A DNA stretch of 64,000 nucleotides from Actinomadura craniellae (GCF_003289645.1 NZ_QLYX01000003.1:434001-498000); one strand, 5' to 3'. Shown: positions 1 to 64,000, counted from the first letter of the stretch. Notes: a model not told the origin generated them from the sequence alone. Numbers and translations are program-made.

Positions 1-921
1 CTGACCGGGACGGCGCACGCCGCCTACCCCGACCCGGGGCTGGTCCGCGGCGACGTCTTCACCCACGACCCCACGATGATCCGCACCTCGGACGGGACGT
101 ACTACACCTACTCCACCCACAACGGGCTGGAGGCCCGCTCGTCGACCAACCGGATCGACTTCGCCGCCGCCGGTGCCGCGCTGCCGTCCGGCGCGTCCTG
201 GGCCCGGCAGTACAGCGGCGACGCCCGGGAGCTGTGGGCGCCGGACGTGTCGTACCAGAACGGCCAGTACTACATGTACTACTCGGCCTCCTCGTTCGGC
301 TCCAACCACTCGGCGATCGGCCTGGCCATCAGCAGCACCGGCCGGCCGGGCAGCTGGCGGGACCGCGGCCGGGTCATCACGTCCTCCTCACGTGACAGTT
401 TCAACGCCATCGACCCGCAGCTCACGGTGGACGCCCAGGGCCGCTGGTGGCTGGCGTTCGGCTCGTGGTGGACGGGGATCAAGATGATCCGGATCGACCC
501 CGCCACCGGCAACCGGCACGCCGACCGGACGATCCACAGCCTGGCCGGCCGGACCCGGACCGACCTGGGCATCGAGGCACCGCACATCGTCCACCGGGGC
601 GGCTACTACTACCTGTTCACCTCGTGGGACCTGTGCTGCCGCGGCACGGGCAGCACCTACAAGATCATGGTCGGCCGCTCGGCGAGCATCACCGGCCCGT
701 ACGTCGACCGCAACGGCGTCCGGCTGACCAGCGGCGGCGGCACCGAGGTGCTGGCGACCCACGGCGGCCGGGTGATCGGGCCGGGCGGGCAGAGCGTCTA
801 CCGCGACGGCACCCAGGACCTGCTCGTCTACCACTACTACGACCGGACGGACGGCGGCCGGCACAAGCTCGGCATCAACTACCTCGGCATCGACGCGGCC
901 GGCTGGCCGTACGTGTGGTGA
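1..921 (+). CDS. GH43 endo-arabinanase, 5' end cut by window
   Basis: Probable secreted arabinan endo-1,5-alpha-L-arabinosidase (GH43, five-bladed propeller), attacking arabinan side chains of pectin. The frame is open from base 1; the first residues (LTGTAHA, then AYPDPG) look like the end of a signal peptide with an AHA cleavage site, so little is missing. The three GH43 acids are visible: Asp in HDPTMIR (base), Asp in NAIDPQL (pKa modulator) and Glu in LGIEAPHIV (general acid). The family motif ELWAPDV is also present. The gene ends 20 bp before a pectate lyase, so the two are probably co-transcribed for pectin breakdown. The internal ATG at 76 would delete the catalytic HDP motif and is not the start. 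Confidence 0.9.
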   Translation: MTGTAHAAYPDPGLVRGDVFTHDPTMIRTSDGTYYTYSTHNGLEARSSTNRIDFAAAGAALPSGASWARQYSGDARELWAPDVSYQNGQYYMYYSASSFGSNHSAIGLAISSTGRPGSWRDRGRVITSSSRDSFNAIDPQLTVDAQGRWWLAFGSWWTGIKMIRIDPATGNRHADRTIHSLAGRTRTDLGIEAPHIVHRGGYYYLFTSWDLCCRGTGSTYKIMVGRSASITGPYVDRNGVRLTSGGGTEVLATHGGRVIGPGGQSVYRDGTQDLLVYHYYDRTDGGRHKLGINYLGIDAAGWPYVW

Positions 922-941
922 CGGGAAGAAAGGAGCGCACG

Positions 942-1904
942 ATGCGAACGTCCTTCAAGATCCTCGGCGGGACCGCCGTGCTCGCCCTGACGGCGGCGGG
1001 CTGGGCGGTGCCGGCGCAGGGCGCCCCGCAGGCCGCGGCCTACGAGAGTGCCCCCGTCGGGTACGCGAGCATGAACGGCGGCACCACCGGAGGGGCCGGC
1101 GGCACCACGGTGACCGTCGGCAACGCCACGCAGTTCCGGCAGTACGCCAACGCGAGCGGCCGGTACGTCATCCAGGTGACCGGCACGATCTCGCTGTCCG
1201 GGATGCAGCGGGTCGCCTCCGACAAGACGATCATCGGTGTCGGCACGTCGGGCCGGATCGTCGGCGGCGGGCTCACCCTCAACGGGGTCCGGAACGTCAT
1301 CATCCGGAACCTGACCTTCAGCGGCGCCAACGACGACGCGATCAACATCCAGGACTCGACGACCAACGTCTGGATCGACCACAACGACCTGACCGACGCC
1401 TATGACGGCGTGCTCGACATCAAGCGCGGCTCCGACTACGTCACGGTCTCCTGGAACCGGGTGTACGGCCAGGACAAGGCGATGCTGCTCGGGCACTCCG
1501 ACGACAACGGCGCCCAGGACCGGGGCCGGCTGCGGGTGACCTACGTGCACAACTACTTCGACGGGACCAACCAGCGGCAGCCCCGGGTGCGCTTCGGCAA
1601 CCCGGTGCACGTGGTGAACAACTACTACCGGAACATCGGCAGCTACGGCGTGGCCTCCACCAACCAGGCCGGAGTGTACGTCGAGCGCAACTACTTCGAG
1701 AACACCCGCCAGCCCACGGTCACCCAGACGGGCGAGTCGTCCTCCGGCTACCTCAGCCTGGCGGGCAACCACCTGGTCGGCTCGGGCACCCCGCAGTCGA
1801 GGTACCCCACCCTGGTGCGGGCGATCCCCTACTCCTACGCCCCCGACGCGGCCCAGGACGTGAAGTCCATCGTCATGGCCGGTGCCGGGGTGGGCAAGGT
1901 CTGA
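942..1904 (+). CDS. Secreted pectate lyase (PL1)
   Basis: A 320-residue extracellular pectate lyase of polysaccharide lyase family 1, cleaving polygalacturonate by calcium-dependent beta-elimination. Residues 1-28 are a Sec signal peptide ending near VPAQGA. The parallel beta-helix repeats carry the PL1 signatures WIDHNDL, DGVLDIKRG (calcium-binding acids) and RQPRVRFG, which holds the catalytic arginine. The ATG has a strong AGAAAGGAG ribosome site 6-8 bases upstream. It follows the arabinanase by 20 bp, and a GC-rich hairpin after the stop suggests that the transcript ends here. Length and motifs are normal for the family. Confidence 0.93.
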   Translation: MRTSFKILGGTAVLALTAAGWAVPAQGAPQAAAYESAPVGYASMNGGTTGGAGGTTVTVGNATQFRQYANASGRYVIQVTGTISLSGMQRVASDKTIIGVGTSGRIVGGGLTLNGVRNVIIRNLTFSGANDDAINIQDSTTNVWIDHNDLTDAYDGVLDIKRGSDYVTVSWNRVYGQDKAMLLGHSDDNGAQDRGRLRVTYVHNYFDGTNQRQPRVRFGNPVHVVNNYYRNIGSYGVASTNQAGVYVERNYFENTRQPTVTQTGESSSGYLSLAGNHLVGSGTPQSRYPTLVRAIPYSYAPDAAQDVKSIVMAGAGVGKV

Positions 1905-1910
1905 TCCGGC

Positions 1911-1950
1911 GGCTCCGGCGGGCGGGCTTCCGCCTGCCGGAGCCCTTCCT
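1911..1950 (+). terminator. Hairpin terminator after the pectate lyase
   Basis: A 15-bp stem (1911-1925 with 1930-1944, one G-T type mismatch) and a GCTT loop, followed by CTTCCTT. It begins 6 bases after the pectate lyase stop. Confidence 0.7.
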
Positions 1951-1967
1951 TGACACCCCTCAGCAAT

Positions 1968-2008
1968 GTGTGACATCAATCGAGACGATCGTTTTCTTGA
2001 TGTCACAC
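1968..2008. promoter_or_regulatory. 12-bp perfect inverted repeat, probable operator of the CaiB operon
   Basis: GTGTGACATCAA at 1968-1979 is the exact reverse complement of TTGATGTCACAC at 1997-2008, with a 17-base spacer. It lies 13 bases before the CaiB start and ends just before the GGAGGG ribosome site. Long arms, non-GC-rich sequence and no T-run favour a protein binding site over a terminator. The regulator is unknown; PaaX- and TetR-type proteins bind such sites, and a PaaX gene lies at 16.7-17.7 kb, but that link is inference. Confidence 0.65.
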
Positions 2009-2021
2009 TCTGGAGGGTGCG

Positions 2022-3260
2022 GTGGCCCACCGTCCTCTGGCCGGGCGGACCGTCGTCGATCTGACCACCGCCCTGGCCGGCCCGTACGCGACCCTGCTGC
2101 TGGCCGGGCTGGGCGCCCGCGTCATCAAGGTGGAGAACCCCGCCACCGGGGGCGACCCGGCCCGCGGCAACGCGCCGTACCTCGGCGCCGAGGGGCTGTC
2201 CCTCACCCGCCAGCACACCGACGACATGTCCGTGTCGATGCTGCTCCGCGGGCGCAACAAGCGCGGCATCACCCTGAACCTCAAGCACCCCGCCGGCCGC
2301 GAGGTCTTCGCCGACCTGGTCCGGGCCGCCGACGTCGTCGTGGAGAACTACAGCGCGGGCGTCACCGGCCGACTCGGCATCGACTACGCGTTCGCCCGCG
2401 CCGCCAACCCGCGCATCGTCTACACCTCGATCAGCGGGTTCGGGGCGCAGGGCGGCCCCGGCTCGGGCAAGGCGATGGACACCATCGTCCAGGCGCTCAG
2501 CGGGATCATGATGACGGCGGGCGCGCCCGGCGAACCGCCGGTGCGGTTCGGGCTGCCGGTCGCCGACCTGCTCGCCCCCCTCTACGCGGTGATCGGCACC
2601 CTCGCCGCGGTCGTCCAGGCCGACGCGACCGGCGAGGGCCAGCACGTCGACGTGTCGATGCTGGGCGCGCTGACCTCGCTGGTGGCCTGCGAGCCGTTCG
2701 ACGCCTTCGAGGAGATCGGCCTGCCGCTGCGCACCGGGACGACCGTCCCCCGGCTCGCCCCGTTCGGGATCTTCGAGGCCGCCGACGGGTGGTTCGCGCT
2801 GTGTGCGCCGGTCGACTCCTTCGCCCACGGGGTCCTTGCCGCGCTCGGCCGCCCCGAACTGACGCGGGACGAGCGGTTCGCCGACCGCGACGGGCGGGTG
2901 ACCCACGCCGCCGAACTGCACGCCCTGATCGGGGAGTGGTCGGCGGAGCGCCCCCTCACCGAGGTCCTGGCGACCCTCACCCGGCACGGCGTGCCCGCCG
3001 CCCCCGTGCGCGGGCCCGCCGAGGCGGTACGCGACCCGCTGGTCCGCGACCGCGGCGAGGTCGTCCCGCTGGCCCACCCCCGGTACGACCGGGCCGGGGA
3101 GCTGTACGGCACCGGCGTCCCCATCGTCTTCTCCGCCGCGGAGACCGCCCTCGACGAGCCGGCCCCCGCGCTGGGCGAGCACAACGCCGAAATCTACGGC
3201 GACCTGCTGGGCTACGACGCCGAGCGCCTCGCCGCCCTCGCCGCCGACGGGGTGATCTGA
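2022..3260 (+). CDS. CaiB/BaiF family CoA-transferase (type III)
   Basis: A 412-residue family III acyl-CoA transferase, which moves CoA between carboxylic acids. The N-terminus has the family pattern LAGRTVVDLTTALAGPYAT and LGARVIKVENP; NKRGITLNLKHPAGREVF and VENYSAG follow. Asp in GKAMDTIVQALSGIM aligns with the catalytic aspartate of the family. The GTG start is set by TGGAGGG at 2011-2017. The stop is one base before the next gene, so it forms an operon with two 2-hydroxyacyl-CoA dehydratase-like genes. This pairing mirrors the CaiB-type transferase and HgdAB/FldABC dehydratase of anaerobic fermentation, which suggests a CoA-thioester substrate. The actual acid is unknown. Confidence 0.9.
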   Translation: MAHRPLAGRTVVDLTTALAGPYATLLLAGLGARVIKVENPATGGDPARGNAPYLGAEGLSLTRQHTDDMSVSMLLRGRNKRGITLNLKHPAGREVFADLVRAADVVVENYSAGVTGRLGIDYAFARAANPRIVYTSISGFGAQGGPGSGKAMDTIVQALSGIMMTAGAPGEPPVRFGLPVADLLAPLYAVIGTLAAVVQADATGEGQHVDVSMLGALTSLVACEPFDAFEEIGLPLRTGTTVPRLAPFGIFEAADGWFALCAPVDSFAHGVLAALGRPELTRDERFADRDGRVTHAAELHALIGEWSAERPLTEVLATLTRHGVPAAPVRGPAEAVRDPLVRDRGEVVPLAHPRYDRAGELYGTGVPIVFSAAETALDEPAPALGEHNAEIYGDLLGYDAERLAALAADGVI

Positions 3261-3261
3261 C

Positions 3262-4320
3262 GTGACCGCGCTGGCGGAACTGACCCGGATCTACACCGAC
3301 CGGGCGGCGGCGGCCCGCGGCGGCCCGGTGTACGGCTACGTCGGAGCGGACGTGCCGGTGGAACAGCTCACCGCCGCCGGGGTGCTGCCGGTACGGCTGT
3401 GGGGCGACCCGGCCGGCGACACCGCGCCCGGGGACCGGTACCTGGGCAAGGGGCTGGACCCCGTCGCCCGCTCGGTGCTGACCCGGCTGCTGGCCGGGGC
3501 GTACGGGACGCTCGACCGGGTGGTGGTGTCGCGCGACTGCGAGGCGTCGCTGCGGCTGTTCTACGCGCTGCGCGAGCTGCGCCGGGTGGAGCCGGAACTG
3601 GACCTGCCCGAGCCGTACCTGGTGGACGTCCTGCACCTGCCGCACCGCACCACCACCCGCTACGTGCGGGCCCGGCTGGAACAGTTCCGCGACCGCCTGC
3701 ACGACTGGACGGGCACCACCGCCGACCTGCCCGGCGCGATCGCGCGGCACGACGAGCAGCGCCGGCTGCTGGCCGAGGCCGCCGAACTGCGCCGGGCGGT
3801 GCCCGCCCGGCTGACCGGCACCGAGTTCCTGGCCGTGGCCGGGGCCGGCACCGTGCTACCGGTCACCGAACACCTCGACCTGCTGCGCCGGCTGCTCGCC
3901 GAGGCCGCCGACCTGCCCGAGCACACCGGCCGCCGGATCTTCCTCACCGGCAGCGGCCACGACACCCCCGAGGTCTACCGGGCGCTGGAGGGCGCCGGGC
4001 ACCTCGTGGTCGGCGAGGACCACGACTGGGGCGACCTGCTCCACCTGCGCCAGGTCGGAACCGGGACCCTGACCGCGCTGGCCGAGCGCTACCAGCACAA
4101 CGGCCCCACCGCGCAGCGCGCCACCACCCGCGCCCGCGCCGCGCACACCGCGGCGGCGGCCCGCGCCTGCCGCGCCGAAGCCCTGGTCGGCTACGCCCGG
4201 CGCGGCGACGAGGCACCGCCCTGGGACTTCCCCGCCCAGCGCGCGGCCCTGCCCGAACTGCCCGCCGCCCTCCTCGAACGCCAGGAGTACGGCCGGATCG
4301 ACCTGGAGGGAATCCGATGA
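3262..4320 (+). CDS. 2-hydroxyacyl-CoA dehydratase-family subunit, cysteine-poor
   Basis: A 352-residue HgdB/FldB-like protein (HGD-D family, shared with benzoyl-CoA reductase subunits). Recognisable blocks are VPVEQLTAAGVLPVRLWG near the N-terminus, VVVSRDCEASLRLFYALREL near residue 95 (equivalent to the family Cys-Asp block) and FLTGSGHDTPEVYRALEGAG with VVGEDHDWGD after residue 230. Authentic members read roughly VVxDDxCxG there and have a further Cys near the C-terminus; here these are EDHDWGD and RRGDEAPPWDF. Only one of the expected cluster ligands is therefore apparent. The GTG start follows the CaiB stop by one base, and the stop overlaps the next gene by 4 bp. No HgdC-type activator ATPase is in the window. 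Chemistry without a 4Fe-4S cluster, or a binding role, is possible. Confidence 0.8.
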   Translation: MTALAELTRIYTDRAAAARGGPVYGYVGADVPVEQLTAAGVLPVRLWGDPAGDTAPGDRYLGKGLDPVARSVLTRLLAGAYGTLDRVVVSRDCEASLRLFYALRELRRVEPELDLPEPYLVDVLHLPHRTTTRYVRARLEQFRDRLHDWTGTTADLPGAIARHDEQRRLLAEAAELRRAVPARLTGTEFLAVAGAGTVLPVTEHLDLLRRLLAEAADLPEHTGRRIFLTGSGHDTPEVYRALEGAGHLVVGEDHDWGDLLHLRQVGTGTLTALAERYQHNGPTAQRATTRARAAHTAAAARACRAEALVGYARRGDEAPPWDFPAQRAALPELPAALLERQEYGRIDLEGIR

Positions 4321-5573
4321 GGACGCGCAGCCTGGCCTCCGCCGCCGCGGCCGGCCGGTACCAGCGGGAGTGGTTCGCCGGCCTGCGGGAACGGGTGGCG
4401 GCCGGCGAGCCGCTGGCGCTGGTGAACGCGGACGTCCCGCAGGAGATCTTCCGGGCGATGGACATCCCGTACGTGGTGAGCCAGTGGTGGGCGTCGCTGG
4501 TCGCCGCCAAGCAGCGGTCCGCCCACTACCTGGAGTTGGTGCGGGAGCGCGGCTACCCCGACTACACCGAGCAGTACAACTCGCTGACGCTGGGCGCGGC
4601 GTTCGACCCCGAGCCGGAGAACGGCCCGTGGGGCGGGCTGCCCGCACCGTCCCTCGTGGTCGCCGACGCCACCGGCGACGTCACCCGCAAGATCTTCGAC
4701 CTATGGGGCGAGCGGCCCGGCACCACCTTCTACGCGCTGGAGAGCGCCGCCGAGAACGAGGTGCCCGTCAACTGGTGGGACCTGATGCCGCACCGCTGGG
4801 AGGAGGCCGTCGGCACCGCCCGGCTCGACCTGCTGACCGCCGAACTGGAGAACCTGATCAGGTTCCTGGAGACCACCACCGGCCGGGTGTTCAGCGAGAC
4901 CCGGTTCCGCGAGGTGATGGCGCTCGTCAACGAGCAGGAGGAGTGGAACCGCCGGGCCCGCGACCTGATCGCCCGGACCCGCCCCGTCCCGCTGGACGTC
5001 TCCGAGGGCATCCCCGCCGTGATGGTGCCGCAGTGGCACCGCGGCACCGAGTGGGGCCGGGACGCCGCCCGCTCGTTCTACGAGGAGGTGCGCGACCGGG
5101 TGGCCGCGGGCGAGGCCGCCTGCCCCGGCGAGCGCGCCCGGCTGATGTGGATCGGCCGCGGCCTCTGGTACGACATGGACTTCTACCAGCGGTTCCAGGA
5201 CGAGTACGGCGCCGTCTTCGTCTGGTCCATGTACCTGGCGGTGGCCGCCGACGGCTACCTCCGCTACGGCGGCGACCCGCTACGCGCCCTGGCCGCCCGC
5301 TTCGCCGCCTTCGGCGACCAGCTCTACACCCCGCCGTGGTCGGCCGAGTGGTACGTCAAGGAGGCTCGGCTGCACGGCGTCGACGGCGTGGTCCACCTGG
5401 TCTCCGACGACCCGCGCGGCAGCTACTTCACCACCCGCGCCCTGGAGACGGCCGGCATCCCGGTGATCGAAATCGAAGCCGACAACGTCGACGCCCGCGG
5501 CTACGACCCCGACTCCGTCGCCACGTCCATCGGCACCTGGCTCACCGAAACCGTCCTGCCCCGCACCCGCTGA
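4317..5573 (+). CDS. Second 2-hydroxyacyl-CoA dehydratase-family subunit, cluster ligands lost
   Basis: A 418-residue partner of the upstream gene, starting in an ATGA overlap. Homology blocks are IFRAMDIPYVVSQWWASLVAAK, RERGYPDYTEQYNSL, LVVADATGDVTRKIFDLWGE and the C-terminal VDGVVHLVSDDPRG and GIPVIEIEADNVDARGYD. In catalytic members the second block reads like GYSxDxCSY, the third carries TxCDGKKK, and the C-terminal block has a Cys. All three cysteines are replaced (by Thr/Glu, Gly and Asp). The fold therefore looks kept while the radical-forming cluster is not. The pair probably forms a heterodimer. Its presence in what looks like an aerobic actinobacterium fits oxygen-tolerant, non-radical chemistry on the CoA ester made by the transferase. 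Function unproven. Confidence 0.8.
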   Translation: MRTRSLASAAAAGRYQREWFAGLRERVAAGEPLALVNADVPQEIFRAMDIPYVVSQWWASLVAAKQRSAHYLELVRERGYPDYTEQYNSLTLGAAFDPEPENGPWGGLPAPSLVVADATGDVTRKIFDLWGERPGTTFYALESAAENEVPVNWWDLMPHRWEEAVGTARLDLLTAELENLIRFLETTTGRVFSETRFREVMALVNEQEEWNRRARDLIARTRPVPLDVSEGIPAVMVPQWHRGTEWGRDAARSFYEEVRDRVAAGEAACPGERARLMWIGRGLWYDMDFYQRFQDEYGAVFVWSMYLAVAADGYLRYGGDPLRALAARFAAFGDQLYTPPWSAEWYVKEARLHGVDGVVHLVSDDPRGSYFTTRALETAGIPVIEIEADNVDARGYDPDSVATSIGTWLTETVLPRTR

Positions 5574-5597
5574 ACACTCCGCCGTCCCGTACCCCGT

Positions 5598-5615
5598 GAT
5601 CCTTCGGCCTTCGGC
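5598..5615. repeat. Half-element of the GATCCTTC hairpin family
   Basis: TGATCCTTCGGCCTTCGG matches the left arm of the hairpins at 7.2 and 16.4-16.7 kb. No complementary right arm follows, so this copy is degenerate. It sits between two convergent genes, like the complete copies. Confidence 0.55.
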
Positions 5616-5646
5616 ACGTCCAGGCACCCCGAACCCGCCTGTGCGG

Positions 5647-6491
5647 TCAGTCGGGCCGTCGCGCCACGGGTCGGCCGTCGGGTCCGCTGGGGGTGGGCGG
5701 CCAGGTGGCGGAGTCGTCGCGTTGCAGGCGGGAGATCTCTTCCATGCGGTCGCTGGGGATGATGACCTGGGTGACTTCGATGGCGTTGGTGTCCTTGGCG
5801 GAGTAGCCGATGCGGACGATCTCCCAGACGGGCAGGGAGACGGGGATCTGCAGGGCGTCGGCCTCGTCCTGCTGAGGCAAGCGGGCCCGGCGGCGCTCCA
5901 TCCATTCGAGGGGGCCGTGGCCGGCTTCTTCCAGTCGGTCGATCCACGCGCCGGGGCCGGTTCCGTAGGGTTCGGCGACCAGGGGCGCGTCGGCGACGCC
6001 TCGGGGGTGGATCCAGGTGGTGCTGATCTGGAACGGGGGTTCGCCGTCCGGGCCGGTCACCCGGCGCCGTCGCAGGATCTCGGAGCCGACCGCGACGTTG
6101 AGCATGTGCGACAGGCGGGGATCGGTCATCGGCTCGGTGGTCACGCTGGGCTGGACGTGGTGGATCCACAACTCGTTGCCCTGGGCGGCCGGGAAGCTGT
6201 AGCCGCCCGAGGCGGGTCGCCCGTCGATGACGTGCCGGGTGTTGCGGCGGACCACGTTGGTCCTGATGATCACGCGGCGCTTGTCCGAGCGTACGACCGT
6301 GCCCGGCGCGGCACGGCCCACAGCAGCCCTTCGTCCTCCAGGACGCCGATGGCGCGGGCGATGACGTTACGGGATGCGCGGTACTCCTCGGCGAGGTCGA
6401 TATGTCGCGGGAGGGTGTCGCCGGGCCGCCACTCACCGGCGTTGACGCGTTCCCGCAGCTTCTCGGCGATCTGCCGGTACCTCACGGCCAC
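5647..6491 (-). pseudogene. GntR-family (HutC/UTRA) regulator with a one-base frameshift
   Basis: The N-terminal part (6491 down to about 6305) encodes a winged helix typical of GntR: YRQIAEKLRERVNAGEW, PGDTLP, IDLAEEYRASRNVIARAIGVLEDEGL. The second part (to 5647) encodes a UTRA effector-binding domain in another frame. Adding one base near 6302-6308 would join them through RR-GTVVR, exactly the GRGTFV-type wing motif of the family, so a single-base deletion in a C/G run is the simplest explanation. As written, the first frame stops after 73 residues. It may be a real pseudogene or a sequencing error. Most of this regulator family bind sugar- or amino-acid-derived ligands. Confidence 0.8.
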
Positions 6492-6508
6492 CCGACACCC
6501 TCACTCTC

Positions 6509-6577
6509 CGATTCGTTGAAGCATATTGACGCGCGACCTATCCGCCACCATGGTGTTCGATTTGTTGAAGCGAATCG
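6509..6577. promoter_or_regulatory. Repeated motif upstream of the GntR gene, possible operator
   Basis: CGATTCGTTGAAGC (6509-6522) recurs as CGATTTGTTGAAGC (6558-6571), 13 of 14 matching and 49 bp apart. The second copy also forms CGATT...AATCG. The first copy lies 18 bp upstream of the GntR start, a usual position for autoregulation. The DNA here is less GC-rich than its surroundings. Confidence 0.4.
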
Positions 6578-6733
6578 CTCGGCGGTCCTACCACGGGTTC
6601 CCGTTGCTGCGGCCGTGGGGGCTTCCGCCTGCGTCTGTGACTACGGCCCAGGTCACCTTCCCGAATGCGGCCGTGCTCTCGGTGACCTGTCCAGGTTCGG
6701 CCGGGCACCATGCCCCGAGGGGGCTCGGCGTTC

Positions 6734-6880
6734 ATGGAAGCCGCCGGTGGTGGAAGGCTCATTGTGGACCCCACCAAGCGCGACGCGCTGCACGTACGAT
6801 ATGACCAAATCGGCCCCGATGCCCTATCCCGCAACGCCACCCGCAAGCTGATCACCCAATTGATGGAGGTCACGTCATGA
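6734..6880 (+). CDS. Small ORF coupled to the DUF397 gene
   Basis: A 48-codon frame encoding a basic, mostly polar peptide (core RLIVDPTKRDALHVRYDQ, then LSRNATRKLITQLMEV). It ends in an ATGA overlap with the DUF397 gene. A GAGGGGG ribosome site lies at 6717-6723; an earlier in-frame ATG at 6710 would give 56 residues. I do not recognise the family. DUF397 genes usually follow an XRE-type regulator, so this could be the C-terminal relic of such a gene or a genuine small partner. The coupling and codon pattern favour translation. Confidence 0.4.
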   Translation: MEAAGGGRLIVDPTKRDALHVRYDQIGPDALSRNATRKLITQLMEVTS

Positions 6881-7077
6881 GCACCCCCCAATGGCGCAAA
6901 TCCACCCACAGCGGCACTGGTGGCCTCGGCGGACAAGAGTGCATCGAGATCGCCGACCTGGACGGCGGCATCGGCCTCAGAGACTCCAAGAACCCCGACG
7001 CCGGTCACCTCACCCTGTCATCCGACAGCTTCGCCACCCTCCTGAGCCGTCTTAAGAGCGACAGACCGGCCCTCTGA
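6877..7077 (+). CDS. DUF397 domain protein
   Basis: A 66-residue protein of the actinobacterial DUF397 family, recognised from WRKSTHSG at the N-terminus, ECIEIADL, LRDSKNPDAGHLTLS and SFATLLSRLK at the C-terminus. Such proteins are generally encoded next to XRE-type regulators and act in developmental or antibiotic regulation (Scr1/BldB-like relatives). It is a full-length, normal member. A ribosome site ATGGAGG lies 7-8 bases before the ATG. It is followed by a hairpin repeat, and the neighbouring genes are also regulators. Confidence 0.85.
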   Translation: MSTPQWRKSTHSGTGGLGGQECIEIADLDGGIGLRDSKNPDAGHLTLSSDSFATLLSRLKSDRPAL

Positions 7078-7181
7078 GCAACCCCCACCCAGCCCACCGT
7101 CGGCGTAGGGACCTCTAGGGCGTGTCTCAAAGCAAGGTCAGGAGCCTCACTAACGGCACCGGCAACAACCGCGTCCCCTCT

Positions 7182-7245
7182 GCCTGCGTGATCCTTCAGC
7201 ATCCGGTGCGCCATGGCGCCCTCAAAGCTGAAGGATCACGCAGGC
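7182..7245. repeat. Complete GATCCTTC-family hairpin (copy 1)
   Basis: A 19-bp perfect stem, 7182-7200 with 7227-7245, containing GTGATCCTTCAGC and its complement. The 26-base centre is GC-rich and contains GCGCCATGGCGCC-like symmetry. It lies between the convergent DUF397 and XRE genes in the gene-free stretch 7078-7330, which holds nothing else that I can identify. A bidirectional terminator is likely. Confidence 0.8.
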
Positions 7246-7330
7246 GGCAGCACCGGGAGGCGGCGCAGCCGTTACCGGTATCCGTAGTGAGGCTTCCGAC
7301 CCACTTTCGTCACGCACAGGGCACACCCCG

Positions 7331-8482
7331 TCAGGGCGGCAGGGTTCCGCTGGCGACGGTGTGTAGGTGTTCTCGTGCGTTGCGCATGTCTCGGGAGTTC
7401 GCCCAGGGTGTCGAGGATTTGAGGATGTCGGTGATGTGCTGGTCCAGCCGGGCGGATTCCACCAGCGGGGTGAGGCGGGTCAGGGCGTGGATCTGGTGTG
7501 CTGCTTTGTCGGGGTCGTTGGCGTGTAGTGCGGCTTTGATCTGCTGGGCCAGGTAGAGGGCGCTGAGTTGGGGCATGTGCCCGAAGAGGCGGACCGCTTG
7601 GGCTAGGGACTGGTCGGCTTCCTCGTGCAACTTCAATCTGCCGAGGGCGATGCCCGCGTTGCCCAGGACCATGGCGGCCGAGATCGGGGACAGATCATCG
7701 AGCATGGTGCGTGCTTGGTCCAGCGCTTGGCGGGCTTGGCGTTTGGGGTTTGCGCTAGAGGCTGTGAGCGCTGTGGCGAGCCGGACGCGGAGCCGGACAC
7801 GGTCTTCGTCGGCCAGCCCGCGCAGTTGCAGGCCGTGTTGGGCGTAGGCGGCGGCTCTGAGCGGGTCATGTTGGGCGTTGAAGGTGCACAGGTTCTCGAA
7901 CGCGTGCGCTGCGCTCTCGACGTACCCGGCTTTGCGGGCGAGGTCGAGCCCGAGGGTGGCCACGTGCTCGGCCTGGGTCCGCTGCTGGGCGTCATAAAGC
8001 ACAAGAGAGGCTTTTCGGGCCAGGTCGGCGGAGGCTGCCTGCAACTGCCGGTCGCGTCCCCGTAAAGCCGGTTTGACGGCGTTGGCGTGGCGTAGCGCGG
8101 ACCGGATGAGGGGAATTCCGCCGCCTTCACCGGTCATTTGCTCCAGCCGTCCGGCAAGGGCCCGGACATATTGCGGATCTTGATATGGGCCCGCCTGGGG
8201 TGAAGGGATGAAGGCCACGGATGCGGCGGCGGCGATGAACTCTCTACGGTCTACGGGGTCCACCTCCCCGATGGGGACTATCCGGACTTCCCACCCTACG
8301 CGTTGGAGATAGCCCGATACGCGTCCAATGCCCGGGTCGCGGGTGCCGCGCGAGACGTTGGATATCCACCCTTGGGTGACACGGTCGTCGGGGGTGCTCA
8401 TTTCGCGGGCGAGTTGGTTTTGGCTCCATCCCCGCTGCTCCATGATCAGATTTAAGGCTTGGGGAAGAGTCGGGTTCTCCAT
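7331..8482 (-). CDS. XRE-family regulator with helical-repeat (TPR-like) domain
   Basis: A 383-residue regulator. Residues 5-65 form an XRE helix-turn-helix (LNLIMEQRGWSQNQLARE, then VTQGWISNVSRGTRDPGI). Residues 75-95 carry DRREFIAAAASVAF, a twin-arginine-like stretch commonly seen in this actinobacterial family without implying export. The remainder is alpha-helical repeats rich in Ala/Leu, TPR-like, with a conserved AHAFENLCTFN block. Proteins of this architecture are widespread in Streptomyces and Actinomadura, generally next to ATP-binding anti-sigma-like genes as here. Peptide or small-molecule sensing by the repeat domain is inferred. It is transcribed divergently from the 8590 gene across about 107 bp. 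Confidence 0.8.
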   Translation of the reverse strand: MENPTLPQALNLIMEQRGWSQNQLAREMSTPDDRVTQGWISNVSRGTRDPGIGRVSGYLQRVGWEVRIVPIGEVDPVDRREFIAAAASVAFIPSPQAGPYQDPQYVRALAGRLEQMTGEGGGIPLIRSALRHANAVKPALRGRDRQLQAASADLARKASLVLYDAQQRTQAEHVATLGLDLARKAGYVESAAHAFENLCTFNAQHDPLRAAAYAQHGLQLRGLADEDRVRLRVRLATALTASSANPKRQARQALDQARTMLDDLSPISAAMVLGNAGIALGRLKLHEEADQSLAQAVRLFGHMPQLSALYLAQQIKAALHANDPDKAAHQIHALTRLTPLVESARLDQHITDILKSSTPWANSRDMRNAREHLHTVASGTLPP

Positions 8483-8589
8483 GGCGGGAGAGTAATACGG
8501 GCTGTGTAGGGGGGCTACCGCTTCGCTGCGTTAGGTCGCAAAACTGAGCGTTAACAGCGAGGTGACGTGACGAACAAGGGTGAAGGCGG

Positions 8590-8787
8590 ATGCCGAGCGC
8601 TCCCGAAATACAGATCGACCTGGCGGACTTTACCGCTCAATGGCTGGCAGACCTGCGGACTTCGTTCCCCGGGTGGGCGTTCTTCTACGACGGTGACCGT
8701 ACCTGGACGGCCATGCGGGGACGCACGGCAACGGTGACGGCCACCTCGCCGCTGGTGCTGCGCGCTCATCTGGAGGCACGACGGTGA
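8590..8787 (+). CDS. Small conserved-type hypothetical protein
   Basis: A 65-residue protein (LADFTAQWLADLRTSFPGWAFFYDGDRTWTAMRG) with a compact alpha/beta look and no membrane segment. GAAGGCGG precedes the ATG. Its stop overlaps the start of the next gene in GTGA, so the two are translationally coupled. Short proteins of this kind often precede ATP-binding regulators in Actinomadura-type genomes. Function unknown. Confidence 0.65.
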   Translation: MPSAPEIQIDLADFTAQWLADLRTSFPGWAFFYDGDRTWTAMRGRTATVTATSPLVLRAHLEARR

Positions 8788-9326
8788 AGAGCGAACCGAA
8801 CCCCGGCGGCCATCCCCGCGAATTGGAGGCCACCTTGGACGCCGCGCCGAGTGCTGCGGGACAGGCACGGCGCTTGGTGGTGCAGGCGCTGGCCGAGTGG
8901 GGTCTGTCGGGGGCGTGTGAGGCGATGCGGCTGGTGGTCAGTGAACTGGTCACCAACAGCGTGACCGCACTGGAACAGGCGGTGCCGGACGGGCCGTCGG
9001 TGGTGCGGCTCCGGCTGACGGCCGATCTCGGTCCGGGCGGCTCGCTGGTGACGGTACAGGTATGGGATCAAGCCCCCTGCCTGCCGGTACGACAGTCTCC
9101 CGGAGCGGGTGAGGAAAACGGGCGGGGGCTGCTGCTGGTGGAAGCAGTCTCCCAAGAGTGGGGCTACTACCAGCCCGCGCACCCGCTGACAGACGAAGAG
9201 ACCGGCGCGAAACCATGGCCTGGACCCACCTCATGGCCACACGACAAAGAGACCCCGCCCAGCACAGCGAAGAGCGGAAAAGTGACCTGGGCTGCGGTCA
9301 AAACCGAAGCCGGGCCATGCAGATGA
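8784..9326 (+). CDS. ATP-binding protein, anti-sigma-type HATPase
   Basis: A 180-residue protein of the histidine-kinase-like ATPase family 2 (SpoIIAB/RsbW-like). The N box is visible as AMRLVVSELVTNSVTAL, and the G1 and G2 boxes as VWDQAPCLPV and NGRGLLLVEAVSQEWGYY. No phosphoacceptor or kinase domain is present. The C-terminal 45 residues are low-complexity (KPWPGPTSWPHDKETPPS). It starts with GTG in a GTGA overlap. Its partner sigma factor or anti-anti-sigma is not evident nearby; the following XRE gene is a plausible functional partner. Confidence 0.8.
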   Translation: MKSEPNPGGHPRELEATLDAAPSAAGQARRLVVQALAEWGLSGACEAMRLVVSELVTNSVTALEQAVPDGPSVVRLRLTADLGPGGSLVTVQVWDQAPCLPVRQSPGAGEENGRGLLLVEAVSQEWGYYQPAHPLTDEETGAKPWPGPTSWPHDKETPPSTAKSGKVTWAAVKTEAGPCR

Positions 9327-9376
9327 CCTCGGGTGAGAACGGGACAATGATCGGAAGCGGACTTGAGGACTGCCAG

Positions 9377-9610
9377 ATGCCTCCCACGCCCACAGTGATC
9401 CCCAACGGAGCACGCATCCGGGAACTACGTGAGGCAACCGGGCTGAGCGCCGCCGAACTCGGTGCCAGGCTCCGCCGCCACGTCACCACCATCCAAAACG
9501 CCGAACGCGGCAGACCCGTCTCGCTGATCATCATCGGTCAGCTGTCCCGCGCGCTGGGAGCCCAACCGGCTGAACTCATCGCCGACGACTCCACGCCCGA
9601 ACGCACCTGA
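9377..9610 (+). CDS. Small XRE-family DNA-binding protein
   Basis: A 77-residue protein made almost entirely of an XRE/Cro helix-turn-helix: ARIRELREATGLSAAELGAR, then VTTIQNAERG and LIIIGQLSRALGAQPAEL. The ATG at 9377 is chosen because TTGAGGAC at 9363-9370 stands 6-7 bases before it. The frame is open further upstream, but that stretch overlaps the previous gene and lacks family similarity. Probably a regulator of the ATP-binding/XRE cluster. Confidence 0.75.
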   Translation: MPPTPTVIPNGARIRELREATGLSAAELGARLRRHVTTIQNAERGRPVSLIIIGQLSRALGAQPAELIADDSTPERT

Positions 9611-9795
9611 CTCCCCGGATGAGCGGTGTTCCCCCGTGCTGCTCATCCGGGGTCTTCTCGTCTCCGCACCCACCGGCGACCCGAACACCGGCCAGTCCTG
9701 CGCGACGGCGCCCAACCCCGGCCGACCGGGCCGCTTCGCACCTGGTGAGTCGCCCGCGGCCGGCTCCCGCCCCGGGGCCGGCCGCGGGACGCCTG

Positions 9796-10950
9796 TCAGG
9801 CCGCCGGTTCGTCGGCGGCCAGGATCCGGGTGCGGGACGGGTCCACCGAGACCCAGGTCGCGCCGGGGTCCCCGGCCTCGCCTGACCAGACGCGCCAGTC
9901 CAGGCCGGACGCGGTGAGGTGGTGTTCGGTGTGCGGGCCGGCGAACATGGAGATCCGCAGCTCCGCGGACCACCGGTTGGCCGTGTCGGGCTCGGCGGGG
10001 TGCAGCCGGCCGTCCTCGGGCCGCCAGATCGCCACCGCCGGGTCGCCCTCGGCCAGCCCGGCCCCGGCCGCGCCGGTGACCCGGCCGCAGGCGGTGTCCA
10101 GCACCGCCCGGTCGCCGTCCAGCAGCGCGACCGTGCCGGGGATCTCGTTGGCGACCCCGACGAAGCTCGCCACGTACCGGGTGGCGGGCCGCTCGTAGAT
10201 CTCCCGGGGCGGGCCGAGCTGCTCGACCCGGCCCAGCCGCATCACCGCGATCCGGGTGGCCAGCTCCATCGCCTCGGCCTGGTCATGCGTGACGTACACC
10301 GCGGCGAAGCCGAGCCGCCGCTGCATCGCCAGCAGCTCCACCCGCAGCCGCTCGCGCACCTTGGCGTCCACGTTCGACAGCGGCTCGTCGAAGAGCACCA
10401 GGTCGTCGCCGGCGACCAGGGCCCGGGCCAGCGCCACCCGCTGCTGCTGGCCGCCGCTCATCTCGCCGGGGTACTGGCGGGCCAGTTCGGGGATGCCGAC
10501 CAGTTCCAGCACCTCGGTCACCCGCCCGGCGATCTCGGTCTTGCCGAGCCGGCCGGCCCGCCGGTTCTCCAGCGGGTACGCCACGTTGGCGGCGACCGTC
10601 ATGTGCGGCCAGAGCGCGTACGACTGGAACATCATGCTCAGGCCGCGGCGCTCGGGCGGCACGTCGGTCCGGGCGGCGGTGTCCAGGACGGTCTGCCCGC
10701 CGATCTCGATCCGGCCCGCGTCGGGGTGTTCCAGCCCGGCGATCGACCGCAGCAGCGTGGTCTTGCCGCAGCCGCTGGGGCCGAGCAGCACCAGGAACTC
10801 CCCGGCGGCCACGTCCAGCGTCACCCCGTCGATCGCGGGGGTGATCGCGCCGTCGGCCCGCCGGAAGTGCCGGCGCAGCCCGTCCACCCGGACCACCGGT
10901 CCCGTCGCCGTGGCCTCGTCCTGCTTCTTCTCGTCGTTCATCAGCCTCAT
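9796..10950 (-). CDS. ABC importer ATPase, FbpC/PotA type
   Basis: A 384-residue ATPase that powers the adjacent permease. Walker A is GPSGCGKTT (residues 57-65), the signature is MSGGQQQRVALARAL, Walker B is LVLFDEPLSNVD, and the H-loop is VTHDQAEAM. A C-terminal TOBE-like region of about 120 residues follows, as in Fe(III), polyamine and phosphonate importers. ATG 10950 is preferred, with GAGGCGG 6 bases upstream; TTG 10956 and ATG 10941 are alternatives. Last gene of the operon, 15 bp after the permease stop. Confidence 0.88.
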   Translation of the reverse strand: MRLMNDEKKQDEATATGPVVRVDGLRRHFRRADGAITPAIDGVTLDVAAGEFLVLLGPSGCGKTTLLRSIAGLEHPDAGRIEIGGQTVLDTAARTDVPPERRGLSMMFQSYALWPHMTVAANVAYPLENRRAGRLGKTEIAGRVTEVLELVGIPELARQYPGEMSGGQQQRVALARALVAGDDLVLFDEPLSNVDAKVRERLRVELLAMQRRLGFAAVYVTHDQAEAMELATRIAVMRLGRVEQLGPPREIYERPATRYVASFVGVANEIPGTVALLDGDRAVLDTACGRVTGAAGAGLAEGDPAVAIWRPEDGRLHPAEPDTANRWSAELRISMFAGPHTEHHLTASGLDWRVWSGEAGDPGATWVSVDPSRTRILAADEPAA

Positions 10951-10965
10951 CCGCAACCGCCTCGT

Positions 10966-12708
10966 TCAGGGACGTCCGCCGGGCGGCGGCGGAGTTCCGG
11001 TCCGGGTCCGGCGCCGCGCGTACCACGTCACCGGGACCACGACCAGGGCGGTCGCCCCGGCCAGCATGATCGAAAGGGAGCCGAGCATCGCGTAGTCGCC
11101 GCTGGCGAAGACCTCCAGGATCCGGAAGCCCACCACCTCGTTGCCGGTGCCGGCCAGGATCGCGGACGCGCTGATGTCGCCCGCGATGGTGACGAACAGC
11201 AGCGCCCAGCCGGCCAGCAGCCCGGGCATCATCAGCGGCAGGGTGACCCGCCGGAACGTCCGGCCGGGCCCGGCGCCGCTGAGCCGGGACGCCTCGGTCA
11301 GCTCCGCGCCGATCTGGCTGATCGCCGCGTCCGACGCCGTGGTGGCCTGCGGCATGTGCAGCGACACGTACGCCAGCAGCAGGATCCACAGGGTGCCGCC
11401 CATGTAGAAGGGCGCGCCGCTGAAGGCGAGCACGAACCCGACGGCGATGACCAGGTGCGACAGGGTCGGCGGGAACTTGATCGCCGCGTCGACCAGCAGC
11501 CCGGCGCCCCGGCCCGACCGGCGGACCAGCATCGACACCACCGCGGCGGCGAGCATCCCGATGGTGGCCCCGGCGACGCCCAGCAGCAGGCTGTTGACCA
11601 GCGCCTCCTGGGTGGTGACGTCGCTGAGCGTGCGCCGGAAGGCGTCGAGGTTGAGCGCGCCGAAGTCGACCGAGGAGCTCCAGTACCCGCTCAGCGAGAC
11701 CAGCACCAGGGCGCCCAGCGGCAGGATCGAGGTCAGCGCCAGGTAGCCCAGCACGGCCAGCCGGGCCAGCGGGCGCCAGCGGCCGAGCCGCAGCGGCCGG
11801 GTCCGCGCCCCCTTGCCGCCGATCCCGCTGTTGCGGTCGCTGCGCAGGATGCGCGTCTGCAGGTACCAGACCGCGGTGACGACCAGCATGACGATGAGGT
11901 TCAGGCCGATCGCCACCCCCGTCTCGGGCGGGTAGGTGAACGACAGCAGTTGCACCACCCGGACGGAGAGGATGTCGATGTCGGTCTGGGTGGCCAGGAT
12001 CGTCGGCACGGAGAACAGGCCGAAGCCGAGCCAGACCATGAGCAGTCCCGCCGCGCCCAGGCTGGGCCGGACGGCGGGCAGCGAGATGCGGCGCAGCGTG
12101 GTCAGCGGGCCGGCCCCGCAGATCCGCGACTGCTCCTCCATCCCGGCGTCGGTGTTGCGCAGCCCGGCCGACACGATCATGAACACGAAGGGCACCTGGT
12201 AGATCGTGTAGACGAAGATCAGGCCGTACCAGGAGTGGATGTTGATCGGTCCCTGGTCGAGGTCGATCCCCACGGCGCCCAGCAGCGGGCGCAGCGCCAG
12301 GTTGAGGTAGCCCGACCGCTCCGAGCCCAGCAGCGCCCAGCCGACCGCGCCGGCGATCGGCGGCAGCAGGAAGGGCACCAGCGGCACGATGTCGGTGGCC
12401 AGGCCCAGCCGGGCGTCGGTGCGCTCGTTCAGCCAGGCCAGGCCGGCGCCGACCACCAGCGCGGCCAGGCCGCTGGCGCCGACCACCACCGCGGTGTGCC
12501 ACAGCAGGGTGTCCAGGTCGGGCTGGGCGAGGGTGTCGCGGACCGGGGTCAGGTCGACCCGGCCGTCGGTGATGAACGGCCGGGTCACCACCAGGGCCAG
12601 CGGGTAGACCGCCAGCAGGCCGAGCCCGACCGCCAGGACGGTGGCGAGCAGGGTGAAGGGCGTGAGCCCGGAGGCCCACGCCCGCACCCTCGGTACGTTG
12701 ACGGCCAC
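10966..12708 (-). CDS. ABC importer permease, fused double domain (FbpB type)
   Basis: A 580-residue inner-membrane protein with two binding-protein-dependent transport permease domains in tandem, about 12 predicted membrane segments. EAA-loop motifs are recognisable in both halves: DAGMEEQSRICGAGPLTTLRRI near residue 200 and EASRLSGAGPGRTFRRVTLP near residue 480. The fused arrangement is typical of Fe(III)-type and 2-aminoethylphosphonate-type importers. It starts with GTG three bases after the solute-binding protein stop. Confidence 0.88.
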   Translation of the reverse strand: MAVNVPRVRAWASGLTPFTLLATVLAVGLGLLAVYPLALVVTRPFITDGRVDLTPVRDTLAQPDLDTLLWHTAVVVGASGLAALVVGAGLAWLNERTDARLGLATDIVPLVPFLLPPIAGAVGWALLGSERSGYLNLALRPLLGAVGIDLDQGPINIHSWYGLIFVYTIYQVPFVFMIVSAGLRNTDAGMEEQSRICGAGPLTTLRRISLPAVRPSLGAAGLLMVWLGFGLFSVPTILATQTDIDILSVRVVQLLSFTYPPETGVAIGLNLIVMLVVTAVWYLQTRILRSDRNSGIGGKGARTRPLRLGRWRPLARLAVLGYLALTSILPLGALVLVSLSGYWSSSVDFGALNLDAFRRTLSDVTTQEALVNSLLLGVAGATIGMLAAAVVSMLVRRSGRGAGLLVDAAIKFPPTLSHLVIAVGFVLAFSGAPFYMGGTLWILLLAYVSLHMPQATTASDAAISQIGAELTEASRLSGAGPGRTFRRVTLPLMMPGLLAGWALLFVTIAGDISASAILAGTGNEVVGFRILEVFASGDYAMLGSLSIMLAGATALVVVPVTWYARRRTRTGTPPPPGGRP

Positions 12709-12711
12709 TGA

Positions 12712-13755
12712 TCAGTCCAGGCCGAGCAGGGAGTGGATCCGGTCGGCGGGGACGCCGGTGAGCTCCCGGTTGAAGGTGTAGCGGGCCGGCAGCGAACCCG
12801 GGTCGCGGGGCGATCCGGAGCCGGGCTCGGTGTTGAGCACCTTGTTGCCCGCCGCGGACATCAGGTAGTGCACGAACAGCTTGGCGGCGTTGGGGTGCGG
12901 GGCCTTGGCGGCCAGCCCCGGGACGATCTCGGGCCCGGTGGAGGCGGGCGGCTGCACGTAGCCGACCGGGGCGCCCTTCTTCTTCAGGTCCTCGATGATC
13001 GACTGCACGCCGGGCATCACGATGGCGCCCTCGCCCGCGGCGAGCTGCTGGGTGGCCGGGGCCGCGCTGGGGGAGATGATCGGGTTCTGTGCCTTGAGCT
13101 TCGTCAGGAAGTCCTCGCCCAGCTCCTTGATGATCAGGTTCCAGAACGGGGTGTAGGCGGCGGAGGCGCGCGGGTCGACCAGGATGATCTTCCCCTTCCA
13201 GCGCGGGTCGAGGATGTCGTTCCAGTCCTTGATCGCGCCGCCGGTCTCCTTGGTGTTCACCGAGATCCCGGACGGCTGGACCTGGACGACGGCGGTGCCC
13301 GGGTCGGACACCAGGTACTGCTGCGGGAAGTCGCCCGGGTACTCGGGGATGCCGGCCTGGGGCAGCGGGGTGGTCCACCCCTTCTTGTTCGCGTCCACGA
13401 CGAACGGTGTGAACGAGCCGACGAACAGGTCGGCGGCGGGCTTGCCCGTCTCGGCCTCGGCGGCGAACCGCTGGGACAGGTCGCTGGAGGTCAGCCGGAC
13501 GAACTTGACCTTGATGCCGTACTTCTTGGCGAAGTCGTCGGAGACCGCCTTGGCGATGTTCTCGGCCGGCACGCTGTACCAGACCAGCTCGCCTTCCTTC
13601 TGGGCGGCCTCGATCAGTTTCTTGAGGGCGGGGGATGCGTCGGCCGGGATGGCGGTGGCGTTCCCGCCGCCACCGCCGCAACCCGCCGTGAGGGTGAGGG
13701 CGGCGCACGCTGCCGTCAGTACGGACGCTGCTCGCCCGAAGCGTCGGCGGATCAT
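12712..13755 (-). CDS. ABC importer solute-binding lipoprotein
   Basis: A 347-residue lipoprotein. The signal peptide ends in the lipobox LTAGC, followed by a Gly linker. The body resembles family 1 binding proteins of the Fe(III)/phosphonate class (EGELVWYSVP, LTSSDLSQRFAAEAETGKP, WNDILDPRWKGKIILVDP). The paired iron-binding tyrosines expected around two thirds of the chain in FbpA are not seen: that region reads AAGEGAIVMPGVQSI. Substrate is therefore open: iron, a phosphonate or another small acid. GGAGG stands 4 bases before the ATG. First gene of the operon. Confidence 0.85.
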   Translation of the reverse strand: MIRRRFGRAASVLTAACAALTLTAGCGGGGGNATAIPADASPALKKLIEAAQKEGELVWYSVPAENIAKAVSDDFAKKYGIKVKFVRLTSSDLSQRFAAEAETGKPAADLFVGSFTPFVVDANKKGWTTPLPQAGIPEYPGDFPQQYLVSDPGTAVVQVQPSGISVNTKETGGAIKDWNDILDPRWKGKIILVDPRASAAYTPFWNLIIKELGEDFLTKLKAQNPIISPSAAPATQQLAAGEGAIVMPGVQSIIEDLKKKGAPVGYVQPPASTGPEIVPGLAAKAPHPNAAKLFVHYLMSAAGNKVLNTEPGSGSPRDPGSLPARYTFNRELTGVPADRIHSLLGLD

Positions 13756-13844
13756 CTTTCCTCCGGGGCGGTGATCGTGAGTCCTGGAAGGGGACCGCGA
13801 TGGGGGTGGAGACGGGATCGCTGGCCAGCGGGCTGTCTGCGGGT

Positions 13845-13873
13845 GTTATACATCACACGCGACGACCGGTCAA
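13845..13873 (-). promoter_or_regulatory. Promoter of the ABC importer operon
   Basis: Read on the minus strand, TTGACC (13868-13873) is followed after exactly 17 bases by TATAAC (13845-13850), a near-consensus housekeeping promoter about 90 bp before the solute-binding protein. The remaining divergent region to 14097 (about 340 bp without a gene in total) shows no further clear site and no obvious promoter for the P450 genes. Confidence 0.65.
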
Positions 13874-14097
13874 TGGGGTGCAGATAATCCCTGACCTGCG
13901 CATAACCACGCTCCTCGCCTGCTGTCAGGGCGATCTTGGCTGTCCAGGAGGGTCGCAGAACAGCTCAGGCGGCCCGATCCGTGGCTTCCGTCAGGCGGAA
14001 GATCCTTCGATAGGCAAGACAGTTTCGTAGACGAGCGACACAAAGCATGAAGTAATAGAGCGGTACGACGGACCCCTTGAATCCCGGCGGTGCGACG

Positions 14098-15264
14098 ATG
14101 ACGACCACGGACGACGCCCTGACGGCCGACTTCGACCCCTTCGACGAGACGACCCTGCGCGACCCGCACGGCACCTACGCCCGGCTGCGCGCCGCCCGCC
14201 CGATCGCCCGGGGCGCGCGCTGGGGCGGTTTCTGGGCGCTGACCGGCCATGCCGAGGTGTCCGCCGCGGGGACCGCTCCGCACACCTTCAGCAGCGAGTC
14301 CGGCGTGGTGATCCCGATCAACCCGCTGGCCGGGCGGCGGCTGCCGATGCACTTCGACCCGCCCGAGCACACCACCTACCGCCGGATGCTCAACCCCGCC
14401 TTCCACCCCGACCGGGTGACCGCGCTCGACCCCGCCGTGCGGGCGGTGGCCGACCGGCTGCTCGCCCCCCTGCTGGACCGCGGCGCCGGCGAGATGGTCG
14501 CCGAGTACGCCTCACCGCTGGCCTCCCACGCGCTGGCCGCCTTCCTCGGCATGCCGGACGGGTTCGGCACCCGGCTGGAGGAGCAGAGCGTGCGCTTCGA
14601 ACGCGCCCAGGACGCCGGCGACGCCGCCGCGGTCGAGGCCGCCAACACGGAGCTGTACGGCCAGGCCCGCGAGGTGCTCGCCGCCCGCCGCGACGAACCC
14701 GCCGGGGTGGTCGGCGCGCTGCTGGCCGGCGGGCTGGACGACGACGAGGTGCTGGGCGCCGTCCGCCAGATCTTCATCGCCGGGCACATCGCGGTGGCCG
14801 CCGGGCTGGGCAGCGCGATCGGCCACCTGGCCGGCGACCCCGCCTTGCAGGACCGGCTGCGGGCGGAACCCGACCTGGTCCCGGCCGCGGTGGAGGAACT
14901 GCTCCGGCTGCACACCCCCAACCAGGGCTTCGCCCGGACGGCCACCCGCGACGTCGAAATCGCCGGATGCCCGGTGCGTGCGGGCGAGCAGGTGGCGCTC
15001 GTCTACACGGCGGCCAACCGCGACCCCGCGGTCTTCCCCGACCCCGACCGCTTCGAGTTCGGCCGTCCCGCCCGGCACCTGGCCTTCGGGCACGGCGTGC
15101 ACAAGTGCGTCGGGATGGCGCTGGCCCGCCTGGAACTGCGGACCGGCCTCACCGCCCTGCTGGACGCCACCACCGGGTTCGCCCCCGCCGGCGAACCCGA
15201 ACCGCTGCGCTGGCCGGTGCACGGCCCCGCCACCCTCCCGATCCGGCTGGCGGCGGGCCGGTGA
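14098..15264 (+). CDS. Cytochrome P450, first of a tandem pair
   Basis: A 388-residue soluble bacterial P450. The haem loop is HLAFGHGVHKCVG with the thiolate Cys; the ExxR motif is VEELLRLHTP, and the I-helix segment is QIFIAGHIAVAAGLG. The usual acid-alcohol pair (AGxE/D-T) that drives dioxygen activation is absent: Ile-Ala stand in its place. HFDPPEHTTYRRMLNPAF is the standard C-helix region. The ATG is chosen at 14098 after GGCGG; an earlier TTG at 14077 is possible. It overlaps the next P450 by 4 bp. No ferredoxin or reductase lies nearby. Substrate unknown; the lost pair suggests peroxide-driven or substrate-assisted chemistry. Confidence 0.88.
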   Translation: MTTTDDALTADFDPFDETTLRDPHGTYARLRAARPIARGARWGGFWALTGHAEVSAAGTAPHTFSSESGVVIPINPLAGRRLPMHFDPPEHTTYRRMLNPAFHPDRVTALDPAVRAVADRLLAPLLDRGAGEMVAEYASPLASHALAAFLGMPDGFGTRLEEQSVRFERAQDAGDAAAVEAANTELYGQAREVLAARRDEPAGVVGALLAGGLDDDEVLGAVRQIFIAGHIAVAAGLGSAIGHLAGDPALQDRLRAEPDLVPAAVEELLRLHTPNQGFARTATRDVEIAGCPVRAGEQVALVYTAANRDPAVFPDPDRFEFGRPARHLAFGHGVHKCVGMALARLELRTGLTALLDATTGFAPAGEPEPLRWPVHGPATLPIRLAAGR

Positions 15265-16433
15265 GCGGGATGGAGTTCGACCCGCTGTCGGAGCGGGCAC
15301 TGGACGACCCGCACGGCCTGTACACGGAGCTGCGGCAGGGCTGCCCGGTCGCGCACAGCGAGCGCTGGAACGGGTTCTGGGCGCTGTTCCGCTACGAGGA
15401 CATCCGCGAGGTGCTGCGCGACTCCCGGACGTTCGTGACCTCGGTGCAGAACGTGGTGCCGAAGGTGGCCTTCACCGGCCGCCGCCCGCCGCTGCACCTC
15501 GACCCGCCCGAGCACACCCCCTACCGGCGGGCGCTCAACCCGCTGCTGACCCGCGCCCGGGCCGCCGTCCTGGAGCCCGGGACGCGGGAGCACGCCCGGT
15601 CCCTGCTGGCCGGGCTGACCGGCCGGGCCGGCCCGGCCGACCTGTCGGCGGAGTACGCGGCGCGCATCCCGATCTACACGTTCGCCCGCTTCCTCAACGT
15701 GTCCGACGCGGACATGGAGGCCATCAAGGACGCCTGGCTGCGCTACAACCGGGCACTCCAGGACGCCGACGACGAGCAGGTCAAGGCGCAGAGCCTGGTG
15801 CTCTACGCGATCGCCCGCGACCTGGTGGACGCCCGGCGGCGGGACCCCGCCGACCCCGCCGTCGACCCGGTCACCGCCCTGCTGGCGGCCCGGCACAAGG
15901 GCGAGCCACTGCCCGCCGAGATGATCGTCGGAACGGTCCGGCAGGTGATGGTGACCGGCATGGTGGCGCCGACCGTCACGCTCGGCAGCATGGTGGCGCA
16001 CCTGGCCGGCGACCCCGAGCTCCAGGACCGGCTGCGCGCCGCGTCGGACCTGGTGCCCCGGGCGGTGGAGGAGTTCCTGCGGCTGTACTCGCCCTACCGG
16101 GGGTTCGCCCGCACCGCCGTCCGCGACGTGGAGATCGGCGGCCGGGAGATCCGCGCGGGCGAACCCATCGCGCTGGTGTTCACCTCGGCCAACCGCGACG
16201 AGTCGGTCTTCACCGACCCCGCCCGCTTCGACCTGGACCGCCCCCCGGGCCGGCACCTGGCCTTCGGCCAGGGCCCGCACATGTGCGCGGGCGTCGAACT
16301 GGCCCGGATGGAACTGCGCGTCGGCCTCACCGAACTCCTCGCCGCCACCCGCGGCTTCGAACTGGCGGGCACCCCCGAAATGACCCGCTGGCCGGAGTAC
16401 GGCCCCGTCGGCCTCCCGGTCAACCTCCACTGA
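15261..16433 (+). CDS. Cytochrome P450, second of a tandem pair
   Basis: A 390-residue P450, clearly a relative of the preceding gene (shared LDPPEHTPYRRALNPLL, GFARTAVRDVEI and C-terminal WPEYGPVGLP). The haem loop HLAFGQGPHMCAG and the ExxR motif in VEEFLRLYSP are intact. The I-helix reads VTGMVAPTVTLG, again without the acidic residue and threonine of ordinary monooxygenases. The GTG start lies in a GTGA overlap with the first gene, so both subunits are probably made together, perhaps as a heterodimer or as sequential enzymes. A hairpin array follows the stop. Confidence 0.88.
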   Translation: MSGMEFDPLSERALDDPHGLYTELRQGCPVAHSERWNGFWALFRYEDIREVLRDSRTFVTSVQNVVPKVAFTGRRPPLHLDPPEHTPYRRALNPLLTRARAAVLEPGTREHARSLLAGLTGRAGPADLSAEYAARIPIYTFARFLNVSDADMEAIKDAWLRYNRALQDADDEQVKAQSLVLYAIARDLVDARRRDPADPAVDPVTALLAARHKGEPLPAEMIVGTVRQVMVTGMVAPTVTLGSMVAHLAGDPELQDRLRAASDLVPRAVEEFLRLYSPYRGFARTAVRDVEIGGREIRAGEPIALVFTSANRDESVFTDPARFDLDRPPGRHLAFGQGPHMCAGVELARMELRVGLTELLAATRGFELAGTPEMTRWPEYGPVGLPVNLH

Positions 16434-16447
16434 CCGCCCTGCTCCCC

Positions 16448-16497
16448 TGATCCTTCAGCATCCGGTGCGTCACAGCGCCCCGGATGCTGAAGGATCA
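16448..16497. repeat. GATCCTTC-family hairpin (copy 2)
   Basis: An 18-bp perfect stem: TGATCCTTCAGCATCCGG at 16448-16465 with its complement at 16480-16497, and a 14-base loop (TGCGTCACAGCGCC). It begins 14 bp after the P450 stop and is the likely terminator. Confidence 0.85.
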
Positions 16498-16524
16498 CGG
16501 CCACATGCGCCCTCACCAGGTGAC

Positions 16525-16566
16525 CCTTCGGCTTTCGGTGCGCCATAGCGCCTCGAAAGCCGAAGG
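16525..16566. repeat. GATCCTTC-family hairpin (copy 3)
   Basis: A 13-bp perfect stem, CCTTCGGCTTTCG at 16525-16537 with 16554-16566, and a GC-rich loop containing GCGCCATAGCGCC. Outer bases TGACC/GGATAAGGATCA show small changes from the other copies. Confidence 0.75.
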
Positions 16567-16585
16567 ATAAGGATCACGTCCGGGA

Positions 16586-16660
16586 GGCAGGTGTTCGCTG
16601 ATCCTTCAGCATCCGGGCGCTGTAGCGCTCTGGATCCTGAAGGATCAGCGAACACCTGCC
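16586..16660. repeat. GATCCTTC-family hairpin (copy 4, longest outer stem)
   Basis: A 24-bp perfect outer stem, 16586-16609 with 16637-16660, then a one-base mismatch and a further 4-bp stem (ATCC/GGAT) before the loop. The repeat core TGATCCTTCAGCATCC is flanked by GTTCGC, so complementarity extends beyond the shared core. Confidence 0.85.
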
Positions 16661-16666
16661 TTGGAT

Positions 16667-16722
16667 CCGTGATCCTTCGGCTTTCGAGGCGTCAGAGCGC
16701 CTCGAAAGCCGAAGGATCACGG
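16667..16722. repeat. GATCCTTC-family hairpin (copy 5, 25-bp stem)
   Basis: A 25-bp perfect stem, 16667-16691 with 16698-16722, closed by the six-base loop TCAGAG. It ends 15 bp before the PaaX stop codon, so it serves the convergent side of the intergenic region. Confidence 0.85.
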
Positions 16723-16736
16723 GGCAGGGGCCCTGG

Positions 16737-17666
16737 TCAGGGGTGGGTGGGGGCCGTGGTGGCGGTGTGCTGGTGGACTAGGGGGGCCAGGGTGGGGGAG
16801 TGGCGGGCGACGACCTGGCGGACGCGGATTTCGGCGAGCGGGCCGAGCGAGTTGTAGAGTTCGACGAACACCTCGTAGGCCCGGCGCCGGGGCCAGTCGG
16901 CGGGCAGTAGTTCCTCGGGCAGCTCCGGGTCCAGGTTGGGGAAGTGCCGCCAGGTGTCCATCACCGCGGTGCGGGCCAGCAGCGCCTCGGCGGCGCTGAT
17001 CGCGCCCGCCCGGGTGCGCGCGAGCAGGTCCCCCCGCTCGGCGACGAACGCGTCGTAGTGGGATCGCAGGTCGTCGAGGTCCCAGGCGTCGAGCGGGTCG
17101 CAGCCCTGCGGGACGCCGGGGGGCGCCTGCGCGGTGAGCACGGTGTAGGTGCGCACGCCCAGTTCGGCCAGCGACTCGGCGGCGGCCTGCTCCCCGTCCC
17201 GCGGTGACACCCACACCCCGTCGTAGAGCGGGGCGAACCCGTACCAGCGCAGCCGGTTGCGCGCGGCGTGCCGCACGTCGCGCTGCTCTTCGGGGACGGA
17301 GAAGGCCACGACCCGCCACAGCCCGTCCCAGGGCCGGGTGGCGAGGCCGAACGACATGATCCGCTGCATGCCGTCGCTGAGCACCCGGGCGGCCCGGTCG
17401 GTGAGGCCGTAGGAGGTGCGGCGCCCCAGCTTGGACGACTCCAGCAGCCCGCGCCGGGCCAGCCGGCTGAGCGCGGCCCGGGCGGCCACCGCCGAGATCC
17501 CGAACTCGCCGAGCAGTTCCACCAGCGCGGCCGAGGGCAGATGCTCGTCCCGGCCGTACCAGTAGTCGCCCAGCAGGGTGATGAGAAGATGCTGCGGCTG
17601 GGGTCCGCTCTGCGTCCGCGGCAGTTTGAGCTCCGCCGGGGAGTCGCCGTTCGTCGAGGGCGCCAT
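16737..17666 (-). CDS. PaaX-family transcriptional repressor
   Basis: A 309-residue PaaX-type regulator. Residues 20-95 form the winged helix (QHLLITLLGDYWYGRDEHLPSA, AARAALSRLARRGLLESS, LTDRAARVLSDGMQRI). The central part RPWDGLWRVVAFSVPEEQRDVR and RLRWYGFAPLYDGVWVSP matches the PaaX core, and MDTWRHFPNLDPELPEELLPADWP matches the C-terminal domain. PaaX proteins repress phenylacetyl-CoA or other aromatic-CoA pathways and respond to acyl-CoA ligands. No paa genes lie nearby; the P450 pair, the CaiB operon or the 25.6-28.3 kb operon are possible targets. ATG 17666 is close to an AT-containing divergent region up to the STAND gene. Confidence 0.88.
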   Translation of the reverse strand: MAPSTNGDSPAELKLPRTQSGPQPQHLLITLLGDYWYGRDEHLPSAALVELLGEFGISAVAARAALSRLARRGLLESSKLGRRTSYGLTDRAARVLSDGMQRIMSFGLATRPWDGLWRVVAFSVPEEQRDVRHAARNRLRWYGFAPLYDGVWVSPRDGEQAAAESLAELGVRTYTVLTAQAPPGVPQGCDPLDAWDLDDLRSHYDAFVAERGDLLARTRAGAISAAEALLARTAVMDTWRHFPNLDPELPEELLPADWPRRRAYEVFVELYNSLGPLAEIRVRQVVARHSPTLAPLVHQHTATTAPTHP

Positions 17667-17906
17667 GGCCCCAGTCTATAGATGACACGGCAGCAATCGG
17701 TCGTAACCTCTAATGCATACCTTCTAATTCGTGACCCAGGCCGCATACGGGCCGATGTCACTTCATGCCCCCTGCATCTTCGCGATCCGGACCCGGGATG
17801 CGGGCGAGGGTGGCCACCCGGGGACTTGTGGCCGGTACCGATGAGGGGCAAGGCTGGGGGCGTTCCACCGGGCAGTGTCCGCGCAAGGCGCTTTCGGAGG
17901 TCGTTG

Positions 17907-20900
17907 ATGCCACGCCGGGCGAGACGGAACCGAGGAGCGGGCCGCATCGAGCCGCCGGCCGAGCCGATGGTCAACCGAACGCTGGAGCTGGACCTGCTCA
18001 AGGAGCATCTGGCCCGGGTGATACGGGGCGAGCCGGGCCACGCGGTGCTGCTGCTCGGGGAGTCCGGCGTCGGCAAGTCACGCCTTGCGGGTGAGGCGGT
18101 GGCCGAGGCCGATCGGCTGGGGACCTTCGCCATCACGGCGCAGTGCCTCGGCCACGGCGCGGAGCCGCTGCTGCCCATCCGGGACGCGATGGCGATCCAC
18201 CTGGGCCGCAACTCCGAGAGCATCCGCCGGACGCTGACCGGGGCCGCGCCGAGGCTGCTGGACGCGATCCCGTTCATCGGGACGTTCCTCGGCAAGCTCG
18301 GCGAGACCTGGGTGGAAGGCCGGCAACCTCGCGGCGCCTCCACCGAAGGCGTGTACGAGGCGCTGGCCGGGGTGCTGATCGGCATCTCGGAACGGCACGG
18401 CCTGCTCCTGCTGGTCGAGGACCTGCACCAGGCCGACCAGGACACACTGTTCTTCCTGAACTACCTGCTGCGCAAGATCCGAGGCCACCGGGTGCTGGCC
18501 GTGTTCACCATGCAAGAAGAGCGGTTGCGGGACGTCCCCCAGCTGGCCGACCTGGTGGCGCAGTGGACCGCCGAGGGCTACGGCGTGCTGACCGTGCTCC
18601 CACTGGAGCGGGCGCACGTCGGCGAGTACGTGCAGATGGCTGCGGCGCTGGGTGAGCCGCCCGATGACAAACTGGTCGACCGGCTGTTCGGGCTGACCGG
18701 CGGGAACCCGTTCTTCCTGAAGGAGACGCTCCAACTGCTTTCCGCTCAGGATCCTCCGGCGGGCACGGAACCGGTCTCCATCCCACCACGGGTCGACGCC
18801 GTGCTGCGGCGGCGGCTGGGCCGGGCCGACACCCAGGTCATGCGCTTCCTGGAGGCCGCCGCGGTCGTCGTGGAGACGGCGCAGGAGATCGAGCCCGTCG
18901 CGCACGTGATGGACGCCGACCTGGCCGCCGCGATCCAGGCCCTGACGGCTGCCTGTGAACTGCGCCTGATGCGGGAAGGCGCCAACGGCGAGATCGGTTT
19001 CATCCACGCGTTGATGCAGCGCGCGGTCTACCAGGACATGGGGGCCAACTCCCGGCGTTTCCTGCACTCCCGGGCGGCGGAGTGGTTCGAGCGCGAGGGG
19101 CGCTTCGCGTCGGCCGCGTTTCATTTCGAACGGGCCGAGAACATCGAGAGCATGGTGCGGGCCGCGCTGGAGGCAGCGTCCCACGCCGAACAGGCCGGGA
19201 TGTACCACTCGGCGCTCGGGTTCTACCAGAAGGCACGGCCCTACGTGGAAATCGAACAGATCGGCCCACCGCTCGGCCGGGCCCTCATCACCATGGGGAA
19301 CTGGGACCAGGCACAGGAACTGATCGACCAGTTACCCGAGGACGACGGAGGGGTCCGACTGCTCCGCGCGGAGCTGCGGTTCGTGCGCGGCGACTTCCAC
19401 GGCGCCCGGGTAGAGGCCCGGGCGGCGCTGGACACCCGTACTGCCGAGGCGCTGGTGAAACTCGCGGACATCGAGCTCTACCTGGGCGAATTTCCCGCCG
19501 CCCAGGAACACGTCCGCCGGGCGCTCGACACGATCGGTCCCGGCCTGGTCCCGTTGCGGGCCCGTTGCCTGGGCATGCTGGGCGCCACCGAGTTCTTCGC
19601 GGGTGACGTCGACGAGGGCAGAACGCGTTTCGAGGAGGCGCTCCGATTGCTGCTCGACGAGCCGGAGAACGAACTGGACGTGCTCGCATACGCGACTCTG
19701 CTCGGCAACCTGGGCAACGTCGCCGAGGCGCAGGGAGACTGGGCGGCGGCCGAACAGCGCCATGCGGAGGCGCTGCGGCTACGCCGGGAGGTGGCCGACG
19801 CCCGGGGTGCACTGCACAGCCTGCATGCCCTTGGCCGGTGCCGGATCGGGCTCGGCGACGTCAACGGGGGCCATGCGCTGTACGCCGAGACCGAGCGCCT
19901 TGCCGCGGATCTCGGCGAGGCGCTGGAAAGGGCGAAGCTCGCGCACACCCGGGGAGAACTGAGGCTGCGTGCGGGCGACCCCGTGGCGGCCGCCGAACTG
20001 GTGGGCTCCGCGCTCGAGGTGTTCTCCCGGACCCGGACGCACTACGACGTCACACACGCGCGGGTCACCCTCGCCGCCGCGACCCTGGCAACCGGCCGGG
20101 AACGGGCCGGGGTCGAGCTCGCCGCCGCTGCCCGGGCCTCGATCGAGTCCAAGCGGTACGGGCTGCTGCGCCGCATCCGCCCGGAGACGGCGTACCCGCT
20201 CGCGGACCGTGTTGCAGGTGCGCTCACCGCCTACGCCTGCGGTGACGCGCTCGGTCTCCCGTACGAGGGTTCCCCGCCGTCGGAGGCCGCCGCGGAGCAG
20301 ATCGAACGGCTGCGCCCCCGGGAGGGCTGGGCGCCGGGCGCCACTTCGGACGACACCGCGCTCACCATGCTGGTGGCCCGGCATCTGGTCGAGCGGGAGG
20401 GGAACGGCGCCGCGCACGCGTTCCTGGAACTGCTGGCGGCACAGGATCCGCCGGTTCCCGGGATGGGCCCGTCGACGACCGCGGCGATCGAACACTTCCG
20501 CCGTACCGGGCGGCCGCCCGAGTCGGGCGGGACTTCCAACGGGGCTCCGATGCGGGCGCTTCCGGTCGGTTGGGCCACTCCGCTGGACGCCCCCGACCGG
20601 CGGCGGCAACTCGCCCTGGAGATGACCCGGGCGACCCACCCCGACCCGGACGCGGCCTGCGCGGCCGGCGTGGTCGCCGCTTGTGCGTCCTGGGCTTTGG
20701 AGGGAGCGTCACCGCGGCTGCTGCTGGAGGTGGCGGTCGAGGAGGAACGGGCCGCCGCGCGGGAGTACGGGGCCGGTGACCGGCTGGCGGGCCTGCTCGC
20801 CGAACTGGCCGCCGGGCGGTGGCGGTCTCCGGATCAGGGCATCGGCCTGGACCCGGGAGAGACCGTCACGGCCGCACTGTCCTGCGTGCTGGAGGCCCGC

Positions 20901-21098
20901 GACCTGCGTGATGGCCTGCTCCGGGCGGTGCGGCTCGGTGGCGACACCGACACCGTCGCCGCCATCACCGGCGGGCTGCTCGGCTCCCGGTTGACCCGGG
21001 CGGAGGTGTTCGCGGTGCTGCCCTGGCACGTGGACGTGCGGCTGCCCGAGGTCGTGGAGGTCTCGGCCGGGCTTGCCGCAGTGCGGGCGGAGGGTTGA
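17907..21098 (+). CDS. STAND-type ATPase / TPR / ADP-ribosylglycohydrolase fusion
   Basis: A 1063-residue three-part protein. An AAA/STAND ATPase has Walker A GESGVGKS at residues 51-58 and a Walker B-like LLLLVEDLHQAD near 170. About 400 residues of TPR-like helical repeats follow (AEQRHAEALRLRREVADARG and similar). From about residue 763 there is an ADP-ribosylglycohydrolase (ARH/DraG) domain: VAGALTAYACGDALGLPYEG, the metal site SDDT near 813, NGAPMR, and GGDTDT near 1011, all intact. The ARH domain should remove ADP-ribose from proteins, nucleic acids or small molecules. The ATPase-repeat part looks like a ligand-gated switch, as in SARP/LuxR-type and NLR-like sensors. CGGAGG at 17895-17900 sets the ATG; upstream codons are not protein-like. 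The 3' end overlaps the SIR2-like gene by 134 bp. Confidence 0.88.
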   Translation: MPRRARRNRGAGRIEPPAEPMVNRTLELDLLKEHLARVIRGEPGHAVLLLGESGVGKSRLAGEAVAEADRLGTFAITAQCLGHGAEPLLPIRDAMAIHLGRNSESIRRTLTGAAPRLLDAIPFIGTFLGKLGETWVEGRQPRGASTEGVYEALAGVLIGISERHGLLLLVEDLHQADQDTLFFLNYLLRKIRGHRVLAVFTMQEERLRDVPQLADLVAQWTAEGYGVLTVLPLERAHVGEYVQMAAALGEPPDDKLVDRLFGLTGGNPFFLKETLQLLSAQDPPAGTEPVSIPPRVDAVLRRRLGRADTQVMRFLEAAAVVVETAQEIEPVAHVMDADLAAAIQALTAACELRLMREGANGEIGFIHALMQRAVYQDMGANSRRFLHSRAAEWFEREGRFASAAFHFERAENIESMVRAALEAASHAEQAGMYHSALGFYQKARPYVEIEQIGPPLGRALITMGNWDQAQELIDQLPEDDGGVRLLRAELRFVRGDFHGARVEARAALDTRTAEALVKLADIELYLGEFPAAQEHVRRALDTIGPGLVPLRARCLGMLGATEFFAGDVDEGRTRFEEALRLLLDEPENELDVLAYATLLGNLGNVAEAQGDWAAAEQRHAEALRLRREVADARGALHSLHALGRCRIGLGDVNGGHALYAETERLAADLGEALERAKLAHTRGELRLRAGDPVAAAELVGSALEVFSRTRTHYDVTHARVTLAAATLATGRERAGVELAAAARASIESKRYGLLRRIRPETAYPLADRVAGALTAYACGDALGLPYEGSPPSEAAAEQIERLRPREGWAPGATSDDTALTMLVARHLVEREGNGAAHAFLELLAAQDPPVPGMGPSTTAAIEHFRRTGRPPESGGTSNGAPMRALPVGWATPLDAPDRRRQLALEMTRATHPDPDAACAAGVVAACASWALEGASPRLLLEVAVEEERAAAREYGAGDRLAGLLAELAAGRWRSPDQGIGLDPGETVTAALSCVLEARDLRDGLLRAVRLGGDTDTVAAITGGLLGSRLTRAEVFAVLPWHVDVRLPEVVEVSAGLAAVRAEG

Positions 21099-22608
21099 GC
21101 CGAGCCCGCACGGCCGCGATCTCCGCCAGCCCGGCCGGGTCGTCCAGATGGGCGTAGACCCGGGCGGCCCAGTCGAGTTCGCGGAGCATCCGCGCGGAGA
21201 CGGGGCGGCGGAGCAGCAGGGCCAACTGCACGTGCCGGACGCACAGGGACGCGTGCGTCCGCCCGACCCCGGGGATCCGTGTCTCGGCTCGGGCGAGGGC
21301 ACGGCGCACCAGGACGGTGAGGTATCGGCCGAGCGCCCACCGCCACCACCGGCGGCGCGGGCCGCGCAGCAGCATCGCGGTGGCCGCGGCTTCCACCGCC
21401 CTGACCCGGTCCCCGCCCGCCAAGGAGATCAGGGCCGAGGCGGGGGCGGAGTGCGCGAGCCCGGCCAGCGCGTAGGCGCGCACCTGTGCGGGGGCGCCCG
21501 GGGTGCGGGCGGCTCGGAGCCGGAGCGCCCGGGCCTCGGCGCGGTCCCCAGGAGCATCCCGGCGATCCAGGGCCGTGGCGAGCCTGGCCTTGATGCGGGC
21601 GGTCGGGATCCGCGTGCTCAACCGGCGGAACACTTCGATCGCCTCGTCGTGACGGCCGGAGTCCGACAGCATCCACGCGCATGCCTGCGCCGGAAGCCCG
21701 GTGGGCAGCCGGCGCCAGGCCTCGAACGCCGTCGCGTATCCGGCCGTGGCGGCGTGGACCCGCGGCCAGGGCGGCAGGTCCTCCGCGAGCGTGGCCCGCA
21801 GCCCGCTCTCCGGATCGGCCAGCACCGGTTGTTCCGGGCTGATCTCCCGGAGCCGGCCGGCCAGATGGGGATCGACGCGTTGGGCGACCCACGCGAAGGC
21901 TCCCGGGCGCAGGCGGGACACCAGTGCGTCCGCACAGTCGAGGTCGGCACCGGAGTAGCCGGTGACCAGGACGAACCCGCTGCCGGTGAGCGAGTCGAGC
22001 ACCGCGAGGCGGGCCGCGCCCAGATGGACGGACTCGGCGAGGTCCATCGGGGGGCGGGCCGGTAGCAGCATCTCCGGAGAACCCGCTGAGCCACGCAGTT
22101 TGACCAGCAGCGCCCCGTTCGTCCGGCCGAGGTCGCGCGGGCGGGTGACGACGGTCAGCGGTGGTGCGTCGCGTGGGAACCGTTTCCGCCAGGCGGCCAG
22201 AGCGGGGAAGAAGCACCCGGGTGTTCCGGGGGGCAGGTCGGCTCGGCCGGAGAGCAGCGCATAAGCGCGCTCGATGCCGTCGTCGAAGTTGAGCGTGACA
22301 TGCATGCCGGACGTCGCGAGCCGCCAGGCGGACAGCAGGTGCGCCGCACCTGGCACCACCAGGCCGAAGCATGACAGTACCGCCGCGGCGTGGCCGTCGC
22401 CGGGTTCCGCGCAGGCGTGCAACCGGGCGATCACGTTCCAGTGGCGGGTCCGCAGCGTCGTGCGCCCCGCCGCGGTGACCACGCCCGGGGCGACGGCGTC
22501 GGCGGCGTCCAGGCATACGTCGATCAGATCGTGATGGAACGCGGCGCCGAGAGGCAGGGCCGCGGGGGGATCGGCGGAAAGACCGGCGCCACTGAACACG
22601 TTGAACAC
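20965..22608 (-). CDS. SIR2-like protein with C-terminal helical repeats
   Basis: About 547 residues. The N-terminal 250 carry SIR2_2-type signatures: FNVFSGAGLSADPPAALPLG (NAD-binding GAG-S), VTLNFDDGIERA (equivalent to TxNxD), LLVKLRGSAGS (equivalent to KLHG) and FVLVTGYSGADLD. The catalytic His of KLHG is Arg here. The rest is Arg/Ala-rich helical repeats. In known defence proteins (ThsA, DSR, SIR2-Argonaute pairs) such domains hydrolyse NAD on phage infection. The start is uncertain: GTG 22608 keeps the whole domain; TTG 22641 is possible. The C-terminal 45 residues overlap the STAND gene in antisense and are low-complexity. Confidence 0.72.
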   Translation of the reverse strand: MFNVFSGAGLSADPPAALPLGAAFHHDLIDVCLDAADAVAPGVVTAAGRTTLRTRHWNVIARLHACAEPGDGHAAAVLSCFGLVVPGAAHLLSAWRLATSGMHVTLNFDDGIERAYALLSGRADLPPGTPGCFFPALAAWRKRFPRDAPPLTVVTRPRDLGRTNGALLVKLRGSAGSPEMLLPARPPMDLAESVHLGAARLAVLDSLTGSGFVLVTGYSGADLDCADALVSRLRPGAFAWVAQRVDPHLAGRLREISPEQPVLADPESGLRATLAEDLPPWPRVHAATAGYATAFEAWRRLPTGLPAQACAWMLSDSGRHDEAIEVFRRLSTRIPTARIKARLATALDRRDAPGDRAEARALRLRAARTPGAPAQVRAYALAGLAHSAPASALISLAGGDRVRAVEAAATAMLLRGPRRRWWRWALGRYLTVLVRRALARAETRIPGVGRTHASLCVRHVQLALLLRRPVSARMLRELDWAARVYAHLDDPAGLAEIAAVRARLNPPPALRQARPRPPRPRAAARPRARAAPRTPPPGSTGSRAARR

Positions 22609-22706
22609 GGGAAGGACCCCCGCTCCGGATTCGCTGCCCAAGATTCTGCGCCCGGCCACCGGCCCTGACAATGCCGGACGGCCCCGCGATCCTGTTGCGG
22701 GCGTGT

Positions 22707-23339
22707 TCACAGCCGCTGGCTGATCGCCACCCAGCGCTGGCCGATGGTGATGGAGGAGAGCAAGGCCACGGCGATCGTCGCCAGGAGCAACTGGTCGACG
22801 ACCAAGCCGAGGATCAGAATTCTTTTGCGGTTCGTGAGCGGGGCGAGGCCCATTTGAAAAATGCGATTCAGTGCGTCGTGGGTCATCTCTCGGGTCGCGA
22901 TGGCCGCTTCGCCCTTGGCTTTGACATAGCTCACGCAGAGTGCGGCGCCGCAGGCCGCGACCGCCCATACGGCGGCGCCGCGGGGGCCGGTCATGGTGAG
23001 GTGGTAGGCGATGCCGCAGAAGAGCACCACTTCGGACACCCGGTCCGCGGTGGCGTCCAGCAGCATCCCGCGGGCACTCGCCCGCCCTTGTAGGCGTGCG
23101 AGTTCCCCATCAAGGAGATCGGCGGGCAGGGACACGGCCAGGAGCAGCGCACCTGGGAGCAGGTGGCCGAGCGCCACCAGGCCGGCGGCCAGGGCCTGGA
23201 TCCCGACACCGGCGGCGGTCACCGTGTTCGCGGTGATCCTCCCCCGGCCGATCCGGTCGATCACGACGGCCAGTCGTAATATCACACGGCGCATGCGTGT
23301 CGTCCCGCGATCGTTCATCGCGTTTCTAGTGAATTCCAT
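22707..23339 (-). CDS. CDP-alcohol phosphatidyltransferase family protein
   Basis: An integral membrane enzyme (about 210 residues) that transfers a phospho-alcohol from a CDP-linked donor. The complete signature DxxDGxxARx8Gx3Dx3D is visible: DLLDGELAR, eight residues, GMLLDATAD. Four to six hydrophobic helices surround it. ATG 23339 has AGGA 7 bases upstream; an earlier ATG at 23411 would extend the protein by 24 residues but leaves only 8 bp to the divergent gene and has no ribosome site. Third-position GC is lower than in the neighbours, a hint of transfer. The substrate is unknown; the neighbouring nucleotidyltransferase could supply it. Confidence 0.82.
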   Translation of the reverse strand: MEFTRNAMNDRGTTRMRRVILRLAVVIDRIGRGRITANTVTAAGVGIQALAAGLVALGHLLPGALLLAVSLPADLLDGELARLQGRASARGMLLDATADRVSEVVLFCGIAYHLTMTGPRGAAVWAVAACGAALCVSYVKAKGEAAIATREMTHDALNRIFQMGLAPLTNRKRILILGLVVDQLLLATIAVALLSSITIGQRWVAISQRL

Positions 23340-23419
23340 GGCAACATCCTGGATCGCCACGGATCTCGCTTGTGCGTAATCCGACACAGATATTTCCGGG
23401 GTTTCTCTCATACTGAGGC

Positions 23420-24025
23420 ATGGGACTGCGTCTGGGGATTATGGGCGGCACTTTCGATCCTATTCACAACGCACATTTACTGAAAGCTGATGTGGTGGCG
23501 CGCAGCCTCGGGCTCGATGCGGTCGTTTTCATTCCCGCGGGCCAGCCCTGGCATAAGAACATGGCCGAGGTCTCCTCCGCTGCGGACCGCTACGCCATGA
23601 CGGTCATCGCGACGGCCACGGACCCCAGATTTTCGGTGAGCCGGGTGGAAATCGACCGGGGCGGCCCCACCTACACGGTGGACACCTTCCAGGAGTTACG
23701 GCGGGTCCTCGGCGAGCAGGTCGAACTGTTCCTCATCGCGGGCGCCGACGTGTTGAAGGGAATCCTCACCTGGCGGGAGGCTCGTCTGCTGCCCGAACTG
23801 ACCAATTTCGTCTTCTGCTCCCGGCCGGGACACCGGTTGCTCGCCGTCGGCCTGCCGCCGGAACGGGTCACCCTGCTGCACGTCCCGGAGAGGGGCATCT
23901 CGTCGACCTCGATCAGGAGGCGGGTCGGTTGCGGCGAGCCGATCCGCCATCTGGTGCCGGCCGCCGTGGCCGACTACATCGAATGCCGCGGTCTCTATCG
24001 GCCGGACCGCCTTCCTGTGACGTGA
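23420..24025 (+). CDS. NadD-type nicotinate mononucleotide adenylyltransferase paralogue
   Basis: A 201-residue nucleotidyltransferase of the NadD family, which joins ATP and nicotinate mononucleotide to give deamido-NAD. MGGTFDPIHNAH (residues 8-19) is the nucleotide-binding HxxH motif, AGQPWHKN and DRYAMTVIATATDPRFSVSR match NadD of actinobacteria closely, GGPTYTVDT follows, and GISSTSIRRRV near residue 160 is the second ATP-binding motif. It stands outside the usual obg-proBA-nadD-rsfS context, so a second copy is likely. TGAGG is only one base before the ATG; leaderless initiation is possible. The first 100 bases are noticeably AT-richer than the surroundings. Confidence 0.85.
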   Translation: MGLRLGIMGGTFDPIHNAHLLKADVVARSLGLDAVVFIPAGQPWHKNMAEVSSAADRYAMTVIATATDPRFSVSRVEIDRGGPTYTVDTFQELRRVLGEQVELFLIAGADVLKGILTWREARLLPELTNFVFCSRPGHRLLAVGLPPERVTLLHVPERGISSTSIRRRVGCGEPIRHLVPAAVADYIECRGLYRPDRLPVT

Positions 24026-24172
24026 CGGCGGACGGGCCCGGCGTATCGTGACCGGGCGGGGCGCCGGCTCCGTTCGGAATCTTTTCGCCGGGACGTCGAG
24101 AAGCCGGTGGGCGCTCCGATCCATGGGTGAGAGGCGCCCGCGATCGGGTGCCGCACCGTGAGGAGCGAAGTC

Positions 24173-24541
24173 GTGAAATATCTGCTGATCATGCACATGA
24201 ACCCGGCGGCCTGGGACGCGCTGCCGGAGGAGAAGCGCACCGAGGTGATGAACGGCCACGACGGCTTCATCAAGACGATCACCGAGTCCGGGGAGATGAT
24301 CGGAACCCAGGCGCTGGCCGACCCGGCGAACAGCGCGGTGGTCCGGGTGCGCGGCGGTGTCCCCGTGGTGACCGACGGCCCGTACCTGGAGGCCAAGGAG
24401 TTCCTGGCCGGCTACTACCTGGTGGACTGCGAGAGCAGGGAGCGCGCGATCGAACTGGCCGCCCTCATCCCGGACGCTTCGGTCGAGGGGTTCGGCATCG
24501 AGGTCCGCGCGGTCATGTTCTCCGCGGGCTTCGAGATGTGA
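24173..24541 (+). CDS. YCII/DGPF-family protein
   Basis: A 122-residue ferredoxin-like-fold protein with the conserved core VVTDGPYLEAKEFLAGYYLVDC, a variant of the DGPF motif, plus a C-terminal EVRAVMF strand. The GTG at 24173 is preferred over the one at 24158 because AGGAG (24161-24165) lies 7 bases before it and the protein then starts MKYLLIMH, as is usual. YCII proteins of this group are typically controlled by ECF42 sigma factors; one is encoded at 48.9 kb. Function unknown. Confidence 0.85.
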   Translation: MKYLLIMHMNPAAWDALPEEKRTEVMNGHDGFIKTITESGEMIGTQALADPANSAVVRVRGGVPVVTDGPYLEAKEFLAGYYLVDCESRERAIELAALIPDASVEGFGIEVRAVMFSAGFEM

Positions 24542-24593
24542 CCGCCCGGCCCCGCGCCCGGGATCCGGGCGCGGGGCCGCCGAGCCGTGGCGG

Positions 24594-24974
24594 TCAGCCG
24601 TCGGAGGCGAAGTCCGCGGGCCCGAAGACCTGCCGGACCTCGGACTCGCCCTCCCAGCCGGGCCAGTGGATCTTGTGCAGTTCCATGAAGGTCGTGGCGA
24701 GCTCGATCGCCTCCTCCTGGGAACCCACGTCGAACATGGCGTAGCTGGCGATCACTTCCTTGGCCTCGGTGAAGGGACCGTCGGTCGTGGTCAGTTTCCC
24801 GCCGGCCAGCCGCACCCGGGCGCTCATCGCGGTCGGTGCCAGCCCTCCCGTGTCCAGCAGCCGCCCGGACTTGGCCTCCGCCTCGCCGTGCCGCGCGATG
24901 GCGTCCATCAGCTCCTGGGGCGGGGCGCCCAGGCCCGGGTTCTCCTCGGTCTTCAGCAGCAGCAGGTAGCGCAT
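24594..24974 (-). CDS. YCII/DGPF-family protein, convergent with the first
   Basis: A 126-residue member with the canonical motif TTTDGPFTEAKEVIASYAMFDV and the N-terminus MRYLLLLK. The ATG at 24974 gives the family N-terminus; GGAGAAGAGA lies 8-14 bases upstream. It faces the preceding YCII gene tail-to-tail, 52 bp apart. Two divergent copies in one place may be a duplicated ECF42 target. Function unknown. Confidence 0.85.
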   Translation of the reverse strand: MRYLLLLKTEENPGLGAPPQELMDAIARHGEAEAKSGRLLDTGGLAPTAMSARVRLAGGKLTTTDGPFTEAKEVIASYAMFDVGSQEEAIELATTFMELHKIHWPGWEGESEVRQVFGPADFASDG

Positions 24975-25131
24975 CGTCGTCTCTTCTCCGATCAGGGCCG
25001 ATCGGCATCGGCCGGAACATCTTCCAGCCACGCGTCGAAGAGCCGTACCCGGAATCGACATTCCACCCGAAATTCGTTCGACGATTTTGTTTTCCCTGCT
25101 CACCGGCCGAGCCGGCCGCCGCGCCCCCGGC

Positions 25132-25353
25132 TCAGTCGGCGACCTCGACCTCGGAGTCGCCGTGGCAGCGGCCCGTCGAGTGGATGTTGTTGGCGCAGGC
25201 GTTGGTGGGGACCGAGACCGGGGCGATGACCAGAGCGTTGGACAGCACCCGGCTCCCGCGGCCGGTGGTCTCGATGTCGGCGGAGGCGGTGCCGGTCAGG
25301 CCGCCAACGGCGGCGAGGGCGAGCACGGCGGTCGCGATCAGCTTGGCGAACAT
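25132..25353 (-). CDS. Small secreted chaplin-like peptide
   Basis: A 73-residue precursor. Residues 1-27 are a clear signal peptide (MFAKLIATAVLALAAVGG, cleavage after TASA). The mature part of about 45 residues, SRVLSNALVIAPVSVPTNAC then ANNIHSTGRCHGDSEVEVAD, resembles chaplin segments (VLSGNxxxxPVxVPVNxCGN) and has two cysteines. The acidic end and the NACANN instead of NxCGN make the match imperfect. GGGAGGAG lies 4-5 bases before the ATG. A role in surface hydrophobicity is only inferred. Confidence 0.65.
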   Translation of the reverse strand: MFAKLIATAVLALAAVGGLTGTASADIETTGRGSRVLSNALVIAPVSVPTNACANNIHSTGRCHGDSEVEVAD

Positions 25354-25566
25354 GGGACTCCTCCCGTAGGCGGGCCCGCGGGCCCGCACTCCCTCGAAAG
25401 GCCCAACACTCCCTCAAGGGACCTGCTCGATCCGGGCGGTCGTATTAACGGTTTTCACATCTGTTCACCACGTGACGGCAAAGCCGATGCCCAATGCCGG
25501 ACAAACCCGGCCAGTCGCCCTGGCCGAGTGGGAGCCCGGACGGTCCGCGCACCGCCGCCGGCCTTG

Positions 25567-26586
25567 TCAGGAGGCGCGGTCGCGTTCGGCCGCGAGCTGC
25601 AGGGCGACGTCGATGATCATGTCCTCCTGGCCGCCGACGTACCCGGCCTCGCCGACCTTCTGCAGGATCTCGTGGACGGGGACCTCGTAGCGTTCCGCCG
25701 CGCGCTCGGCGTGCAGGAGGAAGCTGGAGTAGACACCGGCGTAGCCCTGGGTGATGGCGCCCCGGTCGGCGAACGGCAGCCGGTGCAGGAACGGCTTGAC
25801 CACGTCCTCGGCCGCCGCCATGACGCCCTGGATGTCCACCCCGGTCCGGATGCCGAGGCGGTCGAAGGTCGCCGCCACCACCTCGGTGGGGGCGTTGCCC
25901 GCCCCGGCGCCCAGCGCGCACAGCGCACCGTCGATCTGGCGGGCGCCGTTCTGCGCCGCCAGGACGGAGTTGGCCACCCCCAGCGACAGGTTCTGGTGCC
26001 CGTGGAAGCCGACCTCGGCCTGGTGGCCGATCTCCTGCACCAGGGCCGAGACCCGGGCCTGGGCGTCCCCGAGCACCAGGGCCCCGGCGGAGTCCACCAC
26101 GTAGACGCACTGGGCGCCGCCGTCCACCATGATGCGCGCCTGGCGGGCCAGCTCCGCCGGGCCGACCCGGTGCGACAGCATGAGGAACCCGACCGTTTCC
26201 ATGCCCAGATCGCGGGCGGCGGCGAAGTGCTGGAGCGAGACGTCGGCCTCGGTGCAGTGGGTGGCGATGCGGGCCACCGAGGCGCCCACCCCATGCGCCT
26301 TCCTCAGGTCCTCCACGGTGCCGAGACCGGGCAGCAGCAGCACCGCGATCCGCGCCCGGGTCGCCTCGTCCACGGCGGCGGAGACCAGCTTGATCTCGTC
26401 TTCGAGGGAGAACCCGTAGTTGAAGGACGACCCGCCGAGCCCGTCGCCGTGGGTGACCTCGATGACCTCCACCCCGGCCGAGTCGAGCGCGTACACCACC
26501 CCGCGCACCTGCTCCTCGGTGAAGCGGTGGGCCATCGCGTGGGAGCCGTCGCGCAGCGTGGAGTCCGTGATCCGGACGTCGTTCAT
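25567..26586 (-). CDS. mhpE: 4-hydroxy-2-oxovalerate aldolase
   Basis: A 339-residue class II pyruvate aldolase of the DmpG/MhpE/HsaF family, splitting 4-hydroxy-2-oxoacids into pyruvate and an aldehyde. [10 protein letters not shown] near the N-terminus holds the metal and substrate residues; [13 protein letters not shown] and [15 protein letters not shown] (metal histidines) are intact. It starts in an ATGA overlap with the acetaldehyde dehydrogenase gene. The two enzymes form a channelling complex in known systems. Last gene of the three-gene operon. Confidence 0.95.
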
Positions 26587-27512
26587 GCCGTGTCCCTTTC
26601 GCCCCTGCCGCCCGTGCCGTCCCCGCCGTCTCGCCCGGCCGCCAGCCGCTCGCCGACCTGGGCCGCGGTGGCGGTCATGATGTCGAGGTTGCCGGCCCAG
26701 GGCGGCAGGTAGTCGCCGTTGCCCTTGACCTCCAGGAACACCGCGACGCGGGCGTGCCCGTTCCAGATGTCGCGGGGGCCGTCGAACTGCGGTTCGGCGC
26801 GCAGCGTGTAGCCGGGCACGTACGTCGCCACCCGCTCGACCATGGCGTGGACGGAGGCGGCGATCGCCTCGGTGTCGGCGTCGGCGGGCAGGGCGCAGTA
26901 CACGGTGTCCCGCATGATCATCGGCGGGTCCACCGGATTGAGGATGATGATCGCCTTCCCGCGCCCGGCCCCGCCGACCTGCTCGATCGCCCGGGCGGTG
27001 GTCTGGGTGAACTCGTCGATGTTGGCCCGGGTGCCGGGCCCGGCCGACCGGGACGCGATCGAGGCGACGATCTCGGCGTAGGGCACCGGCACCACCGAGG
27101 AGACCGCGTGCACGATCGGGATCGTCGCCTGCCCGCCGCAGGTGATCATGTTGAGGTTCGGGACGTCGGCCAGGTCGTCCAGGTTGACCGGCGGGCACAC
27201 CAGCGGCCCGACCGCGGCCGGGGTCAGGTCGAGGGCCTTGATCCCGGCGGCCTCGTAGCGGGGCGCGTTGGCCAGGTGGGCGCGCGCCGAGGTCGCCTCG
27301 AACACCAGGTCCGGCAGCGGGTCCTGGGCCAGCAGCCAGTCCACCCCCTCGGCGGAGGCGGGCACCCCCATCTCCCGGGCCCGCGCCAGCCCCTCGGAGC
27401 CGGGGTCCACCCCCACCATGGAGTGGACCTGGAGGTGCTCGCTGCGCAGCAACTTCACCAGCAGGTCGGTCCCGATGTTCCCGGGCCCGACGATGGCGGC
27501 GGTGAGACTCAC
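26583..27512 (-). CDS. mhpF: Acylating acetaldehyde dehydrogenase
   Basis: A 309-residue NAD(+)- and CoA-dependent aldehyde dehydrogenase of the DmpF/MhpF/HsaG family, converting the aldehyde from the aldolase to acyl-Co[14 protein letters not shown] near the start is the dinucleotide-binding motif; the catalytic Cys lies in [15 protein letters not shown] near residue 130. The C-terminal 18 residues are a Gly/Arg-rich tail. The GTG start is in a GTGA overlap with the hydratase. Substrate could be acetaldehyde or propanal, the latter if this belongs to sterol breakdown. Confidence 0.95.
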
Positions 27513-28294
27513 GAGCCCCCCTTGAAGTTCGCGGTGACGGTGCCGAGCCCGGCGAACTCGGCGGTGAGGACGTCCCCGGCGGAGATCGGCTCGGCCGAGG
27601 TGATCGAGCCGGGCAGCACCACGTGCCCCGCCTCCAGCGACACGCCGCGCTCGCCCAGCGTGTTGGCCAGCCAGACCAGCGCGTTCAGCGGCGAGCCCAG
27701 CGCCGCCCCGGCGGCACCCGTGTTGATCAGTTCGCCGTTGCGGTACAGCAAGCAGCCCGCCAACCGCAGGTCCACGGCGTCCAGCGGGGCGGGCCGGGTG
27801 CCGAGCACCACCCCGCCGCTGGAGGCGTTGTCGGCGACGGTGTCCACCAGCGAGATCTTCCAGTCGCGGATCCGCGAGTCGATGATCTCCAGTGCGGGGA
27901 GCACGAAGTCCACCGCGGCGGCGGCCTCCGCGGCCGTGACACCGGGCCCGGCCAGCGGCCGGCCGAGCACGAACGCGATCTCCGGCTCGACCCGGGGCTG
28001 GAGGAACGCGCCGGCGTCGATCGGGGCGCTGTCCAGGTGGAACATGGTGTCGAGCAGGACCCCGAAGTCCGGCTGGTCCACGTTCATCTGCCGCTGCATG
28101 GCGGCCGAGGTCAGCCCGACCTTGTGGCCCTTGATCCGGGCGCCCTTGGCCCGGAACTCCTCGATCTGCGCGAGCTGGATCGCGTACGCGTCGCCCAGCG
28201 TCAGCCCGGCGTACACCGTCGTCAGCGGCTCGACGGGCTCGCCCGAGGCGTACGCGCCGAGCAGGCCGTCGGCGGCCCGGCGGATGTCGTCCAC
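27509..28294 (-). CDS. mhpD: 2-hydroxypenta-2,4-dienoate hydratase
   Basis: A 261-residue hydratase of the MhpD/BphH/HsaE family, adding water to 2-oxo-4-pentenoate-type products of meta-cleavage. [27 protein letters not shown] and [19 protein letters not shown] are typical, including the metal-binding Glu pair. GGAGGAGG lies 5 bases before the GTG at 28294, so this start is preferred over GTG 28321. First gene of the operon hydratase, dehydrogenase, aldolase. No ring-cleavage dioxygenase is in the window, so only the lower pathway is present here. Confidence 0.94.
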
Positions 28295-28390
28295 GGACGC
28301 CTCCTCCCCTGCAGTGCTCACCGGCAGCCTGCCGGGCCGGGCAGCCCGGCGCGGACGGGCGTCCCACTGGACGGGACGTAGGGTGGACGG

Positions 28391-29221
28391 GTGCAGCCCC
28401 ACGAGCCGCGCCACCCTCATCTGCCCGGGGTCCCGCCGATCCCCCCGTACGGCCAGCCACCCCCGCCGCCCCCGGAGCCGCAGCGCGCGGGCCGCGCGGT
28501 GACGCTCGCCGTGGCGGGCGCGACCATCCTGCTGAGCACGATCGTCCTGGCCGCCGTCGCGGTGGACGCCGCCCGCCCCGACCGCCCCGACCGGCGGCCC
28601 GAACTCGCCTTCCCGCCGGAGTGGACCGCCCGGGCGAGCCCGTCGGTGACCTCGTCCGGCCCCGAGTTCACCACGGTCACCGACATCTGCGGGCTGCTCC
28701 CGGCGGGCGTCGCCCGGCGGCTGCTCCCCGGCACCGCGGCGCCCCGGCCGGAGACGTCCGGCCGGCGGTGGTCGTGCACCCGCGTGGCCGAGCGGCGGCG
28801 CGGCGGCGAGACCGGGCAGCGGAGCCTGACCCTGCGGGTGGAGCTGTACGAGGGGGCGCAGGACGCCGCGGACGCCCTCGCCCGCGACCGCGCCGCCGCG
28901 ACCCCCGGCGCGGCGGGCCGGGCGTTCGAGACCGGCGGCGGCCCGCTCACCGCCCTGCCCGGGGTGGGCGACGAGGCGTTCTCCCGGTACGCGGTCAGCA
29001 AGGTCATCGGCGCGGCGGGCAGGGGCGCCGTCCACGTCCGGCTCCGCAACGCCGTCGTCGAGGTCGGGTACGGCGGCCACGACCGTCCCGTGGGCGAGTT
29101 CGGGCTGCCCGACTACGAGGCGCAGCGGCCGCTGCCGGAGGCCCCCGCCCGCCGGGGCGCGGAGGAGGCCGCCCGGGCGGTGGTGCGCGCCCTCACCGGC
29201 TGCGCCCCCTGCACCGGCTGA
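28391..29221 (+). CDS. Membrane-anchored extracytoplasmic protein, unknown
   Basis: A 276-residue protein with a proline-rich cytoplasmic N-terminus ([14 protein letters not shown]), one membrane helix at residues 36-58 ([20 protein letters not shown]) and a soluble domain. The domain has four cysteines (DICGLLP, WSCTR, and CAPC near the end) and [13 protein letters not shown], as seen in DUF3558-like actinobacterial surface lipoproteins. GTG start at 28391. Divergent from the hydratase operon by 96 bp. The C-terminal codons lie inside a 38-bp direct repeat. Confidence 0.7.
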
Positions 29222-29298
29222 ACGGGTCACCCGGCCGAGGGGTGGGTCACCGAAGCCCTGCTGCGCCCCCTGTACCGGCTGAACGGGTCACCCGGCCG
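29200..29298. repeat. 38-bp direct repeat across two convergent gene ends
   Basis: 29200-29237 and 29261-29298 are identical except for one base (GCACCGG against GTACCGG), an offset of 61 bp. The first copy contains the stop of the plus-strand gene, and the second the stop of the minus-strand permease. Confidence 0.85.
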
Positions 29299-30487
29299 GG
29301 GTGTTGAGCGCGGCGGTCGGGGCGAGCCGGGCGGCGCGGACCGCCGGGTAGAGGCCGGCCAGCGCGCCGGCGCCCAGGGCCGCGGCCGGGGCGGCGACCA
29401 GCGCCCAGCCCGGCACGACCGGCGGCCAGTCCCGCCACAGCGCGTACCCCGCGGTGAACAGTGCCCCCGCCGCCACCCCCGCCACCCCGCCGAGCGCCGA
29501 CAGGATCAGCGACTCGGCCAGGAACTGCGCCCGGATCTGCCCCCGGGTGGCGCCCAGCGCGCGGCGCAGCCCGATCTCCCGGCGCCGCTCCAGCACGGAG
29601 ATCACCATGGTGTTGGCGATCCCCACCCCGCCCACCAGCAGCGCCACCGCGCCCAGGCCCAGGAGCAGCCCGGTGAGGGCCCCCTCGGCGGCGGCCCGGG
29701 CGGCCAGCGCGTCCGAGGGCCGGGACACCTCGACCTCCTCGGGGCGTTCCGGGTTCACCGTGCGGGGGAGCACGGCGCGCACCGCGTCCACCGACGCCTC
29801 CGCCGACCGCTGGTACAGCGTGGTGGGGTGGCCGTCGAAGCCCAGGTGCGCCCGCGCGGCCGGGAAGCCGACCAGCGCGGCCCGCTCGATCTCCGGGGCC
29901 AGCGGCAGCGGGTCGAGGACGCCGACCACGGTGAACCACCGGTCGCCGATCCACACCGGGGTGCCGGGGCGCGGCCCGCCCAGCCGCCGCGCCGCCACCG
30001 ACCCGAGCACGGCGGCCGGGTACCGCTCGGTCGCGGCGTTCAGCCAGGTCCCTGAGCGGACGCGGCCGTCCAGGGTGCCCAGCAGGTTGAGGGAGGCGGC
30101 CCGCACCGTGAGCCCGCCGGTCTCCGCCCGCGGGACCCGGTCGGTGCGGCGGACCGTGGCGGGCAGTTCGCCGGTGGCGCTCACGGCCCGGACCGGGCCG
30201 ATCCGGCGCACCATCGCCACCGACTCGACCGGCAGCCGGGCCTCCCCGCCCTGGAGCGTCCGCCCCGGCTGGACCCGCAGCAGGTCGGTGCCCAGCCGGT
30301 CCAGCTCGCTGCGCAACCTCTCCTGCCCGGAGGCGGAGACGCCGAGCACCGCGACCATGGTCGCGATCCCCAGCGCGACGCCCAGCGCCGACAGCACCAC
30401 CCGGGCCGGGCGGGCGCGCAGCCCCGCGGCGCCGACCTCGGCCAGGTCCCGGGGCCGCAGCCGGGCCGGGGTGAGCGGGCCGGTCAT
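29288..30487 (-). CDS. MacB/FtsX-type ABC permease
   Basis: A 399-residue permease with one N-terminal helix (VVLSALGVALGIATMVAVLGV), a periplasmic MacB-core domain of about 200 residues, and three C-terminal helices around residues 265-385 (LLLGLGAVALLVGGVGIANTM, ERRREIGLRRALGATRGQI). The last motif is the FtsX signature. It works with the ATPase and adaptor upstream for export or membrane extrusion. The ATG is in an ATGA overlap with the ATPase stop. Last gene of a six-gene operon. Confidence 0.9.
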   Translation of the reverse strand: MTGPLTPARLRPRDLAEVGAAGLRARPARVVLSALGVALGIATMVAVLGVSASGQERLRSELDRLGTDLLRVQPGRTLQGGEARLPVESVAMVRRIGPVRAVSATGELPATVRRTDRVPRAETGGLTVRAASLNLLGTLDGRVRSGTWLNAATERYPAAVLGSVAARRLGGPRPGTPVWIGDRWFTVVGVLDPLPLAPEIERAALVGFPAARAHLGFDGHPTTLYQRSAEASVDAVRAVLPRTVNPERPEEVEVSRPSDALAARAAAEGALTGLLLGLGAVALLVGGVGIANTMVISVLERRREIGLRRALGATRGQIRAQFLAESLILSALGGVAGVAAGALFTAGYALWRDWPPVVPGWALVAAPAAALGAGALAGLYPAVRAARLAPTAALNTPAG

Positions 30488-31152
30488 CGGAGCCCCCCGT
30501 CCTCGACGACCAGGCCGTCCCGCATCCGCACCCGCCGCGGGCAGCGCGCGGCGACGTCGGGGTCGTGGGTGACGACGACCACGGCGGTGCCCGCCCGGTG
30601 CAGGTCCCGCAGCACGGCGAGCACCTCCTCGCCGGCGGCGGAGTCGAGGCTGCCGGTCGGCTCGTCGGCGAGCAGCAGCGCGGGCTCGCCCGCCACCGCC
30701 CGGGCGATCGCCACCCGTTGCATCTCGCCGCCCGACAGCTCGTGCGGCCGGTGCCGCAGCCGGTGGCCCAGCCCGACCCGGTCCAGCGCGGCGGCGGCCC
30801 GCTCGCGTCGGGCGCGCCGGGACCAGCCGCGGTAGATCATCCCGCCGGCCACCTGGTCCAGCGCGGGCACCCCGGCCGTCAGGTGGAACTGCTGGAACAC
30901 GAACCCGATGGCCCGGGCCCGCAGCGCCGACAGCCGCCGGTCCGGCAGCGCGCCGACCGGATGCCCAGCGACGCGCACCTCGCCGGAGGAGGGCCGGTCC
31001 AGCGTGCCCATCAGGTGCAGCAGCGTGGACTTGCCCGACCCGGACGGCCCGGTGACGGCGACCAGTTCGCCCGCCCCGACGGCCAGGTCCACCCCGCGCA
31101 GCGCCCAGGTCCGGCCGTGCCGCCGGGTGACGCCGGTGAGTTCGACGATCAC
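30484..31152 (-). CDS. MacB/LolD-type ABC ATPase
   Basis: A 222-residue ATPase. Walker A GPSGSGKSTLLH, Q-loop region FVFQQFHLTAG, signature LSGGEMQRVAIARA, Walker B LLLADEPTGSLDS and switch VTHDPDVAA are all intact and of the LolD/MacB subclass. It starts with GTG in a GTGA overlap with the adaptor gene. Confidence 0.92.
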   Translation of the reverse strand: MIVELTGVTRRHGRTWALRGVDLAVGAGELVAVTGPSGSGKSTLLHLMGTLDRPSSGEVRVAGHPVGALPDRRLSALRARAIGFVFQQFHLTAGVPALDQVAGGMIYRGWSRRARRERAAAALDRVGLGHRLRHRPHELSGGEMQRVAIARAVAGEPALLLADEPTGSLDSAAGEEVLAVLRDLHRAGTAVVVVTHDPDVAARCPRRVRMRDGLVVEDGGLR

Positions 31153-32198
31153 AGCTCCGGCACCCCCACCCGCAGCCCGGCGCGCAGCCCCGCGGCGGAG
31201 ACCTCGACCCGCCCGCTCCCGTACGCGCCGGTCCGGACGGCGAGGACGCGCCGGGCCCCGGAGGGTTCGACCACCTCGACGCCGTACCCGCCCGCGCGCA
31301 GCGCGAGCAGCGCCTCGACCGGCACGCTGAGCACGTTCCGGCGGCGCTCGGCCGCCAGCGCGACCGTCACCGGCGCCCGGTCCAGCCCGCCGGTCCCGGC
31401 CCGCCCGGTCAGCTCGATCTTGACGTCGAGCGTGGCCTCGGCGCCCTCCTCCTCGGGCTTGCGGGCGGTCGCCCCGACGGACACGACCCGGCCGCGGGCG
31501 GTCGTCCCGCCGGGCAGCTCGACGGTCACCTGGACGCCCTTCCGCACCAGGTCCCGCCGGCTCGCCCGCAGCTCGACGTGGACGGCCCGCGCGGTGCCGG
31601 TCACGGTGAGCACGGGCCGGCCCGGGGCGACCGCGGCGCCGACCGCCGCCGGCGTCTCGGCGATCCGGGCCTGGCTCGGCAGGAAGACCACCTGCCCGGC
31701 GGTCACCGCCCCGGTCCGCGGCAGCCCGGCGGCGTGTTGCCACCGGCGCACGGCGTGCGCGGTCGCGGCGGAGAAGTGCCGGTCGACGGTCAGTCCCGCG
31801 CCGTACCCCAGCGCTCGCAGCGCCCGTTCGAGCTGGCGGACGTCCGGGCCGTCCGGGACGCCCATCCGCAACGGCCGGTACAGGGGGACGGTCCCGTACA
31901 TCAGCACCACCGGCTCCAGATCGACCGCGTAGAGAGCGCCGCCCTGCCCGACCACGGCGCCCGGCGCCGGAACGGACGTGACGGTGCCCGCCCGCGCCGC
32001 GGTGAGCTCGCGCTCGCCCCGGTGGCCGAGCTCGCCCTCCACCGAGACGGTGTCGACCAGGTCGCCGCGGGTCACCTCGGCCGTGGCGAGCGGTTCGGGT
32101 GCGGCGGCCGGTGCGTCCCGGCCGGTGAGGACCAGGCCCGCGGCAGCACCGCAGGCCAGCACGGCCGCCGCGGCGGCGAGTCCCTGTTTGCGTCTCAT
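31149..32198 (-). CDS. HlyD-type adaptor with a peptidoglycan-binding domain
   Basis: A 349-residue membrane-fusion protein. Residues 6-26 are an N-terminal anchor. TAARAGTVTSVPAPGAVVGQ is a lipoyl-like half. Residues 110-165 (VRQLERALRALGYGAGLTVD, AVRRWQHAAGLPRTG) form a PG_binding_1 domain inserted in the hairpin region. The C-terminal half has beta-barrel segments (GVQVTVELPGGTTARGRVVS). Such adaptors in Gram-positive bacteria couple ABC pumps to the cell wall. Both ends overlap neighbours by 4 bp. Confidence 0.88.
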   Translation of the reverse strand: MRRKQGLAAAAAVLACGAAAGLVLTGRDAPAAAPEPLATAEVTRGDLVDTVSVEGELGHRGERELTAARAGTVTSVPAPGAVVGQGGALYAVDLEPVVLMYGTVPLYRPLRMGVPDGPDVRQLERALRALGYGAGLTVDRHFSAATAHAVRRWQHAAGLPRTGAVTAGQVVFLPSQARIAETPAAVGAAVAPGRPVLTVTGTARAVHVELRASRRDLVRKGVQVTVELPGGTTARGRVVSVGATARKPEEEGAEATLDVKIELTGRAGTGGLDRAPVTVALAAERRRNVLSVPVEALLALRAGGYGVEVVEPSGARRVLAVRTGAYGSGRVEVSAAGLRAGLRVGVPEL

Positions 32199-32653
32199 CG
32201 GGGCGCGTTCTCCCGCAGGAGGTGCGAGCAGGACCTGGACGCCTTCTCCCACAGCGCCGGGTCCTTCAGGTGGATGTCCGGTGGCGCGTCGTCGGGCATG
32301 TCGTAGCCGTGCTGCCGCATGCACCGGGAGAACCGGGCGAACCGGTCGCGGACCTCGGGGTCGTTCTTGTCGATCAGCTGGCCGCCCATGCCGTCCCGGT
32401 GCTTTTCGCACGCCTGTAGCGCCCGGTCGGGCAGGCGCAGACCGCCCGGCGGCAGGTCCTTGGGATCGTCAGGCATGTCGACGCCGTTCTCCCGCAGGCA
32501 GCGGGCCCACCGGATCCGGGCCGCGTCGGGCCCGCCCGACGGCCGCGCCGAGGCGGCGGTCTCACCGGTGGCGCCGGCGATCCCGTCGCCGGCGGGACCG
32601 CCGCCGCACGCGGCCAGCGGCGCCAGGGCGAGCAGAACGATCATGCGTTTCAT
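32195..32653 (-). CDS. Cys-containing lipoprotein with duplicated motif
   Basis: A 152-residue lipoprotein (lipobox LAAC). It contains two copies of a motif R-W/F-x-R-C-hydrophobic-R-x-x-G-x-D-M-P-D-D: RWARCLRENGVDMPDDP and RFSRCMRQHGYDMPDD, each followed by another Cys (LQACEKHRDG and RSCSHLLREN). This duplicated domain commonly accompanies MacB-type pumps in actinobacteria. Four cysteines could form two disulfides. ATGA overlap with the adaptor gene. Function unknown. Confidence 0.8.
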   Translation of the reverse strand: MKRMIVLLALAPLAACGGGPAGDGIAGATGETAASARPSGGPDAARIRWARCLRENGVDMPDDPKDLPPGGLRLPDRALQACEKHRDGMGGQLIDKNDPEVRDRFARFSRCMRQHGYDMPDDAPPDIHLKDPALWEKASRSCSHLLRENAPR

Positions 32654-32727
32654 GGGGAACTCCTCGGGGTGCGGGCAGGGCGAGCCGGCGCGTCCGCGCC
32701 GCGGACACGCTGGGACGGGACGGAGGT

Positions 32728-33618
32728 TCAGCCGCGCTTAGGGCACTGCTCGCTCAGCGACCAGGGGCGGGGGCCGGGCCGGGCGTCGGCGACCAGGACC
32801 GCTTTGCCGGGCTCGTTGGCCCACCCCTCGTGGACGTACCAGGACGCGGGCACGGCCGCCCGCGACCCCTGGTCCGGGACGGCGACCGTCGTGACGGCGA
32901 TGCCACGCTCCAGCAGCATGGCCCGCACCCGGCCGAAGGTCTGGTTGACGAACGGGACGCAGGCCAGCGGCTCACCGGGGTTGTTGAGCTGGCCGAACGC
33001 TCGGTACCGCTCGCCGGGGCGGGCCTTGCGGCCCAGCATGATCTCGCGCAGCCCGGGCCGGTCCGCGTCCGGGTGCGGCCGGTAGCCGACGGGGATCCGC
33101 ACGCCGATGGGGCAGCGGACGGTGCGCACGCAGCCGCCCGGCGGCTGGATGGGGGAGATGAGGTCCCTGCGCCGGGCGACGTCCTCCAGGGTCAGGCCGT
33201 TCTGCCGGGGGTCGTGGGGCCCGGAGATGCTCCCCTCCAGGCTCGGCGACACCGGCTCCAGCCGCAGCGAGACGGGGATGCCCCTGCTGTGCAGCTGTTC
33301 GGTGTAGCGCTCGGGGGCGGCGAAGGCGTCCTTGACGGTGATGACGTACTGGTCGCCCTCCCGTCGGATGTCGAGGGCGGCTTCGGCCGGGGCCGCCCCG
33401 AACGTGCCGGGGACCAGCCAGCCGATCGCCAGGGCGGCCAGGGCCAGCCCGGCGGTCAGCGGTACGAGCGTCCACCGGGGCGCCCGCCGCCGGGCCGGGG
33501 CGCGCCGCGGGACGGCCGTGATCTCGGCCAGCAGTTCGTCCGCGCCGGCCCCCATCGGCGGTACGGCGTGCGCCGGTTCGGCGCTTCGCAGGATCTCGTT
33601 CACGTCCATCTCGCTCAC
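32728..33618 (-). CDS. Membrane-anchored partner of the ECF sigma factor
   Basis: A 296-residue protein with a cytoplasmic N-terminus of about 55 residues, one membrane helix (LVPLTAGLALAALAIGWLV, residues 48-70) and an extracytoplasmic domain rich in Pro and Arg with two Cys near GGCVRTVRCPIG. This layout, and the GTGA overlap with the sigma gene, make it the probable anti-sigma regulator, although no zinc-binding HxxxCxxC motif is visible in the N-terminus. GTG 33618 is chosen for the overlap; ATG 33609 is an alternative. Confidence 0.7.
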   Translation of the reverse strand: MSEMDVNEILRSAEPAHAVPPMGAGADELLAEITAVPRRAPARRRAPRWTLVPLTAGLALAALAIGWLVPGTFGAAPAEAALDIRREGDQYVITVKDAFAAPERYTEQLHSRGIPVSLRLEPVSPSLEGSISGPHDPRQNGLTLEDVARRRDLISPIQPPGGCVRTVRCPIGVRIPVGYRPHPDADRPGLREIMLGRKARPGERYRAFGQLNNPGEPLACVPFVNQTFGRVRAMLLERGIAVTTVAVPDQGSRAAVPASWYVHEGWANEPGKAVLVADARPGPRPWSLSEQCPKRG

Positions 33619-34163
33619 CCCTCCGCCAGCGCCACGGTCCGGGCGCCCAGCCGTGCCGTGTCCACGCCCGCCCGTTCCAGTTCCCGGGCGAAGCGCCGGC
33701 GCGCCCGGTGCAGCCGCACCCGCACGGTGCCGGGCCGGCAGCCGAGCACCGTGGCGATCTCGCCCGGGGCCAGCCCCTCCCAGCCGGTCAGGGTCAGCAG
33801 TTCCCGGTCCTCGGGCGACAGCCGGTCCAGGGCGGCGCGCACGCCCGCCCGGTCCCCGGTTTGTTCCCGTTCCGGGGCGGCCTCGGTGAACTCGGCCCGT
33901 AGCCGCTCGGCCAGCAGCTCGCGGCGGGCCGTCCCGCGGCGGTGGTTGGCGAGCACCCGGCGGGCCACGCCGTACAGCCACAGCCGCGCCTCCTCGCCCG
34001 GCGGCACGTCGTCCAGCCGCCGCCAGGCGACGAGGAACGTCTCGCCGAGCACGTCGACGGCGTCGTCGGGGGACTCGGTGCGGCGCAGCGCGTAGCGCCC
34101 GACCGCGGCGTAGTGCGCCCGGTAGAGCTCTTCGAAGCGCCGCCCGTCCGGAGGCTCGTCCAC
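33615..34163 (-). CDS. ECF-family RNA polymerase sigma factor
   Basis: A 182-residue sigma factor. Region 2 is visible as FEELYRAHYAAVGRYALRR, DAVDVLGETFLVAWRRLDD and ARLWLYGVARRVLANHRRG; region 4 as LDRLSPEDRELLTLTGWEGL and APGEIATVLGCRPGTVRVRLHRARRRF. AAGGGAG 5-8 bases before GTG 34163 fixes the start; an upstream extension to 34262 is not sigma-like. First gene of the operon ending in the MacB-type pump, so it probably controls that operon. Confidence 0.9.
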   Translation of the reverse strand: MDEPPDGRRFEELYRAHYAAVGRYALRRTESPDDAVDVLGETFLVAWRRLDDVPPGEEARLWLYGVARRVLANHRRGTARRELLAERLRAEFTEAAPEREQTGDRAGVRAALDRLSPEDRELLTLTGWEGLAPGEIATVLGCRPGTVRVRLHRARRRFARELERAGVDTARLGARTVALAEG

Positions 34164-34254
34164 ACCGGCTCCCTTCCCCTGGCTATTGAGGCAGATGTCC
34201 GGACAGTCCGCGGCGTTACACCCCGCCCAAAGAAAGGTGACAGATCCTGGAAGA

Positions 34255-34269
34255 TACCCCAAGGGGGTA
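34255..34269. promoter_or_regulatory. CsoR-type operator, box 1
   Basis: TACCCCAAGGGGGTA matches the G/C-tract palindrome recognised by copper-sensing CsoR repressors (TACCCCnnGGGGTA-like). It lies in the divergent region between the sigma gene and copA. Confidence 0.7.
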
Positions 34270-34315
34270 AGTGTTGTAGCCGGTGACGATGCATGGCACC
34301 ATCAGGCGGGTCATA

Positions 34316-34330
34316 TACCCCTAGGGGGTA
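34316..34330. promoter_or_regulatory. CsoR-type operator, box 2
   Basis: TACCCCTAGGGGGTA, same pattern as box 1 and 61 bp away. It overlaps TATACC at 34314-34319, a possible -10 element, so occupancy would block copA transcription. No csoR gene is in the window. Confidence 0.75.
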
Positions 34331-34351
34331 CGGGATGGAAAGGGGGCGGCG

Positions 34352-34429
34352 ATGAGCACGCATACTGACGAGGTCACCGGAACGACCTGCGACCATGGCG
34401 TCGGTTCGGTGCAGGAGGAGGAGCGATGA
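34352..34429 (+). CDS. 25-codon CopZ remnant, leader ORF of copA
   Basis: An ATG with AAAGGGGG 6-7 bases upstream opens a 25-codon frame that ends in an ATGA overlap with copA. The peptide contains [16 protein letters not shown], which aligns with the N-terminus of CopZ-type copper chaperones (VTGMTCxHCVxSVxEE). The second Cys of the CxxC metal site is Gly, and the remaining two thirds of the domain are missing. It is therefore a truncated chaperone gene, now in position to couple copA translation. It retains His4, Cys13 and His15, so weak copper binding is conceivable. Confidence 0.6.
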
Positions 34430-36717
34430 CTTCCGGCGACACGCCCGGTCGGATCGAGCTGGCGATCGGCGGCATGACGTGCGCGGCGTGCGCCAACCGC
34501 ATCGAGAAGAAGCTGAACAAGCTGGCGGGCGTGACCGCGACCGTCAACTACGCCACCGAGAAGGCCGCGGTCTCCTACGCGCCCGGCGTCACCCCCGAGG
34601 ACCTGGTGGCCGCCGTCGAGCAGGCCGGCTACACCGCCGAACCGCCCCGCCCAGAGGAGGACGAGACCCCCGCCGCGGCGGCCGACGAGCTGCTGCCGGT
34701 ACGGCGCCGGCTGGCCGTCTCGGTGGCCCTGTCCGTCCCGGTGATCGCGATGGCGATGGTCCCGGCCCTGCAGTTCGAGAACTGGCAGTGGCTGTCGCTC
34801 ACGCTGGCCGCCCCGGTCGTGGTGTACGGGGGATGGCCGTTCCACCGGGCGGCGTGGACGAACCTGCGGCACGGCGCCGCGACCATGGACACCCTGGTAT
34901 CGATGGGGACGCTGGCGGCGTTCGGCTGGTCGCTGTGGGCGCTGTTCTTCGGGACGGCGGGCGACCCCGGGATGCGGCACGGCTTCGAGTTCGGCATGAC
35001 CCGCACCGACGGGTCGATGAACATCTACCTGGAGGCCGCCGCCGGGGTGACCATGTTCATCCTGGCCGGCCGCTACTTCGAGGCTCGCGCCAAGCGCCGC
35101 GCCGGCAGCGCGCTGCGCGCCCTGCTGGAACTGGGCGCCAAGGACGTCTCCGTGCTGCGGGACGGCCGCGAGGAGCGGATCCCGATCGACCGGCTGGCCG
35201 CCGGCGACCTGTTCGTGGCCCGACCCGGGGAGAAGATCGCCACCGACGGGGTGGTGGAGGAGGGCTCCTCGGCGGTGGACGCGTCCATGCTGACGGGCGA
35301 GTCCGTGCCGGTCGAGGTCGGCCCCGGCGACTCCGTGGTCGGCGCGACCGTGAACGCGGGCGGCCGGCTGGCGATCCGCGCCACCCGGGTCGGCGCCGAC
35401 ACCCGCCTGGCCCAGATGGCCCGCCTGGTGGAGGAGGCGCAGAGCGGCAAGGCGAAGGTACAGCGGCTGGCCGACCGGATCTCCGGGATCTTCGTCCCGA
35501 TCGTGATCGCCCTGGCCGTGGGCACCCTGGGCTTCTGGCTGGGCGCCGGCGGCGGGGCCGCCGCGGCGTTCACCGCCGCCGTGGCCGTGCTGATCATCGC
35601 CTGCCCGTGCGCGCTCGGCCTGGCCACCCCCACCGCGCTGCTGGTCGGCACCGGCCGGGGCGCCCAACTCGGCATCCTGATCAAGGGCCCCGAGGTGCTG
35701 GAGTCCACCCGCCGCGTCGACACCGTCGTGCTGGACAAGACCGGCACCGTCACCACCGGGAAGATGGCGCTGGTCGACGTCCACACCGCCGAGGGGACGA
35801 CCGCCGCCGCGGCACTGCGCCTGGCCGGCGCGCTGGAGGACGCCTCCGAGCACCCGATCGCCCAGGCCATCGCGCGGGCGGCCCGCGACCGGTTCGGCCC
35901 GCTGGAGCCCGTGACGGACTTCGAGAACATCGCGGGCCTGGGCGTCCAGGGCATGGTGGACGGCCACGCCGTGCTGGCCGGCCGGCCCCGGCTGCTGGCC
36001 GAGTGGTCCCAGCACCTGCCCGCCGAGCTGGAGCGGGTGACGGCCGCCGCCCAGGCGGCCGGCCACACCGTCGTGGCGGTCGGCTGGGACGGCGCCGCGC
36101 GGGCGGTCATCACCGTGGCCGACCAGGTCAAGCCGACCTCCGCGCAGGCCGTCGCCCGGCTGCGCGAGCTGGGCCTGCGCCCGGTGCTGCTGACCGGCGA
36201 CAACGAGACCGTGGCCCGCACGGTCGCCCGGCAGGTCGGCATCGACGAGGTGATCGCCGAGGTGCTGCCCGCCGGCAAGGTCGACGTGGTCAGGCGCCTG
36301 CAGGCCGAGGGCCGCACGGTCGCGATGGTCGGCGACGGCGTCAACGACGCGGCCGCCCTGGCCCAGGCCGATCTGGGCCTGGCCATGGGCACCGGCACCG
36401 ACGTGGCGATCGAGGCCGCCGACCTCACCCTGGTCCGCGGCGACCTGCGGGTGGCGGCCGACGCGATCCGGCTGTCGCGGCGCACCCTGCGCACCATCCA
36501 GGGCAACCTGTTCTGGGCCTTCGGCTACAACGTCGCCGCGCTGCCGCTGGCGGCGGCGGGCCTACTCAACCCGATGATCGCCGGCGCGGCGATGGCGTTC
36601 TCCTCGGTCTTCGTGGTCGCCAACAGCCTGCGGCTGCGCCGCTTCCGCCCGCTGGCCGACACCCCGCCCCCGGCCCCGGCGGCGGGAGCTCCGGCCCGCG
36701 AGCCCGTCCGCGTCTGA
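34426..36717 (+). CDS. copA: Copper-exporting P1B-type ATPase
   Basis: A 763-residue heavy-metal ATPase that exports Cu(I). The N-terminal HMA domain has [16 protein letters not shown] (Cys19, Cys22). Eight membrane segments are expected; the sixth holds the CPC motif in [17 protein letters not shown] near residue 393. [10 protein letters not shown] near residue 436 has the phosphorylated Asp, and [39 protein letters not shown] and the membrane residues YN in [11 protein letters not shown] complete the family. AGGAGGAGG lies just before the ATG. Two CsoR-like boxes upstream indicate copper-induced expression. Confidence 0.97.
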
Positions 36718-36917
36718 CCTGGTCGGAGTGCCTGCCCCGGGTCCGGCGGCGGGCACCCTGGCCCGGGAGCCGTCCCTGGCCGGAGACGGCCGTGACCAAT
36801 TATTGATCTTGACGTCGGCCAAATGATCAAGGACCCTTGCGGAGATCGATTTCATCTGGGGCTTGTGCGACGTATGCGGCTATCCCTGTACGTCTCACGG
36901 TGCGGAGGCGATGAGGC
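36718..36917. other. Intergenic region between copA and the LamG gene
   Basis: About 200 bp. A GC-rich half is followed by a distinctly AT-richer stretch at 36790-36830 with TTGATC (36803-36808) and its complement GATCAA (36825-36830), possibly the promoter region of the LamG gene. No gene seen. Confidence 0.4.
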
Positions 36918-39900
36918 ATGGGGATACGGCGGCGCGCGGGCGCGATGGGGCTGGCGGTGACCATGGTCGCCTCGCTCGCCCAGATACCGGCCCTGGCCCG
37001 TCCCGCACCGGCGCTGGCCGAGGACCGGCCGGCGACACCGTTCACCGACGCGCAGGCACTGGCGGCCGCCCGCAAGTCCGGCAAACCGGTCGAGGTGCTG
37101 TCCCGCCGCGGCGAGACCCGGACCGTCCGGGCACTGCCGACCGGCAGGTTCGAGGTGACCCAGCACCTGCGCCCGGTCCGGACGGTGCAGAACGGCAGGT
37201 GGGTCGGCGTCGACACCACCCTGAAGCTGGTGAACGGCAAGGTCGTCCCCACCGCCACCTCGGCGCGCATGGCGTTCTCCGCCGGCGGCGACGCCCCCAT
37301 GGTGCGCATGGCCCGGGCCTCCCGGGAACTGTCGCTCACCTGGCCGGGCAAGCTGCCACAGCCGGTGCTCGACGGCGACACCGCGACCTACCGGTCGGTG
37401 CTGCCCGACGTGGACCTGCGGCTGCGCGCGGAACCCGACGGCTTCGCCCACGTGCTGGTGATCAAGACCCCGCAGGCCGCCCGCGACCCGCGGCTCGCGG
37501 AGCTGAAGCTCAAGCTGGGCGCCTCCGGGCTGTCGGTCTCCGCCGACGCCGCGGGCGGCCTGCGCGCCACCGCCCCCGCGAGCCGCGGCGCCGTGTTCGA
37601 GGCGCCCGCTCCCGTGATGTGGGACTCCTCCCACCCGCCCGCCGCCGGGCACGACCCGGCGGACGGCCCCGGCGAGGGCGCCCGGACCGCCCAGGTGGGG
37701 GTCAAGCTGAACCGAGGCGAACTCGCGCTGCGCCCCGACCGGGACCTGCTGACCGCGCCCACCACCCGCTACCCGGTGTACGTCGACCCGACCTGGACGG
37801 CCAGTTCCCTGGACGCCGGCTGGGCGATGGTGTCCAGCACCTTCCGGAACAGGTCGTACTACAAGTTCGCCGGCAACCCGACCGAGGGCGTGGGTCGCTG
37901 CCGTCCCGCCCTGGACGACGACTGCGCCGTGCCGCAGAAGAAGCGGCTGCTCTACGAACTGCCGCTGACGACCGTCGCGAACGCACAGATCCAGTCCGCC
38001 GAGTTCATCGGATACGAGACGCACGCCCGCGAGTGCGGCGTCCCCGCCCCCGTCCAGCTCTGGCACACCCGCGCGCTCGAACCGGACGCGACCTGGCGGA
38101 GCACCGCGAACGGCTGGCTGAAGCACCTGGCGACACGCGACGTCGCGTACTGCTCCCGAGTCGGGGTGGAGTTCGGCGGCACGGACCTGCTGGCGGTCGT
38201 CCAGGCCGCCGCGGACCGCGGCGACCCGTCGATCACCTTCGGGCTGCGGGCCGCCGACGAAAACTCGGTGGCCGGGTGGAAGCGCTTCGCCTCCGACGCC
38301 TACCTGCGGCTCGTCTACAACAGGCTCCCGGATCGGCCGGACCCCGCCGGCATGAGCACGTTTCCCGGTGGCCCGTGCGTGACGGACTCCGATGCGGCTC
38401 CGTGGATGACCGGCATTCCGATTCTCTACGCCCACCTGACCGACCCGGACGGCGATCGGGTACAGGGCGAGTTCCGGGCGGCGTGGGACGACGGCACCGG
38501 CTTCGACGTCCGGTGGACCTCCTCGCTGACCGGGGCGACGAGTTCCGGTAGCAGGGTCAGCGTCACCCTGCCCGGCACCATCCCGCAGAAGAAGCCGATC
38601 GCCTGGAGCGTGCGCACCTGGGACGGCACGGCGTGGGGGCCGTGGAGCCATGCCGAACCGCAGGCGGGCTGCCACTTCGTCTACGACCCGACCTCGCCCG
38701 TGCCGCCCACCGTGACCTCGACGGACTACCCCGACGACGGGAAGGAGCACGACGGCGTCGGGCGGGCCGGCACGTTCACCATCGCCGACCCCGGCGGGAT
38801 CGCGGTCAGGTACGAGATCGAGGTCAACGGCAGGCACGCCAGGACCGTCGCCACCACCGACGGAGCGCCCCGGCAGGTGCTCCTGGCGCCGGTCAGGTCC
38901 GGCACGAACCAGGTGTACGTCCGGTCGTTCACCCGGGCCAACCAGGGCAGCGCATCGACGATCCACATGTTCCGGGCTCGCGCGGGCACGCCCCCGAAGG
39001 CCCACTTCGGGCTGGACGAGCCGGCCGGGTCGGCGACGGTCACTGCGGCCACCCGCCCCGGCGAACCCGCGATCTCCGCCACGCCGCAGGGCGGGGTCAC
39101 CCTCGGCGCGGACGGCCAGGAGGGCACGGCGATGCGGCTGGACGGCGCCACCGGCCACGCGCAGACGGCGGGCCCGCTGGTGGACACCACCAAGAGCTTC
39201 GCGATCTCGGCCTGGGTGCGCCCGACGGCCACCGACCCGGCGAAGTCCTACGTCGCGGTCAGCCAGGCCGGCACCCGGCAGAGCGGCCTGTCCCTGCGCT
39301 ACGACGGCGAGTCGCGCAAGTGGGTGTTCGCCATGGCGAAGGCCGACGCGGACGGGGCCGGCCGGTTCGAGGCGACCTCCAAGGACCCGGCCCGGCTCGG
39401 CCGCTGGACGCATCTGGCCGGCATGTACAACGAGGCCACCGGCAAGCTGGAGATCTTCGTCAACGGCGAGCCGGGCGAGGCCGCGACCGTGGACGCGGCG
39501 TGGAACGCCACCGGCCCGCTGTACCTGGGCCGGGGCATGGACGAGGGCACCATGGCCGGCCAGTGGCCGGGCGACCTCGACGACGTCCGGGTGTTCGACC
39601 GGTTCCTCGGCGACGGCGAGGTCGCCGGGATGCTCGTCCGGCCCACGGTGCGGGCCGCCCGGTGGAAGCTGAACACCGACGGCACCGACGACACCGGCAA
39701 CGGGCACACCCTCACGCTCGCGGGCGGCGCGACCATCGACCCGAACTCCGGGTTCTGGTGGGCCTCCGCGGGTGGGCTGCTGCTGAACGGCACCGACGCG
39801 TACGCGCACACCGCCGCCCCGGTGGTGGACACCACCCGAAGCTTCACGATCACCACCTGGGCGAGCACGATGGGCGGCGGGCCGACCGGGAACGCCACCC

Positions 39901-40331
39901 TGCTCTCCCAGCCCGGAGAGCACACCGACGTGTTCGCCCTGCGGTACGTCACGCAGTCACCCGAACTGCCCTTCGGCGGCTGGCGCTTCGAACTGGCCGA
40001 AGCCGACGCGGCGGACGCACCCCGCAAGCACGCGTCGCACTTCGATTACTCCCCCTACTACTGGATCCACCTGGCAGTGGTCTACGACGCCCTCCGCGGC
40101 GAGATGCGGCTGTACGTGAACGGCAACCTGGATCAGAGCAGGTCCGTCACGCGGGACGTCCTGACGACGGCCGCGTCCACCGGCGGACTCCAGATCGGCC
40201 GCTCGGCCTTTAACGGCGAGTACTGGCCGGACGCGATGGACGACGTGTGGGCCTACCAGAGCGCCCTGACCGAAGAGCAGATCCGCTTCCTCTCCGGGGG
40301 CCTGGAACTGGAAACCCCGGACGGCCCCTGA
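36918..40331 (+). CDS. Large secreted protein with two LamG domains
   Basis: A 1137-residue extracellular protein. The signal peptide (about residues 1-36) ends near PALAED. Residues 40-290 resemble the N-terminal region of actinobacterial surface proteins (FEVTQHLRPVRTVQNGRWVGVD). Residues 290-450 look like a DNRLRE-type jelly roll (YPVYVDPTWTA, AEFIGYETHARECG, AYLRLVYN). Two fibronectin-like segments lead to two LamG/concanavalin-like domains at about 694-905 and 913-1125 (SFAISAWVRPTATDPAKSY, GRWTHLAGMYNEATGKLEIF; SFTITTWASTMGGGPTG, YWIHLAVVYDALRGEMRLY). Probable role in binding carbohydrates or the cell wall. GCGGAGG lies upstream of the ATG; isolated gene. Confidence 0.88.
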   Translation: MGIRRRAGAMGLAVTMVASLAQIPALARPAPALAEDRPATPFTDAQALAAARKSGKPVEVLSRRGETRTVRALPTGRFEVTQHLRPVRTVQNGRWVGVDTTLKLVNGKVVPTATSARMAFSAGGDAPMVRMARASRELSLTWPGKLPQPVLDGDTATYRSVLPDVDLRLRAEPDGFAHVLVIKTPQAARDPRLAELKLKLGASGLSVSADAAGGLRATAPASRGAVFEAPAPVMWDSSHPPAAGHDPADGPGEGARTAQVGVKLNRGELALRPDRDLLTAPTTRYPVYVDPTWTASSLDAGWAMVSSTFRNRSYYKFAGNPTEGVGRCRPALDDDCAVPQKKRLLYELPLTTVANAQIQSAEFIGYETHARECGVPAPVQLWHTRALEPDATWRSTANGWLKHLATRDVAYCSRVGVEFGGTDLLAVVQAAADRGDPSITFGLRAADENSVAGWKRFASDAYLRLVYNRLPDRPDPAGMSTFPGGPCVTDSDAAPWMTGIPILYAHLTDPDGDRVQGEFRAAWDDGTGFDVRWTSSLTGATSSGSRVSVTLPGTIPQKKPIAWSVRTWDGTAWGPWSHAEPQAGCHFVYDPTSPVPPTVTSTDYPDDGKEHDGVGRAGTFTIADPGGIAVRYEIEVNGRHARTVATTDGAPRQVLLAPVRSGTNQVYVRSFTRANQGSASTIHMFRARAGTPPKAHFGLDEPAGSATVTAATRPGEPAISATPQGGVTLGADGQEGTAMRLDGATGHAQTAGPLVDTTKSFAISAWVRPTATDPAKSYVAVSQAGTRQSGLSLRYDGESRKWVFAMAKADADGAGRFEATSKDPARLGRWTHLAGMYNEATGKLEIFVNGEPGEAATVDAAWNATGPLYLGRGMDEGTMAGQWPGDLDDVRVFDRFLGDGEVAGMLVRPTVRAARWKLNTDGTDDTGNGHTLTLAGGATIDPNSGFWWASAGGLLLNGTDAYAHTAAPVVDTTRSFTITTWASTMGGGPTGNATLLSQPGEHTDVFALRYVTQSPELPFGGWRFELAEADAADAPRKHASHFDYSPYYWIHLAVVYDALRGEMRLYVNGNLDQSRSVTRDVLTTAASTGGLQIGRSAFNGEYWPDAMDDVWAYQSALTEEQIRFLSGGLELETPDGP

Positions 40332-40470
40332 CCGGCGAGGCCGGGCGGGACGCGCCCCCGCGTCCCGCCCGGCCCGACCGGGTGCGCCGGCGACTGTCAG
40401 AGGCAGGGGCGGGGTAGCCAGGCGGAGCCCGTGATTACACCGTCCGTGGTCACGTGACCGTCGCGGGCTG

Positions 40471-40851
40471 TCAGACGGTAAAGAGCCGCAGCTTGACGCC
40501 GATGGCGTTGGCAAGGTGGTTGAGATCTTCGGGATCGCTGGTGACCGCCGCAGCCTGGTACTGGACGGCGGTGGTGACGACGATCGCGTCGACGACGTCC
40601 GCAGTCCCGGATGCCGCGCAGGCAACACCGGCGGCGCGGCCGGTGCGCTCGTCGTCGGAGCGAATGTCACAGCCCCTGAGCACGCGCGAGATCTGGTGCT
40701 GTGGTCCGCCGCGCCATGCCTGAGCGAGGACCACCACTGGAACGACCGGCCGGATGCGGGCGGCGATCAGCTCGTTGTGCAGGGCGAGGAAGTCCGGGTT
40801 TCGCCGTTCAGCGGCGAGCAGGGCGCCAGTGTCGTAGACGATCGTGCGCAC
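40471..40851 (-). CDS. PIN-domain toxin (VapC type)
   Basis: A 126-residue PIN nuclease. The first acid lies in VRTIVYDTGALLAAERRN; central LAQAWRGG replaces the usual (L/I)xExxxG acid position, so the catalytic set may be altered; the last acids lie in TADVVDAIVVTTA and VTSDPEDLNHLAN. GTG 40851 overlaps the antitoxin stop by one base (TAGTG). It forms a toxin-antitoxin pair with the preceding gene; RNA cleavage is the family activity. Confidence 0.82.
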   Translation of the reverse strand: MRTIVYDTGALLAAERRNPDFLALHNELIAARIRPVVPVVVLAQAWRGGPQHQISRVLRGCDIRSDDERTGRAAGVACAASGTADVVDAIVVTTAVQYQAAAVTSDPEDLNHLANAIGVKLRLFTV

Positions 40852-41138
40852 TACCCGGCCGCTCGCCACGGCTCGTCGTCGAGCAGCCCGGCTTCCAGCA
40901 GGAACTCGCGGGCACGCTGCCGGGACTCCTCGGGGAGCTTCCCGTGCTCGCTCTCGTACTCGGCCACCAACTCCCGGGCTGCGGCCCGGCCCGCAGCGTG
41001 GAGCGCGGCGATGCGGGCCTTTTCCACGGCTGCTTCGGCCAGCCACGCGGAGACCGGTTTGCCCTCTTCCGCGGCCGCCGCCTTGATCGTCTCCTCGACC
41101 TCCGGTGGCACCGAGATCGACAGCTTCCGTGCGGTCAT
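40851..41138 (-). CDS. Antitoxin of a PIN module
   Basis: A 95-residue protein starting with a ribbon-helix-helix segment (MTARKLSISVPPEVEETIKA, GKPVSAWLAEAAVEKAR) followed by a helical toxin-binding part. Gene order antitoxin then toxin, and one-base coupling, are typical of VapBC. The segment 41139-41388 upstream is a gene-free promoter region with TAGGAACGTGTTCCTA, a perfect palindrome at 41159-41174 that may be its operator. Confidence 0.82.
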   Translation of the reverse strand: MTARKLSISVPPEVEETIKAAAAEEGKPVSAWLAEAAVEKARIAALHAAGRAAARELVAEYESEHGKLPEESRQRAREFLLEAGLLDDEPWRAAG

Positions 41139-41158
41139 GGCTCCACCATAGCGTGCGG

Positions 41159-41174
41159 TAGGAACGTGTTCCTA
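41159..41174. promoter_or_regulatory. Palindrome upstream of the antitoxin
   Basis: TAGGAACGTGTTCCTA: arms TAGGAAC and GTTCCTA around GT, about 21 bp upstream of the antitoxin start on the minus strand. Position and symmetry fit autoregulation by a ribbon-helix-helix antitoxin. Confidence 0.6.
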
Positions 41175-41388
41175 CCGTTTTCGCAGTCGCCCAGGCGGCC
41201 ACGCCTGACGGGAGGCGTCAGGTGGTTCCCGTCTCCGCCTACCTGATCGTGGCACCTGGCCGACGGCATCGGCTGACCAGGCCGGTCTTTCGAGGTGACG
41301 AAGCGGTAGCGGATCGCTCGTCCTCGGTACGCTGAACGGACGCTTTCCCTACGATGTGGAGCCGGTCGTGCGGGAGGAGTCACCTGAC

Positions 41389-42048
41389 ATGAGCGTCACC
41401 GTGTTGCGGCAGCCCGCGGTCGTCCTGCCGGACAGCGCCTACGCCATGTGGGCGCGCGGTGAACTCGGTGACTTCCTCCACGTGCCGGAAGGTCATCGGG
41501 TCGAGGTCATCGGGGGAGAGGTCGTCGTGTCACCCGCACCCGTGCTGGAGCACGGCGGGATCGTCCAGGACATCACACGGGCCGTGTTCCGGGCGGCCGC
41601 GGCCGACCCGGCCTTTCCCTGGGAGGCGTTCCAGGGCGTGGGCTTGGACCTGTTCGGTGTCCGGGACGGTTACATCCCTGACCTCGTCGTGATGGACGGG
41701 GCCGCTTTCGCCGCCGCCAGGGCGGCCGGGGTACGGCACCTGGTCCCCGACCAGGTCGAACTGGTGGTCGAGGTGACTTCACCTTCCAACGCGGCCGACG
41801 ATCGTCGTTCACTCCAGGACCGGAGGAAGGCCACGAAGTGGAGCGGCTACGCACGATCCGAGGTGCCGTACTACCTGCTGGCGGACCGGGATCCCAAGGT
41901 CGCCCGCACCACGCTGTTCTCGATCCCCGACCAGGGCGCCGGGGCGTACCTGCACGAGGAGTCGTGGGAGTTCGGAGAGCTCGTCAGGCTGCCCGACCCG
42001 TTCGGCATCGAGATCGACACCACCCGCTGGCGGACCTGGGACGAGTGA
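41389..42048 (+). CDS. Uma2-family nuclease-fold protein (DUF820)
   Basis: A 219-residue protein with the PD-(D/E)XK-like fold of Uma2. VEVIGGEVVVSPAP, YIPDLVVMD and VELVVEVTSPSN hold the expected Glu, Asp and Glu positions; the last is followed by DRRSLQDRRKATKWSGYARS, with the conserved Lys. GGGAGGAGT 8 bases before ATG 41389 sets the start. Uma2 genes are numerous in Actinomadura and Streptomyces; their function is unknown. Confidence 0.87.
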   Translation: MSVTVLRQPAVVLPDSAYAMWARGELGDFLHVPEGHRVEVIGGEVVVSPAPVLEHGGIVQDITRAVFRAAAADPAFPWEAFQGVGLDLFGVRDGYIPDLVVMDGAAFAAARAAGVRHLVPDQVELVVEVTSPSNAADDRRSLQDRRKATKWSGYARSEVPYYLLADRDPKVARTTLFSIPDQGAGAYLHEESWEFGELVRLPDPFGIEIDTTRWRTWDE

Positions 42049-42060
42049 CCGCAGGCGGGT

Positions 42061-42468
42061 TCACCTGCGGGCGCGGGCGGTCTCCCTGCGGTTGGCCTTC
42101 TTGATGGCGTCCACCAGTTCGCTCTTGCTCATTGAGGAGCGGCCCTTGATGCCGAGGGCCTTGGCCACCTCGTAGAGGTGCTGCTTGCTGGCTTTGGCGT
42201 CCACCCCCTCGGCGGTTTTGCGGGTGTCGCGCCGGGCCCGGGGCTTGGCGGCCTCCTCGTCCGAGGGGCCCTTCCTCCCGTGGGCCTTGCGGCGCCAGTG
42301 GTCACCGACCTTCTCGAACTTGTGCTTGAGGGCGGCGTACGCGGTCTGGTACGCCCGGCGGCCCTCGCCGTACTGCTCGACCGCGGAGTCACGCACCTTC
42401 GCCCAGGTGTCCTGGGCCTCCTTCGACGAACGCCTGACGGTCGAGGGCATGTCATCGCGCTCCGGCAT
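42061..42468 (-). CDS. ChaB plus Rho-N/SAP-domain protein
   Basis: A 135-residue basic protein. Residues 9-60 match the ChaB family (VRRSSKEAQDTWAKVRDSAV, AALKHKFEKVGDHWRRKAHG). Residues 95-130 resemble a Rho N-terminal/SAP nucleic-acid-binding helix pair (SKQHLYEVAKALGIKGRSSM, SKSELVDAIKKAN). The linker is Lys/Arg-rich. GAGGAGG stands 4 bases before the ATG. It ends 12 bp from the convergent Uma2 stop. Probably a DNA-binding stress protein. Confidence 0.85.
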   Translation of the reverse strand: MPERDDMPSTVRRSSKEAQDTWAKVRDSAVEQYGEGRRAYQTAYAALKHKFEKVGDHWRRKAHGRKGPSDEEAAKPRARRDTRKTAEGVDAKASKQHLYEVAKALGIKGRSSMSKSELVDAIKKANRRETARARR

Positions 42469-42646
42469 GGCTGCCTCCTCCTTCGCGTCGATGCGAGGCG
42501 GCGTCAGCGGCGGCCCTACCCACTGGATCCGCTCACATGCAGGTGACCGCGAGGGCGCGCCCCACCTGCCCGTGCCCGCGGCCGGAGCACGGCGGACGCC
42601 ACCCCGGCCTTGAGCTTGATCGAGCCCGCCGCCTACCGTTGCCGCC

Positions 42647-43366
42647 ATGCTCACCTTCGACCGGTACCGCACCGAGATCGCGGCCCAGACGGACGCGCTG
42701 GCCGACACGATCGCCGGCTCCGATCTCGCGCTGGCGGTGCCCACCTGCCCCCGATGGAACCTGGACAAGCTCGTCCGGCACGTCGGCGGGGCGCACCTGT
42801 GGGCCGCCACGCTCGTGGAGCGCCGCGCCACGGAGTTCCTCAAGCCCGAGCGCCAGGAGAGCCCCGACGACCACCCGGCGTACCTGCGCGAGTGCGCGGC
42901 GCGCCTGGTCGCCGTCCTCGGCGAGGCGGGTCCCGAGGTGCCGGTGTGGACGTGGACCGACGAGCGGTCGGCCGGTTACTGGGCCCGCCGGATGACCCAC
43001 GAGACCGTCGTGCACCGGGCCGACGCCTGCCTGGCCCTGGGCCGGCCCTACGACCTGGCGCCGGACCTCGCGGCGGACGCCCTGACGGAGGCGCTGGAGA
43101 TGGTGCTGGCCCTCCGCGGGAACGAGGAGGCCCTGCGCGGCTCGGGCGAGACCCTGCGCTTCCACGCGCCCGGCACGGGGGAGTGGCAGGTCCGGCTGGC
43201 CCCGGCCGGCCCCGAGCTCGCGCCCGGAGCCGCCGCCGACGTCACCGCGAGCGGCCCCGTCACGGACCTGCTCCTGGCCCTCCTCCGGCGCCTGCCGCCG
43301 GACCGGCTGAAGGTCTCGGGCCGCGACGACCTCCTGGACCGCTGGCTGGCGAACACGTCCTTGTGA
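42647..43366 (+). CDS. Maleylpyruvate isomerase/DinB-type protein
   Basis: A 239-residue protein of the mycothiol-dependent maleylpyruvate isomerase family (TIGR03083-like). The N-terminal DinB-like four-helix bundle has WNLDKLVRHVGGAHLWAATL and THETVVHRADACLALG, which supply the three metal histidines. The C-terminal domain is the usual MDMPI-C fold. Such proteins use mycothiol, a thiol of actinobacteria. The specific substrate is unknown. It is separated from its neighbours and stands before a repetitive intergenic stretch. Confidence 0.82.
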   Translation: MLTFDRYRTEIAAQTDALADTIAGSDLALAVPTCPRWNLDKLVRHVGGAHLWAATLVERRATEFLKPERQESPDDHPAYLRECAARLVAVLGEAGPEVPVWTWTDERSAGYWARRMTHETVVHRADACLALGRPYDLAPDLAADALTEALEMVLALRGNEEALRGSGETLRFHAPGTGEWQVRLAPAGPELAPGAAADVTASGPVTDLLLALLRRLPPDRLKVSGRDDLLDRWLANTSL

Positions 43367-43379
43367 ACCCGCGGGCCCG

Positions 43380-43740
43380 GCCACGGGCGGTTCTGTGAAC
43401 GTGCGGGTTCGGTTGCGGCCGGGTCCCGCGAACTTGCAGGTGCGGTTGCCGATGGGCTCCGTGAACCGCAGGTTTGATCACGACCGGGTTCGATTGCGGC
43501 TGGGTTCCGTGAACCTGCAGATCTGACCGTGGGCGGGTGTTGTGAGCCTGCGGGACTGGCCACGGACGGGTTCCGTGGACCTGTGGGTCCGGCTGCGACC
43601 CGGATTGCACGGCGGCGGTTCGAGCTACGTCGGCCTCGGGTTCCGTGGACCTGTGGGTCCGGCTGTGACCGGGTTCCGCGAATCCGTAGGTTCGGCTGCG
43701 GTGGGGCCCGGCGAAGCCGCCGGTGCGGGTCTGTGCCGGC
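43380..43740. repeat. 33-bp degenerate minisatellite
   Basis: About nine diverged units with the consensus GGGTTCCGTGAACCTGCAGG followed by TTCGGCTGCGACC fill most of the 455-bp gap (43367-43821) between two convergent genes. The best pair of units starts at about 43570 and 43642. Unit length is a multiple of three and the frame is open on the minus strand with an 11-residue period, but no start or domain supports a gene. Confidence 0.75.
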
Positions 43741-43821
43741 GACCGGTGGGCCGCCGATCGGCCCTGGCGGGTCCGCGGAACCCGTCCGCCGGGGCGGACA
43801 CGTTCCCCGGACCCGCCGGGG

Positions 43822-46800
43822 TCAGCCGGCGGTGATCCGGTCGAGGACGGCGGTGTAGCGGGGGCGGCGGTCGGGGCGGGCCCGCCCGGCGGCGTGCCGC
43901 AGCGCGGGGACCGCCGGGCCGCCCACCAGGACCAGGCCGTCGGCCGCCGCCCGGCGGACGGTCGGGTCCGGGTGCAGGAGCAGGTCCGCCACCGCGGGCA
44001 GCGCGGGTTCCCAGCCCGCATGGCACAGGGTGTTGACCGCAGAGCGGACCACGTCCGGCCGGGGGTCGTCGAGCAGCAGCTCGGTGAGCCGGAGGTGGGC
44101 TGGCCGGTCGAGCACCCGGCGCGAGATCCGGTGCGCGTGCAGCCGGACCCGGTGCTCGGGGTGGCCGAGCAACTCGGCGAGCAGTTCCGCCAGTTCCTCG
44201 TCCGCGGGCTGCTCGGCCAGCGACGACAGTGCCCGGCGCGCCTGCTCGGGCGGGCCGGTCCGGGCCAGCTCCAGCAGTTCCCGGCGGGACGGCCGGGACG
44301 CCGCCTCCGGGAGGTCGGGCCGGGCGCGCAGGGCCGCCAGCGCGGCGGTGTCCTCGCGGGCGGCACCGGGCGGGCGCAGTGGCCCGTCCACCAGGACGAG
44401 CCGCTCGTCGCCCGACCGCCGGCGCGCCTCGGCCAGCGGCGGGGTGTTCAGCACCGGACGGTCGGCGAGGAGGTCGAGGAACCCCCACTCCCTGGCCGCA
44501 AGCCGGTCGGCCAGGAGGTCGGCCAGCATGTCGGCGGGCATCCGGCGCAGCGCCCGCCCGGCGGCGGGCACGCCGCGCCGCCACCACTCCGGCAGCAGCC
44601 GCGCCACCGGGCCGAGGTCCGCGTCGGCACCCGCCTTCTCGATCAGCAGGGCGGCGACCTCAGCGGCGCGCGTCCCCTCGCCCAGCTCGGCCGGATCCAG
44701 GGCGGGCAGCGCCCGGGCCAGCTCGGCGGTGACCGGCACGTCCACGCGGCCCGCCAGGTGCGCCCGCAGCACGGCGGCCCTGACCTCCGGCTCCGGCCAG
44801 CCGCGCAGCGCCCGGGCCGCGAGCTGCCGTCGGTCGGCGTCGGGGCCGCCCAGCAGGGCGAGCAACCGGTCGCGCAGCGCCGCCGAGCGGGGCTGGTCCA
44901 GGTCACCGGCCCGCGGCACGCGCTCCGCCTGGACGGGCCGCCGGGCCTCCTCCGCGAGGGTCCAGGCGGGGGCGTCGACGGGCTGGAGCTCGACCATCCA
45001 GTCCAGCAGAGCCGCCCGGATCTCCGGCCCGGCGGCGTGCGGGTAGACCTCGGCCAGCGCGGCCAGCTTCTCCCGCGAGCCGACGGCCCGTTCACCGCGC
45101 GCACCGGGCACTTCGCCGCGGGAATCACCGCCGCGCGGATCGGCACGGCCGTCGCCATGAGCACCGGTCGAGCCATGAGCGCCGCCGGGGGCTGCGGCGT
45201 GAACACCGTCACGAGCGGTCGTGCCGGCGCTGCCACTGGCTGGGGCATGAGTGCCGTCAGGAGCCGTGCCGCAGGCGCTGCCACGGGCGGCCGGGCCGGT
45301 GCCTCGGTGAGTCCCGTTACGGCTGCGGAACTCCTGGAGACCGCGCGGGGTGCGGGCCGCGGTTTCCAGGTCGGTGCGCCAGGAATCGGCTGAGACAGCC
45401 GGGCGGGAGCGCTCCTCCGGACCCGGGTGGTGGGGTGCCGTGCTGTCCGGGCCGGAGTCGGCGAGGCCGAAGGCGTCGTGGAGCACCCGGCGTTCGACGC
45501 GCCACGGGTCGGGGCCGGTGCGCGCCGCGGCCAGCGCCCGTTCCACGTCGGCGCGGGTGAGCACCGCGCCGCAGCGGCGGAGCAGGCCGAGCGGGACCGG
45601 GCCGGGCAGCGCGCGGAGCCGGCCGGCGAGGTCGAAGGCGGACTCGGCGGGCAGCCGGGGGACGGCCGCGTCCAGAACGGAGAGCAGGCCGTCGCGGTAC
45701 GCCCCGCTGGCCCGTGCCAGCGCGCCGGCCAGCAGGGGAGCGGACCGGGCGAACGCCTCGACCTCGCCGTCCGTCCAGGGGGCCGGGCACAGCCGCAGCA
45801 CCAGCCGCAGGGCGGGTTCGCGGCGGGCCCGGTCGGCTTCGACCAGTTCCAGCCAGCGGTCCAGGAGCGGGCGCAGCCCGGCCAGGTGCCGGTCGGCCAG
45901 GTCACTGGCCGGATCGTTGGCCGAGTGGTCAGCCGAGCGGTCGGCTGGATGGTCGGCCGAGCGGTCGGCCAGGTCGCCGGTGGGGCGGTCGAGGAGGCGC
46001 CGGGCCGCCGCGGCGTCCCAGCCGTGTTCGGCCAGCAGGGCGGCGTCGGCGTCCGGTCGCGGTGTTTGGTCGCGTGGGGTGACGCCGTATGTGGCCAGGT
46101 CGTCGAGTGCCCCGGAGCCGAGCGCGATCCGGCCGTTCGCGAGCAGTTCGAGCAGGGCCGGTCCGGCCGGGGACCCCTGGTCGGCCAGGGCGCCGACGGC
46201 GCGGGCGGACAGCGTCCGGTGCAGCCCTTCGAGCAGCAGGGTGCGGGTGCGGTCGCCGTCGGCGCGCTCGGCGGCGGCGAGCACGGTGGCCGGGTAGGCG
46301 GTGCCGAGGATCGCGCGCAGCGCCGCGGTGAGGGAGTCGCGCAGCCCGGGGTTGTCGTGCCGGCCGAGCCAGTACAGCAGCTTCGGTACCGCCGCCGGGT
46401 CGCCCGCCGTGCCGAGCGCCGCCGCGGCCGTTTTCTTGATGTTCATGGTGGGGTGGTCGAGGGCCGCGGCGATCGCCGGGCTCGCCCAGCGGGCGTTCGC
46501 GTTCCCGAGCGCGAGCAGCGCCTGCCGGACGGTCCGCGCGTCGCCGGAGGCGGTCAGCGGGAGCAGGCTCGCCGACAGGGCCCGGGCGTCCGGCCCGGCG
46601 AGCAGCGCGATCACGTGCTTGCGCACCTGCGGGTCGCGGTGCCGCAGCAGCCGGTGCACCCGCGCCCGGGTGGCCGGGTGGGGGACCCGGCCCAGCAGTT
46701 CCAGCAGGATCGCCCGCTCGGCGTCGGCCAGGTCGGGCCGCTCCAGCAGATCCAGCGCCATCGTCGCGACGAGCGCCCGCCCGGCCTCCTCCGCCGTGCC

Positions 46801-48885
46801 GGCGTCGAGCAGGCACACCGGCCGGATCCGCCCTCGCCGGTACAGCCGGGCCCCCAGCCCGCACACCGCGTCGATCACCTCGGCCGGCACCGCGGGCTCC
46901 GCGACTCCCGCCTTGCGGCGCCGCGCGCGATCCTCGGCATCGCCCACTCCGCCGAGATGCCCGCCGTCATGCCCGCCACCGGGCTGGACGCCGTGCCGAT
47001 CGCTGTGTTGGCCGCGGTGCCCACTGCCGGGCTGGACGCCGTGTCCACCGCCGTGCCGGTCGCCGGGCTGGATGCCGTGCCGATCGCTGTGTTGGCCGCT
47101 GTACCCGCTGCCGGGCTGGCCGCCAGGCTGGGGGCTGTGCCCGCCACCGTGCCCGCTGCCGAGTGGGCCGCTGTGCCCATTGCTGTGCCGGTCGCCGGGC
47201 TGGACGCCGTGCCGGCCGCTGTGTTGGGCGCTGTGCTCACTGCCGGGCTGGGCGCCGGGGTGGAGGCTGTGCCTGCCGGCGGGCTGGCCGGAGATGGCCG
47301 CGCCCGCCGCCAGGTCGGAGACGACGCGCAGGAGCAGGTCGGTGAGGGCCGGGACGGTGCCGGCGGTGCCGTGCCGGGCCAGCCGGCACAGCGCGTCCAC
47401 CGGACGGTCGGGGTCCAGGGCGGCGCGCAGCACGGCCAGTTCACGCTCGTCCGGGCCGCCGAGGTCGGCCGCGATCCGGGCGGGCAGGTCGCGGGGGTCG
47501 AGGCGGTCGAGCAGCCGCCCGCGCTCCCCGGTGTCCTCGGTCAGCAGCCACAGCAGTTCCAGTGCCCGGTGCCGGACGGGCCGCAGGTACGGCGCGACCT
47601 CCCCGTCGAGGCCGTCGCGCAGCATCGCCGCCGTCCGCGGCCCGCCGACGGCCTCCAGCGCGTCGAGCGCGGCGCCGGCCGCCAGGGGCAGTGCGGCGAG
47701 GACCGCGTCCTCGGCGGGCCGGTGGCGGAGCGCGCGGACGGCGCGCAGGAACGGGCGCGGGTCGCCGGCCTCGGCCAGCATGCGGGTGATCGTGTCCCCG
47801 ATGTCCGGGTCGCCGGTGCCCTGCCCGGCCAGGGCGACCAGCAGGTCCAGCCGCCGGGGCCAGTCCGGCGCGTCGGTGGGCGCCGCCGCCAGCGTGCGGA
47901 GCATCGCGTCCCGGCAGGTGAACAGGACGGTAGCTGACGTCTCGGCGGGGATCGTGTGGTCGGCGAGCGCCAGGCCCAGCAGGGCGGGCACCTGGTCGTC
48001 CCCGGCGAAGTGCCCGCGCCGGTGCATCTCGCCCAGGCAGCCGAACAGGGGCCCGCCCAGCAGCAGCGGGTCCGTCGCGGCGAGCCGGACGAGCCGGGGG
48101 GCGTCCGCCCGCGTCGCGAGGCCGCCGAGGAGTTCCAGGGCCCGCCGCCGCAGCCGGGGCGGCCGGTCCGGGTCGGCGGCGACCTCCCACAGCGGCCCGG
48201 GGTGACCGTGCCGGGCCGCGACCTCGGCGATCGCCGGGCCGTCCGGCAGGCCGGACTCCGGCAGCGGGTCGAGCGCCGCCCACGGTTCGGCCAGCTCGCG
48301 CTGGGCGCCCTCGGCCACCTGAGGGGCGGCCGACCCCGCCAGCCCGGCGAGGTGCGCCCGCGCCCGCGCGGGCGACAGCAGACCCTGGTGCAGGGCCTCC
48401 CGGGTCAGCCGCAGCGCCGCGGCGCACAGCACCGGGTCGGCTCCCCGGATCAGCTCGCCGATCAGCAGGTCGGGGTCGTCCGCGTCGGCCGCCTCGATGG
48501 AGTGCACAGCCTGGTACAGCGTCTCGTCGGGTGGCCGCTCCCCGCCCATGCCGTGGTGGTGCCCGGCCTGGTGCGGTGGCCCGTCGGCGGGCGGCTCGCG
48601 CAGGATCTCCGGACGGGCGAGCACTTCGGCGCGCCGCCAGGCGATCCGTACCCGGGCGGGCCACCCGGCCGGGTCCCACCGGGGCGGGCCGGTGTGGGCC
48701 CGTAGCCGCTCGTGCAGCCGGGCCAGCAGCAACGCCCCCTCCGGCGGTAGCCCGGCCGGCGAGGCGGGCAGCAGCGCGGCGAGCTCCGGGCCCGGCCCCG
48801 ACTCGGTGATCCGTTCGTCCAGCCGGATCAGCGCCCGCAGCCGCTCGGCGGGGTCGTCGCTGTGCGGCAGGTCATCCGTACCCAT
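43822..48885 (-). CDS. Giant HEAT-repeat protein with His/Gly-rich insert
   Basis: About 1687 residues, almost all helical HEAT/PBS-lyase-type repeats (ALELLGGLATRADAPRLVRL; RVHRLLRHRDPQVRKHVIAL; PAIAAALDHPTMNIKKTAAA; VPALRHAAGRARPDRRPRYT). Residues about 535-645 are a tandem array with units such as GQHSDRHGVQPG, and about 1185-1275 are another Gly/Ala/His-rich linker. No catalytic motif or signal peptide is seen. Such proteins are generally scaffolds. The ATG at 48885 begins MGTDD; an upstream ATG at 48960 would overlap the divergent sigma gene. It may be linked functionally to that sigma factor, but this is not shown. Confidence 0.8.
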   Translation of the reverse strand: MGTDDLPHSDDPAERLRALIRLDERITESGPGPELAALLPASPAGLPPEGALLLARLHERLRAHTGPPRWDPAGWPARVRIAWRRAEVLARPEILREPPADGPPHQAGHHHGMGGERPPDETLYQAVHSIEAADADDPDLLIGELIRGADPVLCAAALRLTREALHQGLLSPARARAHLAGLAGSAAPQVAEGAQRELAEPWAALDPLPESGLPDGPAIAEVAARHGHPGPLWEVAADPDRPPRLRRRALELLGGLATRADAPRLVRLAATDPLLLGGPLFGCLGEMHRRGHFAGDDQVPALLGLALADHTIPAETSATVLFTCRDAMLRTLAAAPTDAPDWPRRLDLLVALAGQGTGDPDIGDTITRMLAEAGDPRPFLRAVRALRHRPAEDAVLAALPLAAGAALDALEAVGGPRTAAMLRDGLDGEVAPYLRPVRHRALELLWLLTEDTGERGRLLDRLDPRDLPARIAADLGGPDERELAVLRAALDPDRPVDALCRLARHGTAGTVPALTDLLLRVVSDLAAGAAISGQPAGRHSLHPGAQPGSEHSAQHSGRHGVQPGDRHSNGHSGPLGSGHGGGHSPQPGGQPGSGYSGQHSDRHGIQPGDRHGGGHGVQPGSGHRGQHSDRHGVQPGGGHDGGHLGGVGDAEDRARRRKAGVAEPAVPAEVIDAVCGLGARLYRRGRIRPVCLLDAGTAEEAGRALVATMALDLLERPDLADAERAILLELLGRVPHPATRARVHRLLRHRDPQVRKHVIALLAGPDARALSASLLPLTASGDARTVRQALLALGNANARWASPAIAAALDHPTMNIKKTAAAALGTAGDPAAVPKLLYWLGRHDNPGLRDSLTAALRAILGTAYPATVLAAAERADGDRTRTLLLEGLHRTLSARAVGALADQGSPAGPALLELLANGRIALGSGALDDLATYGVTPRDQTPRPDADAALLAEHGWDAAAARRLLDRPTGDLADRSADHPADRSADHSANDPASDLADRHLAGLRPLLDRWLELVEADRARREPALRLVLRLCPAPWTDGEVEAFARSAPLLAGALARASGAYRDGLLSVLDAAVPRLPAESAFDLAGRLRALPGPVPLGLLRRCGAVLTRADVERALAAARTGPDPWRVERRVLHDAFGLADSGPDSTAPHHPGPEERSRPAVSADSWRTDLETAARTPRGLQEFRSRNGTHRGTGPAARGSACGTAPDGTHAPASGSAGTTARDGVHAAAPGGAHGSTGAHGDGRADPRGGDSRGEVPGARGERAVGSREKLAALAEVYPHAAGPEIRAALLDWMVELQPVDAPAWTLAEEARRPVQAERVPRAGDLDQPRSAALRDRLLALLGGPDADRRQLAARALRGWPEPEVRAAVLRAHLAGRVDVPVTAELARALPALDPAELGEGTRAAEVAALLIEKAGADADLGPVARLLPEWWRRGVPAAGRALRRMPADMLADLLADRLAAREWGFLDLLADRPVLNTPPLAEARRRSGDERLVLVDGPLRPPGAAREDTAALAALRARPDLPEAASRPSRRELLELARTGPPEQARRALSSLAEQPADEELAELLAELLGHPEHRVRLHAHRISRRVLDRPAHLRLTELLLDDPRPDVVRSAVNTLCHAGWEPALPAVADLLLHPDPTVRRAAADGLVLVGGPAVPALRHAAGRARPDRRPRYTAVLDRITAG
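46950..47290 (-). repeat. Tandem 48-bp repeats inside the HEAT-protein gene
   Basis: Degenerate direct repeats, best unit about 48 bp (16 codons), encoding GHRGQHSDRHGVQPG-like sequences: GRHGVQPG, DRHGIQPG and DRHGVQPG recur. The array is in frame and probably varies in copy number between strains. Confidence 0.75.
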
Positions 48886-48940
48886 GCCGGGATGGTCGCA
48901 GTTCCGGGTGTGTTGCGGCACGTGGATATGAGGTGCTCTG

Positions 48941-50194
48941 ATGAGGGCCGTGGCCGACATGGACGTTCATCGCTCGATCGACGCGGTCTGGCGGCTGGAG
49001 TCGCCCCGGCTCATCGCGGGGTTGGCCCGGCTGATGCGCGGCGACGTCGGCGTCGCCGAGGAGCTGGCGCAGGACGCGCTGGTCGCCGCGCTCGAACAGT
49101 GGCCCGGGTCCGGTGTCCCCGACAACCCGGGGGCGTGGCTGACGGCCGTCGCCAAGCGCCGTGCGATCGACCTGATCCGCCGCCGGGAACGCCTCGACCG
49201 CAAGATCGAGGAGATCGGCCGCGGGCTGGAGACCGAGGAGACGCCCGAGCCGGACTTCGACACCGAGATCGAGGACGACCTGCTGCGCCTGGTGTTCACC
49301 GCCTGCCACCCGGTGCTGTCCACCGAGGCGCGGGTCGCGCTCACCCTCCGCCTGCTCGGCGGCCTGAAGACCGAGGAGATCGCCCGGGCGTTCCTGGTCT
49401 CCGAGCCGACCGTCGCGCAGCGGATCGTCCGGGCCAAGCGCACCATCGCCGACCGGAAGGTCCCCTACGAGGTCCCGCAGGGGGCCGAGCTGGTCGAGCG
49501 GCTGGCGTCCGTGCTGGAGGTCGTCTACCTCATCTTCAACGAGGGCTACTCGGCGACCGCCGGGGACGACTGGATGCGCCCCGCGCTCTGCGAGGACGCG
49601 CTCCGGCTCGGCCGCGTCCTGGCCGGGCTGATGCCCCGGGAGCCCGAGGTGCACGGCCTCATCGCGCTGCTGGAGATCCAGGCGTCCCGGTCGGCGGCCC
49701 GGAGCGGCCCGGACGGCGAGCCGATCCTGCTGCTCGACCAGGACCGGTCGCGCTGGGACCGGCTGCTGATCCGGCGCGGCCTCGCGGCGCTGGAACGCGC
49801 CGAGGAGCTCGGCGGGACGCCCGGCCCCTACACGGTGCAGGCCGCCATCGCCGCGTGCCACGCCCGGGCGCACACCCCGGAGGAGACCGACTGGACGCGC
49901 ATCGCCGCCCTCTACGAGCTGCTCGAACCGTCCCCGGTGGTGGAGCTAAACCGCGCGGTCGCGCTGTCGATGGCGCTCGGCCCGGCCGCCGGCCTGGCGA
50001 TCGTCGACGAGCTGACCGGTGAGCCGGCGCTGCGCGGCTACCACCTGCTGCCGAGCGTCCGCGGTGACCTGCTGGCCAGGCTCGGCCGCCCGGCCGAGGC
50101 GCGCGCGGAGTTCGAGCGCGCCGCGTCCCTGACCCGCAACGAGCGCGAACGCACCCTGCTCCTCGACCGCGCCGCCGCCTGCGCCGAGGACTGA
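48941..50194 (+). CDS. ECF42-type RNA polymerase sigma factor
   Basis: A 417-residue sigma factor. Region 2 (IDAVWRLESPRLIAGLARLM, ELAQDALVAALEQWP, PGAWLTAVAKRRAIDLIRRR) and region 4 (LTLRLLGGLKTEEIARAFLV, SEPTVAQRIVRAKRTI) are followed by a 230-residue helical extension (EVVYLIFNEGYSAT, VELNRAVALSMALG, LLPSVRGDLLARLGR), the hallmark of ECF42. These sigma factors generally lie next to DGPF/YCII genes and lack a classical anti-sigma factor; here the nearest DGPF genes are 24 kb away. GAGG stands 8 bases before the ATG. Divergent from the HEAT gene by 55 bp. Confidence 0.92.
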   Translation: MRAVADMDVHRSIDAVWRLESPRLIAGLARLMRGDVGVAEELAQDALVAALEQWPGSGVPDNPGAWLTAVAKRRAIDLIRRRERLDRKIEEIGRGLETEETPEPDFDTEIEDDLLRLVFTACHPVLSTEARVALTLRLLGGLKTEEIARAFLVSEPTVAQRIVRAKRTIADRKVPYEVPQGAELVERLASVLEVVYLIFNEGYSATAGDDWMRPALCEDALRLGRVLAGLMPREPEVHGLIALLEIQASRSAARSGPDGEPILLLDQDRSRWDRLLIRRGLAALERAEELGGTPGPYTVQAAIAACHARAHTPEETDWTRIAALYELLEPSPVVELNRAVALSMALGPAAGLAIVDELTGEPALRGYHLLPSVRGDLLARLGRPAEARAEFERAASLTRNERERTLLLDRAAACAED

Positions 50195-50202
50195 ACCGTC
50201 GA

Positions 50203-50218
50203 TGTGACATGAGTCACA
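50203..50218. promoter_or_regulatory. Perfect CRP/FNR-type site
   Basis: TGTGACATGAGTCACA fits TGTGA-N6-TCACA exactly; symmetry extends to ATGTGAC/GTCACAT. It lies just after the sigma factor stop and about 72 bp before the SUFU gene, a usual activating position for a CRP-family regulator. Confidence 0.7.
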
Positions 50219-50290
50219 TGAGGGATCGGGGGGCGGCTCCGGGAACGTCGGTATCCGCATTCGCCCGACATCGACGACGATGGGACGCGC

Positions 50291-51271
50291 ATGCTCGTCT
50301 ACCAGAACTGGGAAGCGATCGACGTGGTGCTCAAGGAGCGCTACGGGGACGCCGACCGCCTCGAGTGGGCGCCCCCGGTGCCGTACCGGCCGGCCGGTCC
50401 CACCCCGATCGGCCGGTACGTCACCAACCTGATCGTCGCCTACCCGCGGACGGACCCCGTCCCGCACTGGCACCTGATCGGGTACGCGATGACCGCCCCG
50501 TTCGAGCAGCGCGGGTACGAGTTCACCCTGCGGGTGCCGCGGGCTCCGGAGGACACCGAGCTGCCCGGCTGGGCGATGCCCCACCTGGAGTCGCTGGCCT
50601 CCTATGTCGCCCGCAGCGGCAACGACTTCGCCGAGGGCCACTACATCGAGTACCCGGAACCGATCGACCCCGCCCGGCCCGGGTCCGAGATCCGCGCGGG
50701 CGGGTTCGCGCTCGACCCCGAGCTGGGCGAGCTGGACACCGCCCTCGGCAAGGTGACGTTCCTGCAGTTCGTCGGCATCACCACCGACGAGTTGCACGCC
50801 GCCCAGTCGTGGAACGTCCGCGGGCTGCTGGGCGCGTTGCAGCCGCGGCTGCCGGTGCTGCTCACCGACCTGGACCGGACCTCGCTGGCCGAGACCCCCG
50901 AAGTGGTGTCGGCGGTGGCGGACGGCGCCCGCCAGGAGGGATCGGGCACCGGGTTCCTGTTCTTCCACCGGCTCGACTCGGCCGCCGGCGACGAGGTGCG
51001 GCTGACGCTCGGCGCCGAGCACGTCCCGCAGTTCACCCGGGTGCTGCCCGGCCGGATCCCGCACGGCGCCCCGCTGATCCTGCGCGGCGGCAGCGGCCGG
51101 CCCGTGGTCTTCCTGCCCGGCCCGGAGTTCGGCCACGACGGCACCGGCGAGGCCCTGGAGATCACCCTCCCCGCCGGGCCGGTGGCGGAACTGGCCGCCG
51201 CCGTCCGGGCCGAGCCCGGCGAGTACCGGGTCCCGGCGCTGCCCGGCCTGACCGTCACGGTCATCCCCTGA
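50291..51271 (+). CDS. SUFU (suppressor of fused)-domain protein
   Basis: A 326-residue cytoplasmic protein whose first 200 residues match the bacterial SUFU family: HWHLIGYAMTAPFEQRGYEF, TLRVPRAPEDTELPGWAM and GKVTFLQFVGITTDEL. Residues 240-326 form a beta-rich C-terminal part without a known motif. SUFU proteins in bacteria often act as immunity proteins for polymorphic toxins, but no toxin gene is next to it. ATG start at 50291; no strong ribosome site is visible immediately upstream. A CRP-type box is in its upstream region. Confidence 0.85.
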   Translation: MLVYQNWEAIDVVLKERYGDADRLEWAPPVPYRPAGPTPIGRYVTNLIVAYPRTDPVPHWHLIGYAMTAPFEQRGYEFTLRVPRAPEDTELPGWAMPHLESLASYVARSGNDFAEGHYIEYPEPIDPARPGSEIRAGGFALDPELGELDTALGKVTFLQFVGITTDELHAAQSWNVRGLLGALQPRLPVLLTDLDRTSLAETPEVVSAVADGARQEGSGTGFLFFHRLDSAAGDEVRLTLGAEHVPQFTRVLPGRIPHGAPLILRGGSGRPVVFLPGPEFGHDGTGEALEITLPAGPVAELAAAVRAEPGEYRVPALPGLTVTVIP

Positions 51272-51375
51272 CAGTGATGATGTGGGCTGGTGGTTCTGCT
51301 GGTGGGCCTGACTCGCCCACTGGCTGACGTCCTGGGCGGTTGACGGGCGCGGGCGGGGATGATCCGGTGGTCGGC

Positions 51376-52035
51376 ATGGACGGACGTTCTGCGGTGGACC
51401 TGGCGGCCCGGGCCCGGGCCGAGATCGCGGCCGAGGCGACCGGGAACCGGTTCCTCGAACTGCTGGAGGCGGGGGAGGCGCCCCGCGAGCGGCTGCACCG
51501 GCTCGCCGGGGAGGAGTGGCGGATCGTCGACAGCGACCGGCGCGGTTTCGCGTTGCTGGCGTCCCGGTTCGCCGCGCCGCCCGCCGGCGACTGGTTCCTG
51601 GGGATGGCCCAGGGCGAGACGGCCGCGTTCGGCCTGCTGGCCGACTTCGCCGCCGCGCTGGGCTGGGACGAGCAGGACCTGCGGGCGTACCGGCCCAGGC
51701 CGGCCGCCCAGGCGTACCCCAACTACCTGGCCCGGCTCGCCTGGCAGGGCACCCGCGCCGAGGTGGCGCTGGGCATGGCCGCCAACCTGGCCGAGTGGGG
51801 CGAGTACTGCGGCCGGGCCGCCGTGGCGCTGCGCGACCGCTACGACCTGCCGGAACCGGCGGTCGCCTTCTTCCGGTTCTTCGCCGAGCCCCCGCCCGGC
51901 CTGGAGGAGCAGGCGCTCGCGGTCGTCCAGGCGGGCCTCGACGCCGGCGACGACCCCGCCGACGCCCTGCACGCGGCCCGTATGCTGCACGCCTACGAAA
52001 CCGCTTTCTGGGCCGACCTCGCCGACGGCCTCTGA
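51376..52035 (+). CDS. TenA/haem-oxygenase-fold protein
   Basis: A 219-residue all-helical protein resembling TenA (thiaminase II) relatives: AQGETAAFGLLADFAAALGW, AYPNYLARLAWQGTRAEVAL and MAANLAEWGEYCGRAAVALR. The Cys in GEYCGRA could be the TenA nucleophile, but the alignment is loose. A role in pyrimidine salvage or a related reaction is possible. Start ATG 51376; GTG 51367 is possible. Followed at 18 bp by an HD gene, likely one operon. Confidence 0.68.
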   Translation: MDGRSAVDLAARARAEIAAEATGNRFLELLEAGEAPRERLHRLAGEEWRIVDSDRRGFALLASRFAAPPAGDWFLGMAQGETAAFGLLADFAAALGWDEQDLRAYRPRPAAQAYPNYLARLAWQGTRAEVALGMAANLAEWGEYCGRAAVALRDRYDLPEPAVAFFRFFAEPPPGLEEQALAVVQAGLDAGDDPADALHAARMLHAYETAFWADLADGL

Positions 52036-52052
52036 CCGTTCCGGGGGCGCCT

Positions 52053-52592
52053 GTGGAACCGCTGCCGGACCGGGCGGCCGAACTGCTGGCGTCGGTGGGG
52101 GCGCCGCCGCGGCTGGTGGCGCACCTGCGGCTGGTCCACGACGTGGCGCACCGGCTGACCGGCCGGCTGGCCGCCGCCTGGCCCGCCCTGGAGTTCGACC
52201 GGGCCGCGGTGCTGTTCGGGGCGGCGACGCACGACATCGGCAAGGCGCTGCACCCCGCGGAGCTGTCCGGGCCGGGCGCCGAGCACGAGCCCGCCGGCCA
52301 CCGGCTGCTGCTGGAGCGCGGCGTCCCCGAGGAACTCGCCCGGTTCGCCCGCGACCACGCCGCCTGGGACGCCCCGGGCGCCACGGTGGAGGACCTGCTG
52401 GTCAGCCTGGCCGACAAGGTGTGGAAGGGCAAGCGCGTCGAGGCTCTGGAGATGCTCCTGGTCGAGCGGCTGGCGGCGGTGGGCGGCCAGGAGCCGTGGG
52501 CGGCGTTCATGACGCTGGACGACATCCTGGCCGACCTCGCCGCCGGCGCCGACGCCCGCCTGGCCTACCAGTCCCGGCATCCCGTGGAGTGA
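52053..52592 (+). CDS. HD-domain phosphohydrolase
   Basis: A 179-residue metal-dependent hydrolase. HLRLVHDVAHRLTG, AATHDIGKALHPAEL (the HD pair), and FARDHAAWDAPGATVEDLLV then SLADKVWKGKR supply the H...HD...D pattern. GTG 52053 follows a GGGGGCG and is 18 bp after the TenA-like gene. Substrates of such small HD proteins are usually nucleotides; none can be assigned. Confidence 0.83.
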   Translation: MEPLPDRAAELLASVGAPPRLVAHLRLVHDVAHRLTGRLAAAWPALEFDRAAVLFGAATHDIGKALHPAELSGPGAEHEPAGHRLLLERGVPEELARFARDHAAWDAPGATVEDLLVSLADKVWKGKRVEALEMLLVERLAAVGGQEPWAAFMTLDDILADLAAGADARLAYQSRHPVE

Positions 52593-52654
52593 GAGGCGCG
52601 GTTGTCGGCGCCCGCCGGTACCGTGCGGGGACCGGACGCGGCGGGAGGGCGGGC

Positions 52655-53071
52655 ATGGGCACCTGGGACTACGGGCCGTTCGACAACGACAGCGCGCTGG
52701 ACCTGGTGGGGGACCTGGCCGACCGGCCGGCGGGCGAGACGGTGCCCGAGCTGCGGGCCACGATGCTCAAGGTGCTCGACGCCGGCAGTCCCGTCGACGC
52801 CTGGGAGATGAACCAGGCCCTCGCGGCCGCCTCCGTGGTGGCCGGGCGGATCGACCCCGCCCTGCTGGACGACGAGGACGAGGCCGAGGTGTGCGCCGGG
52901 CGGCTGGGCCCGGAGCTCGACGCCGAGTTCCGCGCCCTGGCCGTGCGCGTGTTCGACCGCGCGTTCCGGCCCGACGACAACGAGTGGTACGACCTGTGGG
53001 TCGAATCCGAAGCTCTCGACGAGGTCGAGGTGGCCCACGCCCCCTACCGCGCGGTCCTCTCCGGGAGCTGA
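52655..53071 (+). CDS. DUF4259 protein
   Basis: A 138-residue acidic protein beginning MGTWDYGPFDNDSALDLVGD, the typical N-terminus of DUF4259 (GTWGxGPFDND). The rest is helical, with LDDEDEAEVCAGRLGPEL. GCGGGAGG precedes the ATG. Function unknown. A strong hairpin follows downstream. Confidence 0.85.
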   Translation: MGTWDYGPFDNDSALDLVGDLADRPAGETVPELRATMLKVLDAGSPVDAWEMNQALAAASVVAGRIDPALLDDEDEAEVCAGRLGPELDAEFRALAVRVFDRAFRPDDNEWYDLWVESEALDEVEVAHAPYRAVLSGS

Positions 53072-53141
53072 GGCGTGTCTCCAAGTGAGGCCGACAGCCT
53101 CTGGCGGTACCACCGACGCCCGTCTCCGGCCCCTTGCTCGC

Positions 53142-53193
53142 GTGATCGTTGAGGATAGGTGGGGCTGGGGCCCCACCTATCCTCAACGATCAC
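53142..53193. terminator. 23-bp perfect hairpin between convergent genes
   Basis: 53142-53164 (starting GTGATCGTTGAGGATAGG) pairs perfectly with 53171-53193 around the loop CTGGGG. It stands between the DUF4259 gene and surE, so it may terminate from both sides. The sequence differs from the GATCCTTC family but has the same design. Confidence 0.8.
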
Positions 53194-53276
53194 CGGCGCA
53201 GGCGCTTGTGGCGGGCGGCCGGGTCCTGCGCGAGCGAGCCAGGATCATCGGCACTCGACCCACTTCGAAACACGCT

Positions 53277-54113
53277 TCAGGGGCGCGGCCAGCCGGGCGG
53301 GGCGGTGGACTCGCAGACCGGGGTCAGGAAGGTGTAGGTGGCGTAGCCCTGGGCGAGCAGCCCGGCGTCGCTGTCGGGCTCCTCGGACGGGTCGATCGCC
53401 TGGACCGAGGTGCGGAAGAACCCGTGGCCGGTCTCGGAGATCGTGGTCTGCACGGCACCGAAGCCGGCCAGCGGGGCCCGCCGCACGCCCCGTACCTTCT
53501 CGGGCGGGATGTTCGGCGCGTTGACGTTGCAGGTCACCAGCGCGCCCGAGGCCAGCATCGCCGTCAGCATCTCGGCGGCCACCGCCACCGCGGTGTCCCA
53601 GTACAGGCTGGGTCCCGTGTCGAGCGAGATGGCCAGTGCGGGCAGCCCGTTGGCGCGGGCGGTCAGCGCCGCGCCCACGGTGCCCGAGTGCAGGATGGCG
53701 TTCCCGGTGTTGGCGCCGTGGTTGACGCCCGACAGCACGATGTCCGGCGGGTCGCCGAAGGCGCCGTTGATCCCCACCAGGGCGATGTAGGCGGGGGCGG
53801 CGGACACCGCGTAGGCGGGAACGCCCTCCAGCGCGGGAATGTCCCGCTTGTCCACGATCACCCGGCCCTCGTGCTGCACCGAGGTCAGGCCGGCGCTGCT
53901 GCCGCTGGCCTCCTCCCGGGGCGCGGCGACCACGGCCTCCAACCCGGCCTCCTGGGCCAGCATCGCCAGCCGGTGCAGCCCCTCGGAGCTGATGCCGTCG
54001 TCGTTGGTCACCAGCGCCCGGCGGAACGTCTTCACCGGCTGTTTCAGCGCCCTCTCCCGGCTCGGGCAGAATTCGTCCTCCAGGCCCGGCCCGGCGCCGT
54101 CCTTCTCAGGCAT
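53277..54113 (-). CDS. surE: 5'/3'-nucleotidase SurE
   Basis: A 278-residue metal-dependent phosphatase acting on nucleoside monophosphates. The SurE metal ligands are visible as ALVTNDDGISSEGL (Asp-Asp), the Ser in EASGSSAGLTS and Asn in VLSGVNHGANTGNAILHSGT. About 30 extra residues precede the core. It lies 23 bp after a PfkB-type kinase gene, so a nucleoside kinase and a nucleotidase are encoded together. ATG start at 54113; the short upstream gap carries GGAGGAGGCC. Confidence 0.95.
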   Translation of the reverse strand: MPEKDGAGPGLEDEFCPSRERALKQPVKTFRRALVTNDDGISSEGLHRLAMLAQEAGLEAVVAAPREEASGSSAGLTSVQHEGRVIVDKRDIPALEGVPAYAVSAAPAYIALVGINGAFGDPPDIVLSGVNHGANTGNAILHSGTVGAALTARANGLPALAISLDTGPSLYWDTAVAVAAEMLTAMLASGALVTCNVNAPNIPPEKVRGVRRAPLAGFGAVQTTISETGHGFFRTSVQAIDPSEEPDSDAGLLAQGYATYTFLTPVCESTAPPGWPRP

Positions 54114-54136
54114 CAGGGGCCTCCTCCGTCACCCGG

Positions 54137-55117
54137 TCACGGCCGGGTCCGCTCGGCGAGCTCGCGCGGCGACAGGCACCAGCTCTGCCGCTCCCCGCCC
54201 TCGAGCGGGTGCAGCTCGACCTGCTGGGCGAGCCGGTGGGCGGCCCGCGGGTCGACGGTGCCCAGGCCGTGCCGGGTCACGTTCAGGGCGCCCGCGGCCA
54301 CCCCGAGCCGGATGGCGTCGTCGATGCAGAGGCCGGTGGCCAGCCCGGCGCTGATACCGGCCGTCATCGAGTCCCCGGCGCCGCGCGGCTCGACCGGTTC
54401 CAGGTCCGGCAGCGGCACGGCGTGCACCTCGTCGCCGATCAGCACCAGGGCCGGCCGGCCCTCCCGCGACACCACGACCGTGTCGGCGCCCTCCTCACGC
54501 AGCCGCCGCATGGCGGCGACCAGTTCGGCGGGCTCGTCCCGCTCGGCCCGGCCGTCCGCGATCAGCTCCTCGTGACTGATCTTGAGAACGTCCACCCCGG
54601 CGCACAGGCACGAGCCCAGCGGCTTCCCGGTCAGGTCGACGACGACCCGCCGGCCGTTGGCGCGCAGGTCGTGGCTGAGCCGCCGGTAGACGTCGGTGCG
54701 CACCAGGTGCGGCTCGGCGGGGCCGGACAGCAGGCAGACGTCGGCCGACAGCCCCTCGGCCAGCGCCACGTTGTAGAGCTGGTCCATTTCGTGCCGGGTG
54801 ACCGGGTCACCGGGCGACTGGGCGACGGTGGCGCGCGAGCCGCCGCGCCGGTCGTGCACGTAGGCGCTGTTGCGCCCGGTTCGGTGCACCGCGCGGGCGT
54901 CGATCCCCTCACACGAGATCAGCTCCCGCAGCACGGCCCCCGTCTCCCCGCCGAAGCAGCCGCACAGCACCGTGGGCACCCGGAGCGCGGACAGCACCCG
55001 GGCCTGCCAGACCCCCTGCCCGCCCGCGTGCAGGTGGACGTCCGGCCGGCCGTCCTCCTCCTCGATGGTGACCGTCAGCACGGGCACCGGCGCAAAGATC
55101 ATCGCTTTTACGGCCAT
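54137..55117 (-). CDS. PfkB-family sugar/nucleoside kinase
   Basis: A 326-residue kinase of the ribokinase/PfkB family. VHLHAGGQGVWQARVLSALR is the substrate region, and EPRGAGDSMTAGISAGLATG holds the catalytic base Asp and anion hole. VLKISHEELIAD and VVSREGRPALVL are typical inner segments. The family includes 1-phosphofructokinases and tagatose kinases; GQGVWQAR resembles the 1-phosphofructokinase group. Unusual: four Cys within LCGCFGG, ISCEGID and SCLCAG. ATG 55117 with gene order kinase then surE. Confidence 0.88.
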   Translation of the reverse strand: MAVKAMIFAPVPVLTVTIEEEDGRPDVHLHAGGQGVWQARVLSALRVPTVLCGCFGGETGAVLRELISCEGIDARAVHRTGRNSAYVHDRRGGSRATVAQSPGDPVTRHEMDQLYNVALAEGLSADVCLLSGPAEPHLVRTDVYRRLSHDLRANGRRVVVDLTGKPLGSCLCAGVDVLKISHEELIADGRAERDEPAELVAAMRRLREEGADTVVVSREGRPALVLIGDEVHAVPLPDLEPVEPRGAGDSMTAGISAGLATGLCIDDAIRLGVAAGALNVTRHGLGTVDPRAAHRLAQQVELHPLEGGERQSWCLSPRELAERTRP

Positions 55118-55365
55118 GGCTCCCCCGATCCTTCAGCCGTTCTGGTGCTCCCCGCCAGATCCGGGCTCATGCACGCTCAGGGGATCGGGTTGCGCAGGCC
55201 CCCGGCGACGGGGCGCCAGGACACGACCGGCGGGTGGGGGCGGAGCACACCACCCCCACCCGGGAGCTCAGGCCCTGCTCATGGACGCCGGAGCCTCCTC
55301 GGTCGCTGCGCGGGTCGCTCGTCCCTCGCGGTCCACTCCGCTCCCTCGTCGGCTCAGGCGTCGGC
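55118..55365. other. Intergenic region with a degenerate GATCCTTC half-site
   Basis: About 250 bp between the PfkB gene (whose start faces away) and the exporter permease stop. GATCCTTCAGCC at 55127-55138 resembles the hairpin family, but only a short CCCCGATCC/GGGGATCGGG complement follows. No gene is evident. Confidence 0.35.
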
Positions 55366-56547
55366 TCAGGCGTCGCGGAAGGCGTCGGCGAGTCTGATGC
55401 GGGTGCCGGTGCGCAGGACGGAGTTGCGGTAGATCCGGCCGGCCAGCTGGATCATCAGGGCGATCAGCAGCACGGTGAGCGTGAGCGTCAGCGCGACCTG
55501 CCAGGCGGGGACGTCGAACGCGGCGCGCATCGGCATCAGCGTGGGGGAGAAGAACGGGATCAGCGACAGGAGTTCCACCAGCCCGCTGTCGGGGTCCGCC
55601 GGCAGCACCGAGACCCCGATCACGTACGGCACGATGATCAGCATCATCACGGGGGTGACCACCCCGTTGGCGTCCTCCTGCCGGGACACCAGCGACCCCA
55701 GGGCCGCGAACATCAGCGCGTACATCACGTACCCCAGCAGGAACCACACCAGCGCCCAGAAACCGGCCCAGGTGATGACCGAGGCCGGGATGGAGAAGAG
55801 CCCGGTGACCTGCGCGCTGACGACCCCGGCGACGACCACGAGGAGCATCTGCACCGTGCCGACGACCCCGATGCCCAGCACCTTGCCGAACAACAGCTGC
55901 GTCGGCCTGATCGAGGTCAGCAGCAGTTCGACGACCCGGCTGGACTTCTCCTCCACCACGCCCTGGACCACCGTCTGCCCGTAGACCAGCAGGATCAGGT
56001 ACACCAGGATCCCGGCGAACATGCCGAGGCCGATCCGCTCCCCGAACCCCTCGGCCTGCGGGTCCAGCCGCTGGACGTCGACCTTCGCGGCGGCCGCCGC
56101 CCGGTTGGCCGCGGCCGGGTCGCCCCCGGTGCGGGCGATCTCGGCGTCGAGCGCGGTCTGCCGGGCGATCGAGGCGAGCGCGGCCTGCAGCGCGGGGTCC
56201 AGTTGCCGCTTCACCACGGCCTTGGGCGCCGTGGCCGTGCCGGTGACGAACACGTCCAGCTCGCCGTCCAGGACCTGCTTTTCGCCGGTGGCGGCGGGCA
56301 CGGTGCGCGTCTCGACGTCCTCGCCGAGGGCGTCCGCGGCGGCGGCCAGCGGCCGGGCCAGCGCGGGGTCGGTGACGCCGACGGTGACGGCCGAGCTGCC
56401 GCCGATCAGGGTGAAGATGACGGAGCCGCCGATGACGGTGACCAGCATCAGCCCGGTGAAGATCAGGAACATCTTCGACAGGATGCGGGTCTCGATCTCG
56501 CGGCGGGTGACCAGGAGGACGGCCTGCCGTGCGCTCAGCGCGCTCAT
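55366..56547 (-). CDS. ABC-2 type permease (NatB-like)
   Basis: A 393-residue exporter permease. One N-terminal helix (MFLIFTGLMLVTVIGGSVIF) is followed by an extracytoplasmic domain with a helical Ala-rich segment (residues 100-190) and five or six helices after residue 195, including YGQTVVQGVVEEKSSRVVEL then LLTSIRPTQLLFGK, the ABC2-membrane_3 signature. The ATG overlaps the ATPase stop (ATGA). Probable substrates are ions, drugs or lipids, as in NatAB. Confidence 0.9.
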   Translation of the reverse strand: MSALSARQAVLLVTRREIETRILSKMFLIFTGLMLVTVIGGSVIFTLIGGSSAVTVGVTDPALARPLAAAADALGEDVETRTVPAATGEKQVLDGELDVFVTGTATAPKAVVKRQLDPALQAALASIARQTALDAEIARTGGDPAAANRAAAAAKVDVQRLDPQAEGFGERIGLGMFAGILVYLILLVYGQTVVQGVVEEKSSRVVELLLTSIRPTQLLFGKVLGIGVVGTVQMLLVVVAGVVSAQVTGLFSIPASVITWAGFWALVWFLLGYVMYALMFAALGSLVSRQEDANGVVTPVMMLIIVPYVIGVSVLPADPDSGLVELLSLIPFFSPTLMPMRAAFDVPAWQVALTLTLTVLLIALMIQLAGRIYRNSVLRTGTRIRLADAFRDA

Positions 56548-57458
56548 CGCGTGTCTTCCTTCTGGTCGTCGGCCACCACGTGCCGGAACAGCTCGGTGAG
56601 GGAGGGGCGGCGGCGGACGAACTCGCGGACCGGCCCGGTGGCCAGCGCCGCCCGCAGCACGGCCTGGTCGTCGGCGCCGGGTTCGGTTTCCAGGACGGTG
56701 ACCGTGCCCTCCCGGCCCACCACCTGGATGCCCGGCAACCCGTCCGCCCAGCCGTCGGGCGCCTCGGGGGCGTCCACCAGGAGCTGGACCGTTCCGCCCG
56801 TGCGCAGCTCGTCCACGGTGCCGGCGGCGACCATCCGGCCGGCGCTCACGATGCCCACCCGGTCGCACTGCCGCTCGACCAGGTCGAGCTGGTGGCTGGA
56901 GAACACCACCGGGACGCCCTCGCCGGCCTTCTCCCGCAGTACGTCGCTCATCACGTCCACGGCCACCGGGTCCAGCCCGGAGAACGGCTCGTCGAGCACC
57001 AGGACCTCGGGGTCGTGGACCAGCGCGGCGGCGAGCTGGACGCGCTGCTGGTTGCCCAGGCTGAGCTTCTGCACGTCGTCGCCGCGGCGGCCCGCGACGC
57101 CGAGCCGCTCCGTCCACGCCTCCATCGACCGCCGGGCGTCGGCCGCCGACAGCCCGTGCAGCCGGGCCAGGTAGACCAGCTGTTCGCCGACCTTCATCCG
57201 CGGGTAGAGCCCGCGCTCCTCCGGCATGTAACCGATCCGGCGCCTGCTCTCCAGCCCGAGCGGCTCGCCCCGCCAGCGGACCTCGCCGGAGTCGGCGGCC
57301 AGCACGCCGAGCACGATCCGCATGGTCGTGGTCTTGCCGGCCCCGTTGCTCCCGACGAACCCGAATATCTCTCCGGCGCGGACCTCGAACGTCATCTCCC
57401 GCAGGGCGACCACGTCTCCGAACCGCTTGGAGACAGCATTGATCTCCAACGCATTCAT
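56544..57458 (-). CDS. ABC exporter ATPase (NatA-like)
   Basis: A 304-residue ATPase. Walker A is GSNGAGKTTTMRI; the signature region LSLGNQQRVQLAAALV replaces SGG by LGN, as is usual in this subgroup; Walker B is VLVLDEPFSGLDP, and the switch is FSSHQLDLVERQC. The C-terminal 80 residues are a DUF4162-like domain. Starts at ATG 57458. Divergent from the Phd antitoxin gene. Confidence 0.92.
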   Translation of the reverse strand: MNALEINAVSKRFGDVVALREMTFEVRAGEIFGFVGSNGAGKTTTMRIVLGVLAADSGEVRWRGEPLGLESRRRIGYMPEERGLYPRMKVGEQLVYLARLHGLSAADARRSMEAWTERLGVAGRRGDDVQKLSLGNQQRVQLAAALVHDPEVLVLDEPFSGLDPVAVDVMSDVLREKAGEGVPVVFSSHQLDLVERQCDRVGIVSAGRMVAAGTVDELRTGGTVQLLVDAPEAPDGWADGLPGIQVVGREGTVTVLETEPGADDQAVLRAALATGPVREFVRRRPSLTELFRHVVADDQKEDTR

Positions 57459-57570
57459 GCCGGGAACTTTTCCACCTTTAAGTCACATTCAGAACACACC
57501 TGACATTCCATGGGATGGGCGGCCCGCCCGTCTCCGTAACGCCTTCGAGTCACTGGTGCCACTCGGTAGC

Positions 57571-57597
57571 ACCGGGTGGCACCGGGTGGCACCGGGG
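57571..57597. repeat. Short tandem repeat in the antitoxin promoter
   Basis: ACCGGGTGGC occurs twice at 57571-57590, followed by a partial third copy, after GGTGCCACTCGGTAGCACC, a partly symmetric element. Located 15-40 bp upstream of the antitoxin ATG, so a possible operator for its autoregulation. Confidence 0.5.
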
Positions 57598-57611
57598 AGT
57601 ACGATGGGTGG

Positions 57612-57878
57612 ATGACCGCACCGGATGAGATCACTCAGCGGGACCTCCGGGGGAGATCCGGGGAGATCATGGACGCCGTCGAGCACGGCGAGGCCTTCAT
57701 CGTCACCCGCAACGGAACCCCGATCGGGGAACTGATCCCGCTGCGCCGCCGCCGGACGGTGACGCGCGAGCAGTTTGCGGCCATGTCCGCGAACGCACCG
57801 GTCATCGACGCCGACCGGTTCCGCGCCGACCTGGACTCGATCACCGACACCGAGCTGTCAGATCCCTATGCGCGGTGA
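57612..57878 (+). CDS. Phd/YefM-type antitoxin
   Basis: An 88-residue antitoxin. ITQRDLRGRSGEIMDAVEHG and EAFIVTRNGTPIGELIPL are the Phd/YefM DNA-binding fold; the C-terminal acidic tail (DADRFRADLDSITDTELSD) should wrap the toxin. ATG 57612 is used; GGATGGGTGG is a weak ribosome site. The toxin gene starts 11 bp before its stop. Confidence 0.9.
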   Translation: MTAPDEITQRDLRGRSGEIMDAVEHGEAFIVTRNGTPIGELIPLRRRRTVTREQFAAMSANAPVIDADRFRADLDSITDTELSDPYAR

Positions 57879-58287
57879 GACGCACGGGCTGCTGGACACC
57901 AACATCCTGATCCTCCGGCGGGAGATCGACCACGCCGAACTCCCCGACATCGTGTCCATCAGCGCCATCACCCTGGCCGAGCTCTCGGCGGGCCCCCACC
58001 ACACCGACGATCCTCGGGAGCGCGCCCGCCGTCTCGACGTGCTGCAACGCACCGAGGCCGAGTTCGACCCCCTGCCCTTCGACGCCGAGGCCGCCCGGGC
58101 CTTCGGGCGGGTCTCGGCGGCGGTTCTGGCGACCGGCCGCAAACCGCGTGGCCGCGTACCCGATCTCATGATCGCGAGTGTCGCCATCGCCCACCGTCTC
58201 CCGCTGTTCACCACCAATCCCGGCGACTTCGAGGGACTCCAGGACCTGCTGGCGGTCATGCCGGTGAAGCATCCCCACACCGGCTGA
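57868..58287 (+). CDS. PIN-domain toxin (VapC type)
   Basis: A 139-residue PIN nuclease with all four acids: Asp in GLLDTNILI, Glu in LAELSAG, Asp in RVPDLMIASVAIAHRLPL and Asp in TTNPGDFEGL. Partner of the Phd-type antitoxin whose gene it overlaps by 11 bp. RNA cleavage, often of tRNA, is the family activity. Confidence 0.92.
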   Translation: MRGETHGLLDTNILILRREIDHAELPDIVSISAITLAELSAGPHHTDDPRERARRLDVLQRTEAEFDPLPFDAEAARAFGRVSAAVLATGRKPRGRVPDLMIASVAIAHRLPLFTTNPGDFEGLQDLLAVMPVKHPHTG

Positions 58288-58346
58288 CGGGCATCGCCCG
58301 GCGACCCGTACCTCGCCATCCGGGTGGTACCCGAGTCGGTGGGCGG

Positions 58347-59039
58347 TCAGAAGTGGTGGAGCAGGTCGGGGAAGGCGGTCAGGTGGAGGACGCGGTCGTC
58401 GGTCGGGTCGAGTTCGTCGTGTTCCAGGACCCAGGTGTGCTCGTAGGGGATGAACACCGCGTTCATCCCGGCTCGGCGGGCGGGGAGGATGTCGGACTTG
58501 GGGGAGTTGCCGATCATCCAGGTCTCGGCCGGCGTCAGGGTGTGCTGGGCGGTGAGCCGCAGGTAGGTGTCGGTGTCCTTCTCGCGCACGATGTGGACGT
58601 GCCCGAAGTGCGGGGCGAGCTGTGAGGCGTCCAGCTTGCGCTGCTGCTCCTCCGGGTCGCCCTTGGTGAGCAGTAGCAGGTCGTGCCGGGAGCCGAGGTC
58701 GGCGAGCGTGTCGGCGACCCCGGGCATCGGCTCCACCCGGTGCTCGGCGATCGCCACGGCCAGGGCCTCGATCTCGCGGCGTTCCCGCTCGTCGACCGGC
58801 CGCTCGTACAGCCGCTCGAAGCACTCGCCCAGGCTGCGCAGCAGCACCTTGGACCCGTACCCGTGGACGACCGCGTTGGCGCGCTCGATGTCGTCGAGGA
58901 TCGTCCGCAACTCGACCTTCCCCAGGGTGGGGTGCGCCAGCCAGTCGAGGTAGTCGTCGATGACCCGCTCGAACAGGATGTTGTTCTCCCAGAGCGTGTC
59001 ATCGGCATCGAAGATCAGCACTTGCCGGCGCAGCCGCAT
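58347..59039 (-). CDS. HAD-superfamily phosphatase
   Basis: A 230-residue hydrolase of the haloacid dehalogenase superfamily. IFDADDTLWENNILF is motif I (nucleophile and acid Asp), LLLTKGDPEEQQRKL motif II with Lys, and MIGNSPKSDILPARRAGM motif III. The cap is helical (residues 20-100). GGGGAGG precedes the ATG at 59039. Substrate unknown; stands alone between the toxin pair and the methyltransferase. Confidence 0.9.
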   Translation of the reverse strand: MRLRRQVLIFDADDTLWENNILFERVIDDYLDWLAHPTLGKVELRTILDDIERANAVVHGYGSKVLLRSLGECFERLYERPVDERERREIEALAVAIAEHRVEPMPGVADTLADLGSRHDLLLLTKGDPEEQQRKLDASQLAPHFGHVHIVREKDTDTYLRLTAQHTLTPAETWMIGNSPKSDILPARRAGMNAVFIPYEHTWVLEHDELDPTDDRVLHLTAFPDLLHHF

Positions 59040-59127
59040 CGGCCTCCCCTTCCTCCGGGTGGAATTCCAGGTCGAACCTAGGTCATACGTAGTACGGCCG
59101 CCACGGGTTTTACCGTGAAACGGCGGT

Positions 59128-59817
59128 TCACCGGCGCGGTTCGTAGTAGGAGTCCACCGCGGGCTGGCCGGTGTAGTTGGGCCCGGCCCGGTCGTCGGCG
59201 CCCAGGTAGCGGTAGGGCGGGTCGAGGTCCCGCCGTCCCCGGCACACCACCCGGCGCCGCCGGGAGACGTACTCCAGCCCGGCCGCCCGGAGCGCGGCGG
59301 TGAGCCGCCGCCCGGCCGGCGCGCCACCGGCGAGGCGGACGGACCCGGGGTCGAAGCTGGCGACCGCCAGACCGTCCGGCGCCAGCCAGGACGCGATCCG
59401 GGCCAGCGCCCCGAGCTTGTCGCCCACGTAGTGCAGGCCGTGCACGCACGTCACCAGATCCACCGGGCGCCCGGGCTCCCAGGCCGTCACCGAGGCGGTC
59501 ACCAGCCGCACCGCCGGCGGTGCGGGCGCGAAGTGGCCGACCAGGTCGACGCCGACCAGGTCGGCACGGGCGTCCAGCCCCTCGTCCGCCAGCCGGAGCG
59601 CCACCTCGGTCAGCGCCCGCCCCTCGCCGCAGCACAGGTCCACCCAGCACACCCGGTCGCGTCGCGCCAGCCGCTCCCGGATCTCGCCGAGAACGTCGAT
59701 GCCCAGCTCCCGGCCGTAACCGGCCAGCCGGCGCTCCCGGTTCATCGCACGGTTGGCCACCACCGCCGACCGCTCCAGCGCCGCGTCGCCCAGCAGCCGC
59801 ACAGGTTCGTCGTCCAT
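59128..59817 (-). CDS. SAM-dependent methyltransferase
   Basis: A 229-residue class I methyltransferase. VCWVDLCCGEGRALTEVALR is motif I, VGVDLVGHF motif II-like, LVTCVHGLHYVGDKLGALAR motif IV. GGAAGG lies 9 bases before ATG 59817 (alternative ATG 59826 has no spacing). The C-terminal part (LDPPYRYLGADDRAGPNYTG, SYYEPRR) is not typical. Substrate unknown. Confidence 0.82.
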   Translation of the reverse strand: MDDEPVRLLGDAALERSAVVANRAMNRERRLAGYGRELGIDVLGEIRERLARRDRVCWVDLCCGEGRALTEVALRLADEGLDARADLVGVDLVGHFAPAPPAVRLVTASVTAWEPGRPVDLVTCVHGLHYVGDKLGALARIASWLAPDGLAVASFDPGSVRLAGGAPAGRRLTAALRAAGLEYVSRRRRVVCRGRRDLDPPYRYLGADDRAGPNYTGQPAVDSYYEPRR

Positions 59818-60016
59818 CGCCGACATCCTTCCGCACCGGGTGCCACGAGCCGGCCGTCCGGTTCCGTCGCCCTCGCCCGGAGCGGGATGCCCGGCGGCCA
59901 GGGCCCGCGCGCGTCTCCTCCACACCCCGGCAGGTCAGCAGGGTCAGGGCGGGAAGGGTGAGCCGTGCGGCGGTGCGCCGGGGGTTGACGGCGGGGCGTC
60001 GCGGGCGGTTGAGTGG

Positions 60017-60039
60017 ATATGTGAACAGCTCTTCAGATG
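60017..60039. promoter_or_regulatory. SmtB-type operator overlapping the regulator start
   Basis: ATATGTGAACAGCTCTTCAG with a perfect TGAA-N6-TTCA core (60022-60035) closely resembles operators of zinc-sensing SmtB proteins. It covers the GTG start of the ArsR/SmtB gene, so the true start could be GTG 60048. Confidence 0.6.
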
Positions 60040-60428
60040 TTCCGGCCGTGGACATCGACGGCTGCGCCGTCCGGGTGGTGGACGCGGCCCGGGTCGCCTC
60101 GGTGTGCGAGCGGATGCCGGCCGACCGCGACGTGGTCGACACCGCCGACGTCTTCGGCCTGCTGTCGGACCCCAAGCGGCTGCGGATGCTGATGGCGCTG
60201 CTCGACGGGGAACTGTGCGTGTGCGACCTGGCCGCGGTGAGCGGGCTGAGCGAGTCGGCGGCCTCCCACGCGCTGCGCCTGCTGCGGGCGCACCGGGTGG
60301 TGTCCGTCCGCCGGGCCGGGCGGATGGCCTACTACCGGCTCGACGACGCCCACGTGCGGATGCTGCTGGACGTGGCCGTCGCGCACATCGAGCACACCGA
60401 AGCCGTGCACCCCGAACGGGAGCTGTGA
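60021..60428 (+). CDS. ArsR/SmtB-family metal-sensing repressor
   Basis: A 135-residue winged-helix repressor. LLSDPKRLRMLMALLDGELC then VCDLAAVSGLSESAASHALRL contain the helix-turn-helix and the ELCVCD motif typical of metal-sensing members; the C-terminal helix DVAVAHIEHTEAVHP resembles the alpha-5 zinc site (Asp, His, His, Glu). Zinc, cadmium or cobalt is a reasonable ligand. It overlaps the CDF transporter by one base (TGATG) and very likely represses it. GTG 60048 is an alternative start. Confidence 0.88.
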   Translation: MNSSSDVPAVDIDGCAVRVVDAARVASVCERMPADRDVVDTADVFGLLSDPKRLRMLMALLDGELCVCDLAAVSGLSESAASHALRLLRAHRVVSVRRAGRMAYYRLDDAHVRMLLDVAVAHIEHTEAVHPEREL

Positions 60429-61333
60429 TGGGGGCGGGGCACGGGCACGGCCACGGGCACGCGGGCGCCCGCCACCGGTGGCGGCTGGCCGTCTCGTTCG
60501 GGCTGATCGGCTCGTTCTTCGTGGTCGAGCTGGTGTACGCGCTGCTGGCGGACTCGCTGGCGCTGCTGTCGGACGCCGGGCACATGGCCGCCGACGTGGT
60601 GGCGCTGGGCGCGGCGCTGGTGGCGACCCGGATCGCGGCCCGTCCCGACACCACCGGCCGCCGCACCTACGGCTCCTACCGCGCGGAGGTCTTCGCCTCG
60701 CTGCTGGCGGTGCTTCTGATGCTCGGCGTCTCGGTGTACGTGGTCGCCGAGGCGATCGGCCGGATCGGCGGGGCGCCCGAGGTCGCCGCCGGGCCGATGC
60801 TCGCGGTGGGCGTCCTGGGCCTGGCCGTCAACGCCGTCGCCCTGCTGCTGCTCCGCTCGGGGGCCGCGGAGAGCCTGAACGTCAGGGGCGCCTACCTGGA
60901 GGTGGTGGCCGACACCGCCGGCTCGGTCGGGGTCATCGTGGCGGGCGGGCTGGTCGCGGCGACCGGGCAGCCCCTCTGGGACACCGTGGTCGCGCTGGGC
61001 ATCGGCGCGTTCGTGGCGGTGCGCGCCCTCGCGCTGGGCCGCCAGGTCTTCGCCGTGCTCGGGCAGCACGTCCCCGAGGGCATGGACCTCGACGTGGTCT
61101 CGGCCGACCTGGCCGCGGTCGAGGGCGTCAAGGACGTCCACGACCTGCACCTGTGGACGCTCACCTCGGGCATGCACGTGGCCACCGCCCACCTGGTGAC
61201 CGAGGACGACGCCGACTCGCACGCCGTCCTCGACCGCGCCGGCCACCTGCTCCGCGAGCGGCACGGCGTCGCCCACGCCACCCTCCAGGTGGAACCCGCC
61301 ACCCACCAGGGCTGCGACGAACTCGGCTGGTAG
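60428..61333 (+). CDS. Cation diffusion facilitator (zinc/cadmium efflux)
   Basis: A 301-residue CDF transporter. The N-terminus is His-rich (HGHGHGHAGARH). Six membrane helices; helix 2 holds SDAGHMAAD (HxxxD site), and helix 5 reads YLEVVADTAGSVGV with Glu instead of the usual His. The cytoplasmic domain has VHDLHLWTLTSGMHVATAHL, with metal-binding His. Proton-coupled Zn or Cd export is the family activity. It is coupled to the ArsR gene and followed by an SMR pump, 83 bp apart. Confidence 0.92.
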   Translation: MGAGHGHGHGHAGARHRWRLAVSFGLIGSFFVVELVYALLADSLALLSDAGHMAADVVALGAALVATRIAARPDTTGRRTYGSYRAEVFASLLAVLLMLGVSVYVVAEAIGRIGGAPEVAAGPMLAVGVLGLAVNAVALLLLRSGAAESLNVRGAYLEVVADTAGSVGVIVAGGLVAATGQPLWDTVVALGIGAFVAVRALALGRQVFAVLGQHVPEGMDLDVVSADLAAVEGVKDVHDLHLWTLTSGMHVATAHLVTEDDADSHAVLDRAGHLLRERHGVAHATLQVEPATHQGCDELGW

Positions 61334-61415
61334 GACCCGGTAGGGTCCGGCGCGAGCGGCTCGCCCCGCCGGGACCCCGGCCGGCGTGCCCGGTACGGGA
61401 GACGAGGAGCGGGCG

Positions 61416-61736
61416 TTGGGTTACGTGTTCCTGGTGCTGGCGATCGCCTGCGAGGTCGTCGGGACGAGCCTGCTGAAGAGCACCGAGGGGTTCAGCCGCC
61501 TCGTGCCCACGGCGGCGTGCCTGGGCGCGTACGCGCTGGCGTTCGTCTGGCTGGCCCAGGCGGTGAAGGACGTCCAGGTCGGGGTGGCGTACGCGCTGTG
61601 GTCCGGGTTGGGGACGGCGGCGATCGTCGCCATCGGGGTGACGTTCCTGAACGAGCCCGTCAACGCCGCCAAGGTGATCGGCATCGTCCTGATCATCACG
61701 GGCGTCGTCGTGCTCAACCTGGGCGGCGCCCACTGA
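61416..61736 (+). CDS. Small multidrug resistance (SMR) protein
   Basis: A 106-residue four-helix membrane protein of the EmrE/QacC family. AIACEVVGTSLLKSTEGFSR in helix 1 contains the essential Glu; AYALWSGLGTAAIVAIGVTF with LNEPVN and GIVLIITGVVVLN follow. TTG 61416 is the likely start, with GAGGAGC 5 bases before; this gives the usual SMR length. It exports lipophilic cations in exchange for protons. Its end overlaps the convergent HATPase-BldC gene by 23 bp. Confidence 0.92.
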   Translation: MGYVFLVLAIACEVVGTSLLKSTEGFSRLVPTAACLGAYALAFVWLAQAVKDVQVGVAYALWSGLGTAAIVAIGVTFLNEPVNAAKVIGIVLIITGVVVLNLGGAH

Positions 61737-62463
61737 CCTCGGCGTGGAGGAGTCGTTCGATCTCCGCCCGGCGGTAGCGGCGGCGCCCGGTGAGTGTGCG
61801 GATGTGGGTGAGCCTCCCTTCGACGGCCCAGCGGGAGACGATCTCGGGGTCGACGCGGAAGGCCCGGGTGACCTCGGTGGGCGTGAGCAGGTCGGCGGTC
61901 CGGGCGGCCGGGAGCGTGCCGGCGGGCGGCTGGTGGAGCCCCCACCAGGCGAGGACGACCTTGCCGCCGGCGGGGCTGGGGTAGCTGGCCCAGTCGTGGG
62001 CCAGGGCGGCGACGAGAAGGAGCCCGCGACCGCCCTCATCGTAGCGGCCGGGGTCGGCCGGGACGGGGGGCCGGTCGCTGCCGTCCCAGACCTCGCAGAC
62101 CAGCTTGTTCCCGGTGCGGCGGAGCTGGATGACGACGGTGCCCGGGGTGCGGTCGTGCAGTTCGGCGTAGGTGGCGGGGGTGGTCTTGGTGCCGGTGGCG
62201 GTGACGGCGTTGGTGAGCAGTTCGCTGGCCACCAGGGCGCAGTCGGCGGTCAGGCGGTCGAGCCGCCAGGTGCTGAGCTGGGCGGTGACGAACCTGCGCC
62301 CGCAGCCGACCGCGGTGGGCAGGGCGGCCAACCGCAGCCGGGCGGTGTCGTGGTCGGGATCACGGGGGTCGGAGCAGAACAGCGGCCTCGGCTCGTGCCG
62401 CTCGGCGGGGAAGGCGGGCATGGAGGGTTCCGGACGGGTGTCGGGGGACGGGGGAACGTTCAC
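61714..62463 (-). CDS. HATPase anti-sigma-type domain fused to a BldC-like DNA-binding domain
   Basis: A 249-residue two-domain protein. Residues 45-175 are a histidine-kinase-like ATPase domain (DCALVASELLTNAVTA, VCEVWDGSDRPPVPAD, GGRGLLLVAALAHDWASY). Residues 190-245 are a MerR/BldC-type winged helix (LTPTEVTRAFRVDPEIVSRW, LTHIRTLTGRRRYRRAEIER), very similar to the developmental regulator BldC. The fusion would tie an ATP-binding anti-sigma-like module directly to DNA. GTG start at 62463; the start is not strongly supported by a ribosome site. Confidence 0.85.
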   Translation of the reverse strand: MNVPPSPDTRPEPSMPAFPAERHEPRPLFCSDPRDPDHDTARLRLAALPTAVGCGRRFVTAQLSTWRLDRLTADCALVASELLTNAVTATGTKTTPATYAELHDRTPGTVVIQLRRTGNKLVCEVWDGSDRPPVPADPGRYDEGGRGLLLVAALAHDWASYPSPAGGKVVLAWWGLHQPPAGTLPAARTADLLTPTEVTRAFRVDPEIVSRWAVEGRLTHIRTLTGRRRYRRAEIERLLHAEVSGRRPG

Positions 62464-62951
62464 CGCCGAAGGCTCGGATGTCTCTCGGGCCGGTCCGGCG
62501 GGAGGCGGGGTCGCCGCACACCCGCCCGGGTGGGCGGAACTCGCGGAAAGGGTGTTTTGCTCTGAGGTTCACCATTCGGTTCCTCTGCTGTCACTGTACG
62601 TGCTCGCCCGTGCGCGAGGGGGTCGTATTCAAGGAATGGGGAATCGGATTTCATCGAATTCGAGAAGCGCTCACATCGCGCTGTCTCCGGCCCGCCCCCA
62701 TGGCTTCTACCAGGTATTTGGATCTGATTATTCACCTGGCATCCGTTCGCTCGTCGGCTCGATCTGATAGGCCGGCGGCGGGGTGGGACAATCTGCCTTT
62801 TAATGGAAACGGCGGACTCGACACACCGTCAAAATATGTGAAATATCTACTTTCCTGGAGTTCTGGTGCCGATAGCCGGCGAGAGCGATGCCAGGGCGGC
62901 GGCGTGCCCCCGCGGAGCATCGTGGCGCTCCGCGGGAGCGGCCGCTCGTCC
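62464..62951. other. Gene-poor, AT-richer intergenic region
   Basis: About 490 bp with clearly lower GC from 62560 to 62880. A 91-codon frame on the minus strand (62460-62735) meets the HATPase-BldC start in GTGA, but it has no recognisable domain and contains long Pro/Arg tracts. Probably promoter and leader sequence; nothing else identified. Confidence 0.4.
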
Positions 62952-63704
62952 TCAGACGGCGGTGCGGCCGCCGTCGACGGGGAGTACGGCGCCGTACACG
63001 TAGCTGGCGGCGTCGCTCGCGAGGTAGGTGATGGCGTTCGCGATCTCCTCCGGCGAGGCCTGCCGCCCGACCGGGGCGGCCGCCGCGAGCTGGTCCGGGC
63101 CCTCGCCCAGGATCTCGGTCCCCTCGGTCCGGGTGGGGCCGAGGGCGACGGCGTTGACCCGGACCCCGCGCGGGCCGTACTCGGCGGCCCACGTCCTGGT
63201 GAGCTGGTTCAGCGCGGCCTTGCTGGAGGCGTACAGCGCCGTGTCGGGGACGCCGAACGAGGCCACCATGGTGCTCACGTTGACGATCGCGCCCGCGCCG
63301 CGCTCGGCCATCGCCGGCGCCAGCTCGCCGACCAGGAACAGCGGGACCTTCACGTTGAGGGCGTAGACGGCGTCGGCGTCCTCCTCGGTGACCTGCTCGG
63401 TCGGCGCGAGCGGGAAGATCCCCGCGTTGTTGACCAGGATGTCGACCCGGCCGCCGCCGAGTTCGGTCGCCCGGCGGGCCAGCGTCCGGGCCGAGTCGGC
63501 GTCCCGCAGGTCGGCCGGGACGAAGTCGGCCTTGCCGCCGTCCGCCCGGATCCCGTCGACCACCGCGTCGCCACGGGCCCGGTTCCGGCCGCAGACCAGG
63601 ACGTGGGAGCCCCGTTTCGCCAGGGCCGCCGCCGTGGCCGCGCCGATGCCGCTGGTCGCGCCGGTCACGAGGGCGACGCGCCCCGCGAGTTCTGTATCGG
63701 TCAT
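62952..63704 (-). CDS. Short-chain dehydrogenase/reductase (SDR)
   Basis: A 250-residue NAD(P)-dependent oxidoreductase of the FabG-like classical SDR type. TGATSGIGAATAAAL is the cofactor motif, NNAG (VDILVNNAGIFP) and the catalytic Ser-Tyr-Lys set in IVNVSTMVASFG and YASSKAALNQLTR are intact; LPVDGGRTAV is the usual C-terminus. Arg in CGRNRARG suggests NADP preference. Substrate unknown. ATG at 63704. Confidence 0.93.
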   Translation of the reverse strand: MTDTELAGRVALVTGATSGIGAATAAALAKRGSHVLVCGRNRARGDAVVDGIRADGGKADFVPADLRDADSARTLARRATELGGGRVDILVNNAGIFPLAPTEQVTEEDADAVYALNVKVPLFLVGELAPAMAERGAGAIVNVSTMVASFGVPDTALYASSKAALNQLTRTWAAEYGPRGVRVNAVALGPTRTEGTEILGEGPDQLAAAAPVGRQASPEEIANAITYLASDAASYVYGAVLPVDGGRTAV

Positions 63705-63859
63705 GGCAATGTCCCTCTCGGCGTGGCTGCTCCGGGATCGGAGCCCGGATTCGGTACAACTCCGCAGGTCAGGACATGCTTCCCGCTGGGTGCGGGGATC
63801 GGACCGGTACGCCGCGCCCCCTGATCGGGACCCGGCCGGCCGGGTCCCGGCGGCGCGGG

Positions 63860-64000
63860 TCAGCCGGAGACGCGGTTGACGCTGAAGGTGTGGCAGCCCG
63901 TGCCGTCCACCGTTCCCGAGATGTTGGTGGGGCGGTCCTCCCGGATCTGCGCGTTGAGGTTGATCATGAGGTAGCCGTCCGGCCGGTTGATCCAGCGGTC
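63860..64000 (-). CDS. C-terminal end of a probable secreted protein, cut by window
   Basis: The last 46 codons of a gene that enters from beyond the window end: DRWINRPDGYLMINLNAQIR, then TNISGTVDGTGCHTFSVNRV. Beta-rich, one Cys, no recognised family. The stop is TGA at 63860-63862. Similar short sequences end many actinobacterial secreted proteins, so export is a guess. Confidence 0.5.
   Translation of the reverse strand, partial: DRWINRPDGYLMINLNAQIREDRPTNISGTVDGTGCHTFSVNRVSG

Follow-up and report, generated by a model that had tools for sequence, protein, structure and literature searches.

A STAND-TPR-ADP-ribosylglycohydrolase, SIR2-like and NadD gene cluster in Actinomadura craniellae: a divergent copy of a candidate NAD-centred module

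A block of four genes in the 7.5-Mb genome of the actinomycete Actinomadura craniellae contains what we read, with about even confidence, as a divergent copy of an NAD-centred and probably anti-phage module not previously described, the core of which is a STAND-TPR-ADP-ribosylglycohydrolase (ARH) fusion, a SIR2 protein and a dedicated NadD. Judged by comparison with related genomes, the three-gene module is real, recurring and rare, and it probably serves in defense. The window analyzed here is the 64,000-nt stretch 434001-498000 of NZ_QLYX01000003.1, and the block occupies its 17.9- to 24.0-kb portion, with the following features:

17907..21098 or 17967..21098, plus strand: STAND (AAA_16) NTPase-TPR-ADP-ribosylglycohydrolase fusion, 1043-1063 aa (Pfam)
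20241..21098, plus strand: ARH (DraG-type) catalytic domain inside the fusion (Pfam PF03747, E 5e-47)
20965..22710 or 22608, minus strand: SIR2-like protein with a helical/TPR-like C-terminal half (codon-position GC, SIR2 motifs)
22093..22095, minus strand: codon CGT (Arg) in place of the SIR2 NADase catalytic His, KLHG to KLRG (motif order and hhalign)
22707..23339 (ORF open to ATG 23411), minus strand: CDP-alcohol phosphotransferase (CDP-AP), PI-phosphate-synthase-like (Pfam E 1e-8)
23340..23419, no strand: divergent intergenic region between the CDP-AP and NadD genes, 80 bp, 54% GC
23420..24025, plus strand: accessory NadD, a nicotinate-nucleotide adenylyltransferase paralogue (NF000840, 240 bits against a cut-off of 150)

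All four of the adjacent genes proposed in a first-pass annotation were recovered as ORFs with domain matches and coding-like codon use. Because they follow the strand order plus, minus, minus, plus, the block is not one operon. Their GC3 values, 0.81-0.88 against a median of 0.964 in the 48 other genes of the window, fit the acquired island that the annotation had suggested from a lower GC content. Its remark that housekeeping neighbors are absent is roughly right, the flanks being made up of catabolic, P450, PaaX and YCII genes.

Recurrence of the genes as neighbors, the decisive check and one that the annotation had asked for, was found for three of the four. The STAND-TPR-ARH, SIR2 and accessory NadD genes lie together in Actinomadura alba, Microtetraspora glauca, Sphaerisporangium corydalis and Rhizohabitans arisaemae, placing an accessory NadD beside the other two in five of five genomes, the window included. 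The order is constant in the four relatives, with STAND-TPR-ARH (1177 aa) followed by SIR2 (274-297 aa), whose start overlaps the STAND-ARH stop as GTGA, and then by a convergent NadD; a GT4-like glycosyltransferase gene divergent from the STAND gene is common to them, and the CDP-AP gene stands in the window instead. A sixth genome, from another family (G306), carries TPR-ARH, SIR2 and glycosyltransferase genes on a 4-kb contig so short that any NadD would lie past its end. A pattern scan of GTDB r220 with the STAND-ARH alignment returned these four species only, making the module rare and mostly confined to one family; since the scan used only two N-terminal peptide patterns, distant members would have been missed. 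Relative to these loci, the SIR2 gene of the window is longer, lies on the opposite strand and has no close homologues, and the window copy looks like the product of module shuffling around a fixed theme of TPR-ARH, NadD and SIR2. We regard it as a rearranged copy, perhaps an impaired one.

The accessory NadD of the window passes the NF000840 equivalog cut-off, in keeping with the predicted NadD-type activity of the first-pass annotation, and contains the nucleotidyltransferase motifs GTFDPIHNxH and ISST..R. That it might be the housekeeping copy is rejected by the presence of a second NadD on another contig of the same genome, 58% identical to it, and by the separate clade to which the window protein belongs. 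Four other accessory NadDs were found in 297 genomes, at 68, 66, 65 and 62% identity to that of the window, and each has next to it a SIR2 gene, which in turn overlaps STAND-ARH. The five form one clade (support 100/100) apart from 21 housekeeping NadDs, with the signature HN[VA]HLLKA, PAGxPW, GADV and FCSR, present in the window protein as HNAHLLKA, PAGQPW, GADV and FCSR. Housekeeping NadDs belong to the same enzyme family and share its nucleotidyltransferase motifs but differ in clade, in identity (55-58%), in having HHGH where the accessory proteins have HN[VA]H, and in the other clade residues.

The SIR2 protein of the relatives resembles known defense NADases. The catalytic Asn and His are conserved in all four, and likewise in G306. 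The protein matches Pfam SIR2_2 (E 1e-7 to 1e-8) and PADLOC PDC-S65 (E 1e-50 to 1e-55), with weaker matches to ThsA and Aga-SIR2. The PDC-S65 match covers the N-terminal part of the profile and stops near position 287 of 592, the C-terminal ~300 residues being absent from the relatives' protein. An AF2 model (pLDDT 74) has ThsA, SPARSA, KomC, DSR2 and SIR2/HerA among the best 50 PDB matches listed by Foldseek. Defense-type genes adjoin three of the four loci, including DISARM DrmA/DrmB, HEC-01A/B and genes for a DUF262 protein and for an HNH nuclease, which supports the defense setting that had been proposed. Together, the profile and predicted-fold matches and these neighbors support an immune role in which SIR2 would act as an NAD-consuming effector. 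The recurrence of three genes in such surroundings makes an NAD-centred conflict module, as first suggested, a good reading; of the other parts of that suggestion, the membership of CDP-AP is not supported and NAD consumption by the window copy is doubtful.

The fusion protein is well defined at the domain level, with Pfam matches to AAA_16 (E 1e-15), TPR_12 (E 4e-17) and ADP_ribosyl_GH at the E-value given above. Its ARH domain, for which the best PDB match is the Thermus thermophilus ARH 2cwc (E 5e-17), retains GDALG, SDDT, NGAPMR, ATH and GGDTDT intact, and thus has the (S/T)DD and GGDxDT metal motifs and the TH motif that characterize ARH/DraG enzymes; the metal motifs are invariant across 12 homologues. 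The AAA_16/STAND domain has an intact Walker A (GESGVGKS, at 18057) and Walker B (LLLVED). The TPR-ARH portion is 39% identical to that of the relatives over 629 columns. The NTPase half cannot be aligned with theirs, which is of a different kind and matches AAA_16 weakly. L119 and L121, the stand-alone ARHs most similar to those of the module, have neither SIR2 nor NadD adjoining.

The SIR2-like protein of the window (547-581 aa, from GTG 22710 or GTG 22608) is the most divergent component, and the last 134 bp of its gene lie within the convergent ARH gene. No profile confidently identifies it as SIR2: Pfam SIR2_2 gives an E of only 0.19, and PADLOC PDC-S65 does not match. The four SIR2 motifs nevertheless occur in the normal order, with GAGLS at residue 7, TLNFD at 105, VKLRG at 169 and TGYSG at 216 (GYSGADLD). 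The catalytic Asn is kept and the His is replaced by Arg, a site placed by motif order and by an hhalign pairing of KLRG with KLHG that has low probability. The PDB matches listed for the relatives' protein include DSR2 H171A and KomBC H146N, which are mutants at that kind of residue and are catalytically dead. The Arg at this position makes NAD cleavage by the window protein doubtful, and with it the NAD consumption suggested for this genome; the NADase arm of the window copy is probably inactive or purely NAD/ADPR-binding. Close relatives of the protein were not confirmed in the GTDB r220 scan, plasmids, the PDB or 60 related genomes. A search of 395 genomes of the class gave only marginal matches, among them a SIR2-TPR protein that has His at the corresponding position. 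An AF2 model of the window protein reaches a pLDDT of only 45.

We speculate that the STAND-TPR protein would sense an infection or stress cue and switch through ATP binding, whereupon its ARH domain may remove ADP-ribose from a protein, a nucleic acid or a small ADP-ribosyl conjugate to set or reset the response. The SIR2 protein would be the NAD-consuming effector, and the extra low-GC NadD, which is distinct from the housekeeping copy, may replenish (deamido-)NAD and thereby allow the cell to survive or reverse its depletion; alternatively, NadD may make an unusual dinucleotide instead. In the window copy, SIR2 would have been replaced by, or have diverged into, a longer orphan protein in which Arg occupies the position of the catalytic His, and the CDP-alcohol phosphotransferase would have been inserted. 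A bolder form of this scheme, which we offer only tentatively, is that by carrying an NAD consumer together with its own NAD-synthesis enzyme under a STAND-ARH gate the module makes depletion dosed and reversible rather than suicidal, the dead consumer of some lineages having become an NAD/ADPR sensor. Bacterial immunity commonly ends in depletion of NAD, and the resynthesis of NAD has been described mainly as a countermeasure of phages. If the pairing of a SIR2 consumer with a dedicated NadD is as we propose, the survivability of NAD-based immunity could be tested with one short cluster.

Each component recalls a described system, and the combination departs from all of them. The relatives' protein shares with Thoeris ThsA, DSR2, Kongming KomC and SPARSA, its top structural matches, a predicted SIR2 fold and the catalytic Asn and His, but none of ThsB, pAgo, a tail-tube sensor and KomA/KomB was seen with the module, where the partners are STAND-TPR-ARH and a dedicated NadD and where the window SIR2 lacks the His. 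Avs-type STAND NTPases and MalT/LuxR-type regulators likewise combine a P-loop NTPase, TPRs and an enzymatic domain in one chain, whereas the effector here is a C-terminal ARH and no Avs-type STAND model in PADLOC matched. The phage NAD reconstitution pathways NARP1/2 tie NAD resynthesis to NAD depletion, as the module would, but in the module the synthesis gene belongs to the bacterium and accompanies that of the putative consumer. The annotation's statement that no described system has this set still stands: STAND-ARH with SIR2 and NadD was found neither in PADLOC nor in the literature searched, and the passages of PMC7159879 retrieved for these terms describe no such set. An earlier description is possible, because subscription papers lay mostly outside the literature search.

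The alternative that survives best, although we consider it unlikely, is a reversible ADP-ribosylation cassette in which SIR2 would add ADP-ribose to a target and the ARH, gated by STAND, would take it off again, with NadD as the source of NAD, following DraT/DraG or SirTM-macro logic. ARH and SIR2 are the writer and eraser pair that such a cassette would be expected to contain, products of sirtuins such as O-acyl-ADPr are substrates of ARG enzymes (PMC9503650), and a SIR2 without His could still bind NAD. The relatives' SIR2, however, matches defense NADases by fold and profile and not deacylase or ADP-ribosylating sirtuins, and the ORF lists read around the module showed neither GcvH nor LplA; a linked macro domain was likewise not noticed in the relatives' lists or among the window genes scanned, the profile scans having covered part of the ORFs. 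Somewhat less probable again is a metabolic or regulatory cluster with no immune role, dedicated to NAD salvage or to modification of a sugar or lipid head group through CDP-AP or the relatives' glycosyltransferase. NadD, CDP-AP, GT4 and PfkB are all metabolic enzyme families and the window flanks are catabolic, but the patchy distribution, module swapping, defense-type neighbors and PDC-S65/ThsA-type SIR2 argue against it.

We think it improbable that the ARH, with its intact catalytic motifs on an ATP-driven TPR scaffold, strips phage-made ADP-ribose marks with the other genes as accessories. Counter-ADP-ribosylation systems centred on an ARG have been proposed in actinobacteria and share with the module an ADP-ribosylglycohydrolase core, but they are defined by having no linked ART or sirtuin, and often include Nudix/WYL regulators and phosphatases (PMC9503650, section 3.8). 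Here, SIR2 adjoins in all five module genomes and is the closest partner, joined by the GTGA overlap in the relatives, and no Nudix/WYL regulators or phosphatases were noticed at the module. Finally, a chance neighborhood of unrelated genes would account for the mixed strands and for a full four-gene set unique to this genome, but the co-location of three of the four families in five genomes and the monophyly of their NadDs make it very improbable except for the CDP-AP gene alone.

The NAD-centred module that we favor need not describe every STAND-TPR-ARH. In a Nonomuraea branch the fusion gene overlaps a PfkB kinase gene without SIR2 or NadD, with one exception (G600), so that STAND-ARH does not always go with the NAD theme. 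We regard the fusion as a candidate ADP-ribosyl hydrolase gated by ATP, which recurs with either of two sets of partners, SIR2, NadD and a glycosyltransferase in one and PfkB in the other. No viral carriers of the module were found in the phage records and viral contigs searched. The STAND-ARH copy of N. gerenzanensis adjoins a pSAM2-type RepSA and an integrase, which places it on a mobile element.

CDP-AP stands apart from the three recurring genes. The proposed set of four holds for STAND-ARH, SIR2 and NadD, and CDP-AP is found in the window only: it is absent from the four relatives' loci, and a search of 150 genomes of the order gave no orthologue, the best match being 35% identical. The full set never recurs. 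A pathway joining CDP-AP with NadD as phosphotransferase and nucleotidyltransferase was dropped, because the other accessory NadDs have no adjoining CDP-AP and the order sample holds no orthologue. The protein itself has the complete family motif DxxDGxxAR..GxxxDxxxD and is nearest to PI-phosphate synthases, scoring 79 bits against the NCBIfam equivalog cut-off of 170. If SIR2 starts at GTG 22710, this codon overlaps the CDP-AP stop as GTGA (22710..22707), and the two genes may then be translated together.

A gene for a GT4-like glycosyltransferase adjoins the STAND-TPR-ARH gene in all four relatives, in which the two genes are divergent, and in G306, a genome of another family; the window contains no such gene.

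GT4-like glycosyltransferase genes
L061 (relative), 3583..4698, minus strand
L062 (relative), 14168..15295, plus strand
L063 (relative), 3672..4784, minus strand
L064 (relative), 3962..5128, minus strand
L071 (G306), 2508..3809, minus strand

Cyanobacterial plasmid proteins carry the NTPase half of the relatives' protein (residues 17-553) without ARH (plasmid hits H2 and H3, Acaryochloris and Gloeothece; locus L091), and this NTPase is thus common to other architectures. Nonomuraea has a second STAND-TPR-ARH family, the gene for which overlaps that of a PfkB kinase (loci L090, L122, L124, L125, L126, and L127).

L090 (N. gerenzanensis), 7785..12180, STAND-TPR-ARH/PfkB pair

Some of these loci adjoin a RepSA/integrase mobile element, and in L126 the two genes run on as a single ORF.

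The closest homologue of the window SIR2, although a marginal match, is a SIR2-TPR protein with HIHES near the KLHG position.

L027, 127..2010, minus strand, SIR2-TPR protein, 627 aa

Low GC3 is likewise found in the toxin-antitoxin-like pairs (RHH + PIN and Phd/YefM + PIN) and the Uma2 putative nuclease of the window (40471..42048 and 57612..58287). Near the module lies a meta-cleavage-like set comprising a putative hydratase, acetaldehyde dehydrogenase, and 4-hydroxy-2-oxovalerate aldolase, within which the Pfam check covered only the aldolase. An ARAGORN tRNA-Cys call falls within a P450 gene of the opposite strand and is probably spurious.

Window, 25567..28294, minus strand, meta-cleavage-like catabolic set, three genes
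Window, 15183..15257, minus strand, tRNA-Cys call
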